A DNA stretch of 64,000 nt from Clostridium sp. Marseille-P3244 (GTDB taxonomy: Bacteria; Bacillota; Clostridia; Lachnospirales; Lachnospiraceae), in contig NZ_LT635549.1 of the NCBI RefSeq assembly GCF_900120155.1, positions 1,830,688 through 1,894,687 of the forward strand, written 5' to 3'. The translations under genes were made by a program, and so were the position numbers. Each line of letters begins with the position of its first letter. Position 1 is the first letter of the stretch. The notes beneath the pieces were generated by a model. The model did not search any database. It was given only the letters and a program-made list of their open reading frames with translations, and was not told where the DNA came from. Positions 1-64,000 of this stretch are shown here, one piece after another.

Positions 1-1335
1 GAGTTTGTCAAGACGCCGTTTTACCGGGTCATCAGCACCGTGGAGGCGGCAGGCAGCAGTTTTGAGGGAGAATGGCGGGCCGTGAAGGGCTCAAAATATT
101 TTGAGTCATTTGACCTGTACAAAGAAAACGGATTTAAGGAGAAGAAGAAAGCAGAAGAACTGGTCCGGTATTTGTCAGAAGATCAGCCGATAATGTGTAC
201 GGTGGAGTCTGTAGAGAGGAAGAAGGAAAAAAAGAATCCGCCTCTGCTTTATAACCTGGCGGAGCTTCAGAATGACTGCTCCAGACGGTTTAAGATCAGT
301 CCCGATGAGACACTGCGCATCGTGCAGGATCTCTATGAAAAAAAGCTGGTGACTTATCCAAGAACGGACGCAAGGGTCTTGTCCACGGCGGTGGCGAAAG
401 AGATCAGCCGCAATCTGAACGGGCTTTCCAGATATTCTCCGGCGGCGCCTTATCTGCAGGATATTCTGGGATTCGGCAACCATAAGAACCTGGCAAAGAC
501 CCGGTATGTCAACGATAAGCAGATCACAGACCACTACGCCATCATTCCGACGGGGCAGGGGCTGGGAGCCCTGAATTCCCTGGGAGATGTGTCGCGGAAA
601 GTCTATGACTTGATCACGAGGAGATTTTTGAGTATTTTTTATCCTCCGGCTGTCTATGAGAAGGCGTCCATCGTGACAAAGATAAGAGGAGAGTGCTTCT
701 TCAGCAGTTTTAAGACGCTGGCTGAGGAAGGATATCTTAAAGTAGCCGGGATCCCTCAGGAACAGACGGCCGGGCCGGCGCTTCTGGAGGCTGTCCGGAG
801 TCTGAAGAAAGGCAGTCTGCTCCCGGTCCGGGGCCTGGAGATCAAAGAAGGAGAGACATCGCCTCCGAAACGATATAATTCCGGCTCCATGATCCTGGCA
901 ATGGAAAACGCCGGGCAGCTGATCGAAGACGAAGAACTCAGGGCCCAGATCAAAGGCAGTGGGATCGGAACCAGCGCGACGCGGGCAGAGATCCTGAAGA
1001 AACTGATCCATATCAAATATCTTGCCCTGAATAAAAAGACCCAGATCATTACGCCCACGCTGCAGGGAGAGATGGTCTTTGACGTGGTGGATCATTCCAT
1101 CCGGTCCCTGCTGAACCCAGAACTTACGGCCAGCTGGGAGAAAGGGCTTACCTATGTGGCAGAGGGGAGCATCACGTCCGATGAGTATATGAAGAAGCTG
1201 GATCATTTTATCATCAGCAGGACAGAGGGTGTGAAAGGGCTTAACAATCAGTATCAGCTAAGAGCCTGCTACGACAGGGCAGCAGGTTTTTATAAAAAAG
1301 GCCGGAAAACGGCAGAAAAGGAGACAACCAAATGA
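1..1335 (+). CDS. topB: Type IA DNA topoisomerase (topoisomerase III-like), 5' end missing
   Basis: The reading frame is open from base 1, so this is the C-terminal part (about 444 residues) of a protein that usually has about 700. The active-site motif LVTYPRTDARVLS is present, with the catalytic tyrosine codon at 355-357. Further on comes the topoisomerase IA signature GSGIGTSATRAEILKKL near 960-1010. Type IA enzymes cut one strand through a 5'-phosphotyrosine link and pass or decatenate DNA. The end carries no cysteine zinc fingers, which fits bacterial TopB better than TopA. The stop overlaps the next start (ATGA), so the two genes are translationally coupled. The topB name is a best guess because the N-terminal Toprim domain lies outside the window. 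Confidence 0.9.
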   Translation, partial: EFVKTPFYRVISTVEAAGSSFEGEWRAVKGSKYFESFDLYKENGFKEKKKAEELVRYLSEDQPIMCTVESVERKKEKKNPPLLYNLAELQNDCSRRFKISPDETLRIVQDLYEKKLVTYPRTDARVLSTAVAKEISRNLNGLSRYSPAAPYLQDILGFGNHKNLAKTRYVNDKQITDHYAIIPTGQGLGALNSLGDVSRKVYDLITRRFLSIFYPPAVYEKASIVTKIRGECFFSSFKTLAEEGYLKVAGIPQEQTAGPALLEAVRSLKKGSLLPVRGLEIKEGETSPPKRYNSGSMILAMENAGQLIEDEELRAQIKGSGIGTSATRAEILKKLIHIKYLALNKKTQIITPTLQGEMVFDVVDHSIRSLLNPELTASWEKGLTYVAEGSITSDEYMKKLDHFIISRTEGVKGLNNQYQLRACYDRAAGFYKKGRKTAEKETTK

Positions 1336-2009
1336 AAGCATTGACAGTGAAGGAACTCTATACACTTGATGAGACGATCGCAAAGGATATTTTTGACGGG
1401 GTGACCTATCCATGGGAAGTCCTTCCGAAAATCAGCGCATTTATTGTGGAGCTGGGAAATACTCTGAGCAGTGAAGAATATGAAAAACGGGGAGAAAACG
1501 TGTGGATCGCCAGATCCGCGAAGGTGGCGCCCACCGCATTCATCAACGGACCGGCCATCATCGGAAAGGACGCAGAGGTACGCCACTGCGCGTTTATCCG
1601 GGGAAACGCCATTGTGGGAGAAGGAGCGGTAGTAGGAAATTCTACAGAACTGAAGAATGTGATCCTGTTCAATAAAGTCCAGGTTCCGCACTACAACTAT
1701 GTAGGGGATTCCATTCTCGGATACAAGTCTCATATGGGGGCAGGTTCCATCACTTCCAATGTGAAATCGGACAAGAAGCTGGTGGTAGTAAAAACGCCGG
1801 AAGGCAATATCGAGACAGGAATGAAGAAGTTCGGCGCCATGCTGGGAGATGAAGTGGAAGTCGGCTGTGGCAGCGTGCTCAATCCGGGCACGGTGGTCGG
1901 AAGTCACAGCAATATCTATCCTCTGTCGTCCGTGCGGGGATTCGTGCCGGGTAACAGTATCTACAAAAAGCAGGGCGAGGTTGTTGAAAAAAGAGCTGAG
2001 GAGAGATAA
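1332..2009 (+). CDS. Left-handed beta-helix (hexapeptide repeat) protein, sugar-nucleotide transferase-like
   Basis: A 225-residue protein dominated by hexapeptide repeats ([IV]-G-x(4) type) between about residues 55 and 190, for example PAIIGKDAEVRHCAFIRGNA and GDEVEVGCGSVLNPGTVVG. These build a left-handed beta-helix as in the C-terminal half of GlmU-like and UDP-N-acetylglucosamine pyrophosphorylase-related proteins. There is no N-terminal nucleotidyltransferase domain (no GxGTRM loop), so only the acyltransferase-type or scaffold half is present. It starts inside the stop of the topoisomerase gene and ends in a TAATG overlap with the next gene. Substrate unknown. Confidence 0.85.
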   Translation: MKALTVKELYTLDETIAKDIFDGVTYPWEVLPKISAFIVELGNTLSSEEYEKRGENVWIARSAKVAPTAFINGPAIIGKDAEVRHCAFIRGNAIVGEGAVVGNSTELKNVILFNKVQVPHYNYVGDSILGYKSHMGAGSITSNVKSDKKLVVVKTPEGNIETGMKKFGAMLGDEVEVGCGSVLNPGTVVGSHSNIYPLSSVRGFVPGNSIYKKQGEVVEKRAEER

Positions 2010-2872
2010 TGAAAAAGATTGGATTTATCGGGGTTGGCATTATGGGAAAGTCCATGGTACGCAATCTCATGAAAGCAGGATATGAACTCCATATTTATGC
2101 CCGGACAAAGGAAAAAGCAGAAGATGTGATCCGGGAGGGCGCTGTATTTCATGAAAAGATCAGTGAATGTGTCAGTGGATGCGGCGCGGTCATCACGATC
2201 GTAGGTTTCCCGAAGGACGTGGAGGAAGTGTACTTTGACAAAGGAAATATACTGGACAGCGCAGAACCGGGTGCCTATCTGATCGACATGACGACCAGCA
2301 GCCCGAGGCTTGCGGAACAGATATATGAGGAGGGAAAGAAGCGCAGCTTCCATGTCCTTGACGCTCCGGTCACGGGAGGGGATAAAGGAGCCAGGGAAGG
2401 AACGCTGTCCATTCTCGTGGGAGGCGACCGACAGGATTATGAAGCCTGCCGGGAACTTTTTGAGGCCATGGGCACAAATATCAATTATGAGGGCAAAGCC
2501 GGCTGCGGCCAGCACTGCAAACTGGCGAATCAGATCATGATAGCCGGCGCCCTTTCAGGAGTCTGTGAAGGTCTGGCCTATGCCAGAGAGAAAGGGCTTG
2601 ACCTGGACGTATTTTTCCGGTCTGTCTCGACAGGCGCGGCGGGAAGCAGACAGTTTGACACTTTTGGCCCCAGGATCATAGCAGGCGATTATGAACCCGG
2701 GTTCTTTATGAAACATTTTATCAAGGATATGAAGCTGGCGGTTCGGGAGTCTGAGGAGAGCGGATTGGATCTGTGTATTCTGAGGCGGGTACTGGACAAT
2801 TATGAAAAGCTGGAGAAAGACGGATATGGTGAGAACGGTACACAGGCGCTTATGAAATGGTATCAGTCTTAA
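2009..2872 (+). CDS. NAD(P)-dependent beta-hydroxyacid dehydrogenase (GarR/MmsB family)
   Basis: A 287-residue oxidoreductase with the N-terminal dinucleotide-binding motif IGFIGVGIMGKSM (Rossmann GxGxxG). It also has the family substrate motif FHVLDAPVTGGDKGA (DAPVSGG type) and GKAGCGQHCKLANQI, which holds the catalytic lysine. The family reduces or oxidises small 3-hydroxyacids such as tartronate semialdehyde and 3-hydroxyisobutyrate. Its start overlaps the preceding stop by one base, so it is the last gene of a three-gene unit closed by the hairpin at 2901-2950. The exact substrate cannot be read from sequence. Confidence 0.88.
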   Translation: MKKIGFIGVGIMGKSMVRNLMKAGYELHIYARTKEKAEDVIREGAVFHEKISECVSGCGAVITIVGFPKDVEEVYFDKGNILDSAEPGAYLIDMTTSSPRLAEQIYEEGKKRSFHVLDAPVTGGDKGAREGTLSILVGGDRQDYEACRELFEAMGTNINYEGKAGCGQHCKLANQIMIAGALSGVCEGLAYAREKGLDLDVFFRSVSTGAAGSRQFDTFGPRIIAGDYEPGFFMKHFIKDMKLAVRESEESGLDLCILRRVLDNYEKLEKDGYGENGTQALMKWYQS

Positions 2873-2883
2873 CAAAAATATTC

Positions 2884-2912
2884 TTGACAAATAAACAGAG
2901 GTTCCGTATCAT
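2884..2912 (+). promoter_or_regulatory. Sigma-A promoter for the ABC exporter
   Basis: TTGACA at 2884-2889, a 17-base spacer, and TATCAT at 2907-2912. The -10 box lies inside the left arm of the palindrome at 2901-2950, so the start point would fall in the loop of that hairpin. Inferred from consensus only. Confidence 0.6.
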
Positions 2913-2950
2913 TGTATTAAATTAATAGTACAATGATGCGGAGCTTTTTT
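2901..2950 (+). terminator. Rho-independent terminator overlapping a promoter
   Basis: The arms CCGTATCATTGTA (2904-2916) and TACAATGATGCGG (2929-2941) pair over 13 bases with one G-U pair, and are extended by GTT/AGC. Six T residues follow (2945-2950). It would terminate transcripts from the dehydrogenase gene, while transcripts starting at the embedded promoter contain only the right arm and escape. Confidence 0.8.
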
Positions 2951-2978
2951 AATCGGATGACCGCAGACAGGAGGCAGT

Positions 2979-3677
2979 ATGTTAGAAATACAGGGACTGA
3001 GTAAATCATATGGGAAAAATCTGGCGGTGGACAACGTCAGCTTCACCGTGCCGGACGGGCAGACAGGGATCCTGCTGGGACCAAACGGAGCAGGAAAATC
3101 AACGATCATAAAGAGCATCGCGGGCCTGCTGCGATATAAAGGAGTGATCCGTATTCAGGGAACTCCGGCAAGGAATATCGAGGCCAAGAGAGTGTTTGCA
3201 TATGTGCCGGAGATCCCGAATATGTTTGACGCTCTGACTGTAAGGGAGCATGTGGAATATATCCGGATGGCATATAGCAGTGATATCACAGATGAAGAAG
3301 TGAATGAGATCCTGAAGGCTTATGAAATGGACGACAAACAGGACAAGCTTGGGAACGAACTGTCTAAGGGAATGATGCAGAAAGTCAGCATCTGCTGCGC
3401 ACTGGCAGTGAAACCTCAAGTTATTCTACTGGATGAACCTATGGTAGGTCTGGATCCCGCTGCCATCAAAACGCTGAAAGAGACTGTACTCAGGCTGCGT
3501 GACGGTGGAGTGACAGTACTTATAAGTACACATATGCTGGAGATGGTGGAGGATCTGTGGGATGTGATGTTTGTGATGGAGAAGGGCCACATCGTGGGTT
3601 CCTATACCAAGAAAGACGCAGAAGGAAAAGATCTGGATGAATTATTCTTTGAGATGACAGGCGGTGAAAAGAAATGA
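2979..3677 (+). CDS. ABC transporter ATP-binding protein
   Basis: A 232-residue ATPase with Walker A LGPNGAGKST (about residues 34-43), a signature region LGNELSKGMMQK in place of LSGGQ, Walker B VILLDEPMVGLD and an H-loop STHMLEM. It powers the membrane protein encoded next, whose start overlaps its stop by four bases. This arrangement (one ATPase plus one large permease, no binding protein) is that of an exporter or drug/peptide transporter. The substrate is unknown. Confidence 0.92.
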   Translation: MLEIQGLSKSYGKNLAVDNVSFTVPDGQTGILLGPNGAGKSTIIKSIAGLLRYKGVIRIQGTPARNIEAKRVFAYVPEIPNMFDALTVREHVEYIRMAYSSDITDEEVNEILKAYEMDDKQDKLGNELSKGMMQKVSICCALAVKPQVILLDEPMVGLDPAAIKTLKETVLRLRDGGVTVLISTHMLEMVEDLWDVMFVMEKGHIVGSYTKKDAEGKDLDELFFEMTGGEKK

Positions 3678-5251
3678 AGGCACTGATCTATCTGACAAAA
3701 CGCAGTTTTATCAATAATATGAAAAAGGCGGTGCATAAGCCTTCTACTCTGATCGCGCTGATTTTCGGAATCGCCTACGGTATCTTTATCATTGTAGCTT
3801 TGGGCAGCCTGGCGGCTACTCTGCGGATGGGTTCCGTGAATGGACTGGTCATTATTATGACGATTTGGACGATTTATATTACCCTTGCGAATTTCATGTC
3901 CTATTCTTCCAGAAAAGGAATTTTATTCCGTCCGGCGCACGCACATTTTGTGTTCACTGCGCCTGTCAGTCCGAAGCTGGTGCTGCTCAACGGAGCATGG
4001 ATGAATTATATTCTTTCGGTTATTATTTGGATAGTTCTATCCATTGGAGGCCTGACCATTTTCCAGGTTCCTGTGTGGAAAGTAGCCCTTTTCTTTCTGG
4101 CCGGCTGTGTGCTGGAAACAGCTCTGGAAGTCTCAGTTATGGTCTTCCTGTATACCAATGACCGGCTTCCCCGGAAACTGATGAAGGGGATCCGGATGGG
4201 AATCAAAGTATTCCTGATCGCGTTCACAGCTCTGATCCTGTTTTATTTCAGAAAGAATGGTTTATCTGTAGAGTCGGCAACGGCATTTATTGACTGGCCG
4301 GTCCTCCAGATGATCCCGGTGCTGGGATGGCAGATCGCGGTCTACCGGCTGATCCTGCTGGGACCCACCACTCTGAATATGATCTGCTCTGTGATGTATC
4401 TTATTGCGGTGACGGTGTCTGTGACAGTGGCGTACCGCATGGACTGCGACGGAGGCTATTATGAGGAAGCGGCGAAATTCGCGGATGATTACGCGGAGAT
4501 GAAGAAACAGAAGCAGAGCGGAGATATGGATACCGGCCTGGGAGGAAAGAAAAGAAAATTCCGACGGGTGAAAGACCGGATCACGTCCAGGGGCGCGAAA
4601 GCAATCTTTTACAGACAGCTGCTGGAATATAAAAAAGAAAAATTTTTTATTTTTACAAAGGTAACGCTGATCTCGGTGTTCGTAGCGGCCATCTTTTCCT
4701 ACGGACTCAGCGACAGCGTGTCAGAGTCCGGCTCTGGTGAGCTGTTCCTTCTGGGGGTCGTGGCATATGTTTCGCTTGTGATGAGCGGATATCTCGGGAA
4801 ATGGGAAAATGAGCTGAAAAATCCATACCTTTTTTTGATCCCTGACAGCCCTCTTAAAAAAATGTGGTACGCGACGCTGATGGAGCATATAAAGGCGCTG
4901 GCGGACGGAGCGATCATCTGTATCCCGATCGGCATATTCTGGCATATAAGCCCCTTGGACGTCATATATTGTATCCTGATCTACACGGTGATCCAGGCTG
5001 ACCGTCTCTACACAAAGGTTATCACTACTTGCCTTGTGGGAGAAATATTTGGAAAGACGGGGCAGAATGTTATCCGGATGTTTATCCAGATGGCACTTCT
5101 GGGACTGGGCGCAGTTGTGGCGGTCGGTATCGGAATATTTGTAAATGTGGATTTCATCTTTCCAATTGTGCTGATTTATAGTATCATGATAACGGTAGCA
5201 ATGGGATTTCTGGCGTCTTTGCGGTTCGAGACAATGGAACAGATGGTCTGA
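3674..5251 (+). CDS. ABC exporter membrane protein
   Basis: A 525-residue polytopic protein with two hydrophobic blocks (roughly residues 20-260 and 325-515, each with several membrane spans). They are separated by a charged cytoplasmic stretch, EMKKQKQSGDMDTGLGGKK and following. It resembles the putative ABC exporter family of Firmicutes (large permeases paired with a single ATPase). It overlaps the ATPase gene by four bases, which supports one complex in the cytoplasmic membrane. No substrate can be assigned. Confidence 0.8.
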   Translation: MKALIYLTKRSFINNMKKAVHKPSTLIALIFGIAYGIFIIVALGSLAATLRMGSVNGLVIIMTIWTIYITLANFMSYSSRKGILFRPAHAHFVFTAPVSPKLVLLNGAWMNYILSVIIWIVLSIGGLTIFQVPVWKVALFFLAGCVLETALEVSVMVFLYTNDRLPRKLMKGIRMGIKVFLIAFTALILFYFRKNGLSVESATAFIDWPVLQMIPVLGWQIAVYRLILLGPTTLNMICSVMYLIAVTVSVTVAYRMDCDGGYYEEAAKFADDYAEMKKQKQSGDMDTGLGGKKRKFRRVKDRITSRGAKAIFYRQLLEYKKEKFFIFTKVTLISVFVAAIFSYGLSDSVSESGSGELFLLGVVAYVSLVMSGYLGKWENELKNPYLFLIPDSPLKKMWYATLMEHIKALADGAIICIPIGIFWHISPLDVIYCILIYTVIQADRLYTKVITTCLVGEIFGKTGQNVIRMFIQMALLGLGAVVAVGIGIFVNVDFIFPIVLIYSIMITVAMGFLASLRFETMEQMV

Positions 5252-5333
5252 CCGGAAGCCGGAAGACTGTGCGCCGTATAACATGGAGCAGGAGAACAAG
5301 GTGTGATCTGCAGAAAGGATGGGAGGTCGTTAT

Positions 5334-5810
5334 ATGTTGGATGACAATTATGTTTCTATGGAGATTGGAAAGACGAAACACATTGCGCTGGTAGCCCATG
5401 ACGGCAAAAAGAAAGAGCTGGTGGACTGGTGTGACAGGAACAAAGAAATCTTAAAGTGTCATTTCCTGTGTGGGACAGGAACGACATCCCGGCTTATCGC
5501 GGAACGAACAGGGCTTCCTGTAAAGGGATACTGCAGCGGCCCTCTGGGCGGAGATCAGCAGATCGGAGCCAAGATCGTGGAAGGACAGATTGATTTTATG
5601 ATCTTCCTCTGGGATCCGCTGGAGGCTCAGCCTCATGATCCGGATGTAAAAGCGCTTCTGAGGATTGCGGTCGTCTATGATATCCCTATTGCCAATAATC
5701 TGGCAACAGCGGATTTTATGCTGAATTCAAAATATATGACCGAGTCCTACAACAGGAAGATCGAGAATTTTGACAAGACGATCCGGGAGCGGGTTGAAAA
5801 AATGCGCTGA
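5334..5810 (+). CDS. mgsA: Methylglyoxal synthase
   Basis: Converts dihydroxyacetone phosphate to methylglyoxal and phosphate, a bypass that relieves sugar-phosphate overload. The family hallmarks are present: KHIALVAHDGKKKELVDW, the phosphate-binding GTGTT segment, GPLGGDQQIGA with the catalytic aspartate, and AQPHDPDVKALLR with the conserved histidine. The start at 5334 (MLDDNYVSM) is chosen because GGGAGGT at 5321-5327 sits about 6 bases upstream. An in-frame ATG at 5319 lies on top of that ribosome binding site and is rejected. The protein is 158 residues, a little longer at the N-terminus than the E. coli enzyme. Confidence 0.95.
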   Translation: MLDDNYVSMEIGKTKHIALVAHDGKKKELVDWCDRNKEILKCHFLCGTGTTSRLIAERTGLPVKGYCSGPLGGDQQIGAKIVEGQIDFMIFLWDPLEAQPHDPDVKALLRIAVVYDIPIANNLATADFMLNSKYMTESYNRKIENFDKTIRERVEKMR

Positions 5811-5858
5811 CTTCGGGAAAGAGCAGATCAAAATATTTGAAATTATATTGTAAAAAGC

Positions 5859-5888
5859 TTGACACGGGCATAATGCCCGTGTTATTCT
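5859..5888 (+). promoter_or_regulatory. Promoter with a perfect 21-base palindrome in its spacer
   Basis: TTGACA at 5859-5864, then an 18-base spacer and TATTCT at 5883-5888. Positions 5862-5882 form a perfect inverted repeat with arms ACACGGGCAT and ATGCCCGTGT around a single central A. A repressor dimer bound here would block both promoter boxes. The target gene is the symporter at 6024. The regulator is not encoded next to it and its family is not recognised. Confidence 0.75.
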
Positions 5889-5907
5889 ATACGCGTTAAC
5901 TTTAATG

Positions 5908-5930
5908 CTTTAAAGCGCAACGCTTTAAAG
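5908..5930 (+). promoter_or_regulatory. Second inverted repeat, probably in the 5' untranslated region
   Basis: Arms CTTTAAAGCG (5908-5917) and CGCTTTAAAG (5921-5930) are perfect complements around CAA. Each arm carries the self-complementary word CTTTAAAG. It lies just after the predicted start point, so it could act as a second operator or as a 5'-end RNA hairpin. Confidence 0.65.
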
Positions 5931-6023
5931 TGAATTAGTAAAACGTGTCTCCCGATAAATACCGGTATAGTTGGAAAGAGACAGATAGCAGCAAAAAATA
6001 AGAGGAAAGCAGAGGAAGGAAAA

Positions 6024-7553
6024 ATGGAGATTAAACTGGTGATGCTTATAATTTTCTTCGCGGTTATGGTGGGAGTAGGAATCTATGCCAGACGCCATGC
6101 CACAAGCGTAGACGGGTTTGTGCTGGGAGGAAGGGCTGTGGGTCCCTGGCTGACTGCGTTCGCGTATGGAACCTCTTATTTTTCTGCGGTTGTATTTGTC
6201 GGGTACGCCGGACAGTTTGGCTGGAAGTACGGAATTGCCAGTACGTGGATCGGCATCGGGAACGCAGTTATCGGAAGTCTTCTGGCGTGGGTGGTGCTGG
6301 GGCGCAGAACAAAGGTAATGACCCAGCATCTCGGCTCCAAGACAATGCCTGACTTTTTCGGACAGCGATATGACAGCAAGGCTCTTAAGATCGCGGCCTC
6401 AGTGATCGTATTTGTCTTTCTGATTCCCTATACGGCATCTGTGTACAACGGTCTGTCCAGGCTGTTCGAAATGGCCTTCAATATTCCCTACACATGGTGT
6501 GTGATTGGAATGGCAGTGTTTACTGCCATATATGTGATCCTGGGCGGTTATATGGCAACGGCCATCAATGATTTCATACAGGGGATCATTATGCTGATCG
6601 GGATTGTGGCGGTGATTGCGGCGGTCCTGAGCGGGCAGGGAGGCTTTATGAGCGCGGTTTCTGAAATGGCAAAGATCCCCAGCGATGTGGCCGTGACGCA
6701 GGGACAGCCGGGGGCATTTACCTCCTTTTTCGGGCCGGACCCTCTGAACCTTCTGGGTGTAGTAGTGCTGACATCTCTCGGCACCTGGGGACTTCCGCAG
6801 ATGATCGGAAAATTCTATGCCATCAAAGATGAGAAGTCCATCAATACAGGAACAGTGATCTCCACGGTATTTGCCATTGTGGTCTCCGGCGGATGCTATT
6901 TCCTGGGAGGATTTGGAAGGCTTTTTGACAGTCCGGCGCTTTATGATGAAGTGACAGGGGCCGTGATCTATGACAATATCATTCCATATATGCTGTCGTC
7001 CCTTCCGGATATCCTGATAGGGATTGTGGTCGTTCTGGTGCTGTCCGCGTCCATGTCCACCCTGTCATCGCTGGTGCTGACATCAAGTTCCACCATGACA
7101 CTGGACCTGTTAAAAGATAATGTGATGAAAAATATGAGCGAAAAGAAACAGATTATAACCATGCAGGCACTGATCGTATTCTTTATCGTCGTATCTGTTG
7201 TGATCGCGCTGGATCCGCCTACTTTTATCGCCCAGCTGATGGGAATCTCCTGGGGCGCTCTGGCCGGGGCATTCCTGGCGCCTTTCCTCTATGGTCTGTA
7301 CTGGCAGGGAGTTACCCGCGCAGGAGTGTGGGCCGGATTTGTCACAGGGGTCGGTCTCACAGTATCCAACATGTTCCTTGGATATATCGAATCCCCTATT
7401 AACGCGGGGGCAGTGGCGATGGCAGCGGGACTGATCGTGGTGCCCGTGATCAGCCTGATCACGCCGAAACTGGAGAAAGACAAAGTGGGAGAGATATTCA
7501 CCTGCTATGAAGAAAAAGTGACCATCACGAAAAAAAGATCTCTTCAGGAATAA
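6024..7553 (+). CDS. Sodium:solute symporter (SSS family)
   Basis: A 509-residue protein with about 13 hydrophobic spans. It has the family features SVDGFVLGGRAVGPWLTAFAYGTSYFSA near residues 29-56 (the SSS family GxR and S-rich sodium-site region) and a later LSASMSTLSSLVLTSSS segment typical of the second sodium site. SSS carriers bring in amino acids, sugars, short-chain acids or vitamins with sodium. It stands alone behind the palindromic promoter at 5859-5888, so it is probably controlled by a small-molecule-responsive repressor. Substrate not assignable. The stop codon coincides with the left edge of the hairpin element that follows. Confidence 0.9.
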   Translation: MEIKLVMLIIFFAVMVGVGIYARRHATSVDGFVLGGRAVGPWLTAFAYGTSYFSAVVFVGYAGQFGWKYGIASTWIGIGNAVIGSLLAWVVLGRRTKVMTQHLGSKTMPDFFGQRYDSKALKIAASVIVFVFLIPYTASVYNGLSRLFEMAFNIPYTWCVIGMAVFTAIYVILGGYMATAINDFIQGIIMLIGIVAVIAAVLSGQGGFMSAVSEMAKIPSDVAVTQGQPGAFTSFFGPDPLNLLGVVVLTSLGTWGLPQMIGKFYAIKDEKSINTGTVISTVFAIVVSGGCYFLGGFGRLFDSPALYDEVTGAVIYDNIIPYMLSSLPDILIGIVVVLVLSASMSTLSSLVLTSSSTMTLDLLKDNVMKNMSEKKQIITMQALIVFFIVVSVVIALDPPTFIAQLMGISWGALAGAFLAPFLYGLYWQGVTRAGVWAGFVTGVGLTVSNMFLGYIESPINAGAVAMAAGLIVVPVISLITPKLEKDKVGEIFTCYEEKVTITKKRSLQE

Positions 7554-7945
7554 ATCTGAGATTGTTGAGGGGTGGATGTGGACGCCGGGGAGGATGGATT
7601 AAGCTCAGGGAAATAGAAAAAGCTGGCATCGAAAGACGTATTCTGCGGCGGCAGATGGATGCCCCCGCCTCCGTTCCGGAATCCGGGAAAACATAAAGGG
7701 ACTTAGAACCCGCCTAAATACAAAGCAATCCGATGAGCAACTCGCGTTCGCTCAGACAATCTCATCGGATTGCTTAACGGCGGAGCCTAAGTTCCTTAAG
7801 TTTTTCCATCGGATTCCTCCAAAGTCGCCGGTCCACCCATCTGCCGCCGCAGAAAGGTTCTTCCAACCCGTACTCTTTTCATTCCCTGCACTTCGTCCAT
7901 TCCTTCCGGCGTCATGATTCATCCCCCGTCAATCTCGCGATTATA
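7551..7945. repeat. MITE-like long-hairpin element A
   Basis: This 395-base stretch has no gene and folds end to end as one imperfect palindrome. The left end TAAATCTGAGATTGTTGAGG matches the complement of the right end (TAATCGCGAGATTGACGGGG). Perfect internal arms are TTCTGCGGCGGCAGATGG (7641-7658) with 7837-7854, and GCAATCCGATGAG (7725-7737) with 7761-7773. GGACTTAGAACCCGCC pairs loosely with 7779-7795. The related terminal repeats, the absence of an open frame and the position right after a stop codon suggest a non-autonomous mobile element. A structured RNA or very strong terminator is also possible. Confidence 0.65.
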
Positions 7946-8010
7946 AAGTAAGACGAAAGCGGAATGCTATTGGAGAAAAAGACATTAACGTTCCACTTTT
8001 ACAATCACTT

Positions 8011-8222
8011 CTAAATAGCGAGATTGCTGAGGGGAGAGGATAGGAAGCCGGGAAAGGAAGAGGTGTCCATCGAGGGCCGTGCAGCAACGCAGGCATTTGG
8101 GGCGCGTCCTTTGCGCCCTTATGTGCCGCTGCGTTGCAGCCCCGAGCGAAAGCGTGCCCGAGATGGATATCCTTTTCCTGGACTCGGCGGCCACATCCCC
8201 CTCAACAAACTCAGATTTATAA
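8011..8222. repeat. MITE-like hairpin element B, related to element A
   Basis: A 212-base imperfect palindrome whose ends share the terminal sequence of element A. The left end reads TAAATAGCGAGATTGCTGAG, and the complement of the right end reads TAAATCTGAGTTTGTTGAGG. Inner arms GCAGCAACGCAGGCA (8081-8095) and TGCCGCTGCGTTGC (8124-8137) pair, with a GGGCGCG/TGCGCCC tip near 8100-8117. Its right end stops five bases before the -35 box of the thrS T-box promoter. Small open frames inside it are judged spurious. Confidence 0.65.
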
Positions 8223-8226
8223 TGTC

Positions 8227-8255
8227 TTGACACACTCTTGCTCATGAGTTAGAAT
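8227..8255 (+). promoter_or_regulatory. Promoter of the thrS T-box leader
   Basis: TTGACA at 8227-8232, a 17-base spacer and TAGAAT at 8250-8255. It lies directly after hairpin element B and drives the 400-base leader of thrS. Confidence 0.8.
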
Positions 8256-8262
8256 AACTGGT

Positions 8263-8536
8263 GTGAAAAAGCGTTGAAGAGGACAGTAGGCTGTCCGGTC
8301 ATCTCAGAGAGAAGCCTGTATGGTGTGAGGGCTTTGTTGTGCCGGCTGACTGAAGACCACCTCGGAGCGGCCTTAATACGGCACGGTGATTCCGTTATCA
8401 TCAGATGAATTGAGCAGGTTTTCCATGGAAAACAAGCAGGGTGGAACCGCGGGATGTTATCCCGTCCCTGCGTGGATTGTTTCCGTGCGGAGATAGATTC
8501 AGAGATCAGGAGACATTCCAGAGGGATGTCTTTTTT
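8263..8536 (+). promoter_or_regulatory. T-box riboswitch (threonyl-tRNA sensing)
   Basis: The canonical T-box AGGGTGGAACCGCGG is at 8438-8452 and pairs with CCCGTCCCT at 8461-8469 to form the antiterminator. Stem I elements are visible: ACAGTAGGCTGT near 8282-8293, CAGAGAGAAG (8306-8315) and the segment TGAAGACCACCTCGGAG (8351-8367). The last contains ACC (Thr) at 8356-8358 as the likely specifier. Uncharged tRNA-Thr would stabilise the antiterminator and let transcription reach thrS. A strict alignment to other T-boxes could put the specifier one base earlier (GAC), so the register is inferred from the gene downstream. Confidence 0.93.
8511..8536 (+). terminator. T-box leader terminator
   Basis: AGACATTCC (8511-8519) pairs with GGGATGTCT (8523-8531) with one wobble, followed by a T run to 8536. 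This is the terminator alternative of the T-box switch. Confidence 0.75.
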
Positions 8537-8662
8537 GTTTTCTGTGGACCTGGCGGTGTATATGGAAGCAGATTCCTGACAGACGGAATGACAGGGACAC
8601 AGACTGTGGATTTTGGGCATGGAAAAAAGAATTAAAATAAAAGAAAAGAAAGGAAGAGAAAG

Positions 8663-10579
8663 ATGAAGATCACATTGAAAGACGGATCCAGTAAAGAGTA
8701 CGCACAGCCCATGAGTGTGTATGAGATAGCTGCGGATATCAGCGAGGGACTGGCCAGGATGGCGACAGCGGGAGAAGTGGACGGCGAGGTCGTGGATCTG
8801 CGGACAGTGATAGACCGTGACTGCGCTCTGAGCATCCTGACATTTAATGATGAGAAGGGAAAGGGCGCGTTCCGGCATACTGCGTCCCATATTATGGCGC
8901 AGGCGATTAAGCGTCTGTATCCGGAGACAAAACTGGCGATCGGACCTTCCATCGCAGACGGATTCTACTATGATGTAGACAGGGAAACTCCTTTTACGGC
9001 AGAGGATCTGGAGAAGATTGAAGCGGAGATGAAGAAAATCGTCAAAGAAGGGCTGGAGATCAGACAATATACGATGCCGCGGAATGAGGCGATCGATTAT
9101 TTTAAGGAAAAGAAGGAAGACTATAAAGTTGAACTGATTGAAGATCTGCCGGAGGATGAGACGATCAGTTTTTATTCGCAGGGAGAGTTTACTGATCTGT
9201 GCGCAGGCCCGCATCTGATGACGACAAAACCGGTAAAGGCATTTAAACTGACCAGTCTTGCCGGTGCTTACTGGAGAGGGGACGAGCACAATAAGATGCT
9301 CCAGAGGATCTACGGCACGGCCTTTCCGAAGAAGGCAGAGCTGGAAGAGTATCTGACGATGATCGAGGAGGCGAAGAAGCGCGATCACAGAAAGCTGGGC
9401 CGGGAGCTGGGTCTGTTTATGATGCGCGAGGAGGGACCGGGATTCCCCTTCTTCCTTCCAAACGGAATGGTGCTGAAAAATACGCTTCTTGATTATTGGA
9501 GAGAAATCCATAACAGGGCGGGGTATGTGGAGATCAACACACCGATCATGCTGAGCCGGCATCTGTGGGAGACCTCGGGACACTGGGATCACTATAAGGA
9601 AAATATGTATACCACGGTCATTGACGAAGAGGATTTTGCCATTAAGCCGATGAACTGTCCCGGCGGTATTCTTGTATACGAGTCAGAGCCACGTTCTTAC
9701 CGTGATCTTCCCATCCGTATGGGAGAACTTGGCCTTGTGCACCGGCATGAAAAATCGGGACAGCTCCACGGCCTTATGAGGGTTCGCTGTTTTACACAGG
9801 ATGATGCCCATATCTTTATGATGCCGGAACAGATCAAGGATGAGATCAAGGGAGTGGTGAGACTGATCGATGAGGTGTACAGCCTTTTCGGTTTTAAATA
9901 TCATGTTGAGCTTTCCACCCGTCCGGAGGACAGCATGGGAAGTGACGAGGACTGGGAAATGGCTACAGATGCCCTCAGAAGCGCTCTGGATGATATCGGA
10001 CTTCCTTATATCGTAAATGAAGGAGACGGAGCGTTTTACGGGCCGAAGATAGATTTTCATCTGGAGGACTCGATCGGAAGGACCTGGCAGTGCGGTACGA
10101 TCCAGCTGGATTTCCAGCTCCCGCTTCGGTTTGAGCTGGAATATACAGGGGCAGACGGTGAGAAACACAGGCCCATTATGATCCACCGGGTGGTATTCGG
10201 TTCCATCGAGCGGTTTATCGGAATTCTGATCGAACATTTTGCGGGGGCGTTCCCCACATGGCTGGCCCCAGTGCAGGTGAAAGTGCTGCCGATCTCTGAC
10301 AAGCATATGGATTACGGCATGAAAGTGCTCCAGGCTTTGAAAGAGGCAGGAATCCGCGCGGAGATCGACACAAGAGCGGAGAAGATCGGATATAAGATCC
10401 GGGAGGCGCAGATGAAGAAGATCCCCTACATGCTTGTTGTCGGAGCGAAGGAAGAGGAAGAGGGCAAAGTTTCTGTAAGAAGCAGGGCTGTCGGCGATGA
10501 GGGCCAGTGCAGTCTGGAAGAGTTCACTGCCCGGATCCTGGAAGAAATCGCGGCAAAAAAGTCGGCAGAGGCAGAGTGA
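8663..10579 (+). CDS. thrS: Threonyl-tRNA synthetase
   Basis: A 638-residue class II synthetase that charges tRNA-Thr. Order of domains: N-terminal TGS (about 1-60), editing domain with HTASHIMAQAI, catalytic core from about 240 with MNCPGG (zinc cysteine), the motif 2 region HRHEKSGQLHGLMRVRCFTQDDAHIF and IMIHRVVFGSIERFIGILIEHF (motif 3), then an anticodon-binding domain from about 540. Length is normal for the family. It is controlled by the T-box leader upstream, so it responds to uncharged tRNA-Thr. The next gene, aroD, begins 41 bases after its stop and may be cotranscribed. Confidence 0.99.
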   Translation: MKITLKDGSSKEYAQPMSVYEIAADISEGLARMATAGEVDGEVVDLRTVIDRDCALSILTFNDEKGKGAFRHTASHIMAQAIKRLYPETKLAIGPSIADGFYYDVDRETPFTAEDLEKIEAEMKKIVKEGLEIRQYTMPRNEAIDYFKEKKEDYKVELIEDLPEDETISFYSQGEFTDLCAGPHLMTTKPVKAFKLTSLAGAYWRGDEHNKMLQRIYGTAFPKKAELEEYLTMIEEAKKRDHRKLGRELGLFMMREEGPGFPFFLPNGMVLKNTLLDYWREIHNRAGYVEINTPIMLSRHLWETSGHWDHYKENMYTTVIDEEDFAIKPMNCPGGILVYESEPRSYRDLPIRMGELGLVHRHEKSGQLHGLMRVRCFTQDDAHIFMMPEQIKDEIKGVVRLIDEVYSLFGFKYHVELSTRPEDSMGSDEDWEMATDALRSALDDIGLPYIVNEGDGAFYGPKIDFHLEDSIGRTWQCGTIQLDFQLPLRFELEYTGADGEKHRPIMIHRVVFGSIERFIGILIEHFAGAFPTWLAPVQVKVLPISDKHMDYGMKVLQALKEAGIRAEIDTRAEKIGYKIREAQMKKIPYMLVVGAKEEEEGKVSVRSRAVGDEGQCSLEEFTARILEEIAAKKSAEAE

Positions 10580-10620
10580 GCCAGGGGTTCATAGGAAACC
10601 GGATCCGGCAGGAGAAAGAT

Positions 10621-11394
10621 ATGGCAATGGAAAAAAAGGCGATAAGGATAAGAAATACTGAGATCGGGAGCGGCATGCCGAAGATCTGCGTGCCGATCAC
10701 AGGAACTACCAGGGAAGAGATCCTGTCAGAAGCGTCAAAGATCCGGGATACATCCGCGGATCTGGCAGAATGGCGGGCCGACTGGTATGAGGATGTTTTC
10801 GACTCCGGCAGGACGGGGAAGATTCTGGAAGACCTGAGGGAGATTCTTGGCGGACTGCCACTTCTGTTTACTTTCCGTACACTACAGGAAGGCGGGAAGA
10901 AAAAAGTTGGCAGGGAAGACTATGTTCGGCTCAACAACATGGCTGTACAGAGTGGCCGGATCGATCTGGTGGATGTGGAACTGTCTGCCGGGGAGGAAGT
11001 GGTGAATGCCGTCGTTAAGACCGCAGATGCTCATAATGTCAGGGTGATCGTGTCCAGCCACGATTTCCATGGGACGCCTTCCCGGGAAGAGATGATCTCC
11101 TGTATGAAAAAAATGCAGGCCCTGGGAGGGGATATTCTGAAAGTGGCAGTAATGCCCCGGAGCCGGGAAGATGTTCTGACGCTGCTGTCCGCTACGTCGG
11201 AAATGGCAGGAAAGTATGCAGACAGGCCGATTATTACAATGTCCATGTCAGAATCCGGGGTTATTACCCGGCTGTGCGGAGAGGAGTTCGGATCCGCGGT
11301 TACTTTCGGGGCTCTCGGGAGGGCTTCCGCGCCAGGCCAGATGAATGTGGAGGACCTGGCAGTGATCCTCAAACTTCTCCACAGAGACAGGTGA
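10621..11394 (+). CDS. aroD: 3-dehydroquinate dehydratase, type I
   Basis: Third step of the shikimate pathway, dehydrating 3-dehydroquinate through a Schiff base. Class I features are visible: AEWRADWYED (substrate-binding E-x-R), SSHDFHGTPS with the catalytic histidine, GGDILKVAVMP with the Schiff-base lysine and ITMSMSESG. The start at 10621 follows a GGAGAAAGAT ribosome binding site. An in-frame reading frame open from 10507 overlaps thrS and is not used. The gene gives 257 residues, normal for the family. It is isolated from other aro genes here. Confidence 0.96.
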   Translation: MAMEKKAIRIRNTEIGSGMPKICVPITGTTREEILSEASKIRDTSADLAEWRADWYEDVFDSGRTGKILEDLREILGGLPLLFTFRTLQEGGKKKVGREDYVRLNNMAVQSGRIDLVDVELSAGEEVVNAVVKTADAHNVRVIVSSHDFHGTPSREEMISCMKKMQALGGDILKVAVMPRSREDVLTLLSATSEMAGKYADRPIITMSMSESGVITRLCGEEFGSAVTFGALGRASAPGQMNVEDLAVILKLLHRDR

Positions 11395-11416
11395 CCGTAT
11401 TTTTACAGATCCGGGC

Positions 11417-11500
11417 GCCGGAACTTATGCTGTATCAACGGCAGACGGAAGATCAGTCTTCCTCTGCGGACGTGATACATCAGAAGTTCCGGCATTTTTA
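11417..11500 (+). terminator. Long compound terminator hairpin after aroD
   Basis: Outer arms GCCGGAACTT (11417-11426) and AAGTTCCGGC (11484-11493) are perfect. Inner arms TGTATCA/TGATACA and GGAAGA/TCTTCC continue the stem. ATTTTTATT follows. It closes the thrS-aroD unit. Confidence 0.75.
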
Positions 11501-11528
11501 TTATTAGGAGAAATTTTAAAATTGGGGG

Positions 11529-11557
11529 TTGAAATATACCAGACAGGGGTATATAAT
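11529..11557 (+). promoter_or_regulatory. Copper operon promoter with CsoR-type operator
   Basis: TTGAAA (11529-11534), a 17-base spacer and TATAAT (11552-11557). The spacer is quasi-palindromic, with TATACC and GGGGTATA halves, as in CsoR operators (ATACCCC-type half sites). A related word, ATACCCCGGATGGG, occurs again at 11573-11586. The downstream gene is CsoR itself, so autoregulation released by copper is expected. Confidence 0.8.
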
Positions 11558-11635
11558 AAACTCGCGAACAAAATACCCCGGATGGGTTTATTTCTGAAGC
11601 CGGGTATAAGAGGAGTGACAAGGAGGAAGGCTGTT

Positions 11636-12010
11636 ATGGAAGAAACGAAAGAAAAAGTGACAGATATAACAGAGAAAGATATATTTACGGCAGAAACAGA
11701 AGAAACAGGGGAAGTCTGTCCCGGCTGCCGTCACAAGACGAAAAAAAGGACCGGGGAAGAGCGCAAGAGCATGATCAATCGTTTAAACCGTATTGAGGGC
11801 CAGATCAGAGGAATCCGGCGTATGGTGGAAGAAGACGCCTACTGTCCGGACATCCTGATCCAGGTATCAGCGGCCAACGCGGCTCTCAACAGTTTTAACA
11901 AAGTCCTTCTGGCGGAGCATATCCGAACCTGTGTGTCAGAGGATATTCGTGACGGACGGATGGACACAATAGACGAACTTGTACTTGTGCTTCAGAAACT
12001 GATGAAATAG
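11636..12010 (+). CDS. csoR: CsoR-family copper-sensing repressor
   Basis: A 124-residue DUF156 protein. The helical core begins at [20 protein letters not shown]. The copper fingerprint is intact: Cys in DAYCPDIL, then His and Cys in AEHIRTCV (C-H-C). It lacks DNA-binding motifs of known fold, as is normal for CsoR, which binds operators as a tetramer and leaves when Cu(I) binds. The start at 11636 follows AAGGAGG at 11620-11626. An upstream in-frame ATG lies inside the promoter. The acidic N-terminal tail carries an extra CPGCRH motif (about residues 31-36) not needed in the core family. It precedes copA by 17 bases. Confidence 0.93.
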
Positions 12011-12027
12011 ATGAGGAGGAGACAAGA

Positions 12028-14577
12028 ATGGAACAGTATAATGTGACCGGCATGAGCTGCGCCGCGTGCAGCGCCCGGGTGGAGAAAGCAGTGTCAAAGG
12101 TGCCCGGAGTGTCGTCCTGTTCGGTGAGCCTGCTTACAAATTCCATGGGTGTGGAAGGAGAGGCTTCCCCGGAAGCGATCATCGCGGCTGTAGAAGAAGC
12201 CGGGTACGGCGCTTCCAGGAAGGGAGGGGGGCGTCCAGGAGAACAGGCGGCATCCGGAGGAAAGATGAGCATATCGGCGGCGGAAGATTCCTTGAAGGAC
12301 AAAGAGACGCCAAAGATGAAAAAAAGGCTGATCGCTTCCCTGTGTTTTCTGATCCCGCTGATGTATTTTTCTATGGGACATATGATGTGGAACTGGCCGC
12401 TCCCGGCGTTTCTGGAAAATAATCATGTGGCGATAGGCCTGATCCAGCTGCTGCTGACCAGTATCGTCATGGTGATCAATCAGAAGTTTTTTATCAGCGG
12501 ATTCAGAGGACTGATCCACCGTGCTCCCAATATGGATACTCTGGTGGCGCTGGGAGCGGGAGCATCCTACGTGTACAGTGTTTATGCGCTGTTTGCCATG
12601 ACAGATGCGCAGATGTACGGAGATATGGCGGGCGTAATGGCCTATATGCATGAATTCTATTTCGAGTCGGCGGCTATGATCCTGACTCTGATCACCGTCG
12701 GGAAAATGCTGGAGGCAAGATCGAAAGGACGGACTACGGACGCCCTTAAGGGGCTGATGAAGCTGGCTCCGAAGACAGCCACTGTTATAAGGGACGGGAT
12801 AGAGGCAACCATATCCATAGATCAGGTGAGGAAAGGAGATGTCTTTGTCGTACGGCCCGGAGAGAATATTCCTGTAGACGGGATCGTTCTGGAAGGAAGC
12901 AGTGCGGTGAATGAATCCGCTCTGACCGGAGAGAGTATTCCTGTGGACAAGAAAGAAGGAGACATGGTGTCGGCTGCCACACTGAATCAGTCCGGCTTTC
13001 TCAGGTGTGAGGCCACCAGAGTGGGAGAGGATACGACCCTGTCCCAGATCATTCAGATGGTCAGTGACGCGGCGGCGACAAAGGCCCCGATTGCCAAGGT
13101 TGCAGACCGGGTTTCCGGGGTATTTGTCCCTGTGGTCATCATGATCGCGGTGGTCACGATCGCGGTCTGGCTCCTGGCCGGGCAGACAGTCGGATACGCT
13201 TTGGCCAGGGGTATCTCGGTACTTGTGATCAGCTGTCCGTGTGCCCTGGGACTTGCCACGCCGGTGGCGATTATGGTCGGCAACGGCATGGGCGCGAAGA
13301 ACGGGATCATGTTCAAGACAGCGGTATCACTGGAGGAGACCGGGAAAACACAGATTGTAGCTCTTGATAAAACAGGAACGATTACAAGCGGGGAGCCCAG
13401 GGTAACCGATCTCATCCCATCAGTCGGTGTCGCGGAAGAAGAACTGCTGGAGACCGCTCATGCGCTGGAGAAGAAGAGCGAACATCCTCTGTCCCGCGCA
13501 GTGCTGGCAAAGGCGGAGGAATCCGGACTGAAAGGATCACCGGATGTGGAGGATTTCCAGGCGGTTCCCGGAAACGGGTTGTCCGGAAGACTGGACGGTG
13601 TCCTGATCCGGGGAGGAAATCTGAAGTTTATCGGCGAAAGCGCGGATGTTCCCGGGAATGTCCGCAGGAAAGCGGAAGAACTGGCCGCCGAGGGAAAGAC
13701 GCCTCTGTTTTTCAGCCGTGACGAAAAACTCATCGGGATCATCGCCGTGGCGGATGTGATCAAGGAAGACAGTCCTCAGGCGGTAAAGGAACTTCAGAAT
13801 ATGGGGATCCGGGTCGTGATGCTTACGGGAGACAATGAGCGTACGGCGAAAGCCATTGGCGCGCAGGCCGGAGTGGACGAAGTGATCGCCGGAGTCCTGC
13901 CGGAAGGAAAAGAAAGCGTCATCCGTGAACTGAAGAAGAAAGGAAAAGTCGCCATGGTCGGAGACGGCATCAACGACGCGCCGGCTCTTACAAGAGCAGA
14001 TATGGGGATCGCTATCGGAGCCGGGACTGACATTGCCATCGACGCGGCCGACGTAGTGCTCATGAAGAGCCGGCTCAGTGATGTGCCCGCCGCGATCCGC
14101 TTAAGCCGGGCCACCCTGAGGAACATCCACGAGAATCTGTTCTGGGCATTTATCTACAATGTGATCGGGATTCCGCTGGCGGCCGGCGTGTGGATCCCCA
14201 TTTTCGGGTGGCAGCTCAATCCAATGTTCGGGGCAGCCGCCATGAGCCTGTCCAGTTTCTGCGTGGTCACAAATGCCCTGAGGCTCAACTGGTTTAAGAT
14301 GTATGACGGCACAAAAGACAAAAAAATTAAAAACAGAAAAAACAAAGAGATCAAGGAGGAAAAAATGATGACAAAAACAATGAAGATCGAAGGCATGATG
14401 TGCGGACACTGTGAGGCCAGAGTGAAGAAGGCGCTGGAGGCGCTTGCGGAAGTGGACGCGGCTGAAGTAAGCCATGAGGCGGGGACCGCTGTTGTCACGC
14501 TGAACAGGGAGATCGACAATGGGGCTCTGAAGAAAGCGGTAGAAGATCAGGATTACAAAGTGCTTGATATTCAGTAG
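12028..14577 (+). CDS. copA: Copper-exporting P1B-type ATPase with N- and C-terminal metal-binding domains
   Basis: An 849-residue pump that exports Cu(I). N-terminal HMA domain with [11 protein letters not shown] (CxxC). Membrane spans follow from about residue 105. The actuator has SALTGES, the transmembrane metal site is [11 protein letters not shown], the phosphorylation loop [11 protein letters not shown], then HPLS in the nucleotide domain and [11 protein letters not shown] in the hinge. After the last span a lysine-rich linker (about 755-778) leads to a second HMA domain with [15 protein letters not shown]-terminal HMA is unusual for CopA. The DNA before it contains AAGGAGGA followed by ATGATG, so the domain may also be made alone. 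It follows csoR in an operon. Confidence 0.96.
14365..14577 (+). other. Possible internally started CopZ-like copper chaperone
   Basis: In frame with copA, ATG codons at 14365 and 14368 are preceded by AAGGAGGA (14353-14360) at good spacing. The product would be a 69- or 70-residue HMA protein with [10 protein letters not shown], the size and motif of CopZ chaperones, which hand Cu(I) to CopA. The linker codons upstream are A-rich and look like a former intergenic region. Inference: one gene, two products, or a recent copA-copZ fusion. Confidence 0.5.
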
Positions 14578-14610
14578 AATATCCAGCGTGGAAGACAGTC
14601 GACAAATTTC

Positions 14611-14639
14611 TTGACTTCTATCAGAGCGGAGAGTAAAAT
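14611..14639 (+). promoter_or_regulatory. Promoter of the nucleoside importer operon
   Basis: TTGACT (14611-14616), a 17-base spacer and TAAAAT (14634-14639). It lies before the hairpin at 14649-14696, so that hairpin would be at the very 5' end of the transcript. Confidence 0.55.
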
Positions 14640-14648
14640 AAAAAAGTA

Positions 14649-14696
14649 AGCTATCCCGAAAAAGAACAGATTTCTGAATTAAGGATAGCTTTTTTA
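14649..14696 (+). terminator. Terminator hairpin between copA and the BMP lipoprotein
   Basis: AGCTATCC (14649-14656) pairs with GGATAGCT (14683-14690), followed by six or more T. The 26-base loop is A-rich. It terminates copA and, given the promoter at 14611, may also attenuate the importer operon. Confidence 0.75.
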
Positions 14697-14758
14697 TAAC
14701 AGGCAGAGAACGTTTCGGATCAGAAGGTCCGGGGCAGTGTCAAAAAGGAGGAAAAAGC

Positions 14759-15931
14759 ATGAAAAAGAAGTTTATCAGTGTGTTTTTGTGCGCGGCTATG
14801 GCAGTTACCCTGATCGCGGGATGCGGGGCTCCGGCCGCGGAGACTGGAGGAAATGACGACAGTGGTTCCGAGACAGAGGCATCCGGCGGAATACCGAAGG
14901 ATGAGATCAAAGTAGGCTTCGTCCATATTTCCGACCCGAGCGATATGGGCTACACATACAACCAGGACCTGGGGACTCAGGAGATGCAGGAAGCGCTCGG
15001 ACTCAGTGATGATCAGATCATCAATAAGTACAACACACCGGAAGACGCAGAATGTGACACTGCTCTGAGAGAACTTGTAGAGGCTGGGTGCAATATTATC
15101 TTCGCGACCAGCTTCGGATTTGAAGATTATGTGATAGAAGTGGCAAGAGAGTACCCGGATGTACAGTTCTGCCACGCGACAGGTTACCAGGCGGCCAGCT
15201 CCGGTCTGGACAATGTACACAATTATTTCGCTTCCATCTATGAAGGCCGTTATCTTGCGGGGATCGCCGCGGGAATGAAGACGGAGACCAACAAGCTCGG
15301 CTATGTGGCGGCATTCCCGTTTGCTGAGGTGATCAGCGGATATACAGCGTTCTATCTGGGAGCAAAGAGTGTGAATCCGGATGTGACAATGGACATTATG
15401 TACACCAATTCCTGGAATGACCCGACGGTAGAGTCCCAGGTAGCCAAGGCGCTGATCGACCGCGGATGCGATGTGATCTCGCAGCATTCAGATTCCACGG
15501 CGCCGGCGACTACTGCGGAGGAGAACGGCGTATGGCAGGTCGGCTATAATAATGACATGATCGACGCTGCGCCAAACGCTTCTCTGATCTCTCCGCGTAT
15601 CGACTGGGGCATTTATGTGACAGAGGCTGTACAGGCTATGATCGACGGGGAGGAGATCCCGGTCGACTGGTGCAAGGGCCTTGCAGACGGAGCCGTATAC
15701 CTGTCTCCTCTGAATGAGAGCATCGCGGCTGAGGGAACCCAGGAGGCGATCGATGAGGCAGCGGAGAAGATCAAATCCGGTGAGCTGCATGTATTTGCCG
15801 GGCCGCTCAAAGGTGTGAGCCCTGAAGGGGAGGAATATGAAGTTCCGGAAGGCGAATACTATCATGAGCAGGAAGACGCGTCAGCGCCGTCCTGGCTGTA
15901 CATTATCGATGGATGTAATGTAGTGGAATAA
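14759..15931 (+). CDS. BMP-family nucleoside-binding lipoprotein
   Basis: A 390-residue substrate-binding protein of a nucleoside ABC importer (Med/PnrA/BmpA family). A signal peptide ends in the lipobox LIAGC, with the lipidated cysteine at residue 22. After a Gly/Ser/Glu-rich linker comes IKVGFVHISDPSDMGYTYNQ, typical of the BMP fold, and later VAAFPFAEVISGYTAFYLGA. It is the first gene of a four-gene operon (binding protein, double ATPase, two permeases). A UUCG-loop hairpin downstream may keep its level above that of the membrane parts. Purine nucleosides are the most likely ligands of the family. Confidence 0.93.
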   Translation: MKKKFISVFLCAAMAVTLIAGCGAPAAETGGNDDSGSETEASGGIPKDEIKVGFVHISDPSDMGYTYNQDLGTQEMQEALGLSDDQIINKYNTPEDAECDTALRELVEAGCNIIFATSFGFEDYVIEVAREYPDVQFCHATGYQAASSGLDNVHNYFASIYEGRYLAGIAAGMKTETNKLGYVAAFPFAEVISGYTAFYLGAKSVNPDVTMDIMYTNSWNDPTVESQVAKALIDRGCDVISQHSDSTAPATTAEENGVWQVGYNNDMIDAAPNASLISPRIDWGIYVTEAVQAMIDGEEIPVDWCKGLADGAVYLSPLNESIAAEGTQEAIDEAAEKIKSGELHVFAGPLKGVSPEGEEYEVPEGEYYHEQEDASAPSWLYIIDGCNVVE

Positions 15932-15945
15932 ACACAAAAAAACAG

Positions 15946-15970
15946 AGCCGTCTTCGGACGGCTTTGTTTA
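15946..15970 (+). terminator. Intra-operon partial terminator
   Basis: AGCCGTC-TTCG-GACGGCT (15946-15963), followed by TTGTTTA. A short strong stem with a UUCG tetraloop and a weak U tract after the binding-protein gene. This is consistent with partial termination and higher expression of the lipoprotein. Confidence 0.65.
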
Positions 15971-16048
15971 TATAAGGAGGAAGGCGCAAGGCTTTTTTTC
16001 CGGCGGAGCCTGAGATAAGGAACATCAAGAACAAAGGAGCGTGAGATT

Positions 16049-17611
16049 TTGGGAGAGGCGGCGCGGTGCGCGGTAAAAATGCACCATGTAACAAAAACAT
16101 TCGGCAAAGTGATCGCCAACAAAGATATCAATCTTGAGCTGAAGAACGGGGAAATCCTGGCCCTTCTCGGAGAGAACGGAAGCGGAAAGACAACATTGAT
16201 GAACATGCTGTCAGGCATCTATTTCCCGGATCACGGAGAGATCTATGTCAAGGGGGAGGAGGTCACCATCCGATCTCCGAAAGATTCTTTTGCCCTGGGC
16301 ATCGGAATGATCCATCAGCATTTTAAACTGGTGGATGTGCTGACGGCAGCCGAGAATATCGTACTGGGGCTGGACGGGAAAGCAATGCTGAACCGAAAGG
16401 AGATCAGCCGCAGGGTTTCGGAACTGGCAAAGCGTTATGGATTCGATGTGGATCCGGAGAAGAAGATCTACAATATGTCTGTGTCGGAGAAGCAGACGGT
16501 GGAGATCCTCAAAGTGCTGTACCGGGGCGCTGATATCCTGATCCTGGATGAGCCTACCGCAGTGCTTACCCCCCAGGAGACAGACCGGTTGTTCGCGGTG
16601 CTCAGGAATATGAAAAAGGATGGAAAATCAATCATCATCATTACGCATAAACTGAACGAAGTGATGGCGATCTCCGACCGGGTGGCAATCCTGAGAAAAG
16701 GAGAATATATCGGGGCGGTGGACACAGCCCGGACGGATCAGAACCAGCTGACAGAGATGATGGTGGGACGGCCCGTCAGCCTGGAAATTGACAGGCCGGC
16801 CGTAAAACGGGGCGAAAAACGTCTCCAGGTGATCGATCTGACCTGTCTGAACAGTGACGGCGTCAAAGCGTTGGACAATGTTTCTTTTGAGGCATACGGA
16901 GGAGAGATCCTGGGTGTTGCCGGAATCGCCGGAAGCGGTCAGAGAGAGCTGTGCGAGACGATCGCGGGCCTGTATCCGTCCATCGGAGGCTCGGTCCTGT
17001 ATTCAGGAGAATATCAGGGAGTTCCGGTACAGGAGCGTATCCTGGGCCTGAAGCCGGATGAGATCGCAAAGAAAGGGATCTCCATGGCGTTCGTACCGGA
17101 GGACCGGCTTGGAATGGGCCTTGTCGCGGGAATGGATATGACAGATAATGTCATGCTCAGGAGTTATAAGTCGGGAAAGGGGATCTTTGTAGACAGGAAA
17201 GCTCCAAGGGAACTGGCAGAGCAGATGATCCAGGAGCTGGAGATTGTCACTCCCGGAGTGGATACGCCTGTGGGAAAGCTCTCTGGAGGAAATGTGCAGA
17301 AAGTCCTTCTGGGACGCGAGATCGCCTGTCATCCTTCCGTGCTGATCGTGGCGTATCCTGTGCGGGGACTGGATATCAATTCTTCCTACCGTATTTATGA
17401 TCTTCTGAACGAACAGAAGAAAAAGGGCGTTGCGGTAATCTTTATCGGTGAAGACCTGGACGTGCTGATGCAGCTGTCTGACCGGCTGATGGTCATGTGC
17501 GGCGGGAAGGTGAGCGGGATCGTGGATCCGCGCAAGGTTACGAAGGAAGAGATCGGTCTTATGATGATCCACACGGAGGATCAGACTGAAAGAGAGGGGG
17601 CGATGGCATGA
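16049..17611 (+). CDS. Nucleoside ABC importer, double ATP-binding protein
   Basis: A 520-residue protein with two ABC domains, as in sugar/nucleoside CUT2-type ATPases. The first has Walker A GENGSGKTT and Walker B ILILDEPTAVLTP. The second has a degenerate Walker A (GIAGSGQRE, no lysine), signature LSGGNVQK and VLIVAYPVRGLD instead of a DEP motif, which is normal for the second half in this family. The start is a TTG at 16049, nine bases after AAGGAG. No nearer ATG has a ribosome binding site. The stop overlaps the next start (ATGA). Confidence 0.94.
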   Translation: MGEAARCAVKMHHVTKTFGKVIANKDINLELKNGEILALLGENGSGKTTLMNMLSGIYFPDHGEIYVKGEEVTIRSPKDSFALGIGMIHQHFKLVDVLTAAENIVLGLDGKAMLNRKEISRRVSELAKRYGFDVDPEKKIYNMSVSEKQTVEILKVLYRGADILILDEPTAVLTPQETDRLFAVLRNMKKDGKSIIIITHKLNEVMAISDRVAILRKGEYIGAVDTARTDQNQLTEMMVGRPVSLEIDRPAVKRGEKRLQVIDLTCLNSDGVKALDNVSFEAYGGEILGVAGIAGSGQRELCETIAGLYPSIGGSVLYSGEYQGVPVQERILGLKPDEIAKKGISMAFVPEDRLGMGLVAGMDMTDNVMLRSYKSGKGIFVDRKAPRELAEQMIQELEIVTPGVDTPVGKLSGGNVQKVLLGREIACHPSVLIVAYPVRGLDINSSYRIYDLLNEQKKKGVAVIFIGEDLDVLMQLSDRLMVMCGGKVSGIVDPRKVTKEEIGLMMIHTEDQTEREGAMA

Positions 17612-18705
17612 GTTCAGGTAACGTACATGGGAAAGAGCCGTTTCTGCGGATGGTGCAAAGAGACAGTATCTCTCAAAAGAAGGCCTGGGCTGTCCGGGCG
17701 CTGGCTTTTGTACTGTCTCTGGTGACCGGGGGTATCATTATCCTTCTTCTTGGACACAATCCGTTTTCTGTCTATGCCTCCATGGTGACTGGCGCGTGGG
17801 GATCCAGGACTGTTGCCTATGAGACCGTCAAGATCGCGGTTCCTCTTCTGATTACGGCTATCGGTATTTCGTTTGCATTTAAAATGAAATTCTGGAATAT
17901 CGGAGGAGAAGGACAGATCCTGGTGGGGGCTGTAGCGGCCGGAGCTTTCGGGCTTTTTACAGCGCATATTTTCCCAAAGCTTCCGCTGGTGCTGCTGATG
18001 ATGCTGGCAGCTGTGGTGGCCGGCGGTCTGTACGGACTTCTGCCGGCTGTGTGTAAAGCAAAGTGGGGAACAAATGAGACATTGTTCACCCTGATGCTGA
18101 ATTATATCGCCCTGGCGTTTGTCAAATATCTTATGAACGGGCCGTGGAAGGCACCGGGGAGCAGTTATCCGAAAATTTCCATGCTTGTGCCGGGAGCCCG
18201 GCTTACCAAGGTGCTTGGTGTGCACTGGGGCTGGATTCTGGCCCTCGTGCTGGTAGTAGCCGCGTATATCTATTTCAATAAAACCAAGCAGGGGTATGAG
18301 ATCGCAGTCGTAGGAGAAAGCAATAATACCGCGCGATACGCAGGAATCAATGTGGGAAAAGTCTTCCGCAGGACTATGTTTTTATCCGGGGCTCTGTGCG
18401 GGCTGGTAGGTATGCTTCAGTTTGCCGGAGCAGACTACACCATTACGGAAGGCACAGCGGGCGGCGTCGGGTTTACGGCGATCACAGTGGCCTGGCTTGC
18501 CAAGATGAACCCATACGGGATGCTCATCGTGTCTGTGTTTATCGCCATGCTGGAAAGAGGAGCGAACGCCATCCAGACTCAGTTTAAAATACCGGCTTCG
18601 GCATCTGATCTTCTGATCGGGATCATCCTGTTTTTTATGTTGGGATGCGAGTTTTTCATTACATATAAACTGATCGGAAGAGGAAGGGAGGATCATCATG
18701 CTTGA
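17608..18705 (+). CDS. Nucleoside ABC importer permease 1
   Basis: A 365-residue membrane protein of the BPD_transp_2 (branched-chain/CUT2-like) family, with about ten spans and the conserved stretch MKFWNIGGEGQILVGAVAAG. Near 240-250 is GESNNTARYAGIN, the cytoplasmic coupling segment. It overlaps the ATPase gene by four bases and the second permease by eight. It is the NupP/YufP-like half of the pore. Confidence 0.93.
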   Translation: MSSGNVHGKEPFLRMVQRDSISQKKAWAVRALAFVLSLVTGGIIILLLGHNPFSVYASMVTGAWGSRTVAYETVKIAVPLLITAIGISFAFKMKFWNIGGEGQILVGAVAAGAFGLFTAHIFPKLPLVLLMMLAAVVAGGLYGLLPAVCKAKWGTNETLFTLMLNYIALAFVKYLMNGPWKAPGSSYPKISMLVPGARLTKVLGVHWGWILALVLVVAAYIYFNKTKQGYEIAVVGESNNTARYAGINVGKVFRRTMFLSGALCGLVGMLQFAGADYTITEGTAGGVGFTAITVAWLAKMNPYGMLIVSVFIAMLERGANAIQTQFKIPASASDLLIGIILFFMLGCEFFITYKLIGRGREDHHA

Positions 18706-19690
18706 CACATTGAACGGACTTTTTATTGCCGCAGTGCTGGCGGGGACTCCGCTTCTTTTGGGGGCTCTGGGCGAGATCCTGACAGAAAAATCAGGAAACT
18801 TAAACCTCGGTGTGGAAGGTATGATGTTCATGGGGGCCATTACCGGTCTTGCCGGGTCTTACTACTATGAACAGGCAGTCATCCGCAGCGGCGGTTCTCC
18901 AAATGGCGTGATATCCGCAGTTATCGCCCTTCTTGTATCTTTCCTTGCCGGAGCGCTGGGAGCGTTGATCTACAGTTTTCTGACGATCACTCTCAGGGCC
19001 AATCAGAATGTGACAGGTCTGACTCTGACAATCTTCGGAACAGGTTTCGGGAATTTTTTCGGAGAGTATATCGGACAAAAGGCCGGGGGATATGTAGCGG
19101 TTACAGAGACCACAAAGAATGCGTTTTCAAGACTGCATATACCGGTTCTGTCAGATATACCGGTGATTGGAGAATTGTTCTTTCAGTATAACTGGATTGT
19201 TTATTTCGCCATTGCTGTCGCAGTCATCATGGCATGGTTCTTTAAAAAATCCAGAATAGGGCTGAACCTTCGCGCGGTGGGGGAAGATCCGGCGACAGCG
19301 GACGCGGCCGGGATCAACATTACCCGCTACAAATATCTGGCCACTGTGATCGGAGGAGGTATCTGTGGTGTTGGCGGCATGTATATGAGCATGGTCACCA
19401 CATCTGGCGTATGGGTCCATGACTGTGTCAGCGGATATGGCTGGCTGGCAGTGGCTCTGGTGATCTTCGCGACATGGAGTCCGGCCCGCGGTATGCTGGT
19501 GGCACTGATCTTTGGCGGACTGACCATTATGCGTATGTATGTGAACATTCCGGGACTTCCGGCGCAGATCTATGATATGTTCCCGTATATCGCCACGATT
19601 CTTGTGCTTGTCATTACGAGCATGCGGCAGAGCAAGGAACATGCCCAGCCAAAGAGCTGTGGACTCAATTACTTCCGGGAGGAACGTTGA
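18698..19690 (+). CDS. Nucleoside ABC importer permease 2
   Basis: A 330-residue permease of the same family, equivalent to NupQ/YufQ. The signature EKSGNLNLGVEGMMFMGA lies near the N-terminus and the coupling motif GEDPATADAAGIN near 205-217. It starts within the previous gene and ends the operon, which is closed by the bidirectional hairpin at 19737-19769. Confidence 0.93.
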   Translation: MLDTLNGLFIAAVLAGTPLLLGALGEILTEKSGNLNLGVEGMMFMGAITGLAGSYYYEQAVIRSGGSPNGVISAVIALLVSFLAGALGALIYSFLTITLRANQNVTGLTLTIFGTGFGNFFGEYIGQKAGGYVAVTETTKNAFSRLHIPVLSDIPVIGELFFQYNWIVYFAIAVAVIMAWFFKKSRIGLNLRAVGEDPATADAAGINITRYKYLATVIGGGICGVGGMYMSMVTTSGVWVHDCVSGYGWLAVALVIFATWSPARGMLVALIFGGLTIMRMYVNIPGLPAQIYDMFPYIATILVLVITSMRQSKEHAQPKSCGLNYFREER

Positions 19691-19736
19691 CAGTAATGCG
19701 GGAGTTCCCGAACAGGCATATGGAAGAATATGAAAA

Positions 19737-19769
19737 ACGCCCGTTTCACTGTATGAAGCGGGCGCTTTT
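19737..19769. terminator. Bidirectional terminator between convergent units
   Basis: CGCCCGTTTCA (19739-19749) pairs with TGAAGCGGGCG (19754-19764), with A residues before and T residues after. It can therefore serve both the importer operon and the minus-strand DUF4097 gene that ends at 19774. Confidence 0.8.
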
Positions 19770-19773
19770 CAGC

Positions 19774-20733
19774 TTATTTTGTCCGTAGAAAGATGTCCCC
19801 TGATTCTGCTGTAAACTGTATTTTCTGTTGGCTGTCTCCGTCACATGTGTAGGACATTTCATCACTGTCATCTGAAATCAGCCTGCCGGACGCGTTGCCG
19901 GGAAGAGAGATCTCTCCGTATTCGGTGAGAAGGTCAAAGGTAAATGCGCTGATAGGGTTGTCGAGGACAAAAGTAGTGTCACCGTATTCATTCACTCCTG
20001 ACAGAGTTTCAAGCCCGGAAATTTCGAGATAGAGATCTCCGTCACTGGCAGTCAGGTCAGCGGTTGCGGCAGTCACATTTTTCAGTGTGGAATCTCCGTA
20101 ACTGTTCTCCAGGATCAAAGAGTCCGCTTCTGTGTGATTCATTTTAATATCTCCTGAGCCGGTAAAGATTTCTGCATCCCCAAAGCGGCAGCCGGTCATA
20201 TCCAGATCCCCGTAATCCAGACGGAGTTCAAGCGTTTCCGAAGAGATTTGGTCCATATTCAGATTTCCATAATCGTTATAGATATGGATGTCAGAGAAGG
20301 CCATCTGTTCCGGGACATAAAGCCGGACAAAGGGCCTGGACGGAGCGGAGGTGTTTCCCGGACTGAAGAAATACAGTCCCTGGATTATGGCTCCGTCTTT
20401 CTGGCTCAGACGGAGCGTTCCATCTGAGACTTCCCAGGAAGGAGTGCCATAGTTTCCGTCCAGATAGTATTCCAGATAGCAGGCATTATCTTCTGAAGGA
20501 AGAAATTCAATGTCTGCTTCTGAAGAAAGTGCGATATCTATGCCGGAAAAAGCGTCCAACTTTGTTTTATCCAGCTGATGGGCTTCCGGCCAGGTGGAAT
20601 AAGAATGGATCCCGTCATGGGTGATCACGAATCCGGGCCATCCGCCGGCCGCCATACCGGCTCCGGTAAGCAGGGCCCCTGTTCCCATAAAACATAAAGA
20701 CGAGATAAGAATGATCTTAGTTGTTTTTTTCAT
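19774..20733 (-). CDS. DUF4097 beta-repeat protein, membrane-anchored
   Basis: A 319-residue protein with an N-terminal hydrophobic anchor or signal (IILISSLCFMGTGALLTGAG). A repetitive beta-solenoid region follows from about 120 to 315, with YGDLNM/YGDTTF/SGDI turns typical of DUF4097 (putative adhesin). It starts 17 bases inside the DUF1700 gene, and the pair is regularly found downstream of PadR regulators in Firmicutes. The outer-face location is inferred from the signal. Function unknown; members are linked to envelope stress modules. Confidence 0.85.
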   Translation of the reverse strand: MKKTTKIILISSLCFMGTGALLTGAGMAAGGWPGFVITHDGIHSYSTWPEAHQLDKTKLDAFSGIDIALSSEADIEFLPSEDNACYLEYYLDGNYGTPSWEVSDGTLRLSQKDGAIIQGLYFFSPGNTSAPSRPFVRLYVPEQMAFSDIHIYNDYGNLNMDQISSETLELRLDYGDLDMTGCRFGDAEIFTGSGDIKMNHTEADSLILENSYGDSTLKNVTAATADLTASDGDLYLEISGLETLSGVNEYGDTTFVLDNPISAFTFDLLTEYGEISLPGNASGRLISDDSDEMSYTCDGDSQQKIQFTAESGDIFLRTK

Positions 20734-21313
20734 GTCTGCGGCCTCCTTTTATCAGTTTCCCGAGAGATACAGATGATTTTCTTATAAAACCTTTGAAGAG
20801 GATAATGGAACCGTATATAAAGAGAACACCGGCTCCGGTACAAAAAAGTCCAACGCCGATATTGCACAGCCCGTCCACAGCGGACTGGAACAGAATAACG
20901 ATCCCGCCCAAAATGCTAACGATTCCCACCGCGGTTACGGAGAGCGCGGAAAGAACGAGGGAAAGAAGCACGGCTCCTACGGAGAGCAGCACGGCCCCTA
21001 TGACGATAAGAATGCAGATAATAGCCGGCACGGCGATGGGGGCGGCACATACAGCGAGGATCGCTACCCAGAGCGCGGATAATCCTCGTTTCATTGTTTT
21101 AGGCTTCTCCTTCATGTTTTGAGAGGCCAGATCAAGGATAAGAGCTTTTGCCGCTTCTTCGGGATCCCCCAGATCCTCAATGGCCTGTTGTTCATTTTCT
21201 GCTCCTGCCTCAGCAAAATACTCTTCGAAATATTCGATCGCTCTGTCATAGTCCTCTTTTGGAAGACGGCGCAGGCAGTGAGAGAGCGTCTTCATATATT
21301 CGGTCTTAGTCAT
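20717..21313 (-). CDS. DUF1700 membrane protein
   Basis: A 198-residue protein. The N-terminal helical part MTKTEYMKTLSHCLRRLPKE and the EEYFAEAG segment are the recognisable DUF1700 signature, including LGDPEEAAKAL. After about residue 78 come three or more long hydrophobic spans. It overlaps the PadR gene by eight bases and DUF4097 by 17, so all three are translated from one message. Confidence 0.88.
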   Translation of the reverse strand: MTKTEYMKTLSHCLRRLPKEDYDRAIEYFEEYFAEAGAENEQQAIEDLGDPEEAAKALILDLASQNMKEKPKTMKRGLSALWVAILAVCAAPIAVPAIICILIVIGAVLLSVGAVLLSLVLSALSVTAVGIVSILGGIVILFQSAVDGLCNIGVGLFCTGAGVLFIYGSIILFKGFIRKSSVSLGKLIKGGRRHEKNN

Positions 21314-21644
21314 TTGATAACCCTCCTTTTACAATGTCGTCGACAATGACTTTATAATCTTCCCATTCTTTTAACAGCTGCTTCTGATGTTCTCTGCCGA
21401 CGGGAGTGATGCTGTAATATTTCCGATTTCGTCCCTGGTACTGCTCATCGTAGGTCTCAACGAAATGATTTTCCTGGAGACGTTTCAGGATCGGGTAGAG
21501 AGCAGAGTCCTTTGTGCTGCCGGCACGCTTGATGATCTGGCTGATCTGATATCCGTAGGCATCCCCTTCTGCAATGACAGACAGGACGAGAAAGTCCAGC
21601 ATAGGAGCGTTTAGTGTAAACGTCATAAACTCAGTCCTTTCCAT
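21306..21644 (-). CDS. PadR-family transcriptional regulator
   Basis: A 112-residue winged-helix regulator. DFLVLSVIAEGDAYGYQI, LYPILKRLQENHFVETY and RKYYSITPVGREHQKQLLKEW are the three characteristic PadR segments. Such regulators usually repress their own operon until an envelope or phenolic signal is sensed. It is the first gene of a minus-strand operon and is read divergently from the acetyltransferase at 21811. The very AT-rich region in between probably contains its operator. Confidence 0.93.
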   Translation of the reverse strand: MERTEFMTFTLNAPMLDFLVLSVIAEGDAYGYQISQIIKRAGSTKDSALYPILKRLQENHFVETYDEQYQGRNRKYYSITPVGREHQKQLLKEWEDYKVIVDDIVKGGLSND

Positions 21645-21678
21645 ATATGAAATTTGAATATATAAATTTTATAAGTAT

Positions 21679-21707
21679 ATTATATTTTATATAATATATA
21701 ATGTCAA
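21679..21707 (-). promoter_or_regulatory. Promoter of the PadR operon
   Basis: On the minus strand TTGACA (21707-21702), a 17-base spacer made only of A and T, and TATAAT (21684-21679). The surrounding TATATAA words are partly self-complementary and could hold the PadR operator. Confidence 0.75.
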
Positions 21708-21810
21708 TGCATATATAAAAAGAATTTGAAATTTTCCGGATATAAGTATTTTGTTCTGCAAAAAAATGATAAAATAGACAACGAAAAGAAAAAAGACAGG
21801 AGATTGGAAA

Positions 21811-22254
21811 ATGATACGAAAACTGACAGCAGAGGACAGAAAACTTTATATGGAAATGGCACATGAATTTTATCATTCGGACGCTGTGCTGCATCCGGTT
21901 CCTGATGCATTCTTTGAGAGAACGGCTGATGAGGCACTGCAGTCCGGACAGTACGCGGAAATTTTTGTTTTTGAATATGAAGACAGACCGGCGGGATATG
22001 GTCTGATCGCAAAGTCTTATTCTCAGGAAGCCGGAGGCGCTGTATGGTGGATCGAGGAGGTATATATCAGAGAGGAGTTCCGCTCCAAAGGGCTTGGGAG
22101 GGAGTTCTTCCAGTATCTGGAGGAATATATGCCGCCTGAAGTCAGACGATTACGGCTGGAAGTAGAGGAAGACAATGTCCGGGCGGCATCTTTGTACAGG
22201 CGGCTTGGATATGAAGTTCTGGGATACGTGCAGATGATCAAGGACATAAAATAA
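21811..22254 (+). CDS. GNAT-family N-acetyltransferase
   Basis: A 147-residue acetyl-CoA-dependent transferase. Motif A is visible as EEVYIREEFRSKGLGREFF (the RxxGxG acetyl-CoA loop), and motif B as LRLEVEEDNVRAASLYRRLG. The end, GYEVLGYVQMIKDIK, is typical of small GNATs acting on amines or antibiotics. The substrate is unknown. A single-gene unit ended by the hairpin at 22268-22308. Confidence 0.9.
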   Translation: MIRKLTAEDRKLYMEMAHEFYHSDAVLHPVPDAFFERTADEALQSGQYAEIFVFEYEDRPAGYGLIAKSYSQEAGGAVWWIEEVYIREEFRSKGLGREFFQYLEEYMPPEVRRLRLEVEEDNVRAASLYRRLGYEVLGYVQMIKDIK

Positions 22255-22267
22255 GAAAATATCTTAT

Positions 22268-22308
22268 CCGCCACATTGTATCCGTGTATACAATGTGGCG
22301 GAATTTCT
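22268..22308 (+). terminator. Terminator after the acetyltransferase gene
   Basis: CCGCCACATTGTA (22268-22280) and TACAATGTGGCGG (22289-22301) form a perfect 13-base stem, followed by AATTTCTT. The U tract is weak. Confidence 0.75.
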
Positions 22309-22320
22309 TCTATTACACCA

Positions 22321-22350
22321 TTGCAAGATATCAGATAATAATGATATAAT
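22321..22350 (+). promoter_or_regulatory. Promoter of the DUF5717-DUF5716-TPR operon
   Basis: TTGCAA (22321-22326), an 18-base spacer and TATAAT (22345-22350). It is the only good promoter in the 140 bases before the large gene. Confidence 0.7.
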
Positions 22351-22395
22351 GCATAGTAACATATTTTGCTGTTTGGACAGAAGAACTGTGAGTAG

Positions 22396-25300
22396 GTGAC
22401 GGATTTGAAGAATAAGATCAAACGTTTTGCGAAAGGGGATTTTCACATCCCGCAGCCGGAGATCATTTTTCCTGAGACTCGGATCATTATGCGCGTCGGA
22501 GAAGGAGAGAAGTACAAAGGAAGTTTTTCACTTCAGAATCAGGGGGAAGGCACGATAAGAGGGCTTGTCTATCCCTCTTCTTACCGTGTGCACTGCGAGG
22601 AACAGGGGTTTGACGGGAATCCGGTCAACATCTATTATACATATGACGGAAGCGGACTCATGCCCGGGCATGTGGAGCATGGCAAATTTACCATTGTCTG
22701 TAATGGAGGTGAGTATGATATCGCCTTTACGGCTATTATCGAGAAGCCGTTTGTGATGACAAACTACGGTAAGATCCAGAGCCTGGATGATTTTAAGAAA
22801 CTGTCATTCCGGGATGCGGCTGAGGCGGTCAAGCTGTTTCGTTCCAGAAATTTTTATGAGATCCTGAAATATGAAGACAGAAGAATTCAGGCGCTCTATG
22901 ACAATATGAGGTGCTGGGAACTGGATCAGCAGGCGCTGGAAGAGTTCCTGGTGGGCTGCAAACAGAAAGAAAAGATCTTCCTGACACTGGAGGAGGAGAG
23001 CAGGGCTTTTATCTCTCTGACTGAGGCTCGCAAGGAGACGTTTACGATCAAGAAAAATACTTGGGGCTACCTGGAGATCGACGTAAGGGCAGAAGGGGAT
23101 TTTCTGTCTGTGGAGCATACCCGGATCACGACGGAAGAATTTATAGGGAATTCTTACCGTTTGGAATATTTTATCAACGCGGACCGGCTCCACCGGGGAA
23201 GTAATTTCGGACGAATCATACTGGAATCACCTTATGAGACACTGAGTTATGAGATCGTGGTAGAGAAGGATGTCAGCAGGGATGAAGACCACAGGGCCAA
23301 TGACCGGGAGTTCGCGGGAATCGTCAGGAATTATCTCAAGTATCTGAGCGGACGGATGGATCTGAATGAGTGGGTCGACGAGGCGGTGCGGCGCATCAGC
23401 CATTTAAGAGACATGGACGGGAAAAATGAGTTCTATCTTCTGGCTCACGCTCATATCTGTCTTGTCGGGAACCGCATGGAAGAGGCGAAATGGCTGCTTG
23501 AGTCATATAATTACAATCGGTTTGCCATTGGGAAAGATGTGGAGCTTAGCTCCTATTATCTGTATCTGACGACACTTTTGTCCAATGATACCATCGGGCA
23601 GAGAAAGGTGGCGGAGGAGCTGTCCAGATCCTTTATGAAACATCCGGACAGCTGGAAGATCCTCTGCATGCTGGTGCAGGTTGATTCGGAGTACAAGATC
23701 TACAGCGAGAGACTCCGGGTCCTGGAAAAGCAGTTTTATGAAGAAAGATCCCACAGTATCTGGTTTTATCTGCAGGCGTTCCTGTGTTTCCGGGAGAAAA
23801 GCTCTACGTTAAAAAAACTGGGAATGTTCGAGGTGCGGGTGCTTCTCTTCGCGGTAAAATACCAGCTTATGACCAGGGAACTGGCACTTTATACTGCCAA
23901 TCTGGCGAGTCAGATGAAGGTATTCGACAAACATTTGTATGATGTACTGGTGCGTTCTTATAAAATGTATCATGAGTCCATGATCCTGACAGCGATCTGT
24001 ACACTTCTGATCAAGGGAAATTGTGCGGACAGCGAGTACTTTAAATGGTATGAAAAGGCAGTGGAGCATGAACTGAAGATCGCGCAGCTGTATGAATATT
24101 ATATGGCTTCTGTTATTCCGGAACGGTTCCATAAAGCGCTTCCGCGGTCCGTGTATCTGTATTTTATGCATGGAAATACACTGGATTATCACAAGTGCGC
24201 GTTCCTGTACGCGAATATCATCACTTATGAAGATGAATCCAGTGAGATCTATGCTCATTACAGAGATGAGATCGAGGCGTTCGCATGGAATCAGCTGGAC
24301 CGGAGAAATGTGGATGAACAGCTTCGAGTCATATACAAACGATTTGTCGTAGAGTCAGCCATGAATCCGGACAGGGTAAAAGCCTTGTATGATGTATGCC
24401 ATGCGTACTGGATCACGACGAAGGTGCCCAATATGAAATATATCCATGTGATTGCCGAGGATGGGACGGTAACTCAGAAGGCGCCGTATATGGATGGAGG
24501 AGCACGTGTATTCCTGTATGCAAAGACGGACAGGATCGTCTGGGAGTCAAAAGAAGGGAGACATTATACAGATTCCATTCCCTACGAGAGCAAACGACTT
24601 TTCTATGAGCTTCGTTATATGGATATGTGCAGGAAATATATCAACGGTCTTAAGAGAAATCAGGAAGAAGAAGAGACCGTAGAACTTACGCTTGAGACGG
24701 TTCGGGCCGAGGGACCCGAGAATTTCCCGGAGGCCGAGATTTTTGGCCTGTGCAGCCGGACCATTCGGGAAAATAATTATGAGAATAACGATTTTCTGAC
24801 ATATATCTGTTTTGAATTGTTTAAAAAGCAACAGTATGACAAGGTGATCCTGACCTATCTCGCCAGTTATTTCTGCGGGGCCACTTCGGAGATGAAGCTG
24901 CTCTGGCGGGAGGCCAGAGACTATGAAGTGCATACCCATAAACTGGCGGAACGGATCCTGACGCAGATGCTGTTTTCGGAAGAGTTGTTCCAGGAGGAAC
25001 CGGTCTTCGAGCAGTATTATGCGGAAGGAGCCTATTTCAGACTTCAGCAGGCGTATCTTACATATGTATCACGAGAGTATGTGGTGGAGGAGCGGAAGAT
25101 CGGACGCAGCGTGATCGATATCATCTGCAGAGAATATGAGAAAGGTGAGGACACCATGGATATCTGCAAGATCGCGGTGCTGAAGTACTATTCGGAAAGA
25201 GAGTATAACGCGCAGACACGCAGGACCTTGAAAAAGTTTCTTCAGGAACTGTGCGGCAAGCAGGTGTATTTCCCGTTTTTCCTCTCTTACGAGAAAGAGT

Positions 25301-25698
25301 GGCTCATTGAGCTGCAATTGTGGGACAAGACACTGATCGAATACAAGGGGCAGAAAGGAAGCAGAGTCATGCTGTACTACCAGCTTCAGAAAGGCGGGCA
25401 GGAGCAGGCGGACTATTCTACTGAGGTACTGACGCCTATGTATGAGAATATATACGTGAAAAAATTTGTCCTGTTTGCCAACGAGAAGCTGAAATATTAT
25501 TTCAAAGAGACGATAGACGGGAATTCTTACCGCAGTGACAAGGAGACATGCGTGAGGGAGGCCGATCTGGATGAACAGGGCAGATATGGAAGACTGAACG
25601 CGATCCTGTCTGAGAAGGATGAAAAAAAGCGCAGGAAAAAGATGAGGGAGTACGCTCTTGAAGACGCGGTGGCTGCCCATATGTTCGTACAAGAATAA
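22396..25698 (+). CDS. Large DUF5717-like protein: beta-sandwich domains plus helical repeats
   Basis: An 1100-residue soluble protein with no signal or membrane span. Two Ig/MSP-like beta stretches are seen near residues 25-115 (starting PQPEIIFPETRIIMRVGEGE) and 215-300. A long alpha-helical, TPR-like region follows (about 310-690), then another beta-rich segment (about 710-770, HVIAEDGTVTQKAPY) and a mixed C-terminus. I recognise it as the DUF5717 type found in Lachnospiraceae; no function is established. The start is GTG at 22396 or TTG at 22405 (MKNKIKRFAKGDF), with only a weak AGGTGA ribosome binding site. It is followed after 15 bases by the Hsp70-like gene. Confidence 0.82.
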   Translation: MTDLKNKIKRFAKGDFHIPQPEIIFPETRIIMRVGEGEKYKGSFSLQNQGEGTIRGLVYPSSYRVHCEEQGFDGNPVNIYYTYDGSGLMPGHVEHGKFTIVCNGGEYDIAFTAIIEKPFVMTNYGKIQSLDDFKKLSFRDAAEAVKLFRSRNFYEILKYEDRRIQALYDNMRCWELDQQALEEFLVGCKQKEKIFLTLEEESRAFISLTEARKETFTIKKNTWGYLEIDVRAEGDFLSVEHTRITTEEFIGNSYRLEYFINADRLHRGSNFGRIILESPYETLSYEIVVEKDVSRDEDHRANDREFAGIVRNYLKYLSGRMDLNEWVDEAVRRISHLRDMDGKNEFYLLAHAHICLVGNRMEEAKWLLESYNYNRFAIGKDVELSSYYLYLTTLLSNDTIGQRKVAEELSRSFMKHPDSWKILCMLVQVDSEYKIYSERLRVLEKQFYEERSHSIWFYLQAFLCFREKSSTLKKLGMFEVRVLLFAVKYQLMTRELALYTANLASQMKVFDKHLYDVLVRSYKMYHESMILTAICTLLIKGNCADSEYFKWYEKAVEHELKIAQLYEYYMASVIPERFHKALPRSVYLYFMHGNTLDYHKCAFLYANIITYEDESSEIYAHYRDEIEAFAWNQLDRRNVDEQLRVIYKRFVVESAMNPDRVKALYDVCHAYWITTKVPNMKYIHVIAEDGTVTQKAPYMDGGARVFLYAKTDRIVWESKEGRHYTDSIPYESKRLFYELRYMDMCRKYINGLKRNQEEEETVELTLETVRAEGPENFPEAEIFGLCSRTIRENNYENNDFLTYICFELFKKQQYDKVILTYLASYFCGATSEMKLLWREARDYEVHTHKLAERILTQMLFSEELFQEEPVFEQYYAEGAYFRLQQAYLTYVSREYVVEERKIGRSVIDIICREYEKGEDTMDICKIAVLKYYSEREYNAQTRRTLKKFLQELCGKQVYFPFFLSYEKEWLIELQLWDKTLIEYKGQKGSRVMLYYQLQKGGQEQADYSTEVLTPMYENIYVKKFVLFANEKLKYYFKETIDGNSYRSDKETCVREADLDEQGRYGRLNAILSEKDEKKRRKKMREYALEDAVAAHMFVQE

Positions 25699-25713
25699 GG
25701 AGGGTGTCTTTCC

Positions 25714-26997
25714 ATGGGACAAGGCAGTATCATTGGATATGAGATAAATGAAAAGACATGTCAGATCAGTTTTTATAATGAACAGGAACAGGAACCGGAT
25801 ACGCTGGAGGTAGATGCCGACAACTATCAGATCCCGCTGATCATCGGGAAACTGAGGGATACATGGGCTTATGGCAAGGAGGCTAAAAGACTTGTTACGA
25901 TCAAAGAGGGATTCACTGTCACCAGGCTTTTGAGCAAAAGCCTGGCCGGAGAGAAAATCGAATTCGGCGAGGAGACCTATGACGCGGTCTGGCTGCTTTC
26001 TCAGTTTATCCAGATGTCGTTGAAATCTTTTCCGGAGATCGAGGGTATCGTATTTACAGTGCCGTCGCTGACAGAGGAACTGGCGCAGATGCTCAGAGGC
26101 ATCGCTGTGCGTATGAATATTGACAAGCGTCATATCTTTATCCAGGATTATAAGGAGAGCTTCTGCAACTATCTGTTCTATCAGCCAAAGGAACTGTGGC
26201 AGTACGACGCGGCCCTTTTCTGCTGTGACAGGAACGAAATCAGGGCGTATATGCTGCGCCGTCTCCGTCCCGGCCTGGGAGGGGGAAAGACCACTTTTGT
26301 GACCGTGGATGAAGTTGCCAGCGCTCACATTAAGGAACTGGCAATGGTATACCCGGTGCTGAATGAGGACAAGGCAAAGGAAGCGGATGCCATGTTCTGT
26401 AAATTTATTGAGAGCGTGTTTGATAAAAGGATCGTGTCCTCTGTCTTTCTTACAGGAGAAGGATTTGAGAACAACTGGTATCCGAAATCGCTCCGCGTGC
26501 TCTGCAACGGACGGCGGGCCTTTGTAGGCAATAACCTGTACAGCAAGGGCGCCTGCTATACTGCCTGCCGGAAACTGTTCGTCCATATCGAGAATCCGGT
26601 CTATCTCTCAGAGGATAAGATGACAGATCAGATCACTGTGAATATGCGTGTGGATGGGCAGGAAATGTGGTATCCGATCGTGTCGTGGGGGACATACTGG
26701 TATGAGTCAAACAATCAGTGGGAAGTTCTCCTGGAAGACGTAAAAGATATTGAATTCCACATTGAGTCTCTGATCCAGGGAAATGTAAGGACGGAAAAGA
26801 TCTCCCTTGAGAATTTCCCGAAAAGAGCGGAATATTCCATGCGCCTTCAGATTGAAACACTGTTTCTTGACGAAAAGACGTGCAGGATTACAGTGAGGGA
26901 TGCCGGATTCGGAGACTTCTTTCCGGCAACAGATTTCCACGCGGAGAAGACCATACATTTAGGAGGAAATGATGGGAAATTTAATTCTTTGTCATGA
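25714..26997 (+). CDS. DUF5716-like protein with a divergent Hsp70/actin-type fold
   Basis: A 427-residue cytoplasmic protein. The order of elements mimics the Hsp70 nucleotide-binding domain: a first beta hairpin IIGYEINEKTCQISFY (phosphate-1-like, but without the usual DLGTT), then LIIGKLRDTWAYGKEAKR. Next comes IEGIVFTVPSLTEELAQML followed by HIFIQDYKESFCNYLF, in the place of the canonical VPA...NEPTAAALAY. VFLTGEGFENNWYP follows, where Hsp70 has a VLVGGSTRIP-like turn. Key catalytic residues are therefore altered. It matches the DUF5716 type found beside DUF5717. RBS AAGGAGGGTG. Overlaps the third gene by 26 bases. Confidence 0.82.
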   Translation: MGQGSIIGYEINEKTCQISFYNEQEQEPDTLEVDADNYQIPLIIGKLRDTWAYGKEAKRLVTIKEGFTVTRLLSKSLAGEKIEFGEETYDAVWLLSQFIQMSLKSFPEIEGIVFTVPSLTEELAQMLRGIAVRMNIDKRHIFIQDYKESFCNYLFYQPKELWQYDAALFCCDRNEIRAYMLRRLRPGLGGGKTTFVTVDEVASAHIKELAMVYPVLNEDKAKEADAMFCKFIESVFDKRIVSSVFLTGEGFENNWYPKSLRVLCNGRRAFVGNNLYSKGACYTACRKLFVHIENPVYLSEDKMTDQITVNMRVDGQEMWYPIVSWGTYWYESNNQWEVLLEDVKDIEFHIESLIQGNVRTEKISLENFPKRAEYSMRLQIETLFLDEKTCRITVRDAGFGDFFPATDFHAEKTIHLGGNDGKFNSLS

Positions 26998-27739
26998 CAG
27001 ACACGCGGCACATCCCTATGAGATCACCCGGATTCACTGCAGGATTTTTACAATTGAAGAACTTTGCTATTATCTGTGCAACAATTTGTATCTGATCGAC
27101 TATACGATTATGAACGAGCAGCTCTGTGACTGGCTGGATGAGGAACTGGGGATGGAGGTTCTGGCTTCTGAGCTTAAAGATGTGCTTCGGCTTCATGGTT
27201 CGGTGGAAAAGTTTGTTCTGACGATACTGAAATCTTCACGGATCTACAGAGAGCCCGAGATGATACGGATCCAGAATGTATTGGAGCATTTAAAGAATCA
27301 GAAGGATATAGAACGTCAGAAATTTAAAGGAGACAACCTGCTGGAGAGCGGTGAGGTGGAGGAAGCGATTCTCGTGTATCAGGCCATCCTGAATCAGGAA
27401 AAGGATGATACGGTAGATGAAAAGTTCTACGGGAAGATATATGCGGGACTCGGCGCGGCATATGGGCGCCTGTTTCTGTATCAGGAAGCTGCCCGCATGT
27501 ATGACAGAGCGTATCAGCTCTGCGGCGACAAGACACTGATCAAGCCTTATCTTTACGCTTCTTACAAATATATGTCGCTTGAGGAGTACCATATCCTTAT
27601 CACCAAAAATGATGAATTTATGGAGACAAATGCCCGGATGCGCCGTGAGATCGAGGAAATCAGGAAAGAGATGCCCGAGGATGTGCCATCCAAAACTCTG
27701 GAAAAATGGAAGCGGCAGCACCGTCGCAGCCATACATGA
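26972..27739 (+). CDS. TPR-like protein of the DUF5716/5717 operon
   Basis: A 255-residue soluble protein. The first 100 residues are helical with no known motif (IFTIEELCYYLCNNLYLIDY). From about 115 there are two to three tetratricopeptide-like repeats, for example GDNLLESGEVEEAILVYQAI and AAYGRLFLYQEAARMYDRAY. The C-terminal tail is charged and ends KWKRQHRRSHT. The start at 26972 is chosen because AGGAGG (26961-26966) is only two bases from the ATG at 26969 but five from 26972. The reading frame begins inside the Hsp70-like gene, which implies coupled translation and a shared complex. Confidence 0.82.
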   Translation: MGNLILCHDRHAAHPYEITRIHCRIFTIEELCYYLCNNLYLIDYTIMNEQLCDWLDEELGMEVLASELKDVLRLHGSVEKFVLTILKSSRIYREPEMIRIQNVLEHLKNQKDIERQKFKGDNLLESGEVEEAILVYQAILNQEKDDTVDEKFYGKIYAGLGAAYGRLFLYQEAARMYDRAYQLCGDKTLIKPYLYASYKYMSLEEYHILITKNDEFMETNARMRREIEEIRKEMPEDVPSKTLEKWKRQHRRSHT

Positions 27740-27787
27740 GGAAAGGACTGCCATGCCGCGGGAAAGGGTTTTTCCAGGGAGAATCAT

Positions 27788-27816
27788 TTGACAGGGCAGG
27801 TCCTGTATGATAGAAT
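27788..27816 (+). promoter_or_regulatory. Promoter of the amino-acid importer operon
   Basis: TTGACA (27788-27793), a 17-base spacer and TAGAAT (27811-27816). The spacer contains the short inverted repeat CAGG/CCTG. Confidence 0.75.
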
Positions 27817-27899
27817 ACAACGGTAACTTTACTGTGGTACAGTGACTCATTGGTAGAGAAAAGAAGCGATGTCGGAGTTTTCGGCGATGGAGGACAATT

Positions 27900-28715
27900 A
27901 TGAAGAAAAGAGTATTAAGTCTGTTACTTTGTGCGGGGCTGGCTGTTTCCATGCTGGCAGGATGCGGTTCAAAATCAGGAAGTGATTCCGCTGACTCAGG
28001 TGAAGAAACCAGCGATATGGACTATGTAAAGGAAAAAGGAACTCTGGTCGTAGGAATCACGAATTTTGAACCTATGGACTATCAGGACGAGAACGGCGAA
28101 TGGATCGGATTCGATGCGGATCTGGCCAGACAGTTCGGGGAGAGCCTGGGTGTTGATGTGGAGTTCGTGGAGATCGACTGGGACAACAAAATTCTGGAGC
28201 TGGAAGGGAAGACCATCGACTGTGTATGGAACGGGATGACTCTCACAGAAGATGTGACCAGCGCCATGAATTGTACAGACCCGTATCTGGAAAATGCTCA
28301 GGTTGTTGTAGTACCGTCGGATGTGGCGGATCAGTATCAGGATGAGGACAGCCTCTCTGACCTGAACTTCGCGGCAGAGGCCGGAAGTGCGGGAGAGGAT
28401 GAGCTTGAAGTCCGTGGCTTAAACTGTACACCTGTAACGGCACAGGCGGACGCTCTTATGGAAGTGGCGGCAGGGACTTCTGACGCCGCGGTGATCGACC
28501 TGCTCATGGCAGCCGCAATGATCGGGGAGGGAACAAGCTATTCTGATCTTACATATACAGTACATCTGAACAGCGAGGAATACGGTGTCGGATTCCGGAA
28601 GGACTCGGATCTGACCGCCGAGCTGAATGACTTCTTCGCAAAAGCATATGAGGATGGAAGCATCCAGAAGCTGGCGGAGGATTATGGAGTACAGGCCGCG
28701 CTGATTGAGCAGTGA
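27900..28715 (+). CDS. Amino-acid ABC importer, substrate-binding lipoprotein
   Basis: A 271-residue family-3 solute-binding protein. The signal peptide ends at LAGC (lipidated Cys22), followed by a Ser/Asp-rich linker. The fold signature GTLVVGITNFEPMDYQDENG leads to GFDADLARQFGESLGVDVEF, typical of polar amino-acid binders such as cystine, glutamine or arginine types. It is the first gene of a complete importer (binding protein, permease, ATPase). The exact amino acid is not assignable. Confidence 0.94.
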   Translation: MKKRVLSLLLCAGLAVSMLAGCGSKSGSDSADSGEETSDMDYVKEKGTLVVGITNFEPMDYQDENGEWIGFDADLARQFGESLGVDVEFVEIDWDNKILELEGKTIDCVWNGMTLTEDVTSAMNCTDPYLENAQVVVVPSDVADQYQDEDSLSDLNFAAEAGSAGEDELEVRGLNCTPVTAQADALMEVAAGTSDAAVIDLLMAAAMIGEGTSYSDLTYTVHLNSEEYGVGFRKDSDLTAELNDFFAKAYEDGSIQKLAEDYGVQAALIEQ

Positions 28716-28747
28716 GCCGGAAAATACACTGTTAACGGAGTTTTATC

Positions 28748-29428
28748 ATGGGATTTACAGAACAGTTTCCAATCGTTGTCCAAGCGCTGAATGTGGGATT
28801 TCTTCAGACTCTAAAGCTGTTTTTTGTAACGCTTCTGGGGGCTCTCCCTCTGGGGCTGATCATTTCTTTCGGGTCCATGTCCCGGTTCAGGCCGCTTAGT
28901 TATCTTACAAAGATCATTGTGTGGATCATCAGAGGGACTCCTCTGATGATCCAGCTTTTGATCATCTATTTTATGCCGGGACTGATGGGCAATAATATCT
29001 GGGGCGGCGGTGAGAGCGGACGCTTTCTGGCGGCTTCCGTTGCCTTTATCTTTAACTACGCCTGCTATTTTTCAGAAATCTACCGGGGAGGGATCCAGGG
29101 GGTTCCGAAAGGACAGGAAGAGGCGGGTCTTGTTCTCGGCATGACAAAAAAACAGATCTTCTTCAAAATCACCCTTCTGCAGATGATCAAAAGGATCGTA
29201 CCGCCTATGTCTAATGAGATCATCACATTGGTGAAGGATACTTCACTTTCACGTATCATTGCTCTTCAGGAGATTATCTGGGCAGGACAGTCTTTCCTGA
29301 AAGGAAATCAGGGGATCGCCGGTGTGATCTGGCCGTTGTTCTTTACCGCGGTCTACTATCTGATCTTTAATGGCATCCTGACCGTCCTTCTGGGACGTCT
29401 GGAGAAAAAACTGGAGTATTTCAGGTAG
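28748..29428 (+). CDS. Amino-acid ABC importer permease
   Basis: A 226-residue HisM-type permease with about five spans. N-terminal [20 protein letters not shown] and the [14 protein letters not shown] motif are conserved. The EAA loop [22 protein letters not shown] contacts the ATPase. It starts 32 bases after the binding-protein gene and is followed after 16 bases by the ATPase. Confidence 0.95.
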
Positions 29429-29444
29429 GAGGAGGACAACGTAT

Positions 29445-30230
29445 ATGTCGATTTTGGAAATAGAACATCTGAAAAAAAGCTTCGGCCGGACGGAGGTTCT
29501 GGACGATATCAGTTTCTCTCTTGAGAAGGGACAGGTACTGTCTATTATCGGATCCTCGGGAAGCGGAAAGACGACACTGCTGCGCTGTCTGAATTTCCTT
29601 GAGCAGCCGGATGGCGGCATCATCCGAGTGAATGGGGAGGCTCTCTTCGACGCGGAGGACCCGTCCACGATGCAGGAAAGTGAGATCCGCAGAAAACGGC
29701 TTCATTTTGGCCTGGTATTTCAGTCTTTCAATCTGTTTCCCCAGTACACGGCTCTTGAAAATGTGATGCTGGCAAAAGAACTTCTGGAGAAGGAGAAGCC
29801 GGAGTATAAATCAAGAAAAAAGGAGATCCACGCGCAGATCGAGGACGAGGCAAAGACGCTGCTTGGTCAGATGGGGCTTACTGACCGCATGGATAACTAT
29901 CCTCATCAGCTTTCCGGCGGTCAGTGCCAGAGAGTGGCGATCGCCAGAGCGCTGGCACTCAGGCCGGACATCCTCTGTTTTGATGAACCTACTTCCGCGC
30001 TTGATCCGGAGCTGACCGGAGAGGTGCTTAAGGTGATCAAAGGACTGGCGGATCAGGAGACAACGATGATCATTGTTACCCACGAGATGGCTTTTGCCAG
30101 GGATGTCTCCAGTCATGTGATCTTTATGGACGAAGGCCGCATCCTGGAGCAGGGCACGCCGGAAGATGTGTTTGAAAATCCAAGAGAAGAACGGACGAAA
30201 CAGTTTTTGTCACGTTTCACAAACGGATAA
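29445..30230 (+). CDS. Amino-acid ABC importer ATP-binding protein
   Basis: A 261-residue ATPase of the polar amino-acid uptake family. Walker [11 protein letters not shown]-loop [12 protein letters not shown], signature [15 protein letters not shown], Walker [15 protein letters not shown] and H-loop VTHEM. The extra helical insert around [16 protein letters not shown] is common in Clostridia. Last gene of the importer, ended by the hairpin at 30236-30266. Confidence 0.96.
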
Positions 30231-30235
30231 GTGAG

Positions 30236-30266
30236 CAGGGTGAAATGTTGATTTTCACCCTGTCTT
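30236..30266 (+). terminator. Terminator after the amino-acid importer
   Basis: CAGGGTGAAA (30236-30245) pairs with TTTTCACCCTG (30252-30262), followed by TCTTATATT. The right arm lies inside the spacer of the purC promoter at 30248-30276. Confidence 0.7.
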
Positions 30267-30276
30267 ATATTATAAT
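30248..30276 (+). promoter_or_regulatory. Promoter of the pur operon
   Basis: TTGATT (30248-30253), a 17-base spacer and TATAAT (30271-30276), overlapping the upstream terminator. The leader of about 80 bases shows no purine riboswitch signature. Confidence 0.65.
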
Positions 30277-30363
30277 CGAATCTGTGGGACTGCGGCCGGG
30301 GCCGGATCGCGGTCTGTAAACAATTTAATCATATGAAAAAATGAAAAGGACGGGTGTGGATGT

Positions 30364-31071
30364 ATGAAAAAATTAGAGCAGCTCTATGAAGGCAAGGCTA
30401 AGAAGGTATTCGCGACAGAAGATCCGGATGTCGTGATCGTCGATTATAAGGATGACGCGACTGCGTTTAACGGCGAGAAAAAGGGTACCATCGTGGGCAA
30501 AGGCGTGATCAACAACCGTATGACCAACTATATTTTCCGGATCCTGGAGAAAGAAGGCGTTCCGACTCATTATATAGAGGAACTCAGTGACAGAGAGACA
30601 GCTGTCAAAAAGGTGGAGATCGTTCCTCTGGAAGTCATCGTGAGAAATGTAGCGGCAGGCAGCTTTTCCAAAAGACTGGGGATCGAGGAAGGAAGAAAAC
30701 TTCTTGCGCCGACGCTGGAATTCAGCTATAAAGATGATGATCTGGGAGATCCGATGATCAATGATTATTTTGCCATCGCTATTGGCGCCGCGACCCGTGA
30801 GGAGATTGATAAGATCACGGAGTATACGTTCAAGGTAAATGATGTGCTCAAGAAGTTTTTTGACGAGGCAGGTATCGATCTCATCGATTTCAAGATCGAG
30901 TTCGGAAGATATCACGGGGATATCATCCTGGCGGACGAGATTTCCCCGGATACATGCCGTCTGTGGGACAAAGAGACTCATGAAAAGCTGGACAAGGACC
31001 GTTTCCGCAGAGACATGGGGAATGTAGAAGACGCTTATCAGGAAGTCTTTAAACGGATCGGAATCAAATAA
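30364..31071 (+). CDS. purC: SAICAR synthase
   Basis: Joins CAIR and aspartate with ATP in purine synthesis. A 235-residue protein of normal length. It starts [20 protein letters not shown] and has the signature [21 protein letters not shown], then LIDFKIEFG and [15 protein letters not shown], all diagnostic. First gene of purC-purF-purB. Confidence 0.98.
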
Positions 31072-31105
31072 TCGTCTGGTCAGACCGGCAAGGAGCGGAA
31101 TTTGA

Positions 31106-32542
31106 ATGACAGATTTTGAGAAAAGCTCCACAGGACTCGGCGAAGAGTGCGGAGTCTTTGGGGCTTATAACCTGGATGGGGGCGATGTGGCCGCCTCCAT
31201 CTATTATGGACTGTTCGCGCTGCAGCACAGAGGGCAGGAAAGCTGCGGGATCGCGGTGACAGATACTTCCGGGCGGCGCAGAGTCCTGTCAAAAAAAGGA
31301 CTTGGACATGTAAATGATGTGTTTGACGAAGAAGAACTTTACAGACTGAAAGGGAATCTGGGCGTCGGACATGTCCGTTACTCTACGGCAGGGGGAACAA
31401 GGGCTGAGAATGCCCAGCCCCTTGTTATTAATTATGTGAAAGGGACACTGGCTATCGCGCACAATGGGAATCTGGTCAATGCGGTGGAGCTTCGGCGGGA
31501 GCTGGAATATACCGGGGCGATCTTCCAGACAACGATAGATTCGGAGGTGATCGCTTACCACATTGCCAGAGAGCGGCTGAATACCGGAAACGCGGAGGAT
31601 GCCGTGAAAAACGCGATGAAGAAGATCAGGGGTGCCTATGCCCTTGTGGTCAACAGTCCCCGCAAGATGATCGGGGTGAGGGATCCTTTCGGGCTGAAGC
31701 CGCTGTGTATCGGCAGACGGGACAATACGTATTTTCTTGCGTCTGAGAGCTGTGCCATTGCGGCAGTGGATGGAGAATTTGTAAGAGATGTAAGGCCGGG
31801 AGAGATCGTCACAATCACCGGGGAAGGTATCGCTTCAGATATGAGCATGGCGATTCCGGAAGAACAGCAGGCCAGGTGTATTTTTGAGTATATTTATTTC
31901 GCACGGACAGACAGCACGATTGACGGAGTGAATGTTTATCATTCCCGTATCATTGCGGGAAGAGCGCTGGCAGAGTCCTATCCGGTCGAGGCGGATCTGG
32001 TGGTTGGAGTGCCGGATTCCGGGCTGGTGGCTGCAAAGGGGTATTCTGAACAGTCAGGAATCCCCTATGGGATGGCTTTTCATAAGAACAGCTATGTAGG
32101 ACGAACATTCATCAAACCAAAACAAAGTGACCGGGAATCCAGTGTAAAGATCAAGCTCAATGTGATCCCGGAGGTGGTAAAGGGGAAACGGCTCGTTATG
32201 GTAGACGACTCCATAGTACGGGGAACCACCTGCGCCAATATTATCAAGATGCTCAAAAGCGCCGGGGCGAAAGAGGTTCATGTGCGGATCAGCGCGCCGC
32301 CGTTTCTATATCCCTGTTATTTCGGGACAGATGTACCTTCAGATGAACAGCTCATTGCGCATTCCCATACGGCAGATGAGATCAGGGAGATGATCGGAGC
32401 GGATTCTCTGGGATATATGGAGGTGTCCAGGCTGCGGGATATGGTGGGCGACCTGAAGTTCTGTGACGCATGCTTTACAGGAAATTATCCGATGGAAGTC
32501 CCGAACCGAGATATCAGTCATGCTTTTGAGGAAGAATATTGA
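31106..32542 (+). CDS. purF: Amidophosphoribosyltransferase (iron-sulfur type)
   Basis: The first committed step of purine synthesis, making phosphoribosylamine from PRPP and glutamine. The 478-residue protein has a 14-residue propeptide before the nucleophile Cys15 (EECGVFGAY), as in the Bacillus enzyme. The PRPP loop is VMVDDSIVRGTTCANI. Cysteines positioned for a 4Fe-4S cluster are present in ARCIFEYIYF, LYPCYFG and KFCDACFTG, so this is the oxygen-sensitive cluster type. RBS AAGGAG 10 bases before the ATG. Confidence 0.98.
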   Translation: MTDFEKSSTGLGEECGVFGAYNLDGGDVAASIYYGLFALQHRGQESCGIAVTDTSGRRRVLSKKGLGHVNDVFDEEELYRLKGNLGVGHVRYSTAGGTRAENAQPLVINYVKGTLAIAHNGNLVNAVELRRELEYTGAIFQTTIDSEVIAYHIARERLNTGNAEDAVKNAMKKIRGAYALVVNSPRKMIGVRDPFGLKPLCIGRRDNTYFLASESCAIAAVDGEFVRDVRPGEIVTITGEGIASDMSMAIPEEQQARCIFEYIYFARTDSTIDGVNVYHSRIIAGRALAESYPVEADLVVGVPDSGLVAAKGYSEQSGIPYGMAFHKNSYVGRTFIKPKQSDRESSVKIKLNVIPEVVKGKRLVMVDDSIVRGTTCANIIKMLKSAGAKEVHVRISAPPFLYPCYFGTDVPSDEQLIAHSHTADEIREMIGADSLGYMEVSRLRDMVGDLKFCDACFTGNYPMEVPNRDISHAFEEEY

Positions 32543-32603
32543 CAGCGCGGTGTACAGTGCATACACAGCGTGAAAGAGAAAAAGAAAAAGGAGAGCATAA
32601 ATC

Positions 32604-34037
32604 ATGCCAAAAGACCGTTATGTAAGTCCTCTCTCTCAGCGTTATGCCAGCAGGGAGATGCAGTATATTTTTTCACCGGACAAGAAGTTCCGTACATGGA
32701 GGAGGCTCTGGATCGCGCTCGCGGAAACCGAGAAGGAACTGGGACTTGCGATCACAGAAGAGCAGATTGAAGAGCTGAGGAGCCATGCGGATGATATCAA
32801 TTATGAAGTGGCGGAGGAGAGGGAAAAAGCCGTGCGCCACGACGTTATGTCCCATGTTTATGCCTATGGCGTGCAGTGCCCCAAGGCAAAAGGGATTATT
32901 CATCTGGGGGCCACCTCCTGCTATGTGGGAGATAATACAGATATTATCCTGATGTCCGAGGCACTGAAGCTGGTGCGGAAGAAACTGATCAATGTAATAG
33001 CGGAACTGGCAAAATTCGCGGACAGCCAGAAGAGCCAGCCGACACTGGCGTTTACGCATTTCCAGCCGGCTCAGCCGACGACTGTGGGAAAAAGAGCCAC
33101 TCTGTGGATGCAGGAATTCGTTATGGATCTGGAGGACCTGGATTATGTCCTGGGCAGTCTGAAACTGCTGGGATCAAAAGGAACGACCGGGACACAGGCA
33201 AGCTTTCTGGAATTATTTGACGGGGATCAGGAGACCATAGATAAGATCGATCCTATGATCGCGGAGAAGATGGGATTTAAAGCCTGCTATCCGGTATCCG
33301 GGCAGACGTATTCCAGAAAAGTGGACACCAGGGTACTCAATGTCCTGGCAGGGATTGCGGCCAGCGCGCATAAATTTTCAAATGATATCCGGCTGCTTCA
33401 GCATCTGAAAGAAGTAGAAGAGCCGTTCGAGAAAACACAGATTGGTTCGTCGGCCATGGCATATAAAAGAAATCCGATGCGCAGCGAACGGATCGCCTCG
33501 CTCTCCCGGTATGTGATCGTGGATGCTCTGAACCCGGCCATTACTTCTGCTACGCAATGGTTTGAGAGAACGCTGGATGACTCGGCAAACAAGCGTCTGA
33601 GCGTTCCGGAAGGATTCCTTGCCATTGACGGGATCCTGGACCTGTGCCTGAATGTAGTGGACGGCCTGGTTGTATACCCGAAAGTGATCGAGAAACATCT
33701 GATGGCAGAGCTGCCGTTCATGGCCACAGAGAATATCATGATGGACGCGGTGAAAGCCGGAGGGGACAGACAGGAACTGCATGAGCGGATCCGTAAGCTT
33801 TCTATGGAAGCCGGAAGAAATGTGAAGGAAAAAGGGATGGATAATAATCTTCTTGACCTGATCGCGGAGGATCCGGCGTTTAACTTGACCGCCGAGGAAC
33901 TGAAGAAAACGATGGACCCGGAAAAATATGTAGGGCGGGCGAGGGAACAGGTGGAGGCATATCTGAAAAATGTCATCCGTCCGCTGCTGGAAGAAAATAA
34001 GGATATCCTTGGGATCCGGGCGGAGATCAATGTATAG
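32604..34037 (+). CDS. purB: Adenylosuccinate lyase
   Basis: Cleaves SAICAR and adenylosuccinate, releasing fumarate. A 477-residue member of the fumarase/aspartase superfamily. The signature GSSAMAYKRNPMRSERI holds the catalytic serine loop. Catalytic histidines lie in VRHDVMSHVYAY and FTHFQPAQPTT. Last gene of the purC-purF-purB run, 61 bases after purF. Confidence 0.97.
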   Translation: MPKDRYVSPLSQRYASREMQYIFSPDKKFRTWRRLWIALAETEKELGLAITEEQIEELRSHADDINYEVAEEREKAVRHDVMSHVYAYGVQCPKAKGIIHLGATSCYVGDNTDIILMSEALKLVRKKLINVIAELAKFADSQKSQPTLAFTHFQPAQPTTVGKRATLWMQEFVMDLEDLDYVLGSLKLLGSKGTTGTQASFLELFDGDQETIDKIDPMIAEKMGFKACYPVSGQTYSRKVDTRVLNVLAGIAASAHKFSNDIRLLQHLKEVEEPFEKTQIGSSAMAYKRNPMRSERIASLSRYVIVDALNPAITSATQWFERTLDDSANKRLSVPEGFLAIDGILDLCLNVVDGLVVYPKVIEKHLMAELPFMATENIMMDAVKAGGDRQELHERIRKLSMEAGRNVKEKGMDNNLLDLIAEDPAFNLTAEELKKTMDPEKYVGRAREQVEAYLKNVIRPLLEENKDILGIRAEINV

Positions 34038-34090
34038 CGGAAACCGCCTTGGGACAACAGGAAATAAAGGCAAAGGAATGTTGCAAATTA

Positions 34091-34119
34091 TTGCAGCATT
34101 TCTTTTTCTCTGATACTTT
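34091..34119 (+). promoter_or_regulatory. Possible promoter of the leucine-rich-repeat protein gene
   Basis: TTGCAG (34091-34096), a 17-base spacer and TACTTT (34114-34119). The match is weak; nothing better is seen between purB and 34187. Confidence 0.35.
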
Positions 34120-34186
34120 ATCCTAAAGAAGTATATGGAAATATTTTTCATTGCTGTTGTGGTGCAGAAAGGAAAGGTGAGAGAAA

Positions 34187-35197
34187 ATGGAAGGGTGCGG
34201 ACTGCTGTATGAAGAATGGAGAGTTGGCAGGTGCTGGAGCAGACTGGGCAGGATGGCGGTAGTCCTTTTCCTGCTCTGTGTTGTTGTTCTGGAAATCTGC
34301 GGATCAGAAAGCCCGGTGTATCCGGGAACGGCGGAAAAGAATGTTTCAGGGACAGGAGGAATCTGGACACAGGAAAACAGATCAACGATTCTCTTTGGAC
34401 TGGCTGAAAAGGAGAAATGGGAGAAGCCGGCAACAGTATCAGTCACGGCGCTGTCGGTCCCGGCAGGGGAAGGAGTGTCTGTCCCGGACTCAGAGATGAA
34501 AGTGGCGGATATGTCTGCCGATCTGATTTCAGGAGGAGAGGCCCCGGCTGATTTCACGGAACCGGGTTATCCGGATGCCACAGTACCGGAAGAGGAAGTC
34601 CCCATAATACCCGGGGATACAGTTGTTACCGTTCCGGAAGAAGAGGTTCCGGCCGCTCCGGAAGAAGATCTTCCGGAAGAAGAGCTCCCGGATACAACGT
34701 TTCCTGTGACAGTAAAAGGATTTCTTGTGGATGAGTCCGGTTTTATCTGCGGGATCGCGGATCCGGCGGAAGCTGTATGGGACGGATATATGGAGCTTCC
34801 GGCAGAGGGGTGTACCGGCATTGCGGCCGGCGCGTTTGTCGAAGCTCCGGCCGGAACGATGGAGATGTATATTCCTTCCAATATTACATATATTGAAGAA
34901 GGCGCTTTCATCGGACTCCCTGATATGGAATGGTTTGAGATGGAGCCATCCGGAAACTATTATACGAAGAATGGAGTACTGTTCTCCGATGGCGGGACAT
35001 GCATACTCGGATTTCCTGCGGGAAGAGTGGGAAATTATAAAGTGCCTTCTCAAGTTACACGGTTTGCTGTGGATGCCTTTACAGATGCGCGCATTTCTGT
35101 GGTTGACGCGGCGGAATGTGCTTTGACAGATACAGGGAATTTTCCTGCATCCATTCAGCTTGTGTCAGAGATGGAAGTAACACCGCTTAGAGTATAA
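34187..35197 (+). CDS. Membrane-anchored BspA-type leucine-rich-repeat protein
   Basis: A 336-residue protein with one hydrophobic segment at about 21-40 (MAVVLFLLCVVVLEICG), preceded by Arg residues, so the rest is outside the cell. A Pro/Glu-rich spacer with repeated VPEEEVP units (about 125-175) leads to a domain with YIPSNITYIEEGAFIGLPDM and YYTKNGVLFSDGGTCILGFPAG. These are the LRR_5/BspA-type repeats, but only about three to four are present. No sortase signal is seen. Surface binding is the likely role. An insertion sequence begins seven bases after the stop, so a longer ancestral gene cannot be excluded. Confidence 0.72.
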   Translation: MEGCGLLYEEWRVGRCWSRLGRMAVVLFLLCVVVLEICGSESPVYPGTAEKNVSGTGGIWTQENRSTILFGLAEKEKWEKPATVSVTALSVPAGEGVSVPDSEMKVADMSADLISGGEAPADFTEPGYPDATVPEEEVPIIPGDTVVTVPEEEVPAAPEEDLPEEELPDTTFPVTVKGFLVDESGFICGIADPAEAVWDGYMELPAEGCTGIAAGAFVEAPAGTMEMYIPSNITYIEEGAFIGLPDMEWFEMEPSGNYYTKNGVLFSDGGTCILGFPAGRVGNYKVPSQVTRFAVDAFTDARISVVDAAECALTDTGNFPASIQLVSEMEVTPLRV

Positions 35198-35217
35198 TTA
35201 TCATTGGCAAAAATAAA

Positions 35218-35241
35218 GGGAAGAGATCGAAACCTCTTCCC
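35218..35241 (+). terminator. Hairpin at the left end of the insertion sequence
   Basis: GGGAAGAG (35218-35225) and CTCTTCCC (35234-35241) are perfect complements with an 8-base loop. No T run follows, so it may limit read-through into the transposase or block translation rather than act as a true terminator. Confidence 0.5.
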
Positions 35242-35297
35242 AATCATACAGATTTATCTTATTGTTTAATTGACGAAAAAAAACATAAGGAGTCTGT

Positions 35298-36728
35298 ATG
35301 ATGAGTTTAATGATAAAGGAAAACGGCGTAACATTCAAGGAGTTGGAGAAAAATATTTATGCATGGATCTGCCAGATCGGAAGAGAGTTCACAAAAGAGT
35401 TCCTGGAGCGGTATGACAGGATGCTGATGGAGGGCAGGGACAAGAAGAAATACAGAAATAAAGGTGCCAGACAGACAACCGTAAAAACCGTGTATGGGGA
35501 AGTAACCTATCAGAGGACTGTTTATGAAGTGACCGAAGAAGACGGGACCAGACGTTTTGTATATCTGCTGGACGAGACACTGGAGTTGGATCAAGTAGGC
35601 TTGATCTCAACGAACATGGCGGAACTGCTGGTAAAAGGGATCACAGAACTGTCTTACAGGGAGTGCGCCTTACAGGTCAGTGAAATGACAGGACAGACCA
35701 TCAGTGCGATGGGGGTATGGAACGTCATCCAGGCGTTAGGGAAAAAGGTCTGCGAGGACGAAGCTGAGTTGACAGAAGCATATAAGAAAGGCCATGTGAA
35801 AGGGAAACGAGAGGTTCCTGTTCTGTTTGAAGAAGCAGACGGAGTTTATATCAAACTGCAGGGAAAGGACAGAAAAGAGGAAAAACAGGATAAATCAGAG
35901 ATCAAGATCGGGATTGCTTATGCCGGGTGGCGGAAAACCGGTCCGGATCGTTATGCGCTGGAAAATAAAGTGGTAGTTGCCGGATTTGCCAAAGCAAAAG
36001 AGTTCCAGGAATACCGGGAGGCGGCAATCGCACAGGAGTTTAACCTGGATGAGGTAGACCAGAGGATCTTAAATGCGGACGGAGCGTCCTGGATCAAGAA
36101 AGTGAAAGATAAAAGCACCTGTTTTCAGTTAGACCCGTTTCACCGGAACAAAGCTGTGAAAGAAAAAATTCATGAACCGGCTGCGAGGGATGCTGTTTTA
36201 GAACTGATAAAAGAAGAAGAGATCGAAGAAGTATTCCGGTATCTGGAGAACTATCGGAATAGCCTGAGTGATGAAGCTGAGATTGAAGATGTAGAAGACC
36301 TGATCCGTTATTATGAGAACAACCGTGAAGGGCTTGTGCCTTACCAATCCCAGGATCTGGAGCTGCCAGATCCGCCGGAGGGGCTGGAATACCGGAACAT
36401 GGGGACAATGGAAAATCATGTGTGGAGTGTGATCGCGAAACGGATGAAACACGGGCACAGAAGTTGGAGCCGGCAAGGCGGGAACCATCTGGCGAAGATC
36501 CTGGCCAAAAAATGCAGCGGAAAGCTGCATGAAGTGACAGAAGGTCTGAGAAAACCGGTATTTGAAGAAGAAAAAGTAGAAGAGTTATACGGCGAGATCC
36601 TGATGTCAGCGAAGGCACCAAAGAAAGACGGAAAGGGCTATCAATATCCAGCAGTAGGACATGTAGTTGGATTGGATGGAAAGATACAGGGAGAGAGAAA
36701 GCGACTGCTGTACATGGCTGGATATTAG
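35298..36728 (+). CDS. ISLre2-family (UPF0236) transposase
   Basis: A 476-residue transposase. The N-terminal part YEVTYQRT-like (VKTVYGEVTYQRTVYEVTEE) and the central FEEADGVYIKLQGKDRKEEK are typical of the family. The acidic residues expected of a DDE-type site occur around LFEEADGVY, ILNADGASWIKK and LDPFHRNKAV. RBS AAGGAG at 35287-35292; ATG at 35298 or 35301. The frame is unbroken, so the element may be active. Confidence 0.92.
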   Translation: MMSLMIKENGVTFKELEKNIYAWICQIGREFTKEFLERYDRMLMEGRDKKKYRNKGARQTTVKTVYGEVTYQRTVYEVTEEDGTRRFVYLLDETLELDQVGLISTNMAELLVKGITELSYRECALQVSEMTGQTISAMGVWNVIQALGKKVCEDEAELTEAYKKGHVKGKREVPVLFEEADGVYIKLQGKDRKEEKQDKSEIKIGIAYAGWRKTGPDRYALENKVVVAGFAKAKEFQEYREAAIAQEFNLDEVDQRILNADGASWIKKVKDKSTCFQLDPFHRNKAVKEKIHEPAARDAVLELIKEEEIEEVFRYLENYRNSLSDEAEIEDVEDLIRYYENNREGLVPYQSQDLELPDPPEGLEYRNMGTMENHVWSVIAKRMKHGHRSWSRQGGNHLAKILAKKCSGKLHEVTEGLRKPVFEEEKVEELYGEILMSAKAPKKDGKGYQYPAVGHVVGLDGKIQGERKRLLYMAGY

Positions 36729-36829
36729 AAACCAGAAAAAGGACTGTTTGAACAAAAAAGATAAATCGAAAAGGAAGTTGCCAACGATTACTTGACAGTA
36801 ACGTAACACCGGGAGCATGACTTTGTTTA

Positions 36830-36858
36830 TTGAAGAATCCTCCGATATGCTCTATAAT
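36830..36858 (+). promoter_or_regulatory. Promoter of the sirtuin-like gene
   Basis: TTGAAG (36830-36835), a 17-base spacer and TATAAT (36853-36858). It lies inside the longest reading frame and therefore supports the later start at 36907. Confidence 0.75.
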
Positions 36859-36906
36859 GACTATATAGGAAAGCAGTCTGCAGAAGCGCGGAAGGGAGGG
36901 GACTTC

Positions 36907-37653
36907 ATGAAGGAAAAAAATATAGTACAGATCCTAAGAGACAGCAGGTATACGGTTGTTCTAAGCGGTACAGGTCTTATGGCAGAGAGCGGGTATCCGC
37001 TTCTGAGGGACGGAGAGGAATCCTATGAGATCGAAGAAAAGTATGGGTACTCTTTTGAAGAGATCTTTAGCAGCGGATTTTATTCTGCGAGGAAGGAACT
37101 GTTTTTCCGTTTCTATAAAGAGGTCATACTCAAAGCGGCAGAGATCCCGCCGGGAGATGGATTCCTGGCGTTGAAGGCACTGCAGGACAAGGGGTTTGTC
37201 GACTCGATCATTACCCGTCGCATTGCGGGTCTGGAAGACCGGGCCGGCTGCAGAAATGTAATCAATATGAAAGGGACAGTGGAGGATAATGTGTGTCCCT
37301 CCTGCGGGAGGCATTATCCGGCAGAATATATCCGTCAGGCAAAAGGAGTTCCTCTGTGCGGCCATTGTCTTGTGGCAGTCCGCCCGCAGGTGTGCCTGTT
37401 TGGAGAAATGATCGATAATGGCGTTATGACAAGAGCGGCGGAAGAAGTGGAGAAAGCCGATGTTCTGATGGTCCTGGGCGCGAGCCTGAATACTCCGCTG
37501 TGCAGCCAGCTGCTGCAATACTATTCCGGATCTATGCTGATCCTGGTAACAAAGAAAGAGCATTATTCGGACCAGAGAGCTGATATTATCATCCATGGGA
37601 GATGTGACAGATTCCTTCGGGGAATCGTCTCTGAGGCGGAGAGACAGATTTAG
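36907..37653 (+). CDS. Sirtuin-like protein with substituted active site
   Basis: A 248-residue member of the Sir2 fold. The NAD-binding start reads [19 protein letters not shown] where active sirtuins have GAGxSxxSGIPDFR. The catalytic TQNIDxLH segment is replaced by TRRIAGLED, and the catalytic histidine of xxHG by lysine (NMKGT). The zinc site is intact: CPSC and CGHC about 23 residues apart. Later [11 protein letters not shown] and HGRCDRFL correspond to the GTSLxVxP and final NAD regions. It probably binds NAD or a partner without deacylase activity. The start at 36907 follows GGAGGGG and lies downstream of the promoter. Confidence 0.88.
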
Positions 37654-37687
37654 ATTAAATAACGATAAAAAGAACTGGAGAGAAAAT

Positions 37688-39160
37688 ATGAGTGGAAAAG
37701 TGAGAACAAGATTTGCCCCGAGCCCGACGGGAAGGATGCATGTAGGCAATCTGCGCACTGCGCTTTACGCCTATCTGATCGCGAAACATGCGGGAGGAGA
37801 TTTTATTCTCCGTGTAGAAGATACCGACCAGGAGCGCTTTATGGAGGGGGCTCTGGATATCATATACAGAACATTGGAGAAGACAGGACTCTTTCATGAC
37901 GAGGGCCCGGACCGGGACGGCGGATATGGGCCTTATATTCAGAGTCAGAGACAGGCGCAGGGGATCTATCTGAAGTATGCGAAACAGTTGGTAGAGCAGG
38001 GGGATGCCTACTATTGTTTCTGCGATAAAGAACGGCTGGAGTCACTGAAGACCTCGGTGTCCGATGACGGGACGGATATTGTCGTGTACGACAAACATTG
38101 CCTGGGCCTTAGCAGAGAAGAAGTGGAGGCAAATCTGGCTGCCCAAAAGCCATGGGTCATCCGGCTGAATGTCCCCAATGAAGGGGAGACAACCTTCCAT
38201 GATGAAATATACGGGGATATCACGGTGCCGAACAGTGAGCTTGATGATATGATCCTGATCAAGTCGGACGGCTTTCCCACTTATAATTTCGCGAATGTTG
38301 TGGATGATCATCTCATGGGGATCACCCATGTGGTCAGAGGGAACGAGTATCTTTCTTCTGCTCCGAAGTATAATCGGCTGTATGAAGCTTTCGGATGGGA
38401 TATACCCGTCTATGTTCACTGTCCGCTGATCACAGATGAAAATCACAAAAAGCTGAGCAAGCGATGCGGACATTCCTCCTATGAGGATCTCATCGACCAG
38501 GGGTATGTGTCAGAGGCCGTGGTTAATTATGTGGCTCTGCTCGGGTGGTGCCCGTCGGACAACAGAGAGATTTTTTCTCTGGAAGAGCTTGTGGAGGCAT
38601 TCGACTACCGGCATATGAGTAAGTCGCCGGCTGTATTCGATACAGTGAAACTGAGGTGGATGAACGGCGAATACTTAAAAGCCATGGATTTTGACCGCTT
38701 TTTTGAACTGGCAGAACCCTATATCAGAAAGGCGGTAACCAAGGAGTATGATCTTAAGAAGATCGCGGCTCTTGTAAAGACAAGGATCGAGATCTTTCCG
38801 GATATCTATGAGCAGACAGACTTTTTCGAGGAACTTCCCGAGTATGACTGTGAACTGTACAGACACAAAAAGATGAAGACAGATCCGGAAAAAGGGCTGG
38901 CGCTTCTTAATGAAGTCCTGCCCCGTCTTCAGGAACAGGAAGATTACAGCAATGACGCTCTGTTTGAGATGCTCAAAGAATTTGCAGAAGAAAAAGGATA
39001 CAAGATCGGGTATGTGATGTGGCCTCTGCGAACGGCAGTATCCGGAAAACAGAGTACCCCCGGCGGTGCTACAGAACTGATGGAGGTATTTGGAAAAGAG
39101 GAATCTCTGCGAAGGATCTGTTCTGGAATCGAAAAGCTCAGTTCGATGAGAGCAGAATAG
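37688..39160 (+). CDS. gltX: Glutamyl-tRNA synthetase
   Basis: A 490-residue class I synthetase. The HIGH-type motif is in [20 protein letters not shown] and the KMSKS-type motif is KKLSKRCG. The catalytic [24 protein letters not shown] is conserved. The start at 37688 is set by GGAGAG; the frame continues upstream into the sirtuin-like gene without a ribosome binding site. It charges tRNA-Glu and, in Clostridia, often tRNA-Gln as well. Confidence 0.97.
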
Positions 39161-39197
39161 ATGCAGGGGGAATTTAACAGTTAAGGGGGGAGTCTGT

Positions 39198-41030
39198 ATG
39201 GGGATGGACCGGGCTCAGAAGAGAGCGGTTGCGCATGGAGCCGGACCCTGCCAGGTACTGGCGGGTCCCGGATCCGGAAAAACATTGACGATCGTAAACA
39301 GAATCAAATATCTGATTGAGGAAAAACAAGTAAGACCGGAAGAGATTCTGGTCATTACTTTTACCCGTTTTGCTGCGAAAGAGATGAGGTCAAGACTCTC
39401 CGGGCTGATGGGGAAAAGGGCGGCAGCCGTGACCGTGGGAACATTCCACGGCATTTATTATGGTATCTTAAGATGGGCTTACCGGTTCGGGCCGCAGAAT
39501 ATCCTGTCAGAGGAGGAAAAATATCAGCTCCTGCGGTCTGCCGCGGCCGGTAAAGAAATACCGGTGGAAGATGAAGAAGATTTTTTCAGGGCCATTGCGG
39601 AGGATATCGGGAAGATCAAGAACAGCAGGATGGATGTGGAAAAGTTTGCGCCGTCCGGATGTGGACGGGAAGTATTCCGGGAAATTTACCGGGAGTACGA
39701 AGAAAAGAGAAAAGCAGCCAGAAAGATTGATTTTGATGACATGCTCACAGTCTGTTATAACCTGCTGGAATCCAGGCCGGATGTTCTCGCGCTCTGGCAG
39801 CGGAAGTTTAAATATATCCTGATCGATGAATTTCAGGATATCAACCGGATACAGTATGATGTTATCCGTATGCTGGCACTTCCGGAAGACAATCTGTTCG
39901 TGGTAGGGGATGATGACCAGGCAATCTACGGATTCCGGGGCGCCGACGCCGGACTGATGTTCCGCTTTCGGGAAGACTATCCCGGGGCAGAGCAGATCCT
40001 GCTGGGAACGAATTATCGTTCTACAGGGAATATTGTGAAGAATTCTCTGAAAGTGATCCGGCATAATGAGAAGCGATTTTCCAAAGAACTGAACGCTGGC
40101 AGAAAAGACGGAGCCTGTCTTCATGTGCAGGAGACGGCGGACACCAGCGAGGAAGCCCGTTATGTGACAGAAGAGATCATCAGGCTGGCAGACAGCGGAA
40201 TTCCACTGGAGGAGACCGCTGTTTTATTCAGGACTCATACAGACGCAAGACCCCTGACCGAAGAATTGGTCAAAAGGCGTATTCCTTATCAGATGAAAGA
40301 ACATCTTCCCAACCTCTATGATCACTTTATAGCCAGGGATATCCGTGCCTATTTCCGACTGGCGATGGGGAGGGAAGACCGCAGGGATTTCCTGCGGGTT
40401 ATGAACCGTCCAAAGCGGTATTTAGGCAGGGACTGTCTGACAGAGGGAGAGCCTTTTTTCGAGGCGGCACGGACGTTTTACTGCGACAAAAACTGGATGC
40501 TGGACCGCATCGATCAGTTTGAGTGGGATCTGAAAATGCTTTCTTGCATGGCTCCCTATGCCGCTGTGCAATATATCAGGAAACGGATCGGATATGACGA
40601 TTTCCTGAAAGACTATGCCTATATCCACAAGTTGGAACTCTCAGTACTCCGGGAAGTGGCCGCAGAGATCACAGAGGCTGCGAAGCCGTTTTCATCCATA
40701 GAAGAATGGTTTGGCCACGTAGAAGAATATTCAGAAGCACTGCGGAAAAAAGAGAGAGAAAAAGGCGAGGACGAAAAGGGCGTGCGTCTGATGACGCTTC
40801 ACGGTTCCAAAGGACTGGAGTTTCATACAGTTTATCTCGTGGGAGCAAATGAAGGGAATATGCCATATAAAAGAGCGGAATCAGAACAGGAGACGGAAGA
40901 AGAAAGGAGACTTTTCTACGTGGGAATGACAAGAGCGAAGGAAATGCTCAGGATCTGTTATGTCAGAACAAAAAACGGGAAAGAGGTCTCTCCTTCCCGT
41001 TTTGTAGAGGAACTCCTGGAAGATATTTGA
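39198..41030 (+). CDS. Short UvrD/PcrA-type DNA helicase
   Basis: A 610-residue superfamily 1 helicase. Motifs in order: Q-motif LDRAQKRAV-like (MDRAQKRAVAHG), Walker A AGPGSGKT, Ia TFTRFAAKEMR, II IDEFQDIN, III VGDDDQAIYGFRGAD, IV TNYRST, V LMTLHGSKGLEFHTVYL and VI LFYVGMTRAKE. It is about 100 residues shorter than PcrA, with a reduced C-terminal end, and resembles the extra UvrD-like helicases common in Clostridia. Likely roles are repair or displacing stalled complexes. RBS AAGGGGGGAG. Confidence 0.94.
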   Translation: MGMDRAQKRAVAHGAGPCQVLAGPGSGKTLTIVNRIKYLIEEKQVRPEEILVITFTRFAAKEMRSRLSGLMGKRAAAVTVGTFHGIYYGILRWAYRFGPQNILSEEEKYQLLRSAAAGKEIPVEDEEDFFRAIAEDIGKIKNSRMDVEKFAPSGCGREVFREIYREYEEKRKAARKIDFDDMLTVCYNLLESRPDVLALWQRKFKYILIDEFQDINRIQYDVIRMLALPEDNLFVVGDDDQAIYGFRGADAGLMFRFREDYPGAEQILLGTNYRSTGNIVKNSLKVIRHNEKRFSKELNAGRKDGACLHVQETADTSEEARYVTEEIIRLADSGIPLEETAVLFRTHTDARPLTEELVKRRIPYQMKEHLPNLYDHFIARDIRAYFRLAMGREDRRDFLRVMNRPKRYLGRDCLTEGEPFFEAARTFYCDKNWMLDRIDQFEWDLKMLSCMAPYAAVQYIRKRIGYDDFLKDYAYIHKLELSVLREVAAEITEAAKPFSSIEEWFGHVEEYSEALRKKEREKGEDEKGVRLMTLHGSKGLEFHTVYLVGANEGNMPYKRAESEQETEEERRLFYVGMTRAKEMLRICYVRTKNGKEVSPSRFVEELLEDI

Positions 41031-41077
41031 CAGGAACAGGCGTATGTCCGACATCCCGTCAGGATATTTAGCATGGA

Positions 41078-41383
41078 TCAGTCCAGATCGTCCAGATCAA
41101 TATCCTCCATGTCAAGTTGTTCCAGCCAGTCGTTGAATACATCGGACACCCGTTCAAATTCATCGTCGTCTTGGATGTTTTCGAGGCCTGGCTCTTCGTC
41201 TTCTCCATTGTCAGTTAAACGGTAGAGATACACCTGGCCATCATCGTTGTCTCCACTTTCATCCAGAGGAAGCAGAGCGATATACTGACGGTTGTCTGCC
41301 TCAAAGATGGTAAGGACAGCGCACTCCAGTTCTTCATCATTATCCAGTGTCAGAGTGACAGTGAGTGATTCATTTTCGTTCAT
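41078..41383 (-). CDS. DUF1292 small acidic protein
   Basis: A 101-residue, strongly acidic protein. LTLDNDEELECAVLTIFEAD and RQYIALLPLDESGDNDDGQVYLYRL form the beta-rich DUF1292 core. The tail is nearly all Asp/Glu (EQLDMEDIDLDDLD). The family is widespread in Firmicutes, often near ruvX and ureR-like genes, but here it stands alone. Function unknown. Confidence 0.9.
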   Translation of the reverse strand: MNENESLTVTLTLDNDEELECAVLTIFEADNRQYIALLPLDESGDNDDGQVYLYRLTDNGEDEEPGLENIQDDDEFERVSDVFNDWLEQLDMEDIDLDDLD

Positions 41384-41483
41384 ATGACGTTCTCCTCATA
41401 AATGTAATAAATTGTAATAACCTGTATCCTGATGGTATCAGAAAGAAACCGAAAAAGCAAGATGAAACTATCCCGGCAATCTA

Positions 41484-41511
41484 TTGACATTCCTATGAAA
41501 CAAGTTAGAAT
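41484..41511 (+). promoter_or_regulatory. Promoter of the orphan binding-lipoprotein gene
   Basis: TTGACA (41484-41489), a 16-base spacer and TAGAAT (41506-41511). Confidence 0.65.
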
Positions 41512-41557
41512 GGAAGAGTGGGAAACATCGGAATAATACGGTAAAGGGGTATTTTTG

Positions 41558-42556
41558 ATGAAGAAGACGATGCTCAGGCTTCTGCCTCTTGCAGTGTTTG
41601 CGGCAGTGTTTATGGCCGGATGCAAAAAAAATGTGGGAACGCCTGAGGATAATCCGGTAATAGAAGAGCCGACGGAGGAAGAATTGGAACAGGAGGAAAA
41701 GACGGACAATCTGTTCGGGTTTACCTGCCCGGATTTGACGGATCCGTTTTATGATACTCTTAAGGAAGCGATCCGGACAGACCTGGAAGAGCAGGGAGGC
41801 AGGATTCTGGTAAAAGATGCAGCCCGGGATGCAGACAGTCAGGAAGAGCAGATACGGGAAATGATCGAAGAGGGGATAGACGGGGTTTTCCTCTGCCCGG
41901 TAGATCCAGAAAAGATAACGCCGTCCCTGGAGATGCTCAGAGAAGCTGAGATTCCTGTTATCAATCTGGAAACAGAGGTTGAAAACACAGATCTTATCGA
42001 TGCTTTTATCGGATCCGACAACTATAACGCCGGCCGCGTGTGCGGAGAAGATCTGCTGGAACAGAGACCGGACGGAGGAAGGATCGTGATCGTTGAAAGG
42101 TCGGATTCCACCCCTTTGAATGAGAGGATCACAGGGTTTGAAGAGGCAATTACAAACAAAGGGTTTGAAGTAGTAAAACGAATCACGGCGGATGAACAAT
42201 GTGAAAATGTAAAGGCAAAGATGCAGATACTTCTTTCGGAAGGAGAAGAGTTTGACGCGGTTATGTGCGGCAGTGACCGTATGGCGGTAAAAGTGCTGGA
42301 AGCGCTGAACGGGGCATCCTGTAATCCTCTGGTTTACAGTGTAGACGGATCCCCGGAAATAAAACAGGCCCTGGCGGATCCGTTCAGCCCTATGGAGGGA
42401 GTGGGAGCGCGTTCGCCCATTAATATGGGTAAGACTGCGGTAAAAGCAGCTTTGGCCTTACTGGACGGCGGTGTTTATGAGAAAGAGTCTTACATAGAAA
42501 CATTTTTTATCAACAAGGACAATGTTGAGATGTATGGAACGGACGGCTGGCAATGA
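41558..42556 (+). CDS. Orphan sugar-type periplasmic-binding lipoprotein
   Basis: A 332-residue type 1 periplasmic-binding-fold protein. The signal peptide ends FMAGC (lipidated Cys22) and an acidic linker precedes the domain, which starts FGFTCPDLTDPFYDTLKEAI. DGVFLCPVDPEKITPSLEML and IPVINLETEVENTDLIDAFI are typical of ribose/galactose-type binders. No permease or ATPase gene is adjacent, so it may serve a transporter elsewhere or act as a sensor. The ATG at 41558, with AAAGGGG upstream, is preferred over an in-frame TTG three bases earlier. A gene for a GH13-like protein follows after 13 bases. Confidence 0.88.
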   Translation: MKKTMLRLLPLAVFAAVFMAGCKKNVGTPEDNPVIEEPTEEELEQEEKTDNLFGFTCPDLTDPFYDTLKEAIRTDLEEQGGRILVKDAARDADSQEEQIREMIEEGIDGVFLCPVDPEKITPSLEMLREAEIPVINLETEVENTDLIDAFIGSDNYNAGRVCGEDLLEQRPDGGRIVIVERSDSTPLNERITGFEEAITNKGFEVVKRITADEQCENVKAKMQILLSEGEEFDAVMCGSDRMAVKVLEALNGASCNPLVYSVDGSPEIKQALADPFSPMEGVGARSPINMGKTAVKAALALLDGGVYEKESYIETFFINKDNVEMYGTDGWQ

Positions 42557-42569
42557 GAAAGGACAGAAA

Positions 42570-44333
42570 ATGAAGAAAGTGACAGGATGCCCGCAGCCTT
42601 TTGGGGCGGCAGTTAACGGGGGGAAAATTAATTTTGCGGTTCAGGTATCTGCAGGGAAAACCTGTGATCTTCTGCTTTATAAAAAAGGGGAAGACCAGCC
42701 GGAAACGGTTTTCCCCTTGCCGGAAGAAGAAGGGATCGGAGAAGTCCGTTTTCTGGCAGTGGAGGGGATCGATCCCTCTCAATATGAATATAATTACAGG
42801 ATAGACGGAAAGGTCTGTACGGATCCCTATGTCCGGGAGATTTCCGGCCGGGAGACTTTCGGCGTGAGAGGCGGGGCGAGGGAGCATCAGATCCGGGGAA
42901 AACTGATGTCTTCTTACTATGACTGGGAGGGGGATAAAAGACTACATCTTCCCTGGAATGAAGTAGTGGCCTACAGCCTGCATGTGAGAGGATTTACAAA
43001 ACACAGCTCTTCAAAAGTCCGCCACAGGGGGACCTATCTCGGGCTCATAGAAAAACTTCCTTATTTGAAGGAGCTTGGGATCAATCAGATTCAGTGTATG
43101 CCGGTCTATGAATTTGATGAATGCGCGAAGGCAAAGATTAATTACTGGGGATATGGACCGGCTCTTTATTTTGCGCCCAAATCTTCCTACGCGGCGGGAG
43201 CTTCCGCGGTAACTGAGCTGAAGGATATGGTGAAGGCCTGTCACCGGGAAGGAATCGAAGTTGTACTGGAGATGCCATTTACAGAGGGAATACAGGCTCA
43301 TACTGTAATGGAATGTCTCCGGTTTTATATGATGGAATACCATGTGGATGGATTTGTAGTCAATCCATATATTGTCTCATGGGATATGCTCCGGGAAGAT
43401 CCTCTGTTAAAAGATATCAAGCTGCTCCGGAAAGACGACGCGTTCCAGAATATCATGCGCCGCTTTTTAAAGGGCGATGAGAATATGGTGAATGATGTCA
43501 TCGGAGCTTTGAAACACAATTCGGCAGATGACGGAAAGTGCAACTATATGACAGGCCATACAGGGTTCACCCTGTGGGATCTTGTATCCTATGACTGCAG
43601 GCACAATGAGGCCAATGGAGAAAATAATATGGACGGGCCGGAGTATAATTACAGTTGGAATTGCGGAGCTGAAGGACCCAGCCGGAAACGGGCCGTGTTA
43701 AATCTGAGAAAAAACCAGGTCAGGAATGCTTTCCAGCTGCTGCTGACAGCTCAGGGGACACCCTGCCTTCTTGCCGGAGATGAGTTCTATAATACGCAGA
43801 AAGGCAATAATAATGTGTACTGTCAGGATAATGAGACCGGCTGGGTAGACTGGAGCAGGCTGAAGACAGATGATTCGCTCTTCCGCTATGTGAAAGCACT
43901 GATCCGTTTTCGGGAGGAACACCCGTGTCTGCGTCAGAAAGAAGAACTAAAAGGCCTGGACCGCACGGCATGCGGCATGCCGGACGTATCCTATCACGGC
44001 GAGAGTGCCTGGCAGGTTCAGTCAGAGGTGTCCAGCCGGCAGCTGGGCGTACTGTATTCCGGGTCCGGTGTGGAGGACGGTGAATGTTTCGTGGCGTACA
44101 ATATGCACTGGCTGCCTCATATCTACGCGCTGCCGTCTCCGGGAAAGAACAGAGAATGGTATCTGGTGTCGGATACGGAAAAAGGAATTCTGAAAGCTCC
44201 CTGTCTTCTGGAAGATCAGAAGGCAGTCCGGGTGAAAGAACGCGGAATCTCTCTGCTTGTCAGCAGAGAAAAAGGATCAGACAGGAGAGAACATGAAAGC
44301 GATACAACATTTTCGGACGATCACCAGGCATAA
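42570..44333 (+). CDS. GH13 isoamylase/GlgX-like protein lacking catalytic acids
   Basis: A 587-residue protein with a CBM48-like N-terminal domain (about 1-100) and a GH13 barrel like glycogen debranching enzymes. Family text is clear: WNCGAEGPSRKRAVLNLRKN and LLAGDEFYNTQKGNNNVYCQ. The active site is not kept. Region I is LEMPFTEG instead of DVVYNHT. Region II is DGFVVNPY, with Asn in place of the nucleophile Asp of GFRFD. Region III reads LLRKDD for the AEPWD glutamate, and region IV GHTGFTL for AHDGFTL. Probably a glycan-binding or regulatory protein. The start at 42570 is 13 bases after the lipoprotein gene, and the reading overlaps the DUF5662 gene by 41 bases. Confidence 0.88.
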   Translation: MKKVTGCPQPFGAAVNGGKINFAVQVSAGKTCDLLLYKKGEDQPETVFPLPEEEGIGEVRFLAVEGIDPSQYEYNYRIDGKVCTDPYVREISGRETFGVRGGAREHQIRGKLMSSYYDWEGDKRLHLPWNEVVAYSLHVRGFTKHSSSKVRHRGTYLGLIEKLPYLKELGINQIQCMPVYEFDECAKAKINYWGYGPALYFAPKSSYAAGASAVTELKDMVKACHREGIEVVLEMPFTEGIQAHTVMECLRFYMMEYHVDGFVVNPYIVSWDMLREDPLLKDIKLLRKDDAFQNIMRRFLKGDENMVNDVIGALKHNSADDGKCNYMTGHTGFTLWDLVSYDCRHNEANGENNMDGPEYNYSWNCGAEGPSRKRAVLNLRKNQVRNAFQLLLTAQGTPCLLAGDEFYNTQKGNNNVYCQDNETGWVDWSRLKTDDSLFRYVKALIRFREEHPCLRQKEELKGLDRTACGMPDVSYHGESAWQVQSEVSSRQLGVLYSGSGVEDGECFVAYNMHWLPHIYALPSPGKNREWYLVSDTEKGILKAPCLLEDQKAVRVKERGISLLVSREKGSDRREHESDTTFSDDHQA

Positions 44334-44832
44334 ACTGCTGGTCATGAAAGAATGCTTCCGGGTCGGACTCTATCGCCAGGGGCTTCTTCATGACCTGTCT
44401 AAATACAGTTTTACAGAATTTCGGATCGGATGCAGGTATTATCAGGGAAACCGGAGCCCCAATAACGCGGAGCGGGAGGAGCGGGGACTTTCAACAGCCT
44501 GGCTGCATCATAAAGGAAGAAACAGGCATCATTATGAGTATTGGATCGACTATAGCCTGGACGGCACCGGAAAGCTGGCGGGAATGAAAATGCCGGTCCG
44601 CTATGTCGTGGAAATGTTCCTGGACCGGATCGCGGCCAGTAAGGTATACAAGGGGGAAAAATATAAGGACAGCGATCCTCTTACATATTATCTGAACGGG
44701 AAAGCCGGGGAACTGATGCATCCGGATACACGGATCCTGTTAGAACAACTGCTGTATATGCTGGATGAGCAGGGAGAGGAAAAGACATATCAGTATATCC
44801 GGCAGAAGGTCCTGAAAAAGAAGAGACGATGA
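44293..44832 (+). CDS. DUF5662-like protein
   Basis: A 179-residue soluble protein. The stretch ECFRVGLYRQGLLHDLSKYS resembles HD-type metal sites (His-Asp pair), followed by WLHHKGRNRHHYEYW rich in His. This fits DUF5662, a family common in gut Clostridia with no known activity. The start at 44293 has GGAGAG upstream and lies inside the end of the GH13-like gene. Coupling with it is likely; an HD-like hydrolase role is only a suggestion. Confidence 0.78.
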   Translation: MKAIQHFRTITRHKLLVMKECFRVGLYRQGLLHDLSKYSFTEFRIGCRYYQGNRSPNNAEREERGLSTAWLHHKGRNRHHYEYWIDYSLDGTGKLAGMKMPVRYVVEMFLDRIAASKVYKGEKYKDSDPLTYYLNGKAGELMHPDTRILLEQLLYMLDEQGEEKTYQYIRQKVLKKKRR

Positions 44833-44900
44833 TCCACGGTCCGGCAGGTCCGGAGAAATCGGACCGCCGCCTGACCTCAGACATCTGGGAACGCTGACGT

Positions 44901-45389
44901 TTATTCCGGATATTGAAGCTGATCTTCCCGGATATGGATCAGCACATCTGAGAGAAATTTCTGTGCCAGATATCTGGCCATGGGCAGGTTCATATCCAGA
45001 TAATTGCCGCAGTCGCGGGCAGACGCGCCGGGAATCACCCCGTCATAAGAAGCGATGAAGGAAAACATTTCCTGCATCAGGGGGACAATGTCAGAAGACG
45101 AGAAGTCTCCGGCCATAAGCAGGTAAAAACCGGTCCGGCATCCCATGGGGCCAAAGTAGAGTATCCGGTCTTGATATGTTTCGTGATTCCTCAGGAAAGT
45201 TGCCCCCAGATGCTCTATTGTATGGATCTCGGCAGTATTCATGACGGGTTCCTCGTTGGGGCTGGTCATACGGATATCAAATGTGGTTATGACCGCGCTG
45301 TCCACAGTATCCTTTCTGGAGACATAAATGCCGGGGACAAGGCGGATGTGATCCACGGTAAAGCTTGTGATCTTTTTCATAGTCTGCAT
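44901..45389 (-). CDS. luxS: S-ribosylhomocysteine lyase (AI-2 synthase)
   Basis: Splits S-ribosylhomocysteine to homocysteine and the autoinducer-2 precursor DPD, as part of the activated methyl cycle. Metal ligands are visible: His and His in EIHTIEHLGAT and Cys in ARDCGNYLDM. SFTVDHIRLVPGIYVSR is the usual N-terminus. Two in-frame ATGs (45389 and 45380) are possible. The first is closer to AAAGGA, but the second matches the usual family start MKKI. Transcribed leftward, divergent from the phosphatase gene. Confidence 0.96.
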   Translation of the reverse strand: MQTMKKITSFTVDHIRLVPGIYVSRKDTVDSAVITTFDIRMTSPNEEPVMNTAEIHTIEHLGATFLRNHETYQDRILYFGPMGCRTGFYLLMAGDFSSSDIVPLMQEMFSFIASYDGVIPGASARDCGNYLDMNLPMARYLAQKFLSDVLIHIREDQLQYPE

Positions 45390-45417
45390 AATTCCTTTCA
45401 GGAGTTCTTTTTTGTCT

Positions 45418-45446
45418 ATTATATCCCTGTACGGGAAAAAGGACAA
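45418..45446 (-). promoter_or_regulatory. luxS promoter
   Basis: Minus strand TTGTCC (45446-45441), a 17-base spacer and TATAAT (45423-45418). Confidence 0.65.
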
Positions 45447-45458
45447 GGATAATCGGCA

Positions 45459-45488
45459 TTGACGAAAGCGCTGACGGGCGGGTATACT
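45459..45488 (+). promoter_or_regulatory. Promoter of the histidine phosphatase gene
   Basis: TTGACG (45459-45464), an 18-base spacer and TATACT (45483-45488). It lies 12 bases from the luxS -35 box, so the two divergent promoters are back to back. Confidence 0.6.
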
Positions 45489-45537
45489 TGGAGGAGCGGA
45501 AAATGATCCGTTCAAAGTGTGAGAGGAGACAGATATA

Positions 45538-46182
45538 ATGATGTTATATATTGTACGCCACGGAGAGACCGGCTGGAACCGTATCAGCAGAGTGCAGGGC
45601 CACACGGATGTGCCTCTGAACGATCATGGCAGGCGCCTCGCCGAGGAAACGGCAGAGGGTATGAGAGATATTCCTCTGGATCTGGGTCTGACAAGTCCTC
45701 TGTCCAGAGCGAAAGAAACCGCGGAAATCATCCTGAGAGGGCGGAATATCCCTCTTCTGGAAGATGACCGGCTGATGGAGATCGGATTCGGGAGTTATGA
45801 GGGACTGATCCATGGAGGTGAGGACAGAGATCCCCGAAGCCCTCTGTTTGACCTGTTTTTTACGGATACATACAGATATGTTCCGCCGGAAGGAGCAGAG
45901 ACTCTGGAACAGCTTTATGAGAGGACAGGAGATTTCCTTCGAGAGATGTGCCAAAGGAAGGATCTGGAAGGAAAAAATATTCTTGTATCCACCCACGGCG
46001 CTGCTATGACAGCAATGTTAAACCGTATCAAGAACAGGATGTATACCGGGAATTTCTGGCCGGGAAGCGTGCCGCCCAACTGTTCTGTCACGATGGTTGA
46101 AGTAAAAGAGGGCAGGATGGAGATCGTAAAAGAAGGAGAAATCTATTATAAGGAAAAAGTACAGAACCGGAAGTCCGTGTGA
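45538..46182 (+). CDS. Histidine phosphatase family protein (phosphoglycerate mutase-like)
   Basis: A 214-residue protein with the phosphohistidine motif LYIVRHGETGWNRISRVQGH, a SPLSRAKETAEI segment and the second catalytic histidine in VSTHGAAMTAML. The superfamily includes cofactor-dependent mutases, cobalamin phosphatases and general phosphatases. An independent gpmI is present at 62 kb, so this one is probably a phosphatase. Single-gene unit ended at 46209-46262. Confidence 0.9.
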   Translation: MMLYIVRHGETGWNRISRVQGHTDVPLNDHGRRLAEETAEGMRDIPLDLGLTSPLSRAKETAEIILRGRNIPLLEDDRLMEIGFGSYEGLIHGGEDRDPRSPLFDLFFTDTYRYVPPEGAETLEQLYERTGDFLREMCQRKDLEGKNILVSTHGAAMTAMLNRIKNRMYTGNFWPGSVPPNCSVTMVEVKEGRMEIVKEGEIYYKEKVQNRKSV

Positions 46183-46208
46183 TGTCTGTTTTCCAGATTT
46201 GATAAAGG

Positions 46209-46262
46209 CAGGATGAAAGAGCAAGGCAATGATTTCTTTCATCCTGTTGTTTTCTCTTTTTT
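46209..46262 (+). terminator. Terminator before recA
   Basis: CAGGATGAAAG (46209-46219) and CTTTCATCCTG (46236-46246) form a perfect 11-base stem, followed by TTGTTTTCTCTTTTTT. The region up to the recA promoter (about 130 bases) shows nothing else. Confidence 0.85.
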
Positions 46263-46391
46263 GATGTGTTATGTTGATTTAGGGCATCTCAAAAATCTGT
46301 TTTATTATCATCCGGCATTTCATGACATATCCAAAGAAAAGTCCGTTTTAACGTACATGTAAAAATGTATAATCAAAAAGTAAAAATGTTG

Positions 46392-46420
46392 TTGACATTT
46401 TACAAACGATATAATACTAT
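46392..46420 (+). promoter_or_regulatory. recA promoter
   Basis: TTGACA (46392-46397), a 17-base spacer and TACTAT (46415-46420). Confidence 0.8.
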
Positions 46421-46431
46421 ATTAACAGATA

Positions 46432-46445
46432 CGAACAACTGTTCG
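46432..46445 (+). promoter_or_regulatory. LexA (SOS) box upstream of recA
   Basis: CGAACAACTGTTCG is a perfect match to the Gram-positive GAAC-N4-GTTC SOS operator, placed just after the predicted start point. LexA bound here would repress recA until DNA damage. Confidence 0.92.
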
Positions 46446-46468
46446 ATATTGAGAAGGAGAATGGAATT

Positions 46469-47572
46469 ATGGCAGGAAATGACGAAAAGAAAAAGGCATT
46501 GGATGCGGCAATCGCCAAGCTCGAGAAAGATTTTGGGAAAGGCACGGTTATGAAACTCGGTGAATCAGGCGCTCACGTTGCGGTAGAGACTGTTCCTACA
46601 GGATGTCTGAGCCTTGATCTTGCGTTGGGCCTGGGCGGTATCCCCAAGGGGCGTGTTATAGAAATATATGGACCGGAGTCCAGCGGTAAGACAACGGTGG
46701 CGCTCCATATGATTGCGGAAGTTCAGAAACGGGGCGGGATCGCAGGTTTTATTGACGCGGAGCATGCGATGGATCCGGTTTATGCGAAAAATATCGGGGT
46801 AGATATTGATGAACTTTATATTTCCCAGCCCGACAGCGGGGATCAGGCGCTGGAGATCGCCGAGACGATGGCGCGTTCCGGTGCTATTGATATTATTGTT
46901 ATCGACTCAGTGGCGGCTCTTGTGCCGAAACAGGAGATCGAAGGGGATATGGGGGACAGTCATGTGGGGCTTCAGGCAAGGCTTATGTCTCAGGCTTTGC
47001 GGAAACTGACGCCGGTGATCAGCAAGTCTGACTGTGTGGTTATTTTTATCAATCAGCTCCGCGAGAAAGTGGGAGTAATGTTTGGCAATCCGGAGACGAC
47101 AACCGGGGGGCGTGCGCTGAAGTTTTACGCGTCGGTGCGTATGGATGTAAGAAGGATAGAAACACTCAAACAAAGCGGAGAGATGGTAGGAAACCGGACC
47201 CGTATCAAGATCGTGAAGAACAAGATCGCGCCGCCATTCAAGGAGGCAGAATTTGACATCATGTTTGGAAAAGGCATTTCAAAGGCGGGAGATATCCTGG
47301 ATCTTGCTGCCGGGATTGATCTGATCAGAAAGAGCGGGGCATGGTATGCCTACGAGGGAGAAAAGATCGGACAGGGCAGGGAGAACGCGAAGGCATATCT
47401 GGAAGATCATCCCGAACTGATGGAGGAACTGGACCGGAAAGTGCGTGAACATTACCATCTTACCGGTGGAGAGAAAGAGGATGTACAGGACAGCGGGTCA
47501 AAAAGCCCGGCGGCCGGTTCAGAGAAGGGCTCGGCAGCAGATACAGGTCTTTCCGGTAAAGGCGGGAAATAA
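46469..47572 (+). CDS. recA: Recombinase RecA
   Basis: Strand exchange and SOS coprotease. A 367-residue protein with Walker [11 protein letters not shown], Walker [15 protein letters not shown] and loop 2 [21 protein letters not shown] flexible C-terminal tail is rich in Gly, Lys and Ser. It is controlled by the LexA box upstream. recX begins two bases after its stop. Confidence 0.99.
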
Positions 47573-47574
47573 AA

Positions 47575-48201
47575 GTGAATGTCACAAAGATAGAACAGGT
47601 TACCAGAACGAAATTCAAAGTGTATCTGGACGGAGCGTTTGCTTTTGTGCTCTACAAAGGGGAGCTGTCCCGGTTCGGGGTCTGTGAAGGCCGTGAGCTT
47701 CCGGACGATGTGGCAGAGAAGATCCGGCGGGAGGTTATATTAAAAAGAGCGAAATTGCGGGCTATGCATCTGTTGGAGGATATGGACCGTACTGAGGCGG
47801 GACTGAGAGAAAAACTCAGGCACAGCCTCTATCCGGAGGAAGCTGTAAACGCGGCCGTAGAGTATGTCAGGTCTTTCGGATATCTGGATGATGCCCGTTA
47901 CGCGGAGAATTTTATCAGGAGCAGGCAGAAAAAGAAGAGCAGCAGAGAGATCCGGGCGGCGCTTTTGCAAAAGGGACTGACCTGTGAACAGATTGACCGG
48001 GCATTTGAGGCCTGCCGCGAAGGAGAAGATGAACATGCCGCGGAGCGGTCCGCGATCCGCGCTGTTCTGGAGAAAAAGAGGTTTGATCCTGCCGGGACTG
48101 ATGAGGCGGAGATGAGAAAGATATATGGATATCTGGCCCGGAAGGGGTTCGGTTATGATACAGTCCGTCAAGTAATACAAAACTATGATGAGAATGCTTG
48201 A
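47575..48201 (+). CDS. recX: Regulatory protein RecX
   Basis: A 208-residue helical-repeat protein that restrains RecA filaments. Three-helix repeats are visible, for example LLEDMDRTEAGLREKLRHSLYPEEA, with FGYLDDARYAENFIRSRQKK in the middle. It starts with GTG at 47575 and follows recA by two bases, so both belong to the SOS unit. The rny promoter begins at its stop codon. Confidence 0.95.
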   Translation: MNVTKIEQVTRTKFKVYLDGAFAFVLYKGELSRFGVCEGRELPDDVAEKIRREVILKRAKLRAMHLLEDMDRTEAGLREKLRHSLYPEEAVNAAVEYVRSFGYLDDARYAENFIRSRQKKKSSREIRAALLQKGLTCEQIDRAFEACREGEDEHAAERSAIRAVLEKKRFDPAGTDEAEMRKIYGYLARKGFGYDTVRQVIQNYDENA

Positions 48202-48226
48202 CATTGTTGTGAAAACAGTATAAAAT
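48198..48226 (+). promoter_or_regulatory. rny promoter
   Basis: TTGACA (48198-48203), which overlaps the recX stop codon, then a 17-base spacer and TAAAAT (48221-48226). Confidence 0.8.
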
Positions 48227-48282
48227 TTAACTGTTGTATTTAAATATTATGTACAATGAAAATTAAATAAGGAGGTGCTCCT

Positions 48283-49842
48283 GTGCAATTAAGTTTAGGC
48301 TTATGTATAGTAATTGCCGTAGCCCTCGCGTTGATAGTTGGGATCATTTCTCATTTTGTGACGGTTTCCAATCTGAAGAAAAATGCTCAGAGCAAGATCG
48401 GAAATGCCGAGGCAAAAGCAAGAGAGATCATCGACGATGCTGTGAAAACTGCTGAGACAACGAAAAAGGAAGCTCTTTTGGAAGTTAAGGAAGAGTCTAT
48501 CAAGACAAAGAATGATCTTGAGAAAGAGACAAAGGAAAGAAGAGCGGAATTGCAGCGCTATGAAAAAAGAGTGCTTGCAAAAGAAGAAGCAGTGGATAAG
48601 CGGTCTGACATTCTGGAACACAGGGAGTCAAAGCTTACAGCAAAGGAAGAACAACTTCGCCAGCGTGAGGCCAGAGCAGAAGAACTGAGTCAGAAACGTG
48701 TACAGGAACTGGAACGAATCTCAGGACTTACCTCCGAACAGGCAAAAGAATATCTGTTGAAAACTGTTGAAGAAGATGTAAAGCATGACACTGCGAAAAT
48801 GATCAGGGAGCTGGAGGCGCAGGCGAAAGAGGAAGCGGACAAGAAAGCGAAAGAATATGTTGTCAACGCGATCCAGAGATGCGCGGCTGATCATGTCGCG
48901 GAGACAACGATCTCCGTTGTACAGCTTCCCAGCGATGAAATGAAAGGACGTATCATTGGACGTGAGGGAAGGAATATCCGGACACTTGAGACGTTGACAG
49001 GAGTAGAACTGATCATCGACGATACTCCGGAAGCGGTCGTTCTGTCCGGGTTTGATCCGATCCGGCGGGAAGTCGCGAGGATCGCTCTCGAGAGGCTGAT
49101 CGTGGATGGCAGGATCCATCCGGCCAGAATCGAGGAGATGGTGGAGAAAGCTCAGAAGGAAGTAGATGCCATGATCCGTGAAGAAGGAGAGGCAGCCGCG
49201 CTGGAGGTCGGTGTGCCCGGCATCCATCCGGAACTGATCCGGCTTCTGGGCCGCATGAAATTCAGAACAAGCTACGGACAGAATGCACTGAAGCATTCCA
49301 TTGAAGTAGCACAGCTTGCAGGTCTCCTTGCAGGGGAGATCGGCATTGACGTCAGGATGGCCAAGCGTGCAGGTCTTCTGCATGATATCGGCAAGTCGAT
49401 CGATCATGATGTGGAGGGATCCCATATCCAGATCGGGGTAGATCTGTGCAGAAAATATAAAGAGTCTGCAACCGTCATCAATGCTGTAGAAGCACATCAT
49501 GGTGATGTGGAGCCGCAGACACTGGTAGCCTGTGTTGTCCAGGCTGCGGATACGATCTCGGCTGCGCGGCCGGGAGCAAGACGCGAGACCATCGAAACAT
49601 ATACAAACAGATTGAAACAGTTAGAAGAGATTACCAACCAGTTTAAAGGTGTGGAAAAGTCTTTTGCCATTCAGGCAGGAAGAGAGATTCGTGTTATGGT
49701 AGTTCCAGAGCAGGTATCTGATGATGATATGGTGCTTATGGCCAGGGATATTGCGAAACAGATCGAGTTCGAACTGGAATATCCGGGACAGATTAAGGTA
49801 AATGTAATCCGTGAATCACGGGCGACAGATTACGCGAAATAG
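48283..49842 (+). CDS. rny: Ribonuclease Y
   Basis: A membrane-bound endoribonuclease that starts mRNA decay. 519 residues: an N-terminal membrane span (about 5-25), a long coiled coil of Lys/Glu-rich heptads (about 35-190), a KH domain with [17 protein letters not shown] and an HD domain with [14 protein letters not shown]. The start is GTG at 48283 after an AAGGAGG ribosome binding site. Transcribed from its own promoter and ended by a terminator. Confidence 0.98.
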
Positions 49843-49873
49843 CAATGGATCACTAGAAACAGAGAAAAAGGTC

Positions 49874-49906
49874 AGCCCTTGTCGTAAGACGAGGGCTTTC
49901 TTTTTT
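49874..49906 (+). terminator. Terminator after rny
   Basis: AGCCCTTGTC (49874-49883) pairs with GACGAGGGCT (49888-49897) with one bulge, followed by TTCTTTTTT. Confidence 0.9.
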
Positions 49907-49942
49907 AGAAGATCAGGATGGGGTATGAAGGAGGAAAATAAA

Positions 49943-50482
49943 ATGAGCGAGAAGATCAGGCGTCTGAAAAGAGAACTGAAATTTAAAGGACAGATTGTTG
50001 ATTTCTATCAGGATACCATGGAGATCAACGGCGATCACACAGCTGTGTGGGATTTTATAAAACATAGAGGAGCCGCTGCCGTAGTGCCGGTCAGAGAAGA
50101 CGGAAAGATCCTGATGGTACGGCAGTACAGAAATGCGCTGGAACGATATACTCTGGAGATTCCCGCGGGGGCGCTGGATGCGGAAGATGAGCAGGGAAGA
50201 GTCTGCGCGGCCAGAGAGCTGGAGGAAGAGACAGGGTTCAAAAGTCAGGATCTGGACTGGCTTATTACCCTGAGAACAACGGTGGCATTCTGTAATGAGC
50301 GGATAGAGGTATATGTGGCGAGAAATCTGATCCCGGCGGAACAACATCTGGATGAAGATGAATTTATTGATCTGAAGGCGTATTCGATTGATGAACTGAA
50401 AGAAAAGATCTTTTCGGGCGAGATCGAAGACGCTAAGACGACGGCAGCCCTTATGGCATACGCAGTAAAATACGGAGCATAA
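49943..50482 (+). CDS. Nudix hydrolase (ADP-ribose pyrophosphatase type)
   Basis: A 179-residue hydrolase. The Nudix box is AARELEEETGFK, preceded by PAGALDAEDEQGR. The N-terminal part (IRRLKRELKFKGQIVDFYQD) and RQYRNALERYTLEIPAGA match ADP-ribose pyrophosphatases, which clear ADP-ribose and similar nucleotides. The start at 49943 follows AGGAGG at 49929-49934. Upstream in-frame ATGs lack suitable spacing. Confidence 0.93.
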   Translation: MSEKIRRLKRELKFKGQIVDFYQDTMEINGDHTAVWDFIKHRGAAAVVPVREDGKILMVRQYRNALERYTLEIPAGALDAEDEQGRVCAARELEEETGFKSQDLDWLITLRTTVAFCNERIEVYVARNLIPAEQHLDEDEFIDLKAYSIDELKEKIFSGEIEDAKTTAALMAYAVKYGA

Positions 50483-50538
50483 ATGAACAGCCCCGGCATA
50501 TAATGAAATATCCATCAGGAATGATTTGAGGAGACGCC

Positions 50539-51078
50539 ATGAAGATATTTCATTCGAGAAAACAGTTCCTTGTTTTTTTCATGCCGGGGTTTCTGCTCGG
50601 CATTATTTATGTGAATTTTTTCGCCCGCAAGTATGTGGCTGAGCCCGGGATTTTCAGCGATTATTTTCTAAATCAGTTTCAGAAAGTCCAGGTAGATGCC
50701 AGGGAGTATATCTGGTATCTTCTACGGGTGCGGGCGCTTCCTCTGTTTGCCCTTGCAGGGCTTTCCTTTACAAAAGCAAGGAAAATATCGGCCGTGCTGT
50801 TTTTAATCTGGACGGGCATATCCGGGGGGATTTTTATATCCATGGGTGTTCTGAATATGGGAATCAGAGGGAGCCTGTTGTGTATGATCGGGCTGCTTCC
50901 GCAATTCTTGTTTTATATTCCTGCGTATCTGGTGCTGCTCTGGCACTGCTATACACTCCCGCAAAGCCAGTGGAACCGGCAGAAAATAATATTTGTATCC
51001 CTGATGATGTCGGTAGGGATCCTGCTGGAACTGTATGTAAATCCGGTGATCGTAAAAGCGTTTCTGTCTACATTGTAA
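50539..51078 (+). CDS. spoIIM: SpoIIM-like sporulation membrane protein
   Basis: A 179-residue protein with about five membrane spans, starting with a hydrophobic FFMPGFLLGIIYVNFFARK. Size and topology match stage II sporulation protein M, part of the complex with SpoIID and SpoIIP that degrades septal peptidoglycan and drives engulfment. The match is by layout rather than strong motifs. Its end overlaps by 11 bases the end of the SpoVB gene on the other strand. Confidence 0.7.
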   Translation: MKIFHSRKQFLVFFMPGFLLGIIYVNFFARKYVAEPGIFSDYFLNQFQKVQVDAREYIWYLLRVRALPLFALAGLSFTKARKISAVLFLIWTGISGGIFISMGVLNMGIRGSLLCMIGLLPQFLFYIPAYLVLLWHCYTLPQSQWNRQKIIFVSLMMSVGILLELYVNPVIVKAFLSTL

Positions 51079-52420
51079 TCTTGTCGGGGCCGCCTGTCAG
51101 AGCAGCCCCGAGTTTCTTCCCGCGCAGAAGGACCAGGACTGCCAGACCGGATACGATGAACTGGCTTACCAACAGTCCCCATAGATAGCCCCGGATACCA
51201 AATCTGGGAATCGCGATGAAGACACCCGCGATCCGGATGAGAAGTCCGGAAGTATTGATGAAAAACGTGGCTGAAGTTTTTCCGAGTCCGTTGATCGCGC
51301 TGGTCAGAGCTGTGTTGGTATACAGAAACGGACAGATCCAGGCAAGCGTAAGAATAAAGTCTCCGGCGGAATTGCTGTGGAACAGGATCGTTCCGATCCA
51401 TCGCCCGAATATCAGAAAGAACAGACAGCAGGAAAGACCCAGAATGAGGCAGCTGCCGACCGCTTTTTTCAGGAGCCGGGCCATAGCGGGACGATCCTCT
51501 GAAGCCTGCGCGGCAGAGACGGCCGGCATGAGTACGGTTCCTACAGAATTTGTTATGGCAGAAGGAAAAAGGATACAGGGCAGTGCCATGCCTGTCAGAA
51601 CTCCATACAGGCTGAGGGCCTGACTGCTGTCTAGGCCATAAAGTTTCAGACAGGCCGGGATTGAAGCTGCTTCCACACTTTGCAGAAGGGTGACTGCGGT
51701 CCGGTTTGCCGTCAGGGGCAGGGAAAGCCGGAAAAGTTCCCGCGTATTTCGGGAGAACCCGTCAATATGAAGGCGCCGCGGAAACAGCCTGCGCCGGGAC
51801 AGTATGCAAAGAGAGAACATGGCCGTGATCAGCTCGCCTGCCACGATGCCGGCAGCGGCAAGCGCGATAGACGGTGTGTATCCGCTTTTCTGTGTGCAGA
51901 AGAAAAATAAAAGAACAAACAGGATCCTCGCGGACTGCTCGATAAGCTGGCTGATCGCAGGAAGCTCGGTCTTTTGCAGTCCGAAGCTGTAGCCGCAGAT
52001 ACAGCTGTGTGCCGCCGCAAATGGAAGAGCATAAGAGATGATAAGGAGCATTTCCGTACACCGTGCGTCTCCGAGAAATGACCGGGCAATGGCGGAAGCA
52101 TTGTTCTGTATTATAAGTATCTCTGTAATAGAGAGTGTCAGAGTGAGGCAGAGAGCCAGAATAAGAATGTTCCTTGCCTCTTCTTTTCTGCCCAGAGAAA
52201 CCTTTTCGGCAACCATGCGGGATACCGCTGTCTGGATTCCCGCAGTGCTCAGAGAAAGGCAGAGAGCGTATACCGGGAAGATCAGCTGATAAAGCCCTAC
52301 ATTTTCTTCACCAAACGCGTGACTTAAAAAAATGCGGAAAAAGAACCCCATGACCCGGCTTAGCAGTCCCGCGAAAGTCAGGATCATGGCGCCCCGGAAT
52401 AATTTATATTTTGCTGGCAT
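51068..52420 (-). CDS. spoVB: SpoVB/MurJ-type flippase
   Basis: A 450-residue protein of the MOP (MVF) superfamily with about 14 spans. N-terminal FRGAMILTFAGLLSRVMGFF and YQLIFPVYALCLSLSTAGIQ match the stage V sporulation protein B/polysaccharide flippase group. These move lipid-linked cell wall precursors and are needed for spore cortex. Convergent with spoIIM. The promoter is expected between 52421 and the iscR promoter, but no clear box was chosen. Confidence 0.88.
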   Translation of the reverse strand: MPAKYKLFRGAMILTFAGLLSRVMGFFFRIFLSHAFGEENVGLYQLIFPVYALCLSLSTAGIQTAVSRMVAEKVSLGRKEEARNILILALCLTLTLSITEILIIQNNASAIARSFLGDARCTEMLLIISYALPFAAAHSCICGYSFGLQKTELPAISQLIEQSARILFVLLFFFCTQKSGYTPSIALAAAGIVAGELITAMFSLCILSRRRLFPRRLHIDGFSRNTRELFRLSLPLTANRTAVTLLQSVEAASIPACLKLYGLDSSQALSLYGVLTGMALPCILFPSAITNSVGTVLMPAVSAAQASEDRPAMARLLKKAVGSCLILGLSCCLFFLIFGRWIGTILFHSNSAGDFILTLAWICPFLYTNTALTSAINGLGKTSATFFINTSGLLIRIAGVFIAIPRFGIRGYLWGLLVSQFIVSGLAVLVLLRGKKLGAALTGGPDKITM

Positions 52421-52494
52421 ACAGGATCACCTCAGAGCAGATATTCCGAAGAAATCTGCCGGCAGACTTTTTACAGCATATGTAAGATTCCGGC

Positions 52495-52523
52495 TTGACA
52501 GAACCGAAAAGGAGTGATATCCT
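52495..52523 (+). promoter_or_regulatory. Promoter of the isc operon
   Basis: TTGACA (52495-52500), a 17-base spacer and TATCCT (52518-52523). Confidence 0.75.
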
Positions 52524-52535
52524 ACAGAAGGAAAT

Positions 52536-52552
52536 CCTAGTAAAAGACTAGG
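52536..52552 (+). promoter_or_regulatory. Probable IscR operator
   Basis: CCTAGT (52536-52541) and ACTAGG (52547-52552) are perfect complements around AAAAG, just after the predicted start point. Rrf2-family regulators of Firmicutes use similar short palindromes, so the gene downstream probably represses itself here. Confidence 0.7.
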
Positions 52553-52581
52553 GAATAAAATCAGACGGAGAAGGTGAGGTA

Positions 52582-53037
52582 TTGAAACTTTCCACGAAAG
52601 GAAGATATGGCCTGCGGGCCCTGATCGATCTGGCCCGGTACAGCGGGGAAGCTCCGGTATCTACAGCTAGTATTTCCGAGCGGCAGGATATTTCTGAACG
52701 CTACCTTGAACAACTGATGTCTCTCCTGAAGAAAGCGGAGCTGGTCAAGAGCGTCAGAGGCGCGGGCGGAGGATATATGCTGGCGAAGGACATGGATCAT
52801 ATATCGGTGGGCGATGTGCTCCGGGCTCTTGAAGGCAGTCTGGATCCGGTAGAGTGTGCCGGCCTCGCTCCGGATGGAAACTGTCAGGTTTCGGACAGCT
52901 GTGTCACGAAGTATGTCTGGAAGCGGATCAATGACAGTATCAATCAGACTGTGGATGAGATCAGTCTCGGACAGCTGGTAGAGGAGAGCAGGAAGAAAAG
53001 CTGCGTGGCATTGGACCGGACAGCTTGTAAAAACTAA
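52582..53037 (+). CDS. iscR: Rrf2/IscR-family transcriptional regulator
   Basis: A 151-residue winged-helix regulator. MKLSTKGRYGLRALIDLARY and ERYLEQLMSLLKKAELVKSVRGAGGGYML are the family signature. Three cysteines in VECAGLAPDGNCQVSDSCVTK, with spacing as in IscR, can hold a 2Fe-2S cluster. It starts with TTG at 52582 after GAAGGTGAGG. First gene of the iron-sulfur operon, so it should adjust cluster assembly to demand. Confidence 0.94.
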   Translation: MKLSTKGRYGLRALIDLARYSGEAPVSTASISERQDISERYLEQLMSLLKKAELVKSVRGAGGGYMLAKDMDHISVGDVLRALEGSLDPVECAGLAPDGNCQVSDSCVTKYVWKRINDSINQTVDEISLGQLVEESRKKSCVALDRTACKN

Positions 53038-53055
53038 TACAGGAGGACATATAAC

Positions 53056-54240
53056 ATGGAAAAACTGATTTATCTGGATAATGCGGCTACCACGAAGACA
53101 GCTCCTGAGGCTGTGGAAGCAATGCTGCCTTATTTTACAGAATATTATGGCAATCCGTCCAGTGTGTATGGATTTGCCGCTTCAAACAAGGAGACCATCA
53201 CCAGACAGCGGGAGATCATCGCGCAGGTCCTGGGCGCCAGGGCCAACGAAATCTATTTCACAGCGGGCGGTACAGAAGCGGATAACTGGGCTCTTATTGC
53301 CACGGCGGAGGCGTACGGCGCAAAGGGGAAGCATATTATTACCAGCAGCATTGAACATCACGCTGTCCTTCATACCTGTGAGTATCTGGAAAAGAGAGGT
53401 TATGAGGTGACCTATCTGGATGTTGATGAAAATGGCCTTGTGGATCCGTCGGATGTAGAAGCGGCGATCCGGCCTGATACGATCCTCATATCCATCATGT
53501 TCGCAAATAATGAGATCGGGACGATCCAGCCGGTCAAAGAGATCGGAAAGATCGCTCATGAGCACGGAGTATTGTTCCATACAGACGCGGTGCAGGCTTT
53601 CGCCCAGGTGCCCATTGACGTGGATGAATGTGGGATCGATATGCTCAGCGCCAGCGGGCATAAACTGAACGGGCCCAAGGGGATCGGATTCCTTTATATC
53701 AGAAAAGGAGTTAAAATCCGTTCTTTCATCCATGGAGGAGCACAGGAGAGAAAACGGCGGGCGGGCACAGAGAATGTCCCCGGTATCGTGGGATTGGGGA
53801 AAGCGATAGAACTGGCAGCGGCATCCATGGAGGAACGGGCCGGGAAAGAGACCGGGCTTAGAGATTATCTGATCCAGCGTATCGAGAAGGAGATCCCATA
53901 CTGCAGACTGAACGGTGACCGCGTCAGGCGTCTGCCCAATAATGTGAATTTCAGCTTTCAGTTTATCGAGGGAGAATCCCTTCTTATCATGCTGGATATG
54001 AAAGGAATCTGTGCTTCCAGCGGTTCGGCCTGTACATCCGGATCCCTGGATCCGTCCCATGTCCTGCTGGCTATCGGTCTGCCTCACGAGATCGCGCACG
54101 GATCGCTGCGCATGACACTGGGAGCTGACACGACGCGAGAAGATCTGGACTATACGGTGGACTGTCTGAAAGAGATCGTGGCACAACTGCGCGGCATGTC
54201 CCCGTTGTATGAGGATTTTATAAAGAAGCAGGAAAAATAA
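53056..54240 (+). CDS. nifS: Cysteine desulfurase (NifS/IscS type)
   Basis: A 394-residue PLP enzyme supplying persulfide sulfur. The PLP lysine is in ASGHKLNGPKGIGFLY, the catalytic cysteine loop is SSGSACTSGSLDPSHVL, and HTDAVQAFAQVPID carries the PLP-binding aspartate. The next genes are a NifU/IscU-type scaffold and mnmA, both users of the sulfur. Confidence 0.97.
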   Translation: MEKLIYLDNAATTKTAPEAVEAMLPYFTEYYGNPSSVYGFAASNKETITRQREIIAQVLGARANEIYFTAGGTEADNWALIATAEAYGAKGKHIITSSIEHHAVLHTCEYLEKRGYEVTYLDVDENGLVDPSDVEAAIRPDTILISIMFANNEIGTIQPVKEIGKIAHEHGVLFHTDAVQAFAQVPIDVDECGIDMLSASGHKLNGPKGIGFLYIRKGVKIRSFIHGGAQERKRRAGTENVPGIVGLGKAIELAAASMEERAGKETGLRDYLIQRIEKEIPYCRLNGDRVRRLPNNVNFSFQFIEGESLLIMLDMKGICASSGSACTSGSLDPSHVLLAIGLPHEIAHGSLRMTLGADTTREDLDYTVDCLKEIVAQLRGMSPLYEDFIKKQEK

Positions 54241-54259
54241 GAAAAGGAAGGTGACAGAA

Positions 54260-54703
54260 ATGTATACAGAGAAAGTAATGGATCATTTTCAGCATCCGAG
54301 AAATGTAGGAGAAATCGAGAACGCAAGCGGAGTAGGGACCGTGGGCAATGCCAAATGCGGTGATATCATGAGGATCTACCTGGATATTGACGAAGATCAG
54401 ATCATCCGTGATGTAAAATTTAAAACATTCGGATGCGGAGCCGCGGTGGCTACAAGCAGCATGGCAACTGAACTGGTAAAAGGAAAACATATCCAGGAGG
54501 CTATGCAGGTTACGAACAAGGCAGTCATGGAGGCTCTGGACGGGCTTCCGCCGGTAAAAGTTCACTGTTCTCTGCTTGCAGAAGAGGCGATCCACGCAGC
54601 TCTGTGGGATTATGCGGAAAAGAACGGAATCAAGATCGAAGGGCTGGAGAAACCGAAATCTGATATCCACGAGGGTGAGGAAGAGGAAGAAGAGGATTAC
54701 TGA
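54260..54703 (+). CDS. nifU: NifU/IscU-like iron-sulfur scaffold
   Basis: A 147-residue scaffold with the three cluster cysteines in GNAKCGDIM, FGCGAAVA and VHCSLLAEE. It starts YTEKVMDHFQHPRNVGEIEN, which is diagnostic. The C-terminus is a Glu-rich tail. The start at 54260 has AAGGAAGG eight bases upstream; the in-frame GTG at 54251 is too close. Overlaps mnmA by one base. Confidence 0.95.
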   Translation: MYTEKVMDHFQHPRNVGEIENASGVGTVGNAKCGDIMRIYLDIDEDQIIRDVKFKTFGCGAAVATSSMATELVKGKHIQEAMQVTNKAVMEALDGLPPVKVHCSLLAEEAIHAALWDYAEKNGIKIEGLEKPKSDIHEGEEEEEEDY

Positions 54704-55785
54704 TGGAGAGGGTTGTTGTAGGAATGTCCGGCGGCGTGGATTCCTCTGTGGCGGCATATCTGTTAAAAGAACAAGGGTATGACGTGATCGGGATCACAAT
54801 GCAGATCTGGCAGGAAGAAGACAGCTGCGCTGTAGAAGAGAACGGTGGCTGCTGCGGACTGAGTGCCGTGGAGGATGCCCGGAGAGTGGCGGCCGCTCTT
54901 GATATCCCCTATTACGTAATGAATTTTAAAAAAGAGTTTCGAGAAAGCGTGATTGATTATTTCACAGAGGAATATCTGCGGGGCAGGACACCCAATCCCT
55001 GTATTGCCTGCAACAGATATGTGAAGTGGGAGGCGCTGCTGCACCGAAGCCTGGCGGTGGGGGCAGACTATATTGCCACAGGGCATTACGCAAGAGTGGA
55101 AAAGCTGGATAATGGAAGATATGCCCTGCGTCGTTGTGTTTCGGCGTCAAAAGACCAGACTTACGCCTTGTACAGTCTTACGCAGGAGCAGCTGAAAAGG
55201 ACGCTTATGCCGGCGGGAGAATATACCAAGTCACAGATCCGGGCCATTGCCCGGGAAAAAGGACTTCCGGTTGCGGACAAGCCGGACAGCCAGGATATCT
55301 GTTTTGTGCCGGATGGAGATTATGCGGCATTTATAGAAGACACCGTGTGGAAGACGGCCGGGAAAAAGCTGCCGGATGGAAACTTTGTGACGCCTGACGG
55401 CCGTGTGCTGGGCAGGCATAAGGGGATCATTCACTATACGGTCGGTCAGCGAAAGGGACTGGGACTGGCACTGGGACACCCGGTATTTGTGCTGGAAATA
55501 AGGCCGGAGACGAATGAAGTGGTGATCGGTACCTACGAAGAGTCGCTGACGCATACGGTCCGCGCAAAACATCTCAGCTTTATGGCGGCAGAAGATCTCC
55601 CGGAGCCCAGACGGGTCTATGCGAAGATTCGGTACAATCACAAAGGAGCCTGGTGTATGGCCGAAAAGACAGGACCAGATGAGATTGTCTGTCATTTTGA
55701 AGAACCGCTAAGAGCGGTCACGCCGGGACAGGCTCTTGTGCTCTACGACGGAGAGTACGTACTGGGAGGAGGGACTATCGTATGA
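54703..55785 (+). CDS. mnmA: tRNA 2-thiouridylase MnmA
   Basis: Puts sulfur on U34 of tRNA-Lys, -Glu and -Gln. A 360-residue protein with the ATP-pyrophosphatase loop GMSGGVDSSVAAYLL and the catalytic cysteines in NPCIACNRYVKW and PDSQDICFV. SKDQTYALYSL is also conserved. It overlaps nifU by one base and the next gene by four, so sulfur donor, scaffold and tRNA enzyme are made together. Confidence 0.98.
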   Translation: MERVVVGMSGGVDSSVAAYLLKEQGYDVIGITMQIWQEEDSCAVEENGGCCGLSAVEDARRVAAALDIPYYVMNFKKEFRESVIDYFTEEYLRGRTPNPCIACNRYVKWEALLHRSLAVGADYIATGHYARVEKLDNGRYALRRCVSASKDQTYALYSLTQEQLKRTLMPAGEYTKSQIRAIAREKGLPVADKPDSQDICFVPDGDYAAFIEDTVWKTAGKKLPDGNFVTPDGRVLGRHKGIIHYTVGQRKGLGLALGHPVFVLEIRPETNEVVIGTYEESLTHTVRAKHLSFMAAEDLPEPRRVYAKIRYNHKGAWCMAEKTGPDEIVCHFEEPLRAVTPGQALVLYDGEYVLGGGTIV

Positions 55786-56606
55786 TACGGACAGATACCC
55801 ATATGCACACGGCATTTTCTACGGACAGCAGCGCCCCTGTGGAGAATATGCTGGACGCGGCGATAGAAAAAGGGCTGGAGTCAGTCTGTATCACGGACCA
55901 CATGGACCTGGATTTTCCCCCTGAGGAGGGTGCCGGAGAAGGAGCGTTTCTGTTTGATGTGAAGCAGTATTTTGAAACCCTTCTTCCTCTGAAAGACAAA
56001 TACCATGGAAAACTCGATATAAAGATCGGGATCGAGATCGGTCTTCAGTCCCATCTGGGGGACAGATACAGAGAGCTGGTCCGGGCCTGGCCTTTTGATT
56101 TTGTGATCGGGTCCGTGCATCTGGTCCGGGGAATGGATCCGTATTTTGGGAAACTGTTCCAGGGAAGGCCGGACGCGGATGCCTACAGGGAGGCTTTTGT
56201 GGAGACGCTTAAGTGCATAGAAGGGGTGGATGATTTTGATGTTCTGGGCCATCTGGATTATGTGGTGAGGTATGGAAAACATCAGGCCCGAGAATACTCT
56301 TACAGGGATTTTTCAGACGAGATCGACGCAGTGCTCAGAAAACTCATTACGGATGGAAAAGGGCTGGAGATGAACATGGCAGGAGTCAAGTATGGCCTGG
56401 GATTTCCCAATCCCCATCCGGATGTACTTAAGCGTTACCGGGAGCTGGGCGGAGAGATCATTACAGTGGGAGCGGACGCTCACAGACCGGAGCACGTAGG
56501 GTATGATTTCCAGCAGGCAGAACAGCTTCTGGAAGCGTGCGGATTCCGGTATTATACAGAATTTCGCGGGAGAAAGCCGTTTTTCCGGCGGATTGGCTCA
56601 GAATGA
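55782..56606 (+). CDS. PHP-domain histidinol-phosphatase-like protein
   Basis: A 274-residue metal-dependent phosphoesterase. The PHP motifs are visible: DTHMHTAFSTDS, VCITDHMDLDFP, IGIEIGLQ, FVIGSVHLVRG and GADAHRPEHVGYD. This is the HisK/HisJ arrangement of histidinol-phosphate phosphatases. No other his genes are nearby, so a general sugar-phosphate or nucleotide substrate is possible. Overlaps mnmA by four bases. Confidence 0.9.
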   Translation: MIRTDTHMHTAFSTDSSAPVENMLDAAIEKGLESVCITDHMDLDFPPEEGAGEGAFLFDVKQYFETLLPLKDKYHGKLDIKIGIEIGLQSHLGDRYRELVRAWPFDFVIGSVHLVRGMDPYFGKLFQGRPDADAYREAFVETLKCIEGVDDFDVLGHLDYVVRYGKHQAREYSYRDFSDEIDAVLRKLITDGKGLEMNMAGVKYGLGFPNPHPDVLKRYRELGGEIITVGADAHRPEHVGYDFQQAEQLLEACGFRYYTEFRGRKPFFRRIGSE

Positions 56607-56664
56607 TCCGGTACTTTGAGGAAAAGGACTCTGTGTGCCGCAACCATAAAATTACATTTAGGAC

Positions 56665-56693
56665 TTGAATTTTTGTTCTTACTTTAGTACAAT
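56665..56693 (+). promoter_or_regulatory. gap promoter
   Basis: TTGAAT (56665-56670), a 17-base spacer and TACAAT (56688-56693). Confidence 0.7.
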
Positions 56694-56704
56694 TATTCTA
56701 GTTG

Positions 56705-56741
56705 ATGAATCCTTAACAATCTTGACATTGTAGGGATTCAT
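56705..56741 (+). promoter_or_regulatory. 5'-leader inverted repeat upstream of gap
   Basis: ATGAATCC (56705-56712) pairs with GGATTCAT (56734-56741), and inside it ACAAT pairs with ATTGT. The two-step stem lies just after the predicted start point and 50 bases before the gene. It may be an operator (CggR-like position) or an RNA hairpin that protects the 5' end. Confidence 0.6.
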
Positions 56742-56794
56742 TGTCATGACTGCAGAGCAGTCAAATATTTTTTAAATTCTTAGGAGGAATAATC

Positions 56795-57814
56795 ATGGCA
56801 GTAAAAGTAGCGATCAATGGATTTGGACGTATCGGACGTCTTGCTTTCAGACAGATGTTTGGAGCAGAGGGATTTGAGATCGTGGCGATCAATGACCTGA
56901 CATCCCCGAAGATGCTGGCTCACTTACTGAAATATGACTCAACACAGGGCAGATATGCGCTGGCTGACAAAGTTGAAGCAGGAGAGGATTCTATCATCGT
57001 TGACGGGAAAGAAATCAAAATCTATGCAAAGGCTGACGCTAAGGAGCTTCCGTGGGGAGAGATCGGCGTTGATGTAGTTCTGGAGTGTACAGGCTTCTAT
57101 ACATCCAAGGCAAAAGCTCAGGCTCATATCGATGCGGGCGCTAAGAAAGTTATCATCTCCGCTCCGGCAGGAAATGACCTTCCGACAATCGTTTATAATG
57201 TAAATCATGAGACTCTTACAAAGGATGACGACATTATTTCTGCTGCATCCTGTACAACTAACTGCCTCGCTCCGATGGCGAAGGCTCTGAATGACCTTGT
57301 ACCGGTGAAATCCGGTATCATGTGTACAATCCATGCTTACACAGGCGACCAGATGACTCTGGACGGACCGCAGAGAAAAGGCGATCTGAGAAGATCACGT
57401 GCGGCAGCTGTGAACATCGTTCCGAACAGCACAGGCGCAGCTAAGGCAATCGGCCTTGTTATCCCGGAACTGAACGGCAAGCTGATCGGATCCGCTCAGC
57501 GTGTTCCGACTCCGACAGGTTCCACAACAATCCTGACAGCAGTTGTTGACGGAGAGGTTACAGTTGATCAGATCAACGCGGCTATGAAAGCGGCAGCGAA
57601 CGAGTCTTACGGCTACAATGAGGATCAGATCGTATCCAGCGATATCGTTGGTATGACATATGGTTCCCTGTTCGACGCTACGCAGACAATGGCTCTTCCG
57701 GTTGGCGACGGCACAACAGAGGTTCAGGTTGTTTCATGGTATGACAATGAGAACTCCTACACAAGCCAGATGGTAAGAACAATCAAATATTTCGGAAAAC
57801 TTCTTCAGGCTTAA
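56795..57814 (+). CDS. gapA: Glyceraldehyde-3-phosphate dehydrogenase
   Basis: A 339-residue glycolytic enzyme. [15 protein letters not shown] is the NAD-binding start, and [14 protein letters not shown] holds the catalytic cysteine. [16 protein letters not shown] is the C-terminal signature. Codon choice (GCT, GTT, ACA, CTT frequent) looks like that of a highly expressed gene. A terminator hairpin separates it from pgk. Confidence 0.99.
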
Positions 57815-57870
57815 TCCGGAGAAAAAGGACAGGCATTGAAAGGTTGATTCCTGATAATTGACTCACAATG

Positions 57871-57910
57871 GGGTCCGGTCTTGACTGCAGGACCGGATCC
57901 TGTTTTTTTA
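57871..57910 (+). terminator. Terminator between gap and pgk
   Basis: GGGTCCGGTC (57871-57880) and GACCGGATCC (57891-57900) pair with one mismatch, followed by TGTTTTTTT. It would allow gap to be expressed more than pgk, or require a promoter before pgk that I could not identify. Confidence 0.88.
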
Positions 57911-57978
57911 TCACAGAGGCGGGCTTACAGACCCGTCCGAATGAGAATCTCTTTAATAAAATTTGAGGAGGCATTTAT

Positions 57979-59178
57979 ATGGCAGCACTTAATAAAAAAT
58001 CAGTAGATGATATCAATGTAAAGGGAAAAAGAGTTCTTGTAAGATGTGACTTCAACGTTCCGCTTATCGACGGAAAGATCACGGACGAGAACCGTATCGT
58101 GGCAGCTCTTCCGACGATCAAGAAACTGATCGCTGACGGCGGCAAGGTGATCCTCTGCTCACACCTGGGAAAACCAAAGGGAGAGCCAAAGCCGGAACTT
58201 TCCCTGGCACCGGTGGCAAAGAGACTTTCCGAGCTTCTCGGACAGGAAGTGAAGTTTGCGGCAGATCCGGAAGTGGTAGGCCCTAACGCGAAAGCGGCAG
58301 TGGCAGACATGAAGGACGGGGATGTTGTTCTTCTTGAGAATACACGCTACAGAGCGGAAGAGACAAAGAATGGTGAGGAGTTCTCCAAAGATCTGGCGTC
58401 TCTTTGCGATGTATTTGTAAATGACGCATTCGGTACAGCGCACAGAGCTCACTGCTCAAATGTGGGTGTTACAAAGTATGTTGACACTGCAGTTGTAGGA
58501 TACCTGATGCAGAAAGAGATCGACTTCCTTGGAAACGCGGTCGAGAATCCGGAGAGACCGTTCGTGGCAATCCTGGGCGGATCCAAAGTTTCCAGCAAGA
58601 TCTCCGTGATCAATAACCTCCTGGAGAAGGTAGACACCCTGATCATCGGCGGTGGAATGTGCTATACATTTACAAAAGCACAGGGTGGAAATGTAGGAAA
58701 TTCTCTTCTTGAGGAAGATTATCTTCAGTATGCGCTTGATATGGTAGAGAAAGCAAAAGAAAAAGGCGTAAAACTTCTGCTTCCGGTTGACGCGGTGGCG
58801 GCAGACGCATTCTCTAACGACGCGAATACAAAAGTAGTGGCTCAGAATGAGATCCCGGACGGATGGATGGGACTTGATATCGGACCCGAGACAGCGAAGA
58901 TGTATGCCGAGGAAGTAAAGTCCGCGAAGACAGTCGTATGGAACGGCCCGATGGGATGCTTTGAGATGCCGAAGTTCGCGGACGGCACAAAGACGGTTGC
59001 CGAGGCTCTGGCAAATACAGACGCTGTGACGATCATCGGCGGCGGAGATTCTGCGGCGGCAGTCAACCAGCTGGGATACGGCGACAAGATGACACATATC
59101 TCAACAGGCGGCGGCGCTTCTCTGGAGTTCCTTGAAGGAAAAGAACTTCCGGGCGTAGCGGCAGCCAACGATAAGTAA
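57979..59178 (+). CDS. pgk: Phosphoglycerate kinase
   Basis: A 399-residue kinase. [12 protein letters not shown] is the signature, followed by [14 protein letters not shown] and [20 protein letters not shown] with the Gly-rich nucleotide loop. [17 protein letters not shown] is the C-terminal signature. RBS GAGGAGG. Confidence 0.99.
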
Positions 59179-59181
59179 AAA

Positions 59182-59312
59182 GCTTAGCGAAGCCAAGCCG
59201 GCAGGCGCAGGGTGAGCTTAGCGTTTACTTAGTTCGCCGCACTTGGCGATGCATTATGCGAGCCTTAGTAAGGCGAACATACCCGGGCTTAGCGAAGCCA
59301 AGCCGTCAGGCG
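59182..59312. repeat. Pair of 26-base direct repeats in the pgk-tpiA spacer
   Basis: Bases 59182-59207 and 59287-59312 share 25 of 26 positions (start GCTTAGCGAAGCCAAGCC, differing by G/T near the end). A partial third copy, GAGCTTAGCG, lies at 59214-59223. The 79 bases between contain GTTCGCC and GGCGAAC words that can pair. The sequence lacks genes; it looks like an inserted repeat unit rather than ordinary intergenic DNA. Confidence 0.75.
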
Positions 59313-59353
59313 GAAAGCTTATCAGAATTATATAAATTTTAGGAGAAGAGAAA

Positions 59354-60103
59354 ATGGCAAGAAAGAAAATTATCGCAGGTAACTGGAAGATGAACAAGAC
59401 TCCCAGTGAGGCAGTGGCTCTTGTAGAGGAGTTAAAGCCGCTTGTGGCAAATGAAGAAGTTGACGTAGTGTTCTGTGTTCCGGCGATCGATATTGTTCCG
59501 GTGGCTGAGGCTGTCAAAGGGACAAATATCCAGGTGGGAGCCGAGAATATGTACTTTGAGGAGAGCGGTGCCTACACAGGCGAGATCGCTCCGAACATGC
59601 TTGTGGACGCAGGCGTGAAATATGTTGTTCTGGGACATTCTGAGAGAAGGGACTACTTTGGAGAGACAAATGAGGATGTGAACAAGAAAGTCCTGAAAGC
59701 TCTTGAGCATGGAATTACTCCGATCATGTGCTGTGGCGAGTCTCTGGAGCAGAGAGAGCAGGGCGTGACCATGGACTTTATCCGTCAGCAGGTAAAAGTC
59801 GGGCTTCAGAATGTGACAGCTGATCAGGCGAAGACGATGGTCATCGCCTACGAGCCGATCTGGGCGATCGGGACGGGCAAGACAGCTACCACAGAGCAGG
59901 CGGAGGAAGTATGCAAAGGCATCCGGGAATGCATCGCTGAGGTTTATGATCAGGCGACAGCTGACTCGATCCGCATCCAATACGGCGGATCCGTAAACGC
60001 AGGAAACGCGGCGGAACTGTTTGCTCAGCCCGATATTGACGGAGGCCTTGTAGGCGGGGCTTCCCTGAAAGCGGATTTCGGAAAGATCGTAAACTATAAA
60101 TAA
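59354..60103 (+). CDS. tpiA: Triosephosphate isomerase
   Basis: A 249-residue barrel enzyme. The substrate lysine is in [10 protein letters not shown], the catalytic histidine in [14 protein letters not shown] and the catalytic glutamate in [15 protein letters not shown], with the flexible loop following. RBS AGGAG. Fourth step of the triose stage, directly after gap and pgk. Confidence 0.99.
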
Positions 60104-60145
60104 CGGAAGGAAATTAAGAAGCTCAGCTGCAGCAGCTGAAAAGAA

Positions 60146-60185
60146 GATGCCCCGCGCGGATGGACCGCTCGGGGCATCTGTTATA
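60146..60185. terminator. Terminator between tpiA and the NERD gene
   Basis: GATGCCCCG (60146-60154) pairs with CGGGGCATC (60170-60178). The stem is symmetrical, and short A or T-rich stretches on both sides allow use from both directions. Confidence 0.65.
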
Positions 60186-60214
60186 GGATTGGAATTCCTT
60201 ACGGTATGCCGGGA

Positions 60215-61744
60215 TCAGAGGTCACCGGCAGGATCATATTCCATTGAGTCCAGGGTTTCTTTTACAGTCCCATAGACCACGGAAGTGTAGAATTTGCAGA
60301 TCTCAAAGAAAGGTTTGGCATAGGAGGCAAACTGGCGGCTTTTTTCGTTTATCTCAAAATTGGACACTATGATCTTTTTTACCCAGTTCTCCACATCATA
60401 ACCCAGAGCGGGCCTGTTGTTTTTCTGTATAATATCTGCAATCTTCTCGATCTCTTCCTCGGAAAAGACAATAGGATGCCGGCGGATCTCATTGACGATC
60501 TCAGAACTTCTCAGCACGATATTGGCAGAGTTGTTCTGGATGTTTACTGTATTATTGGCAAAGGCAATGATAGAGTGCGCCTGGATCCAGGAGCCGGATG
60601 TATTTCCGAAAGCTTCATTTACGACTGTTTCCACTCCGTGCAGATGCCGTACATTCTGGCTTGATATGGATCCCAGGGGTGTAAATTTCCCGTTCCGCAT
60701 GACCTTCTTCCAGCGGCCGTCCTGGTCGATGGCGATGCTGTAGCTCCCGCTGCTTCCGAGATTTTTCACCTCGATGATGAAGAGACCATAGGGGGAGACG
60801 ACGATGAGATCTGACTCAACGGACTGGCCATTCACCTCCAGGCGGATATTGGGAAGTACTTTCATCTGATTCCGGTAAAACTCAAACTCTTTTAACACAG
60901 TCTCTTCGCCTTCCTGGCCCAGACGGGTACCTTTCACATCGGCGTTAAAGTCCTCACTGGCAGTCTGATAGGCGTCATACAGGTTTTTCAGCTCCTGGAA
61001 CGCGGGGCCTGTCAGGCCCTTGTACAGCCCGGGGAGCCGGATATGGAGCTGCTTGCCTATGATCTTGGATTTCCATTGCCTGGATCTGAAGAAAGATTTT
61101 TCTATTCCATAGCGCACGATCAGTTTTTTACGCTGAAGCCTGCGGAAATACCGGGTCCCGTAGGGGACCTGCTGCAGTGTTTTACGCATTTCTCTGACGG
61201 CTTCCAGATATTTTTCCCGGATGTGGTTGGGCATGTTCAATGTATCATCAGAGATATTCCTGAGATATCCGGCCACTTCCGGATCCTGGGCATTGATAAT
61301 ATCCTGGATGGCAGCGCCGTTCATACAGTTTTCCGCGTCAAAGGGAGAATATGTAAGATCAGGAGAGGGATAACTGTAGAGCCGGTCAACCGTGGACAGG
61401 ATCACGCCAAAAGCATTAACCCGCCTTTCCGGAGGAGTACCCTGCTGTACATCTTTGCGAAGGATTTCCGAATCGATTCCGTATTTTTTCAGGATTTCAT
61501 AACATTTCCGGTCATTTTCATTCTCCGGGCGGTACGACTGCTGAATCTTGCGCAGTTCGCGCTGATACTTTAGGCCCGAAAAAAGGCCGTGGCTGTTCCC
61601 GCTCTGGGCTGTATATTCCTTTTCCTGCTGTCTGATCCGGTCATTCTCTGCCAGGGTATAGTAGGAACGGCCATATGACCTGTAATCCAGGCTCTCAGAC
61701 AGATTCTGCAGATCTTTGAAAATTGACACATTTATGTTGTTCAT
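60215..61744 (-). CDS. NERD (nuclease-related) domain protein
   Basis: A 509-residue protein. The NERD domain lies at about 270-400, with RLGQEGEETVLKEFEFYRNQ, ESDLIVVSPYGLFIIEVKNL as the nuclease-like E-D-EVK core, and SSQNVRHLHGVETVV. The N-terminal half is helical, charged and unrecognised (DYRSYGRSYYTLAENDRIRQ). It has no helicase or kinase partner domain. The start at 61744 is set by GAGGAGGATAAA; an extension to 61795 lacks a ribosome binding site. It is on the opposite strand, in the middle of a glycolytic cluster. Confidence 0.85.
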   Translation of the reverse strand: MNNINVSIFKDLQNLSESLDYRSYGRSYYTLAENDRIRQQEKEYTAQSGNSHGLFSGLKYQRELRKIQQSYRPENENDRKCYEILKKYGIDSEILRKDVQQGTPPERRVNAFGVILSTVDRLYSYPSPDLTYSPFDAENCMNGAAIQDIINAQDPEVAGYLRNISDDTLNMPNHIREKYLEAVREMRKTLQQVPYGTRYFRRLQRKKLIVRYGIEKSFFRSRQWKSKIIGKQLHIRLPGLYKGLTGPAFQELKNLYDAYQTASEDFNADVKGTRLGQEGEETVLKEFEFYRNQMKVLPNIRLEVNGQSVESDLIVVSPYGLFIIEVKNLGSSGSYSIAIDQDGRWKKVMRNGKFTPLGSISSQNVRHLHGVETVVNEAFGNTSGSWIQAHSIIAFANNTVNIQNNSANIVLRSSEIVNEIRRHPIVFSEEEIEKIADIIQKNNRPALGYDVENWVKKIIVSNFEINEKSRQFASYAKPFFEICKFYTSVVYGTVKETLDSMEYDPAGDL

Positions 61745-61815
61745 TTTATCCTCCTCATCTGATACACTCTCTGTAAAATAAAAAATGAGCCCCATCAGGC
61801 CCTTTTTGTTATAGA

Positions 61816-61837
61816 GGGCGAGGTCGTGACCCCACCC
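61816..61837 (-). promoter_or_regulatory. Leader hairpin of the NERD gene
   Basis: In minus-strand sense GGGTGGGGTC pairs with GACCTCGCCC across an AC loop, with two mismatched or wobble pairs. It lies in the 5' leader of the NERD transcript. Function unknown. Confidence 0.4.
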
Positions 61838-61870
61838 CTGTAGCCAATGGTCAATTAACTACATGCTTTG

Positions 61871-61899
61871 ATTATAAAAGAAACAGAGATATGTGTCAA
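61871..61899 (-). promoter_or_regulatory. Promoter of the NERD gene
   Basis: Minus strand TTGACA (61899-61894), a 17-base spacer and TATAAT (61876-61871): both boxes fit the consensus perfectly. Confidence 0.85.
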
Positions 61900-61971
61900 T
61901 CTTTTATCAGAGATTAATGACATTTTTATGCAGTATTTTTATGCAGGAATGATCCGTACCGCGGTTCTGTC

Positions 61972-62000
61972 TTGCAAAACATTTCCAAAACGGTTACAAT
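61972..62000 (+). promoter_or_regulatory. gpmI promoter
   Basis: TTGCAA (61972-61977), a 17-base spacer and TACAAT (61995-62000). It is divergent from the NERD promoter about 70 bases away. Confidence 0.7.
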
Positions 62001-62050
62001 AGGTAACGGAATGTTAAACTTTTCATTATATAAAATAAGGAGATATGGAT

Positions 62051-63589
62051 ATGAGTAAGAAACCTACTGTATTGATGATATTAGACGGCTATGGGCTCAG
62101 GAACGACCCCAGGGGCAACGCTGTCGCGGAGGGAAAGACACCGGTCATGGACAGGCTTATGGCTGAGTGCCCGTTTGTAAAAGGAAATGCCAGCGGGATG
62201 GCAGTGGGACTTCCGGAAGGCCAGATGGGAAATTCTGAGGTCGGCCATCTGAACATGGGCGCAGGCCGCATTGTCTATCAGGATCTGACCAGGATCACAA
62301 AGGCGATCCAGGACGGAGATTTCTTTGAGAACAAAGCGCTTCTCGCGGCATGTGAGAATGTGAAGAAGAACGATTCCGCGCTCCATATGTGGGGCCTTGT
62401 GTCAGACGGGGGCGTACACAGCCATAATACGCACATTTACGGGCTGCTGGAACTGGCCAAGAGACAGGGGATCGAGAAGGTCTATGTCCACTGCTTCCTG
62501 GACGGACGTGATACGCCGCCGGCATCCGGAAAAGAGTATGTGGAAGAACTGGAAGCCAGGATGAAAGAGATCGGCGTGGGACAGGTCGCTACCGTGGCCG
62601 GACGTTACTATGCGATGGACAGGGACAACCGCTGGGACCGTGTAGAGAGAGCGTATAGGGCGCTGGTCAGAGGAGAGGGCGTTGAGGCGGCCTCTGCCAC
62701 GGAAGGGATCCAGGCTTCCTATGACAATGACAAGACAGATGAATTTGTGGAACCCATGGTGATCGTGAAGGACGGGGCGCCGGTGGCCACAGTGAAAGAC
62801 GGAGATTCGGTGATCTTCTTTAACTTCCGCCCGGACCGCGCGCGAGAGATCACAAGGGCATTCTGCGACGATGATTTCAAAGGCTTTGACAGAGGCCCCA
62901 GAGTAAAGACGACCTATGTCTGCTTCACAGATTATGACGTGACCATAGGGAACAAGCTGGTGGCGTTTGAAAAAGAAGAGATTACGAATACCTTCGGAGA
63001 GTTCCTTGCCGCTCATGGACTGAAACAGGCGCGTATCGCAGAGACAGAGAAATACGCCCATGTCACATTTTTCTTCAACGGCGGCGTAGAGGAACCCAAC
63101 CCGGGAGAGGACAGGATCCTTGTGAAATCACCGAAGGTGGCAACTTATGATCTGAAGCCGGAAATGAGCGCATACGAAGTATGCGACAAACTGGTAGAGG
63201 CCATCAAGTCCGGAAAATATGATGTGATCATCATCAATTTCGCCAATCCGGATATGGTGGGACATACCGGAGTCGAATCAGCGGCCATCAAGGCTATCGA
63301 GGCGGTGGACGAATGTGTCGGCAGGGCAGTAGATGCTGTAAAAGAAGTGGACGGCCAGATGTTTATCTGCGCAGACCACGGAAATGCAGAGCAGCTTATC
63401 GATGAGGAGACAGGAGAACCATTTACGGCGCACACGACGAATCCGGTGCCGTTTATCCTGGTAAACGCGGATCCGTCCTATAAGCTGAGAGAAGGCGGAT
63501 GCCTGGCGGATATCGCGCCGACCCTGATCGAGATGATGGGAATGGAACAGCCGAAGGAAATGACGGGAAAATCCCTGATCATAAAATAG
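62051..63589 (+). CDS. gpmI: 2,3-bisphosphoglycerate-independent phosphoglycerate mutase
   Basis: A 512-residue alkaline-phosphatase-superfamily enzyme. The metal site is [12 protein letters not shown], the phospho-serine is in [15 protein letters not shown], and [11 protein letters not shown] is the second metal motif. The start at 62051 is chosen over 62045 because AAGGAG (62037-62042) is eight bases away from it. Part of lower glycolysis, transcribed separately. Confidence 0.98.
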
Positions 63590-63661
63590 TCTTACAGTTT
63601 GGAAATGACCCTGTTCGGGCATAGAGCGGGCCGGGAGGGTTTTCTCACCGGAAGATGATAG

Positions 63662-63700
63662 GACAGAGGCATCGGAAATGTTCCGGGCCTCTGTCTTTTC
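63662..63700 (+). terminator. Terminator after gpmI
   Basis: GACAGAGGC (63662-63670) and GCCTCTGTC (63687-63695) pair perfectly, followed by TTTTC. Confidence 0.8.
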
Positions 63701-63741
63701 AGGCCGGATCTGCCGCAGGCTGAAGGAGGATATTGGAAGAA

Positions 63742-64000
63742 ATGGGCGAACGGTTGACAAAGAGCGATGTAGAAAAGATCCAGGCTGAGATCGAGCATCG
63801 GAAAGTGGTGAAGAGAAAAGAGCTGATTGAAGCTGTAAAAGAGGCGCGCGCTCACGGAGATCTCAGTGAAAATTTTGAATACCATGCGGCGAAAAAGGAA
63901 AAAAACAGCAACGAGAGCCGGATCCGCTATCTGGAGAGAATGCTGAAGACGGCAGTGATCGTGGAGGATCATTCGAAGGAAGATGAGATCGGGCTGAACA
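63742..64000 (+). CDS. greA: GreA-type transcription elongation factor, 3' end outside the window
   Basis: The visible 86 residues match the GreA/GreB N-terminal coiled coil: MGERLTKSDVEKIQAEIEHR, then EARAHGDLSENFEYHAAKKE (the acidic tip D-x-S-E-N) and SRIRYLERMLKTAVIVED. These factors help RNA polymerase cleave backtracked RNA. The ATG at 63742 is 12 bases from AGGAGG (63724-63729). A TTG at 63733 is only three bases away, so the start is uncertain. The gene is cut by the window end. Confidence 0.92.
   Translation, partial: MGERLTKSDVEKIQAEIEHRKVVKRKELIEAVKEARAHGDLSENFEYHAAKKEKNSNESRIRYLERMLKTAVIVEDHSKEDEIGLN

Follow-up and report, generated by a model that had tools for sequence, protein, structure and literature searches.

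Operon Organization

The window analyzed here is a stretch of 64,000 nt, and all coordinates are positions within it. It carries three co-directional genes on the plus strand (Table 1), encoding a large DUF5717 protein (gene 1), a DUF5716 protein (gene 2) and a TPR-like protein (gene 3). Genes 1 and 2 are separated by 15 bases. Gene 3 starts within gene 2, the overlap being 29 bases if gene 3 begins at its first ATG (26969) or 26 if it begins at its second (26972). The original prediction had placed the three ORFs at exactly these positions, and its 15-base spacing and 26-base overlap (the latter from the second ATG) were borne out. The same is true of the single promoter it proposed ahead of gene 1. 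A TTGnnn-16..18-TATAAT element lies 5′ of gene 1 in 21/23 sequences (the window and 22 relatives, L053-L074), and because the same form recurs in these upstream regions, the promoter is more than a chance match. Gene 1 may start with the TTG at 22405 rather than the GTG at 22396, since an AGGTGA-5-TTG arrangement is conserved here, and M is found at the corresponding position in distant relatives.

No CIRCE-like site was found 5′ of gene 1 in the window, where the best candidate has 9 mismatches of 18. The best scores are 5–9 mismatches in 75 relatives and 6 mismatches in the window as a whole. Without such a site, heat-shock regulation via HrcA was rejected, and there is no sign of HrcA controlling the operon together with dnaK.

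Table 1. Features of the three-gene operon and its borders.
Feature	Position	Strand	Basis or remark
Terminator-like hairpin, 15 pairs	22267..22302	+	3′ of upstream GNAT gene; left edge of operon
Sigma-70-type promoter, TTGCAA-18-TATAAT	22321..22350	+	Form conserved in relatives
Gene 1, DUF5717 scaffold protein (putative), 1100 aa	22396..25698	+	Pfam, ORF
First PapD/MSP-like Ig domain, gene 1 residues about 22-117	22459..22746	+	Predicted
Second PapD/MSP-like Ig domain, gene 1 residues about 195-294	22978..23277	+	Predicted
Gene 2, DUF5716, Hsp70-derived, degenerate ATPase site, 427 aa	25714..26997	+	Pfam, model
Degenerate phosphate-1 loop, GIDLGTTN replaced by GYEINEKT	25735..25758	+	Alignment
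Degenerate phosphate-2 loop, DLGGGTFD replaced by CCDRNEIR (last Asp to Arg)	26221..26244	+	Alignment
Region matching beta substrate-binding domain, gene 2 residues about 300-416	26611..26961	+	Predicted strands, full-length Hsp70 matches
DxGFG motif, near end of beta domain	26899..26925	+	Kept in DUF5716 and larger-cluster B proteins
Gene 3, TPR-like, 256 aa, conserved N-terminal domain	26969..27739	+	ORF, Pfam
Promoter-like site of next ABC-transporter genes	27788..27816	+	Right edge of operon

The DUF5717 and TPR-Like Proteins

Genes 1 and 2 are clear members of the DUF5717 and DUF5716 families, to which Pfam assigns no function (PF18983, PF18984, PF18980). Gene 1 matches DUF5717_N (5e-217) and DUF5717 (3e-102). 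Its structure model (pLDDT 86.9) is predicted to contain two PapD/MSP-like Ig domains, two alpha-solenoid stretches and two further beta domains, in support of the beta and helical-repeat make-up originally proposed. The arrangement of these domains is uncertain because the pTM is 0.48. In gene 3, also predicted to be TPR-like, the Pfam TPR matches fall below the cut-offs (best 6e-4), and the repeats are clear in a longer relative from the larger cluster L038 (see below). Pfam detected no J domain in genes 1 and 3 at E ≤ 1, and none of the three operon proteins had an NCBIfam match over the cut-off.

Predicted Fold of the DUF5716 Protein

Gene 2 matches DUF5716_C (3e-103). The Hsp70 family model PF00012 does not recognize it at E ≤ 1, and a plain sequence search against the PDB gave nothing convincing. 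Profiles reach further: a DUF5716 profile finds DnaK at 0.0036, and a profile of the related B proteins described below finds it at 1e-22. The predicted structure (pLDDT 88) is an Hsp70 fold with DnaK, Hsc70 and Ssz1 as best PDB matches, in keeping with the Hsp70 relationship first suggested for this protein. The best 50 matches in each of two listings are Hsp70-type entries, and neither MreB nor actin is among the structural matches listed, an absence that carries no weight against a match to either. The tied best matches include Ssz1 (4gni), the Hsp110 Sse1 (2qxl) and chains of Hsp110:Hsp70 complexes (3c7n, 3d2e).

An actin-type nucleotide-binding domain is predicted to be followed by a beta substrate-binding domain. 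The former has about 290 residues, versus about 380 in the matched Hsp70 chains. The sequence of the latter was aligned with the SBD-beta of DnaK and of the larger-cluster proteins A, B, C and D. The helical lid (SBD-alpha) is absent from the model, which has one 4-residue helix near the end; a lid-less DnaK is among the full-length Hsp70 structural matches. In the DxGFG motif D396, G398 and G400 are invariant in DUF5716 (53 sequences), as are D476, G478, F479 and G480 in nine B proteins.

A Degenerate ATPase Site

The original prediction noted that gene 2 lacks the phosphate-binding DLGTT. This is correct, and DLGGGTFD is missing as well. The window protein retains none of the six ATPase residues checked, and no more than two of the six are kept in any of 83 DUF5716 rows (60 from the window's own clade, L053-L114, and 22 more distant). 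Among the 22 more distant rows, T11, K70, E171 and D201 are never kept, D194 is kept in 16 and T199 in 6. The TVP-motif proline was not used, because in the large alignment it is a gap artefact.

These replacements, in the window protein and its relatives, do not support the ATP- or nucleotide-gated device that had been proposed. In a gated scaffold, gene 2 would bind ATP or ADP and switch the scaffold between states without hydrolysis. The adenosine-side G341 and GA pair are kept in 83/83 rows, the more distant rows have D8 in 21 of 22 cases, and the 4gni entry for Ssz1 is titled as solved with ATP; since G341 is universal, gene 2 may still bind nucleotide weakly. We nevertheless regard gating as unlikely: the two phosphate loops are gone, none of the 83 rows retains G342, D201 has become Lys or Arg in 65/83, and the dedicated GrpE-like exchange factor of the larger cluster is missing here.

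Distribution and Conservation

Of 200 genera sampled in its family, called Lachnospiraceae here by its named relatives, 195 have gene 2, nearly always as a single copy. The five genomes without it include G631 (68% complete, gene 1 present) and G613 (69% complete). Purifying selection is indicated by dN/dS values of 0.017-0.072 in 14 of 18 gene comparisons (three genes, six relatives); dS was saturated in the other four and high throughout, so the values are rough. The neighborhood is conserved, as had been supposed, with all three genes in order at 76/80 named loci. Three of the exceptions are cut by contig ends (L061, L075, L083) and one has no gene 3 ORF (L100).

The two DUF families had been thought of as known only from Lachnospiraceae, which proved wrong: of 196 genomes sampled from the order, 89 match DUF5716_C, and 67 of these 89 belong to other families. 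Wider samples gave PF18983 in 10/291 genomes at class level and PF18980 in 4/299 at phylum level; every one of these belongs to the window's own family, and neither sample gave a match outside the order.

At 14 of the 80 named loci the operon is followed by a gene for a coiled-coil protein that contains a hydrophobic hairpin of two helices. The same gene is found in 7/20 further genera and in the full clusters L031, L039 and L047. The top Foldseek matches of the gene 1 Ig part are ciliary central apparatus scaffold proteins (E 2e-7; TM-score about 0.08 of query). Both observations would suit a structural complex linked to the cytoskeleton or envelope, in which the pseudo-Hsp70, no longer binding clients, would serve only as a component of an assembly tethered to the membrane. 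We consider this doubtful, as the gene 2 beta domain is conserved to its end, which a pure spacer would not need. The hairpin protein was not found in the window's own genome, although an empty search alone shows little.

A Larger Cluster with Four Hsp70s

Sixteen loci were taken from other families of the order, and at nine of them seven genes lie in one stretch. Their order is DUF5717 scaffold, Hsp70-A, GrpE-like protein, pseudo-Hsp70 (B), Hsp70-C, Hsp70-D fused to vWA, and TPR protein. The ATPase motifs of Hsp70-A, -C and -D are intact, and the GrpE-like proteins scanned were over the cut-off in 9/9 cases. B is the orthologue of gene 2, and B proteins match both the Hsp70 and the DUF5716 families. 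A J-domain protein was not found in L038, the sole larger cluster to be scanned completely; even for the larger cluster, therefore, a classical Hsp70 cycle is unproven.

In a tree that can be disturbed by the long branches and odd composition of several B rows, the window's gene 2 type nests inside B, beside the B of a genome that still has the full cluster. Neither the tree nor the residue counts include D_L031, a split gene, and a row labelled MreB_own, which turned out to be a different ORF, was set aside. Flanking gene order is common to the reduced operon and the larger cluster. Given this nesting and the shared flanks, the window operon is most likely a reduced version of the cluster from which three ATPases and the exchange factor were shed. 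In Lachnospiraceae this locus lacks both the dedicated GrpE-like factor and all three intact Hsp70s.

The window genome has one full-length Hsp70 match, DnaK, whose gene is adjoined by the genome's own grpE. Its other Hsp70 match is a putative MreB of 334 aa. The single DnaK, together with the Sse1 and Hsp110:Hsp70 structural matches, raises the idea of an Hsp110-like helper, with gene 2 serving DnaK as exchange factor or regulator instead of holding clients. This is improbable considering that a GrpE is already encoded beside dnaK, that no helical lid or extension follows the gene 2 beta domain, and that the region upstream of the operon has no CIRCE-like site.

Possible Function

Our preferred reading, with a probability of roughly 0.55, is that gene 2 and its two operon partners form an ATP-free client-holding complex, the reduced remnant of the seven-gene, four-Hsp70 cluster. 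The three proteins would bind one another, the DUF5717 protein, with its PapD-like Ig domains and solenoids, providing a large scaffold and the TPR protein acting as adaptor. Gene 2 would still bind extended peptide through its beta domain, and clients would be handed on to the housekeeping DnaK. A retained complex that has stopped cycling nucleotide would be expected to lack the GrpE-like factor and three Hsp70s jointly. Outside the operon, 4/10 reduced genomes (G618, G520, G634, G533) carry an additional Hsp70 match, its frame spanning about 570-640 aa, so DnaK is not the sole possible Hsp70 partner in every member.

More tentatively, at just short of even odds, an undescribed multi-Hsp70 machine dropped its ATPase engine in Lachnospiraceae and survives as an obligate ATP-free Hsp70 complex, belonging to the core equipment of almost all members of the family. 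The machine so conceived would have comprised the DUF5717 scaffold, three live Hsp70s (one with vWA), its own GrpE, a pseudo-Hsp70, a TPR adaptor and a membrane hairpin partner.

The searches made found no published DUF5716-Hsp70 link, seven-gene cluster or tie to gene 3. The tie to Hsp70 turns two DUFs of an operon near-universal in Lachnospiraceae, a major family of gut bacteria, into testable proteins. The four-Hsp70 cluster of the sister families supplies the missing context and a direct comparison. If the preferred reading is true, this is a clear natural case of an Hsp70 system that lost its ATPases and exchange factor while a dead subunit was kept under selection.

Comparison with Known Systems

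PMC7159879 describes systems centered on GAP1-N2 GTPases, mainly in Actinobacteria and Firmicutes, that carry HSP70 and GrpE. A subset has a second HSP70 without a peptide-binding domain, and the systems include an FNIII-repeat protein fused to DnaJ or TPR. The parts of the larger cluster (Hsp70s, GrpE, Ig and repeat protein, TPR, vWA) resemble them, the Ig domains of window gene 1 being predicted as PapD-like, and some larger clusters (L033, L036) contain or adjoin genes for Uma2-like and Mrr-like nucleases. A conflict or defence role of this kind is nonetheless highly improbable. Unlike the GAP1-N2 systems as described there, the larger cluster has four Hsp70s, one fused to vWA, and the window locus has neither GrpE nor an intact Hsp70. 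DUF5716 is near-universal in one family, in one copy and with recurring flanks, whereas defence loci are patchy. No GAP1 or GTPase family was over the Pfam cut-off among nine window proteins, including those of the operon, or ten L038-cluster proteins (the ABC ATPase was judged on the best 25 of 31 matches). PADLOC gave no match for the three operon proteins at E ≤ 0.1; weak matches (PDC-M61B, PDC-M71B) of the L038 Hsp70-A, -C and -D and TPR protein were taken as shared domains.

Gene 2 resembles Hsp70 (DnaK, PF00012) in its predicted nucleotide-binding and beta substrate-binding domains, present in the same order, and in its descent through the B proteins. It differs in its replaced ATPase residues, shorter nucleotide-binding domain and missing helical lid.

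Ssz1 of the yeast ribosome-associated complex (RAC) is a non-canonical Hsp70 with a rudimentary substrate-binding domain that reportedly binds nascent chains before the active Hsp70 Ssb. RAC is eukaryotic and has other partners, and genes 1 and 3 offer no J domain by Pfam. Like RAC, the proposed gene 2 complex would have a non-canonical Hsp70-type subunit, and by analogy, not descent, Ssz1 in RAC would be the nearest working analogue of the gene 2 complex. A case such as the one proposed here bears on the roles of pseudo-Hsp70s like Ssz1.

The operon and its conservation in Lachnospiraceae

By Pfam, gene 1 contains both the N and C parts of DUF5717, the putative scaffold protein, gene 2 is a DUF5716_C protein, and gene 3 has TPR matches that fall under their cut-offs. 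A structure model predicts an Hsp70 fold for the gene 2 product. None of the three proteins matched in PADLOC or, above a cut-off, in NCBIfam. The promoter form of gene 1 is present in 21/23 upstream regions (the window and 22 relatives). The likelier gene 1 start is TTG 22405 rather than GTG 22396, because a conserved AGGTGA lies 5 bases before the TTG. The gene order that follows the operon, ABC transporter and then purC-like and purF-like genes, is common to several relatives.

Positions of features in the window and in the fetched loci of relatives (L-numbers)
Feature	Position	Strand	Remark
Gene 1 ORF	22396-25698	+	15 bases before gene 2
Gene 2 ORF	25714-26997	+	3' end overlaps gene 3
Gene 3 ORF	26969-27739	+	overlaps gene 2
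Terminator-like hairpin	22267-22302		upstream of gene 1
Promoter-like site	22321-22350		upstream of gene 1
Promoter-like site	27788-27816		after gene 3; new site for the following ABC transporter genes
Genes for an amino-acid-type ABC transporter (binding protein, permease, ATPase), followed by purC-like and purF-like genes	27788-32542		
T-box leader	8265-8472	+	Rfam RF00230, 97.9 bits (gathering score 93)
Hsp70-D	L038:9887-11974		C-terminal vWA; Pfam HSP70 3e-92, vWA 1e-11
cl5-type protein	L048:5937-7130		also L115-L118, L120-L125, L127-L130
Nuclease, metallo-beta-lactamase-fold, hemerythrin-domain and S41 peptidase genes	L033:3643-4889, 12553-13389; L035:116-1387; L036:3241-4461, 5682-6182, 13757-14482		in or beside larger clusters

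The DUF5716 profile (PF18980) matched in 195/200 Lachnospiraceae genomes, sampled at one per genus, with a single match in 193 and two in G614 and G622. Genes 1 and 2 are both absent from G516, G577 and G584 (93-99% complete) and from G613 (69% complete); G631 (68% complete) has gene 1 and lacks gene 2. Further losses in G516, G577 and G584 could hint at the function of the operon. The family name is taken from the named relatives of gene 1, which are Lachnospiraceae. In 80 named loci, the best of 296 confirmed by way of gene 1 (Mediterraneibacter, Butyrivibrio, Anaerocolumna, Claveliimonas, Sellimonas and others), gene 2 follows gene 1 in 78 and the full order of three genes is kept in 76. 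Three of these loci (L061, L075, L083) are incomplete at contig ends, and a search of L100 found no gene 3 ORF. The order is also kept in 20/20 loci from 20 further genera. Comparisons of the window genes with six relatives gave dN/dS of 0.017-0.072 in 14/18 cases; in the remaining four dS was saturated. Identity of gene 2 to distant relatives is only 21-31% (17 rows), and the protein is therefore near-universal yet fast-evolving.

A degenerate ATPase site

In place of D8, T11, T12, K70, E171, D194, T199 and D201 (E. coli DnaK numbering), the window's gene 2 protein carries E, E, K, L, Y, C, E and R, respectively. We scored six catalytic residues (T11, K70, E171, D194, T199, D201). More than two are retained in 0/83 DUF5716 rows, and D201 is replaced by Lys or Arg in 65/83. 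The ATPase site is degenerate. Weak nucleotide binding may persist, since the retention of G341 (83/83 rows) and, among more distant DUF5716 rows, of D8 (21/22) and D194 (16/22) speaks against a wholly dead pocket.

A larger four-Hsp70 cluster in other families

Across the order, PF18980 matched in 89/196 genomes, 22 in Lachnospiraceae and 67 in other families. Of these 67, G167 has a window-type locus and most of the others show at least two matches. This locus (G167:C40, L019) is in a genome placed in family f8 (86% complete, 5% contamination), and may reflect transfer, misplacement or contamination.

We fetched 16 loci from 14 genomes of other families. Nine (L031, L033, L034, L037, L038, L039, L040, L043, L047) hold DUF5717, Hsp70-A, a GrpE-like protein, the pseudo-Hsp70 B, Hsp70-C, Hsp70-D and a TPR protein in a single stretch, sometimes with extra genes interspersed; L031 has two ORFs in place of one for each of the scaffold, D and TPR genes. 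The remaining seven loci are incomplete, owing to contig ends or a split cluster. In L038, Pfam identifies A (HSP70, 9.5e-71), C (HSP70, 7e-59), GrpE (4.4e-7), TPR (3e-15) and B as DUF5716_C plus HSP70. The GrpE-like proteins exceed the Pfam cut-off in 9/9 scanned. All six catalytic residues are intact in A (11/11), C (12/12) and D (9/9); more than two are retained in 0/13 B proteins, 11 of which have Arg or Lys at D201. Defluviitaleaceae, [Clostridium] colinum and uncultured Tyzzerella are among the taxon names that B relatives bear. Uma2-like and Mrr-like nuclease, metallo-beta-lactamase-fold, hemerythrin-domain and S41 peptidase genes occur in or beside some larger clusters.

Reduction or gain

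In a tree of 60 rows, A, C and D form one clade each. The window's type is a single clade inside B (support 100/100), and its sister is the B of L031, from a full-cluster genome (support 100/99); several B rows are flagged for long branches and odd composition. The flanks agree with this placement. The order gene 3, cl5, valS is shared by the full loci L031 and L039 and the reduced, three-gene loci L148 and L150, and valS is also downstream in reduced loci L049, L141, L145 and L157. The simplest reading is that the ATPases and their exchange factor were lost in Lachnospiraceae; possibly, other families instead gained the larger cluster later. Relatives of A, C, D and GrpE were found in 0/20 of the fetched stretches around reduced operons (E 1e-8). 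GrpE matches above cut-off number one in each of 10 reduced genomes and two in each of six full-cluster genomes. Four of the 10 reduced genomes have an additional Hsp70 away from the locus (G634:C2, G533:C1, G520:C54, G618:C35), in a frame of ~570-640 aa, with an in-frame TAG in that of G634.

The cl5 product is a coiled-coil protein of ~380-400 aa whose central part forms a hydrophobic hairpin of two helices. Many relatives, and also three larger clusters (L031, L039, L047), carry its gene directly behind gene 3; it was not found in the window-clade loci L053-L114 or in the window's own genome.

Proposed working and comparison with known systems

The shared operon, linked presence and linked loss suggest that the three proteins likely form a stable complex. 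The trio would act as an ATP-free client-docking platform that passes proteins on to DnaK, both hand-over and clients being hypothetical, and the membrane hairpin protein would anchor it in the many relatives that encode one.

Among open-licence papers, searches by DUF name and Pfam accession found nothing relevant, and a description of the cluster (Hsp70/vWA/GrpE/TPR, atypical Hsp70, Lachnospiraceae) was not found. The main text of a DnaK paralogue survey (PMC11019930) contains neither "Lachnospir" nor "Clostridia". The closest precedent of the cluster is in section 29 of PMC7159879. For gene 2, a dead Hsp70 with the beta domain retained, the closest likeness is Ssz1, which reportedly uses a rudimentary substrate-binding domain to bind nascent chains before the active Hsp70 does (PMC7083937).
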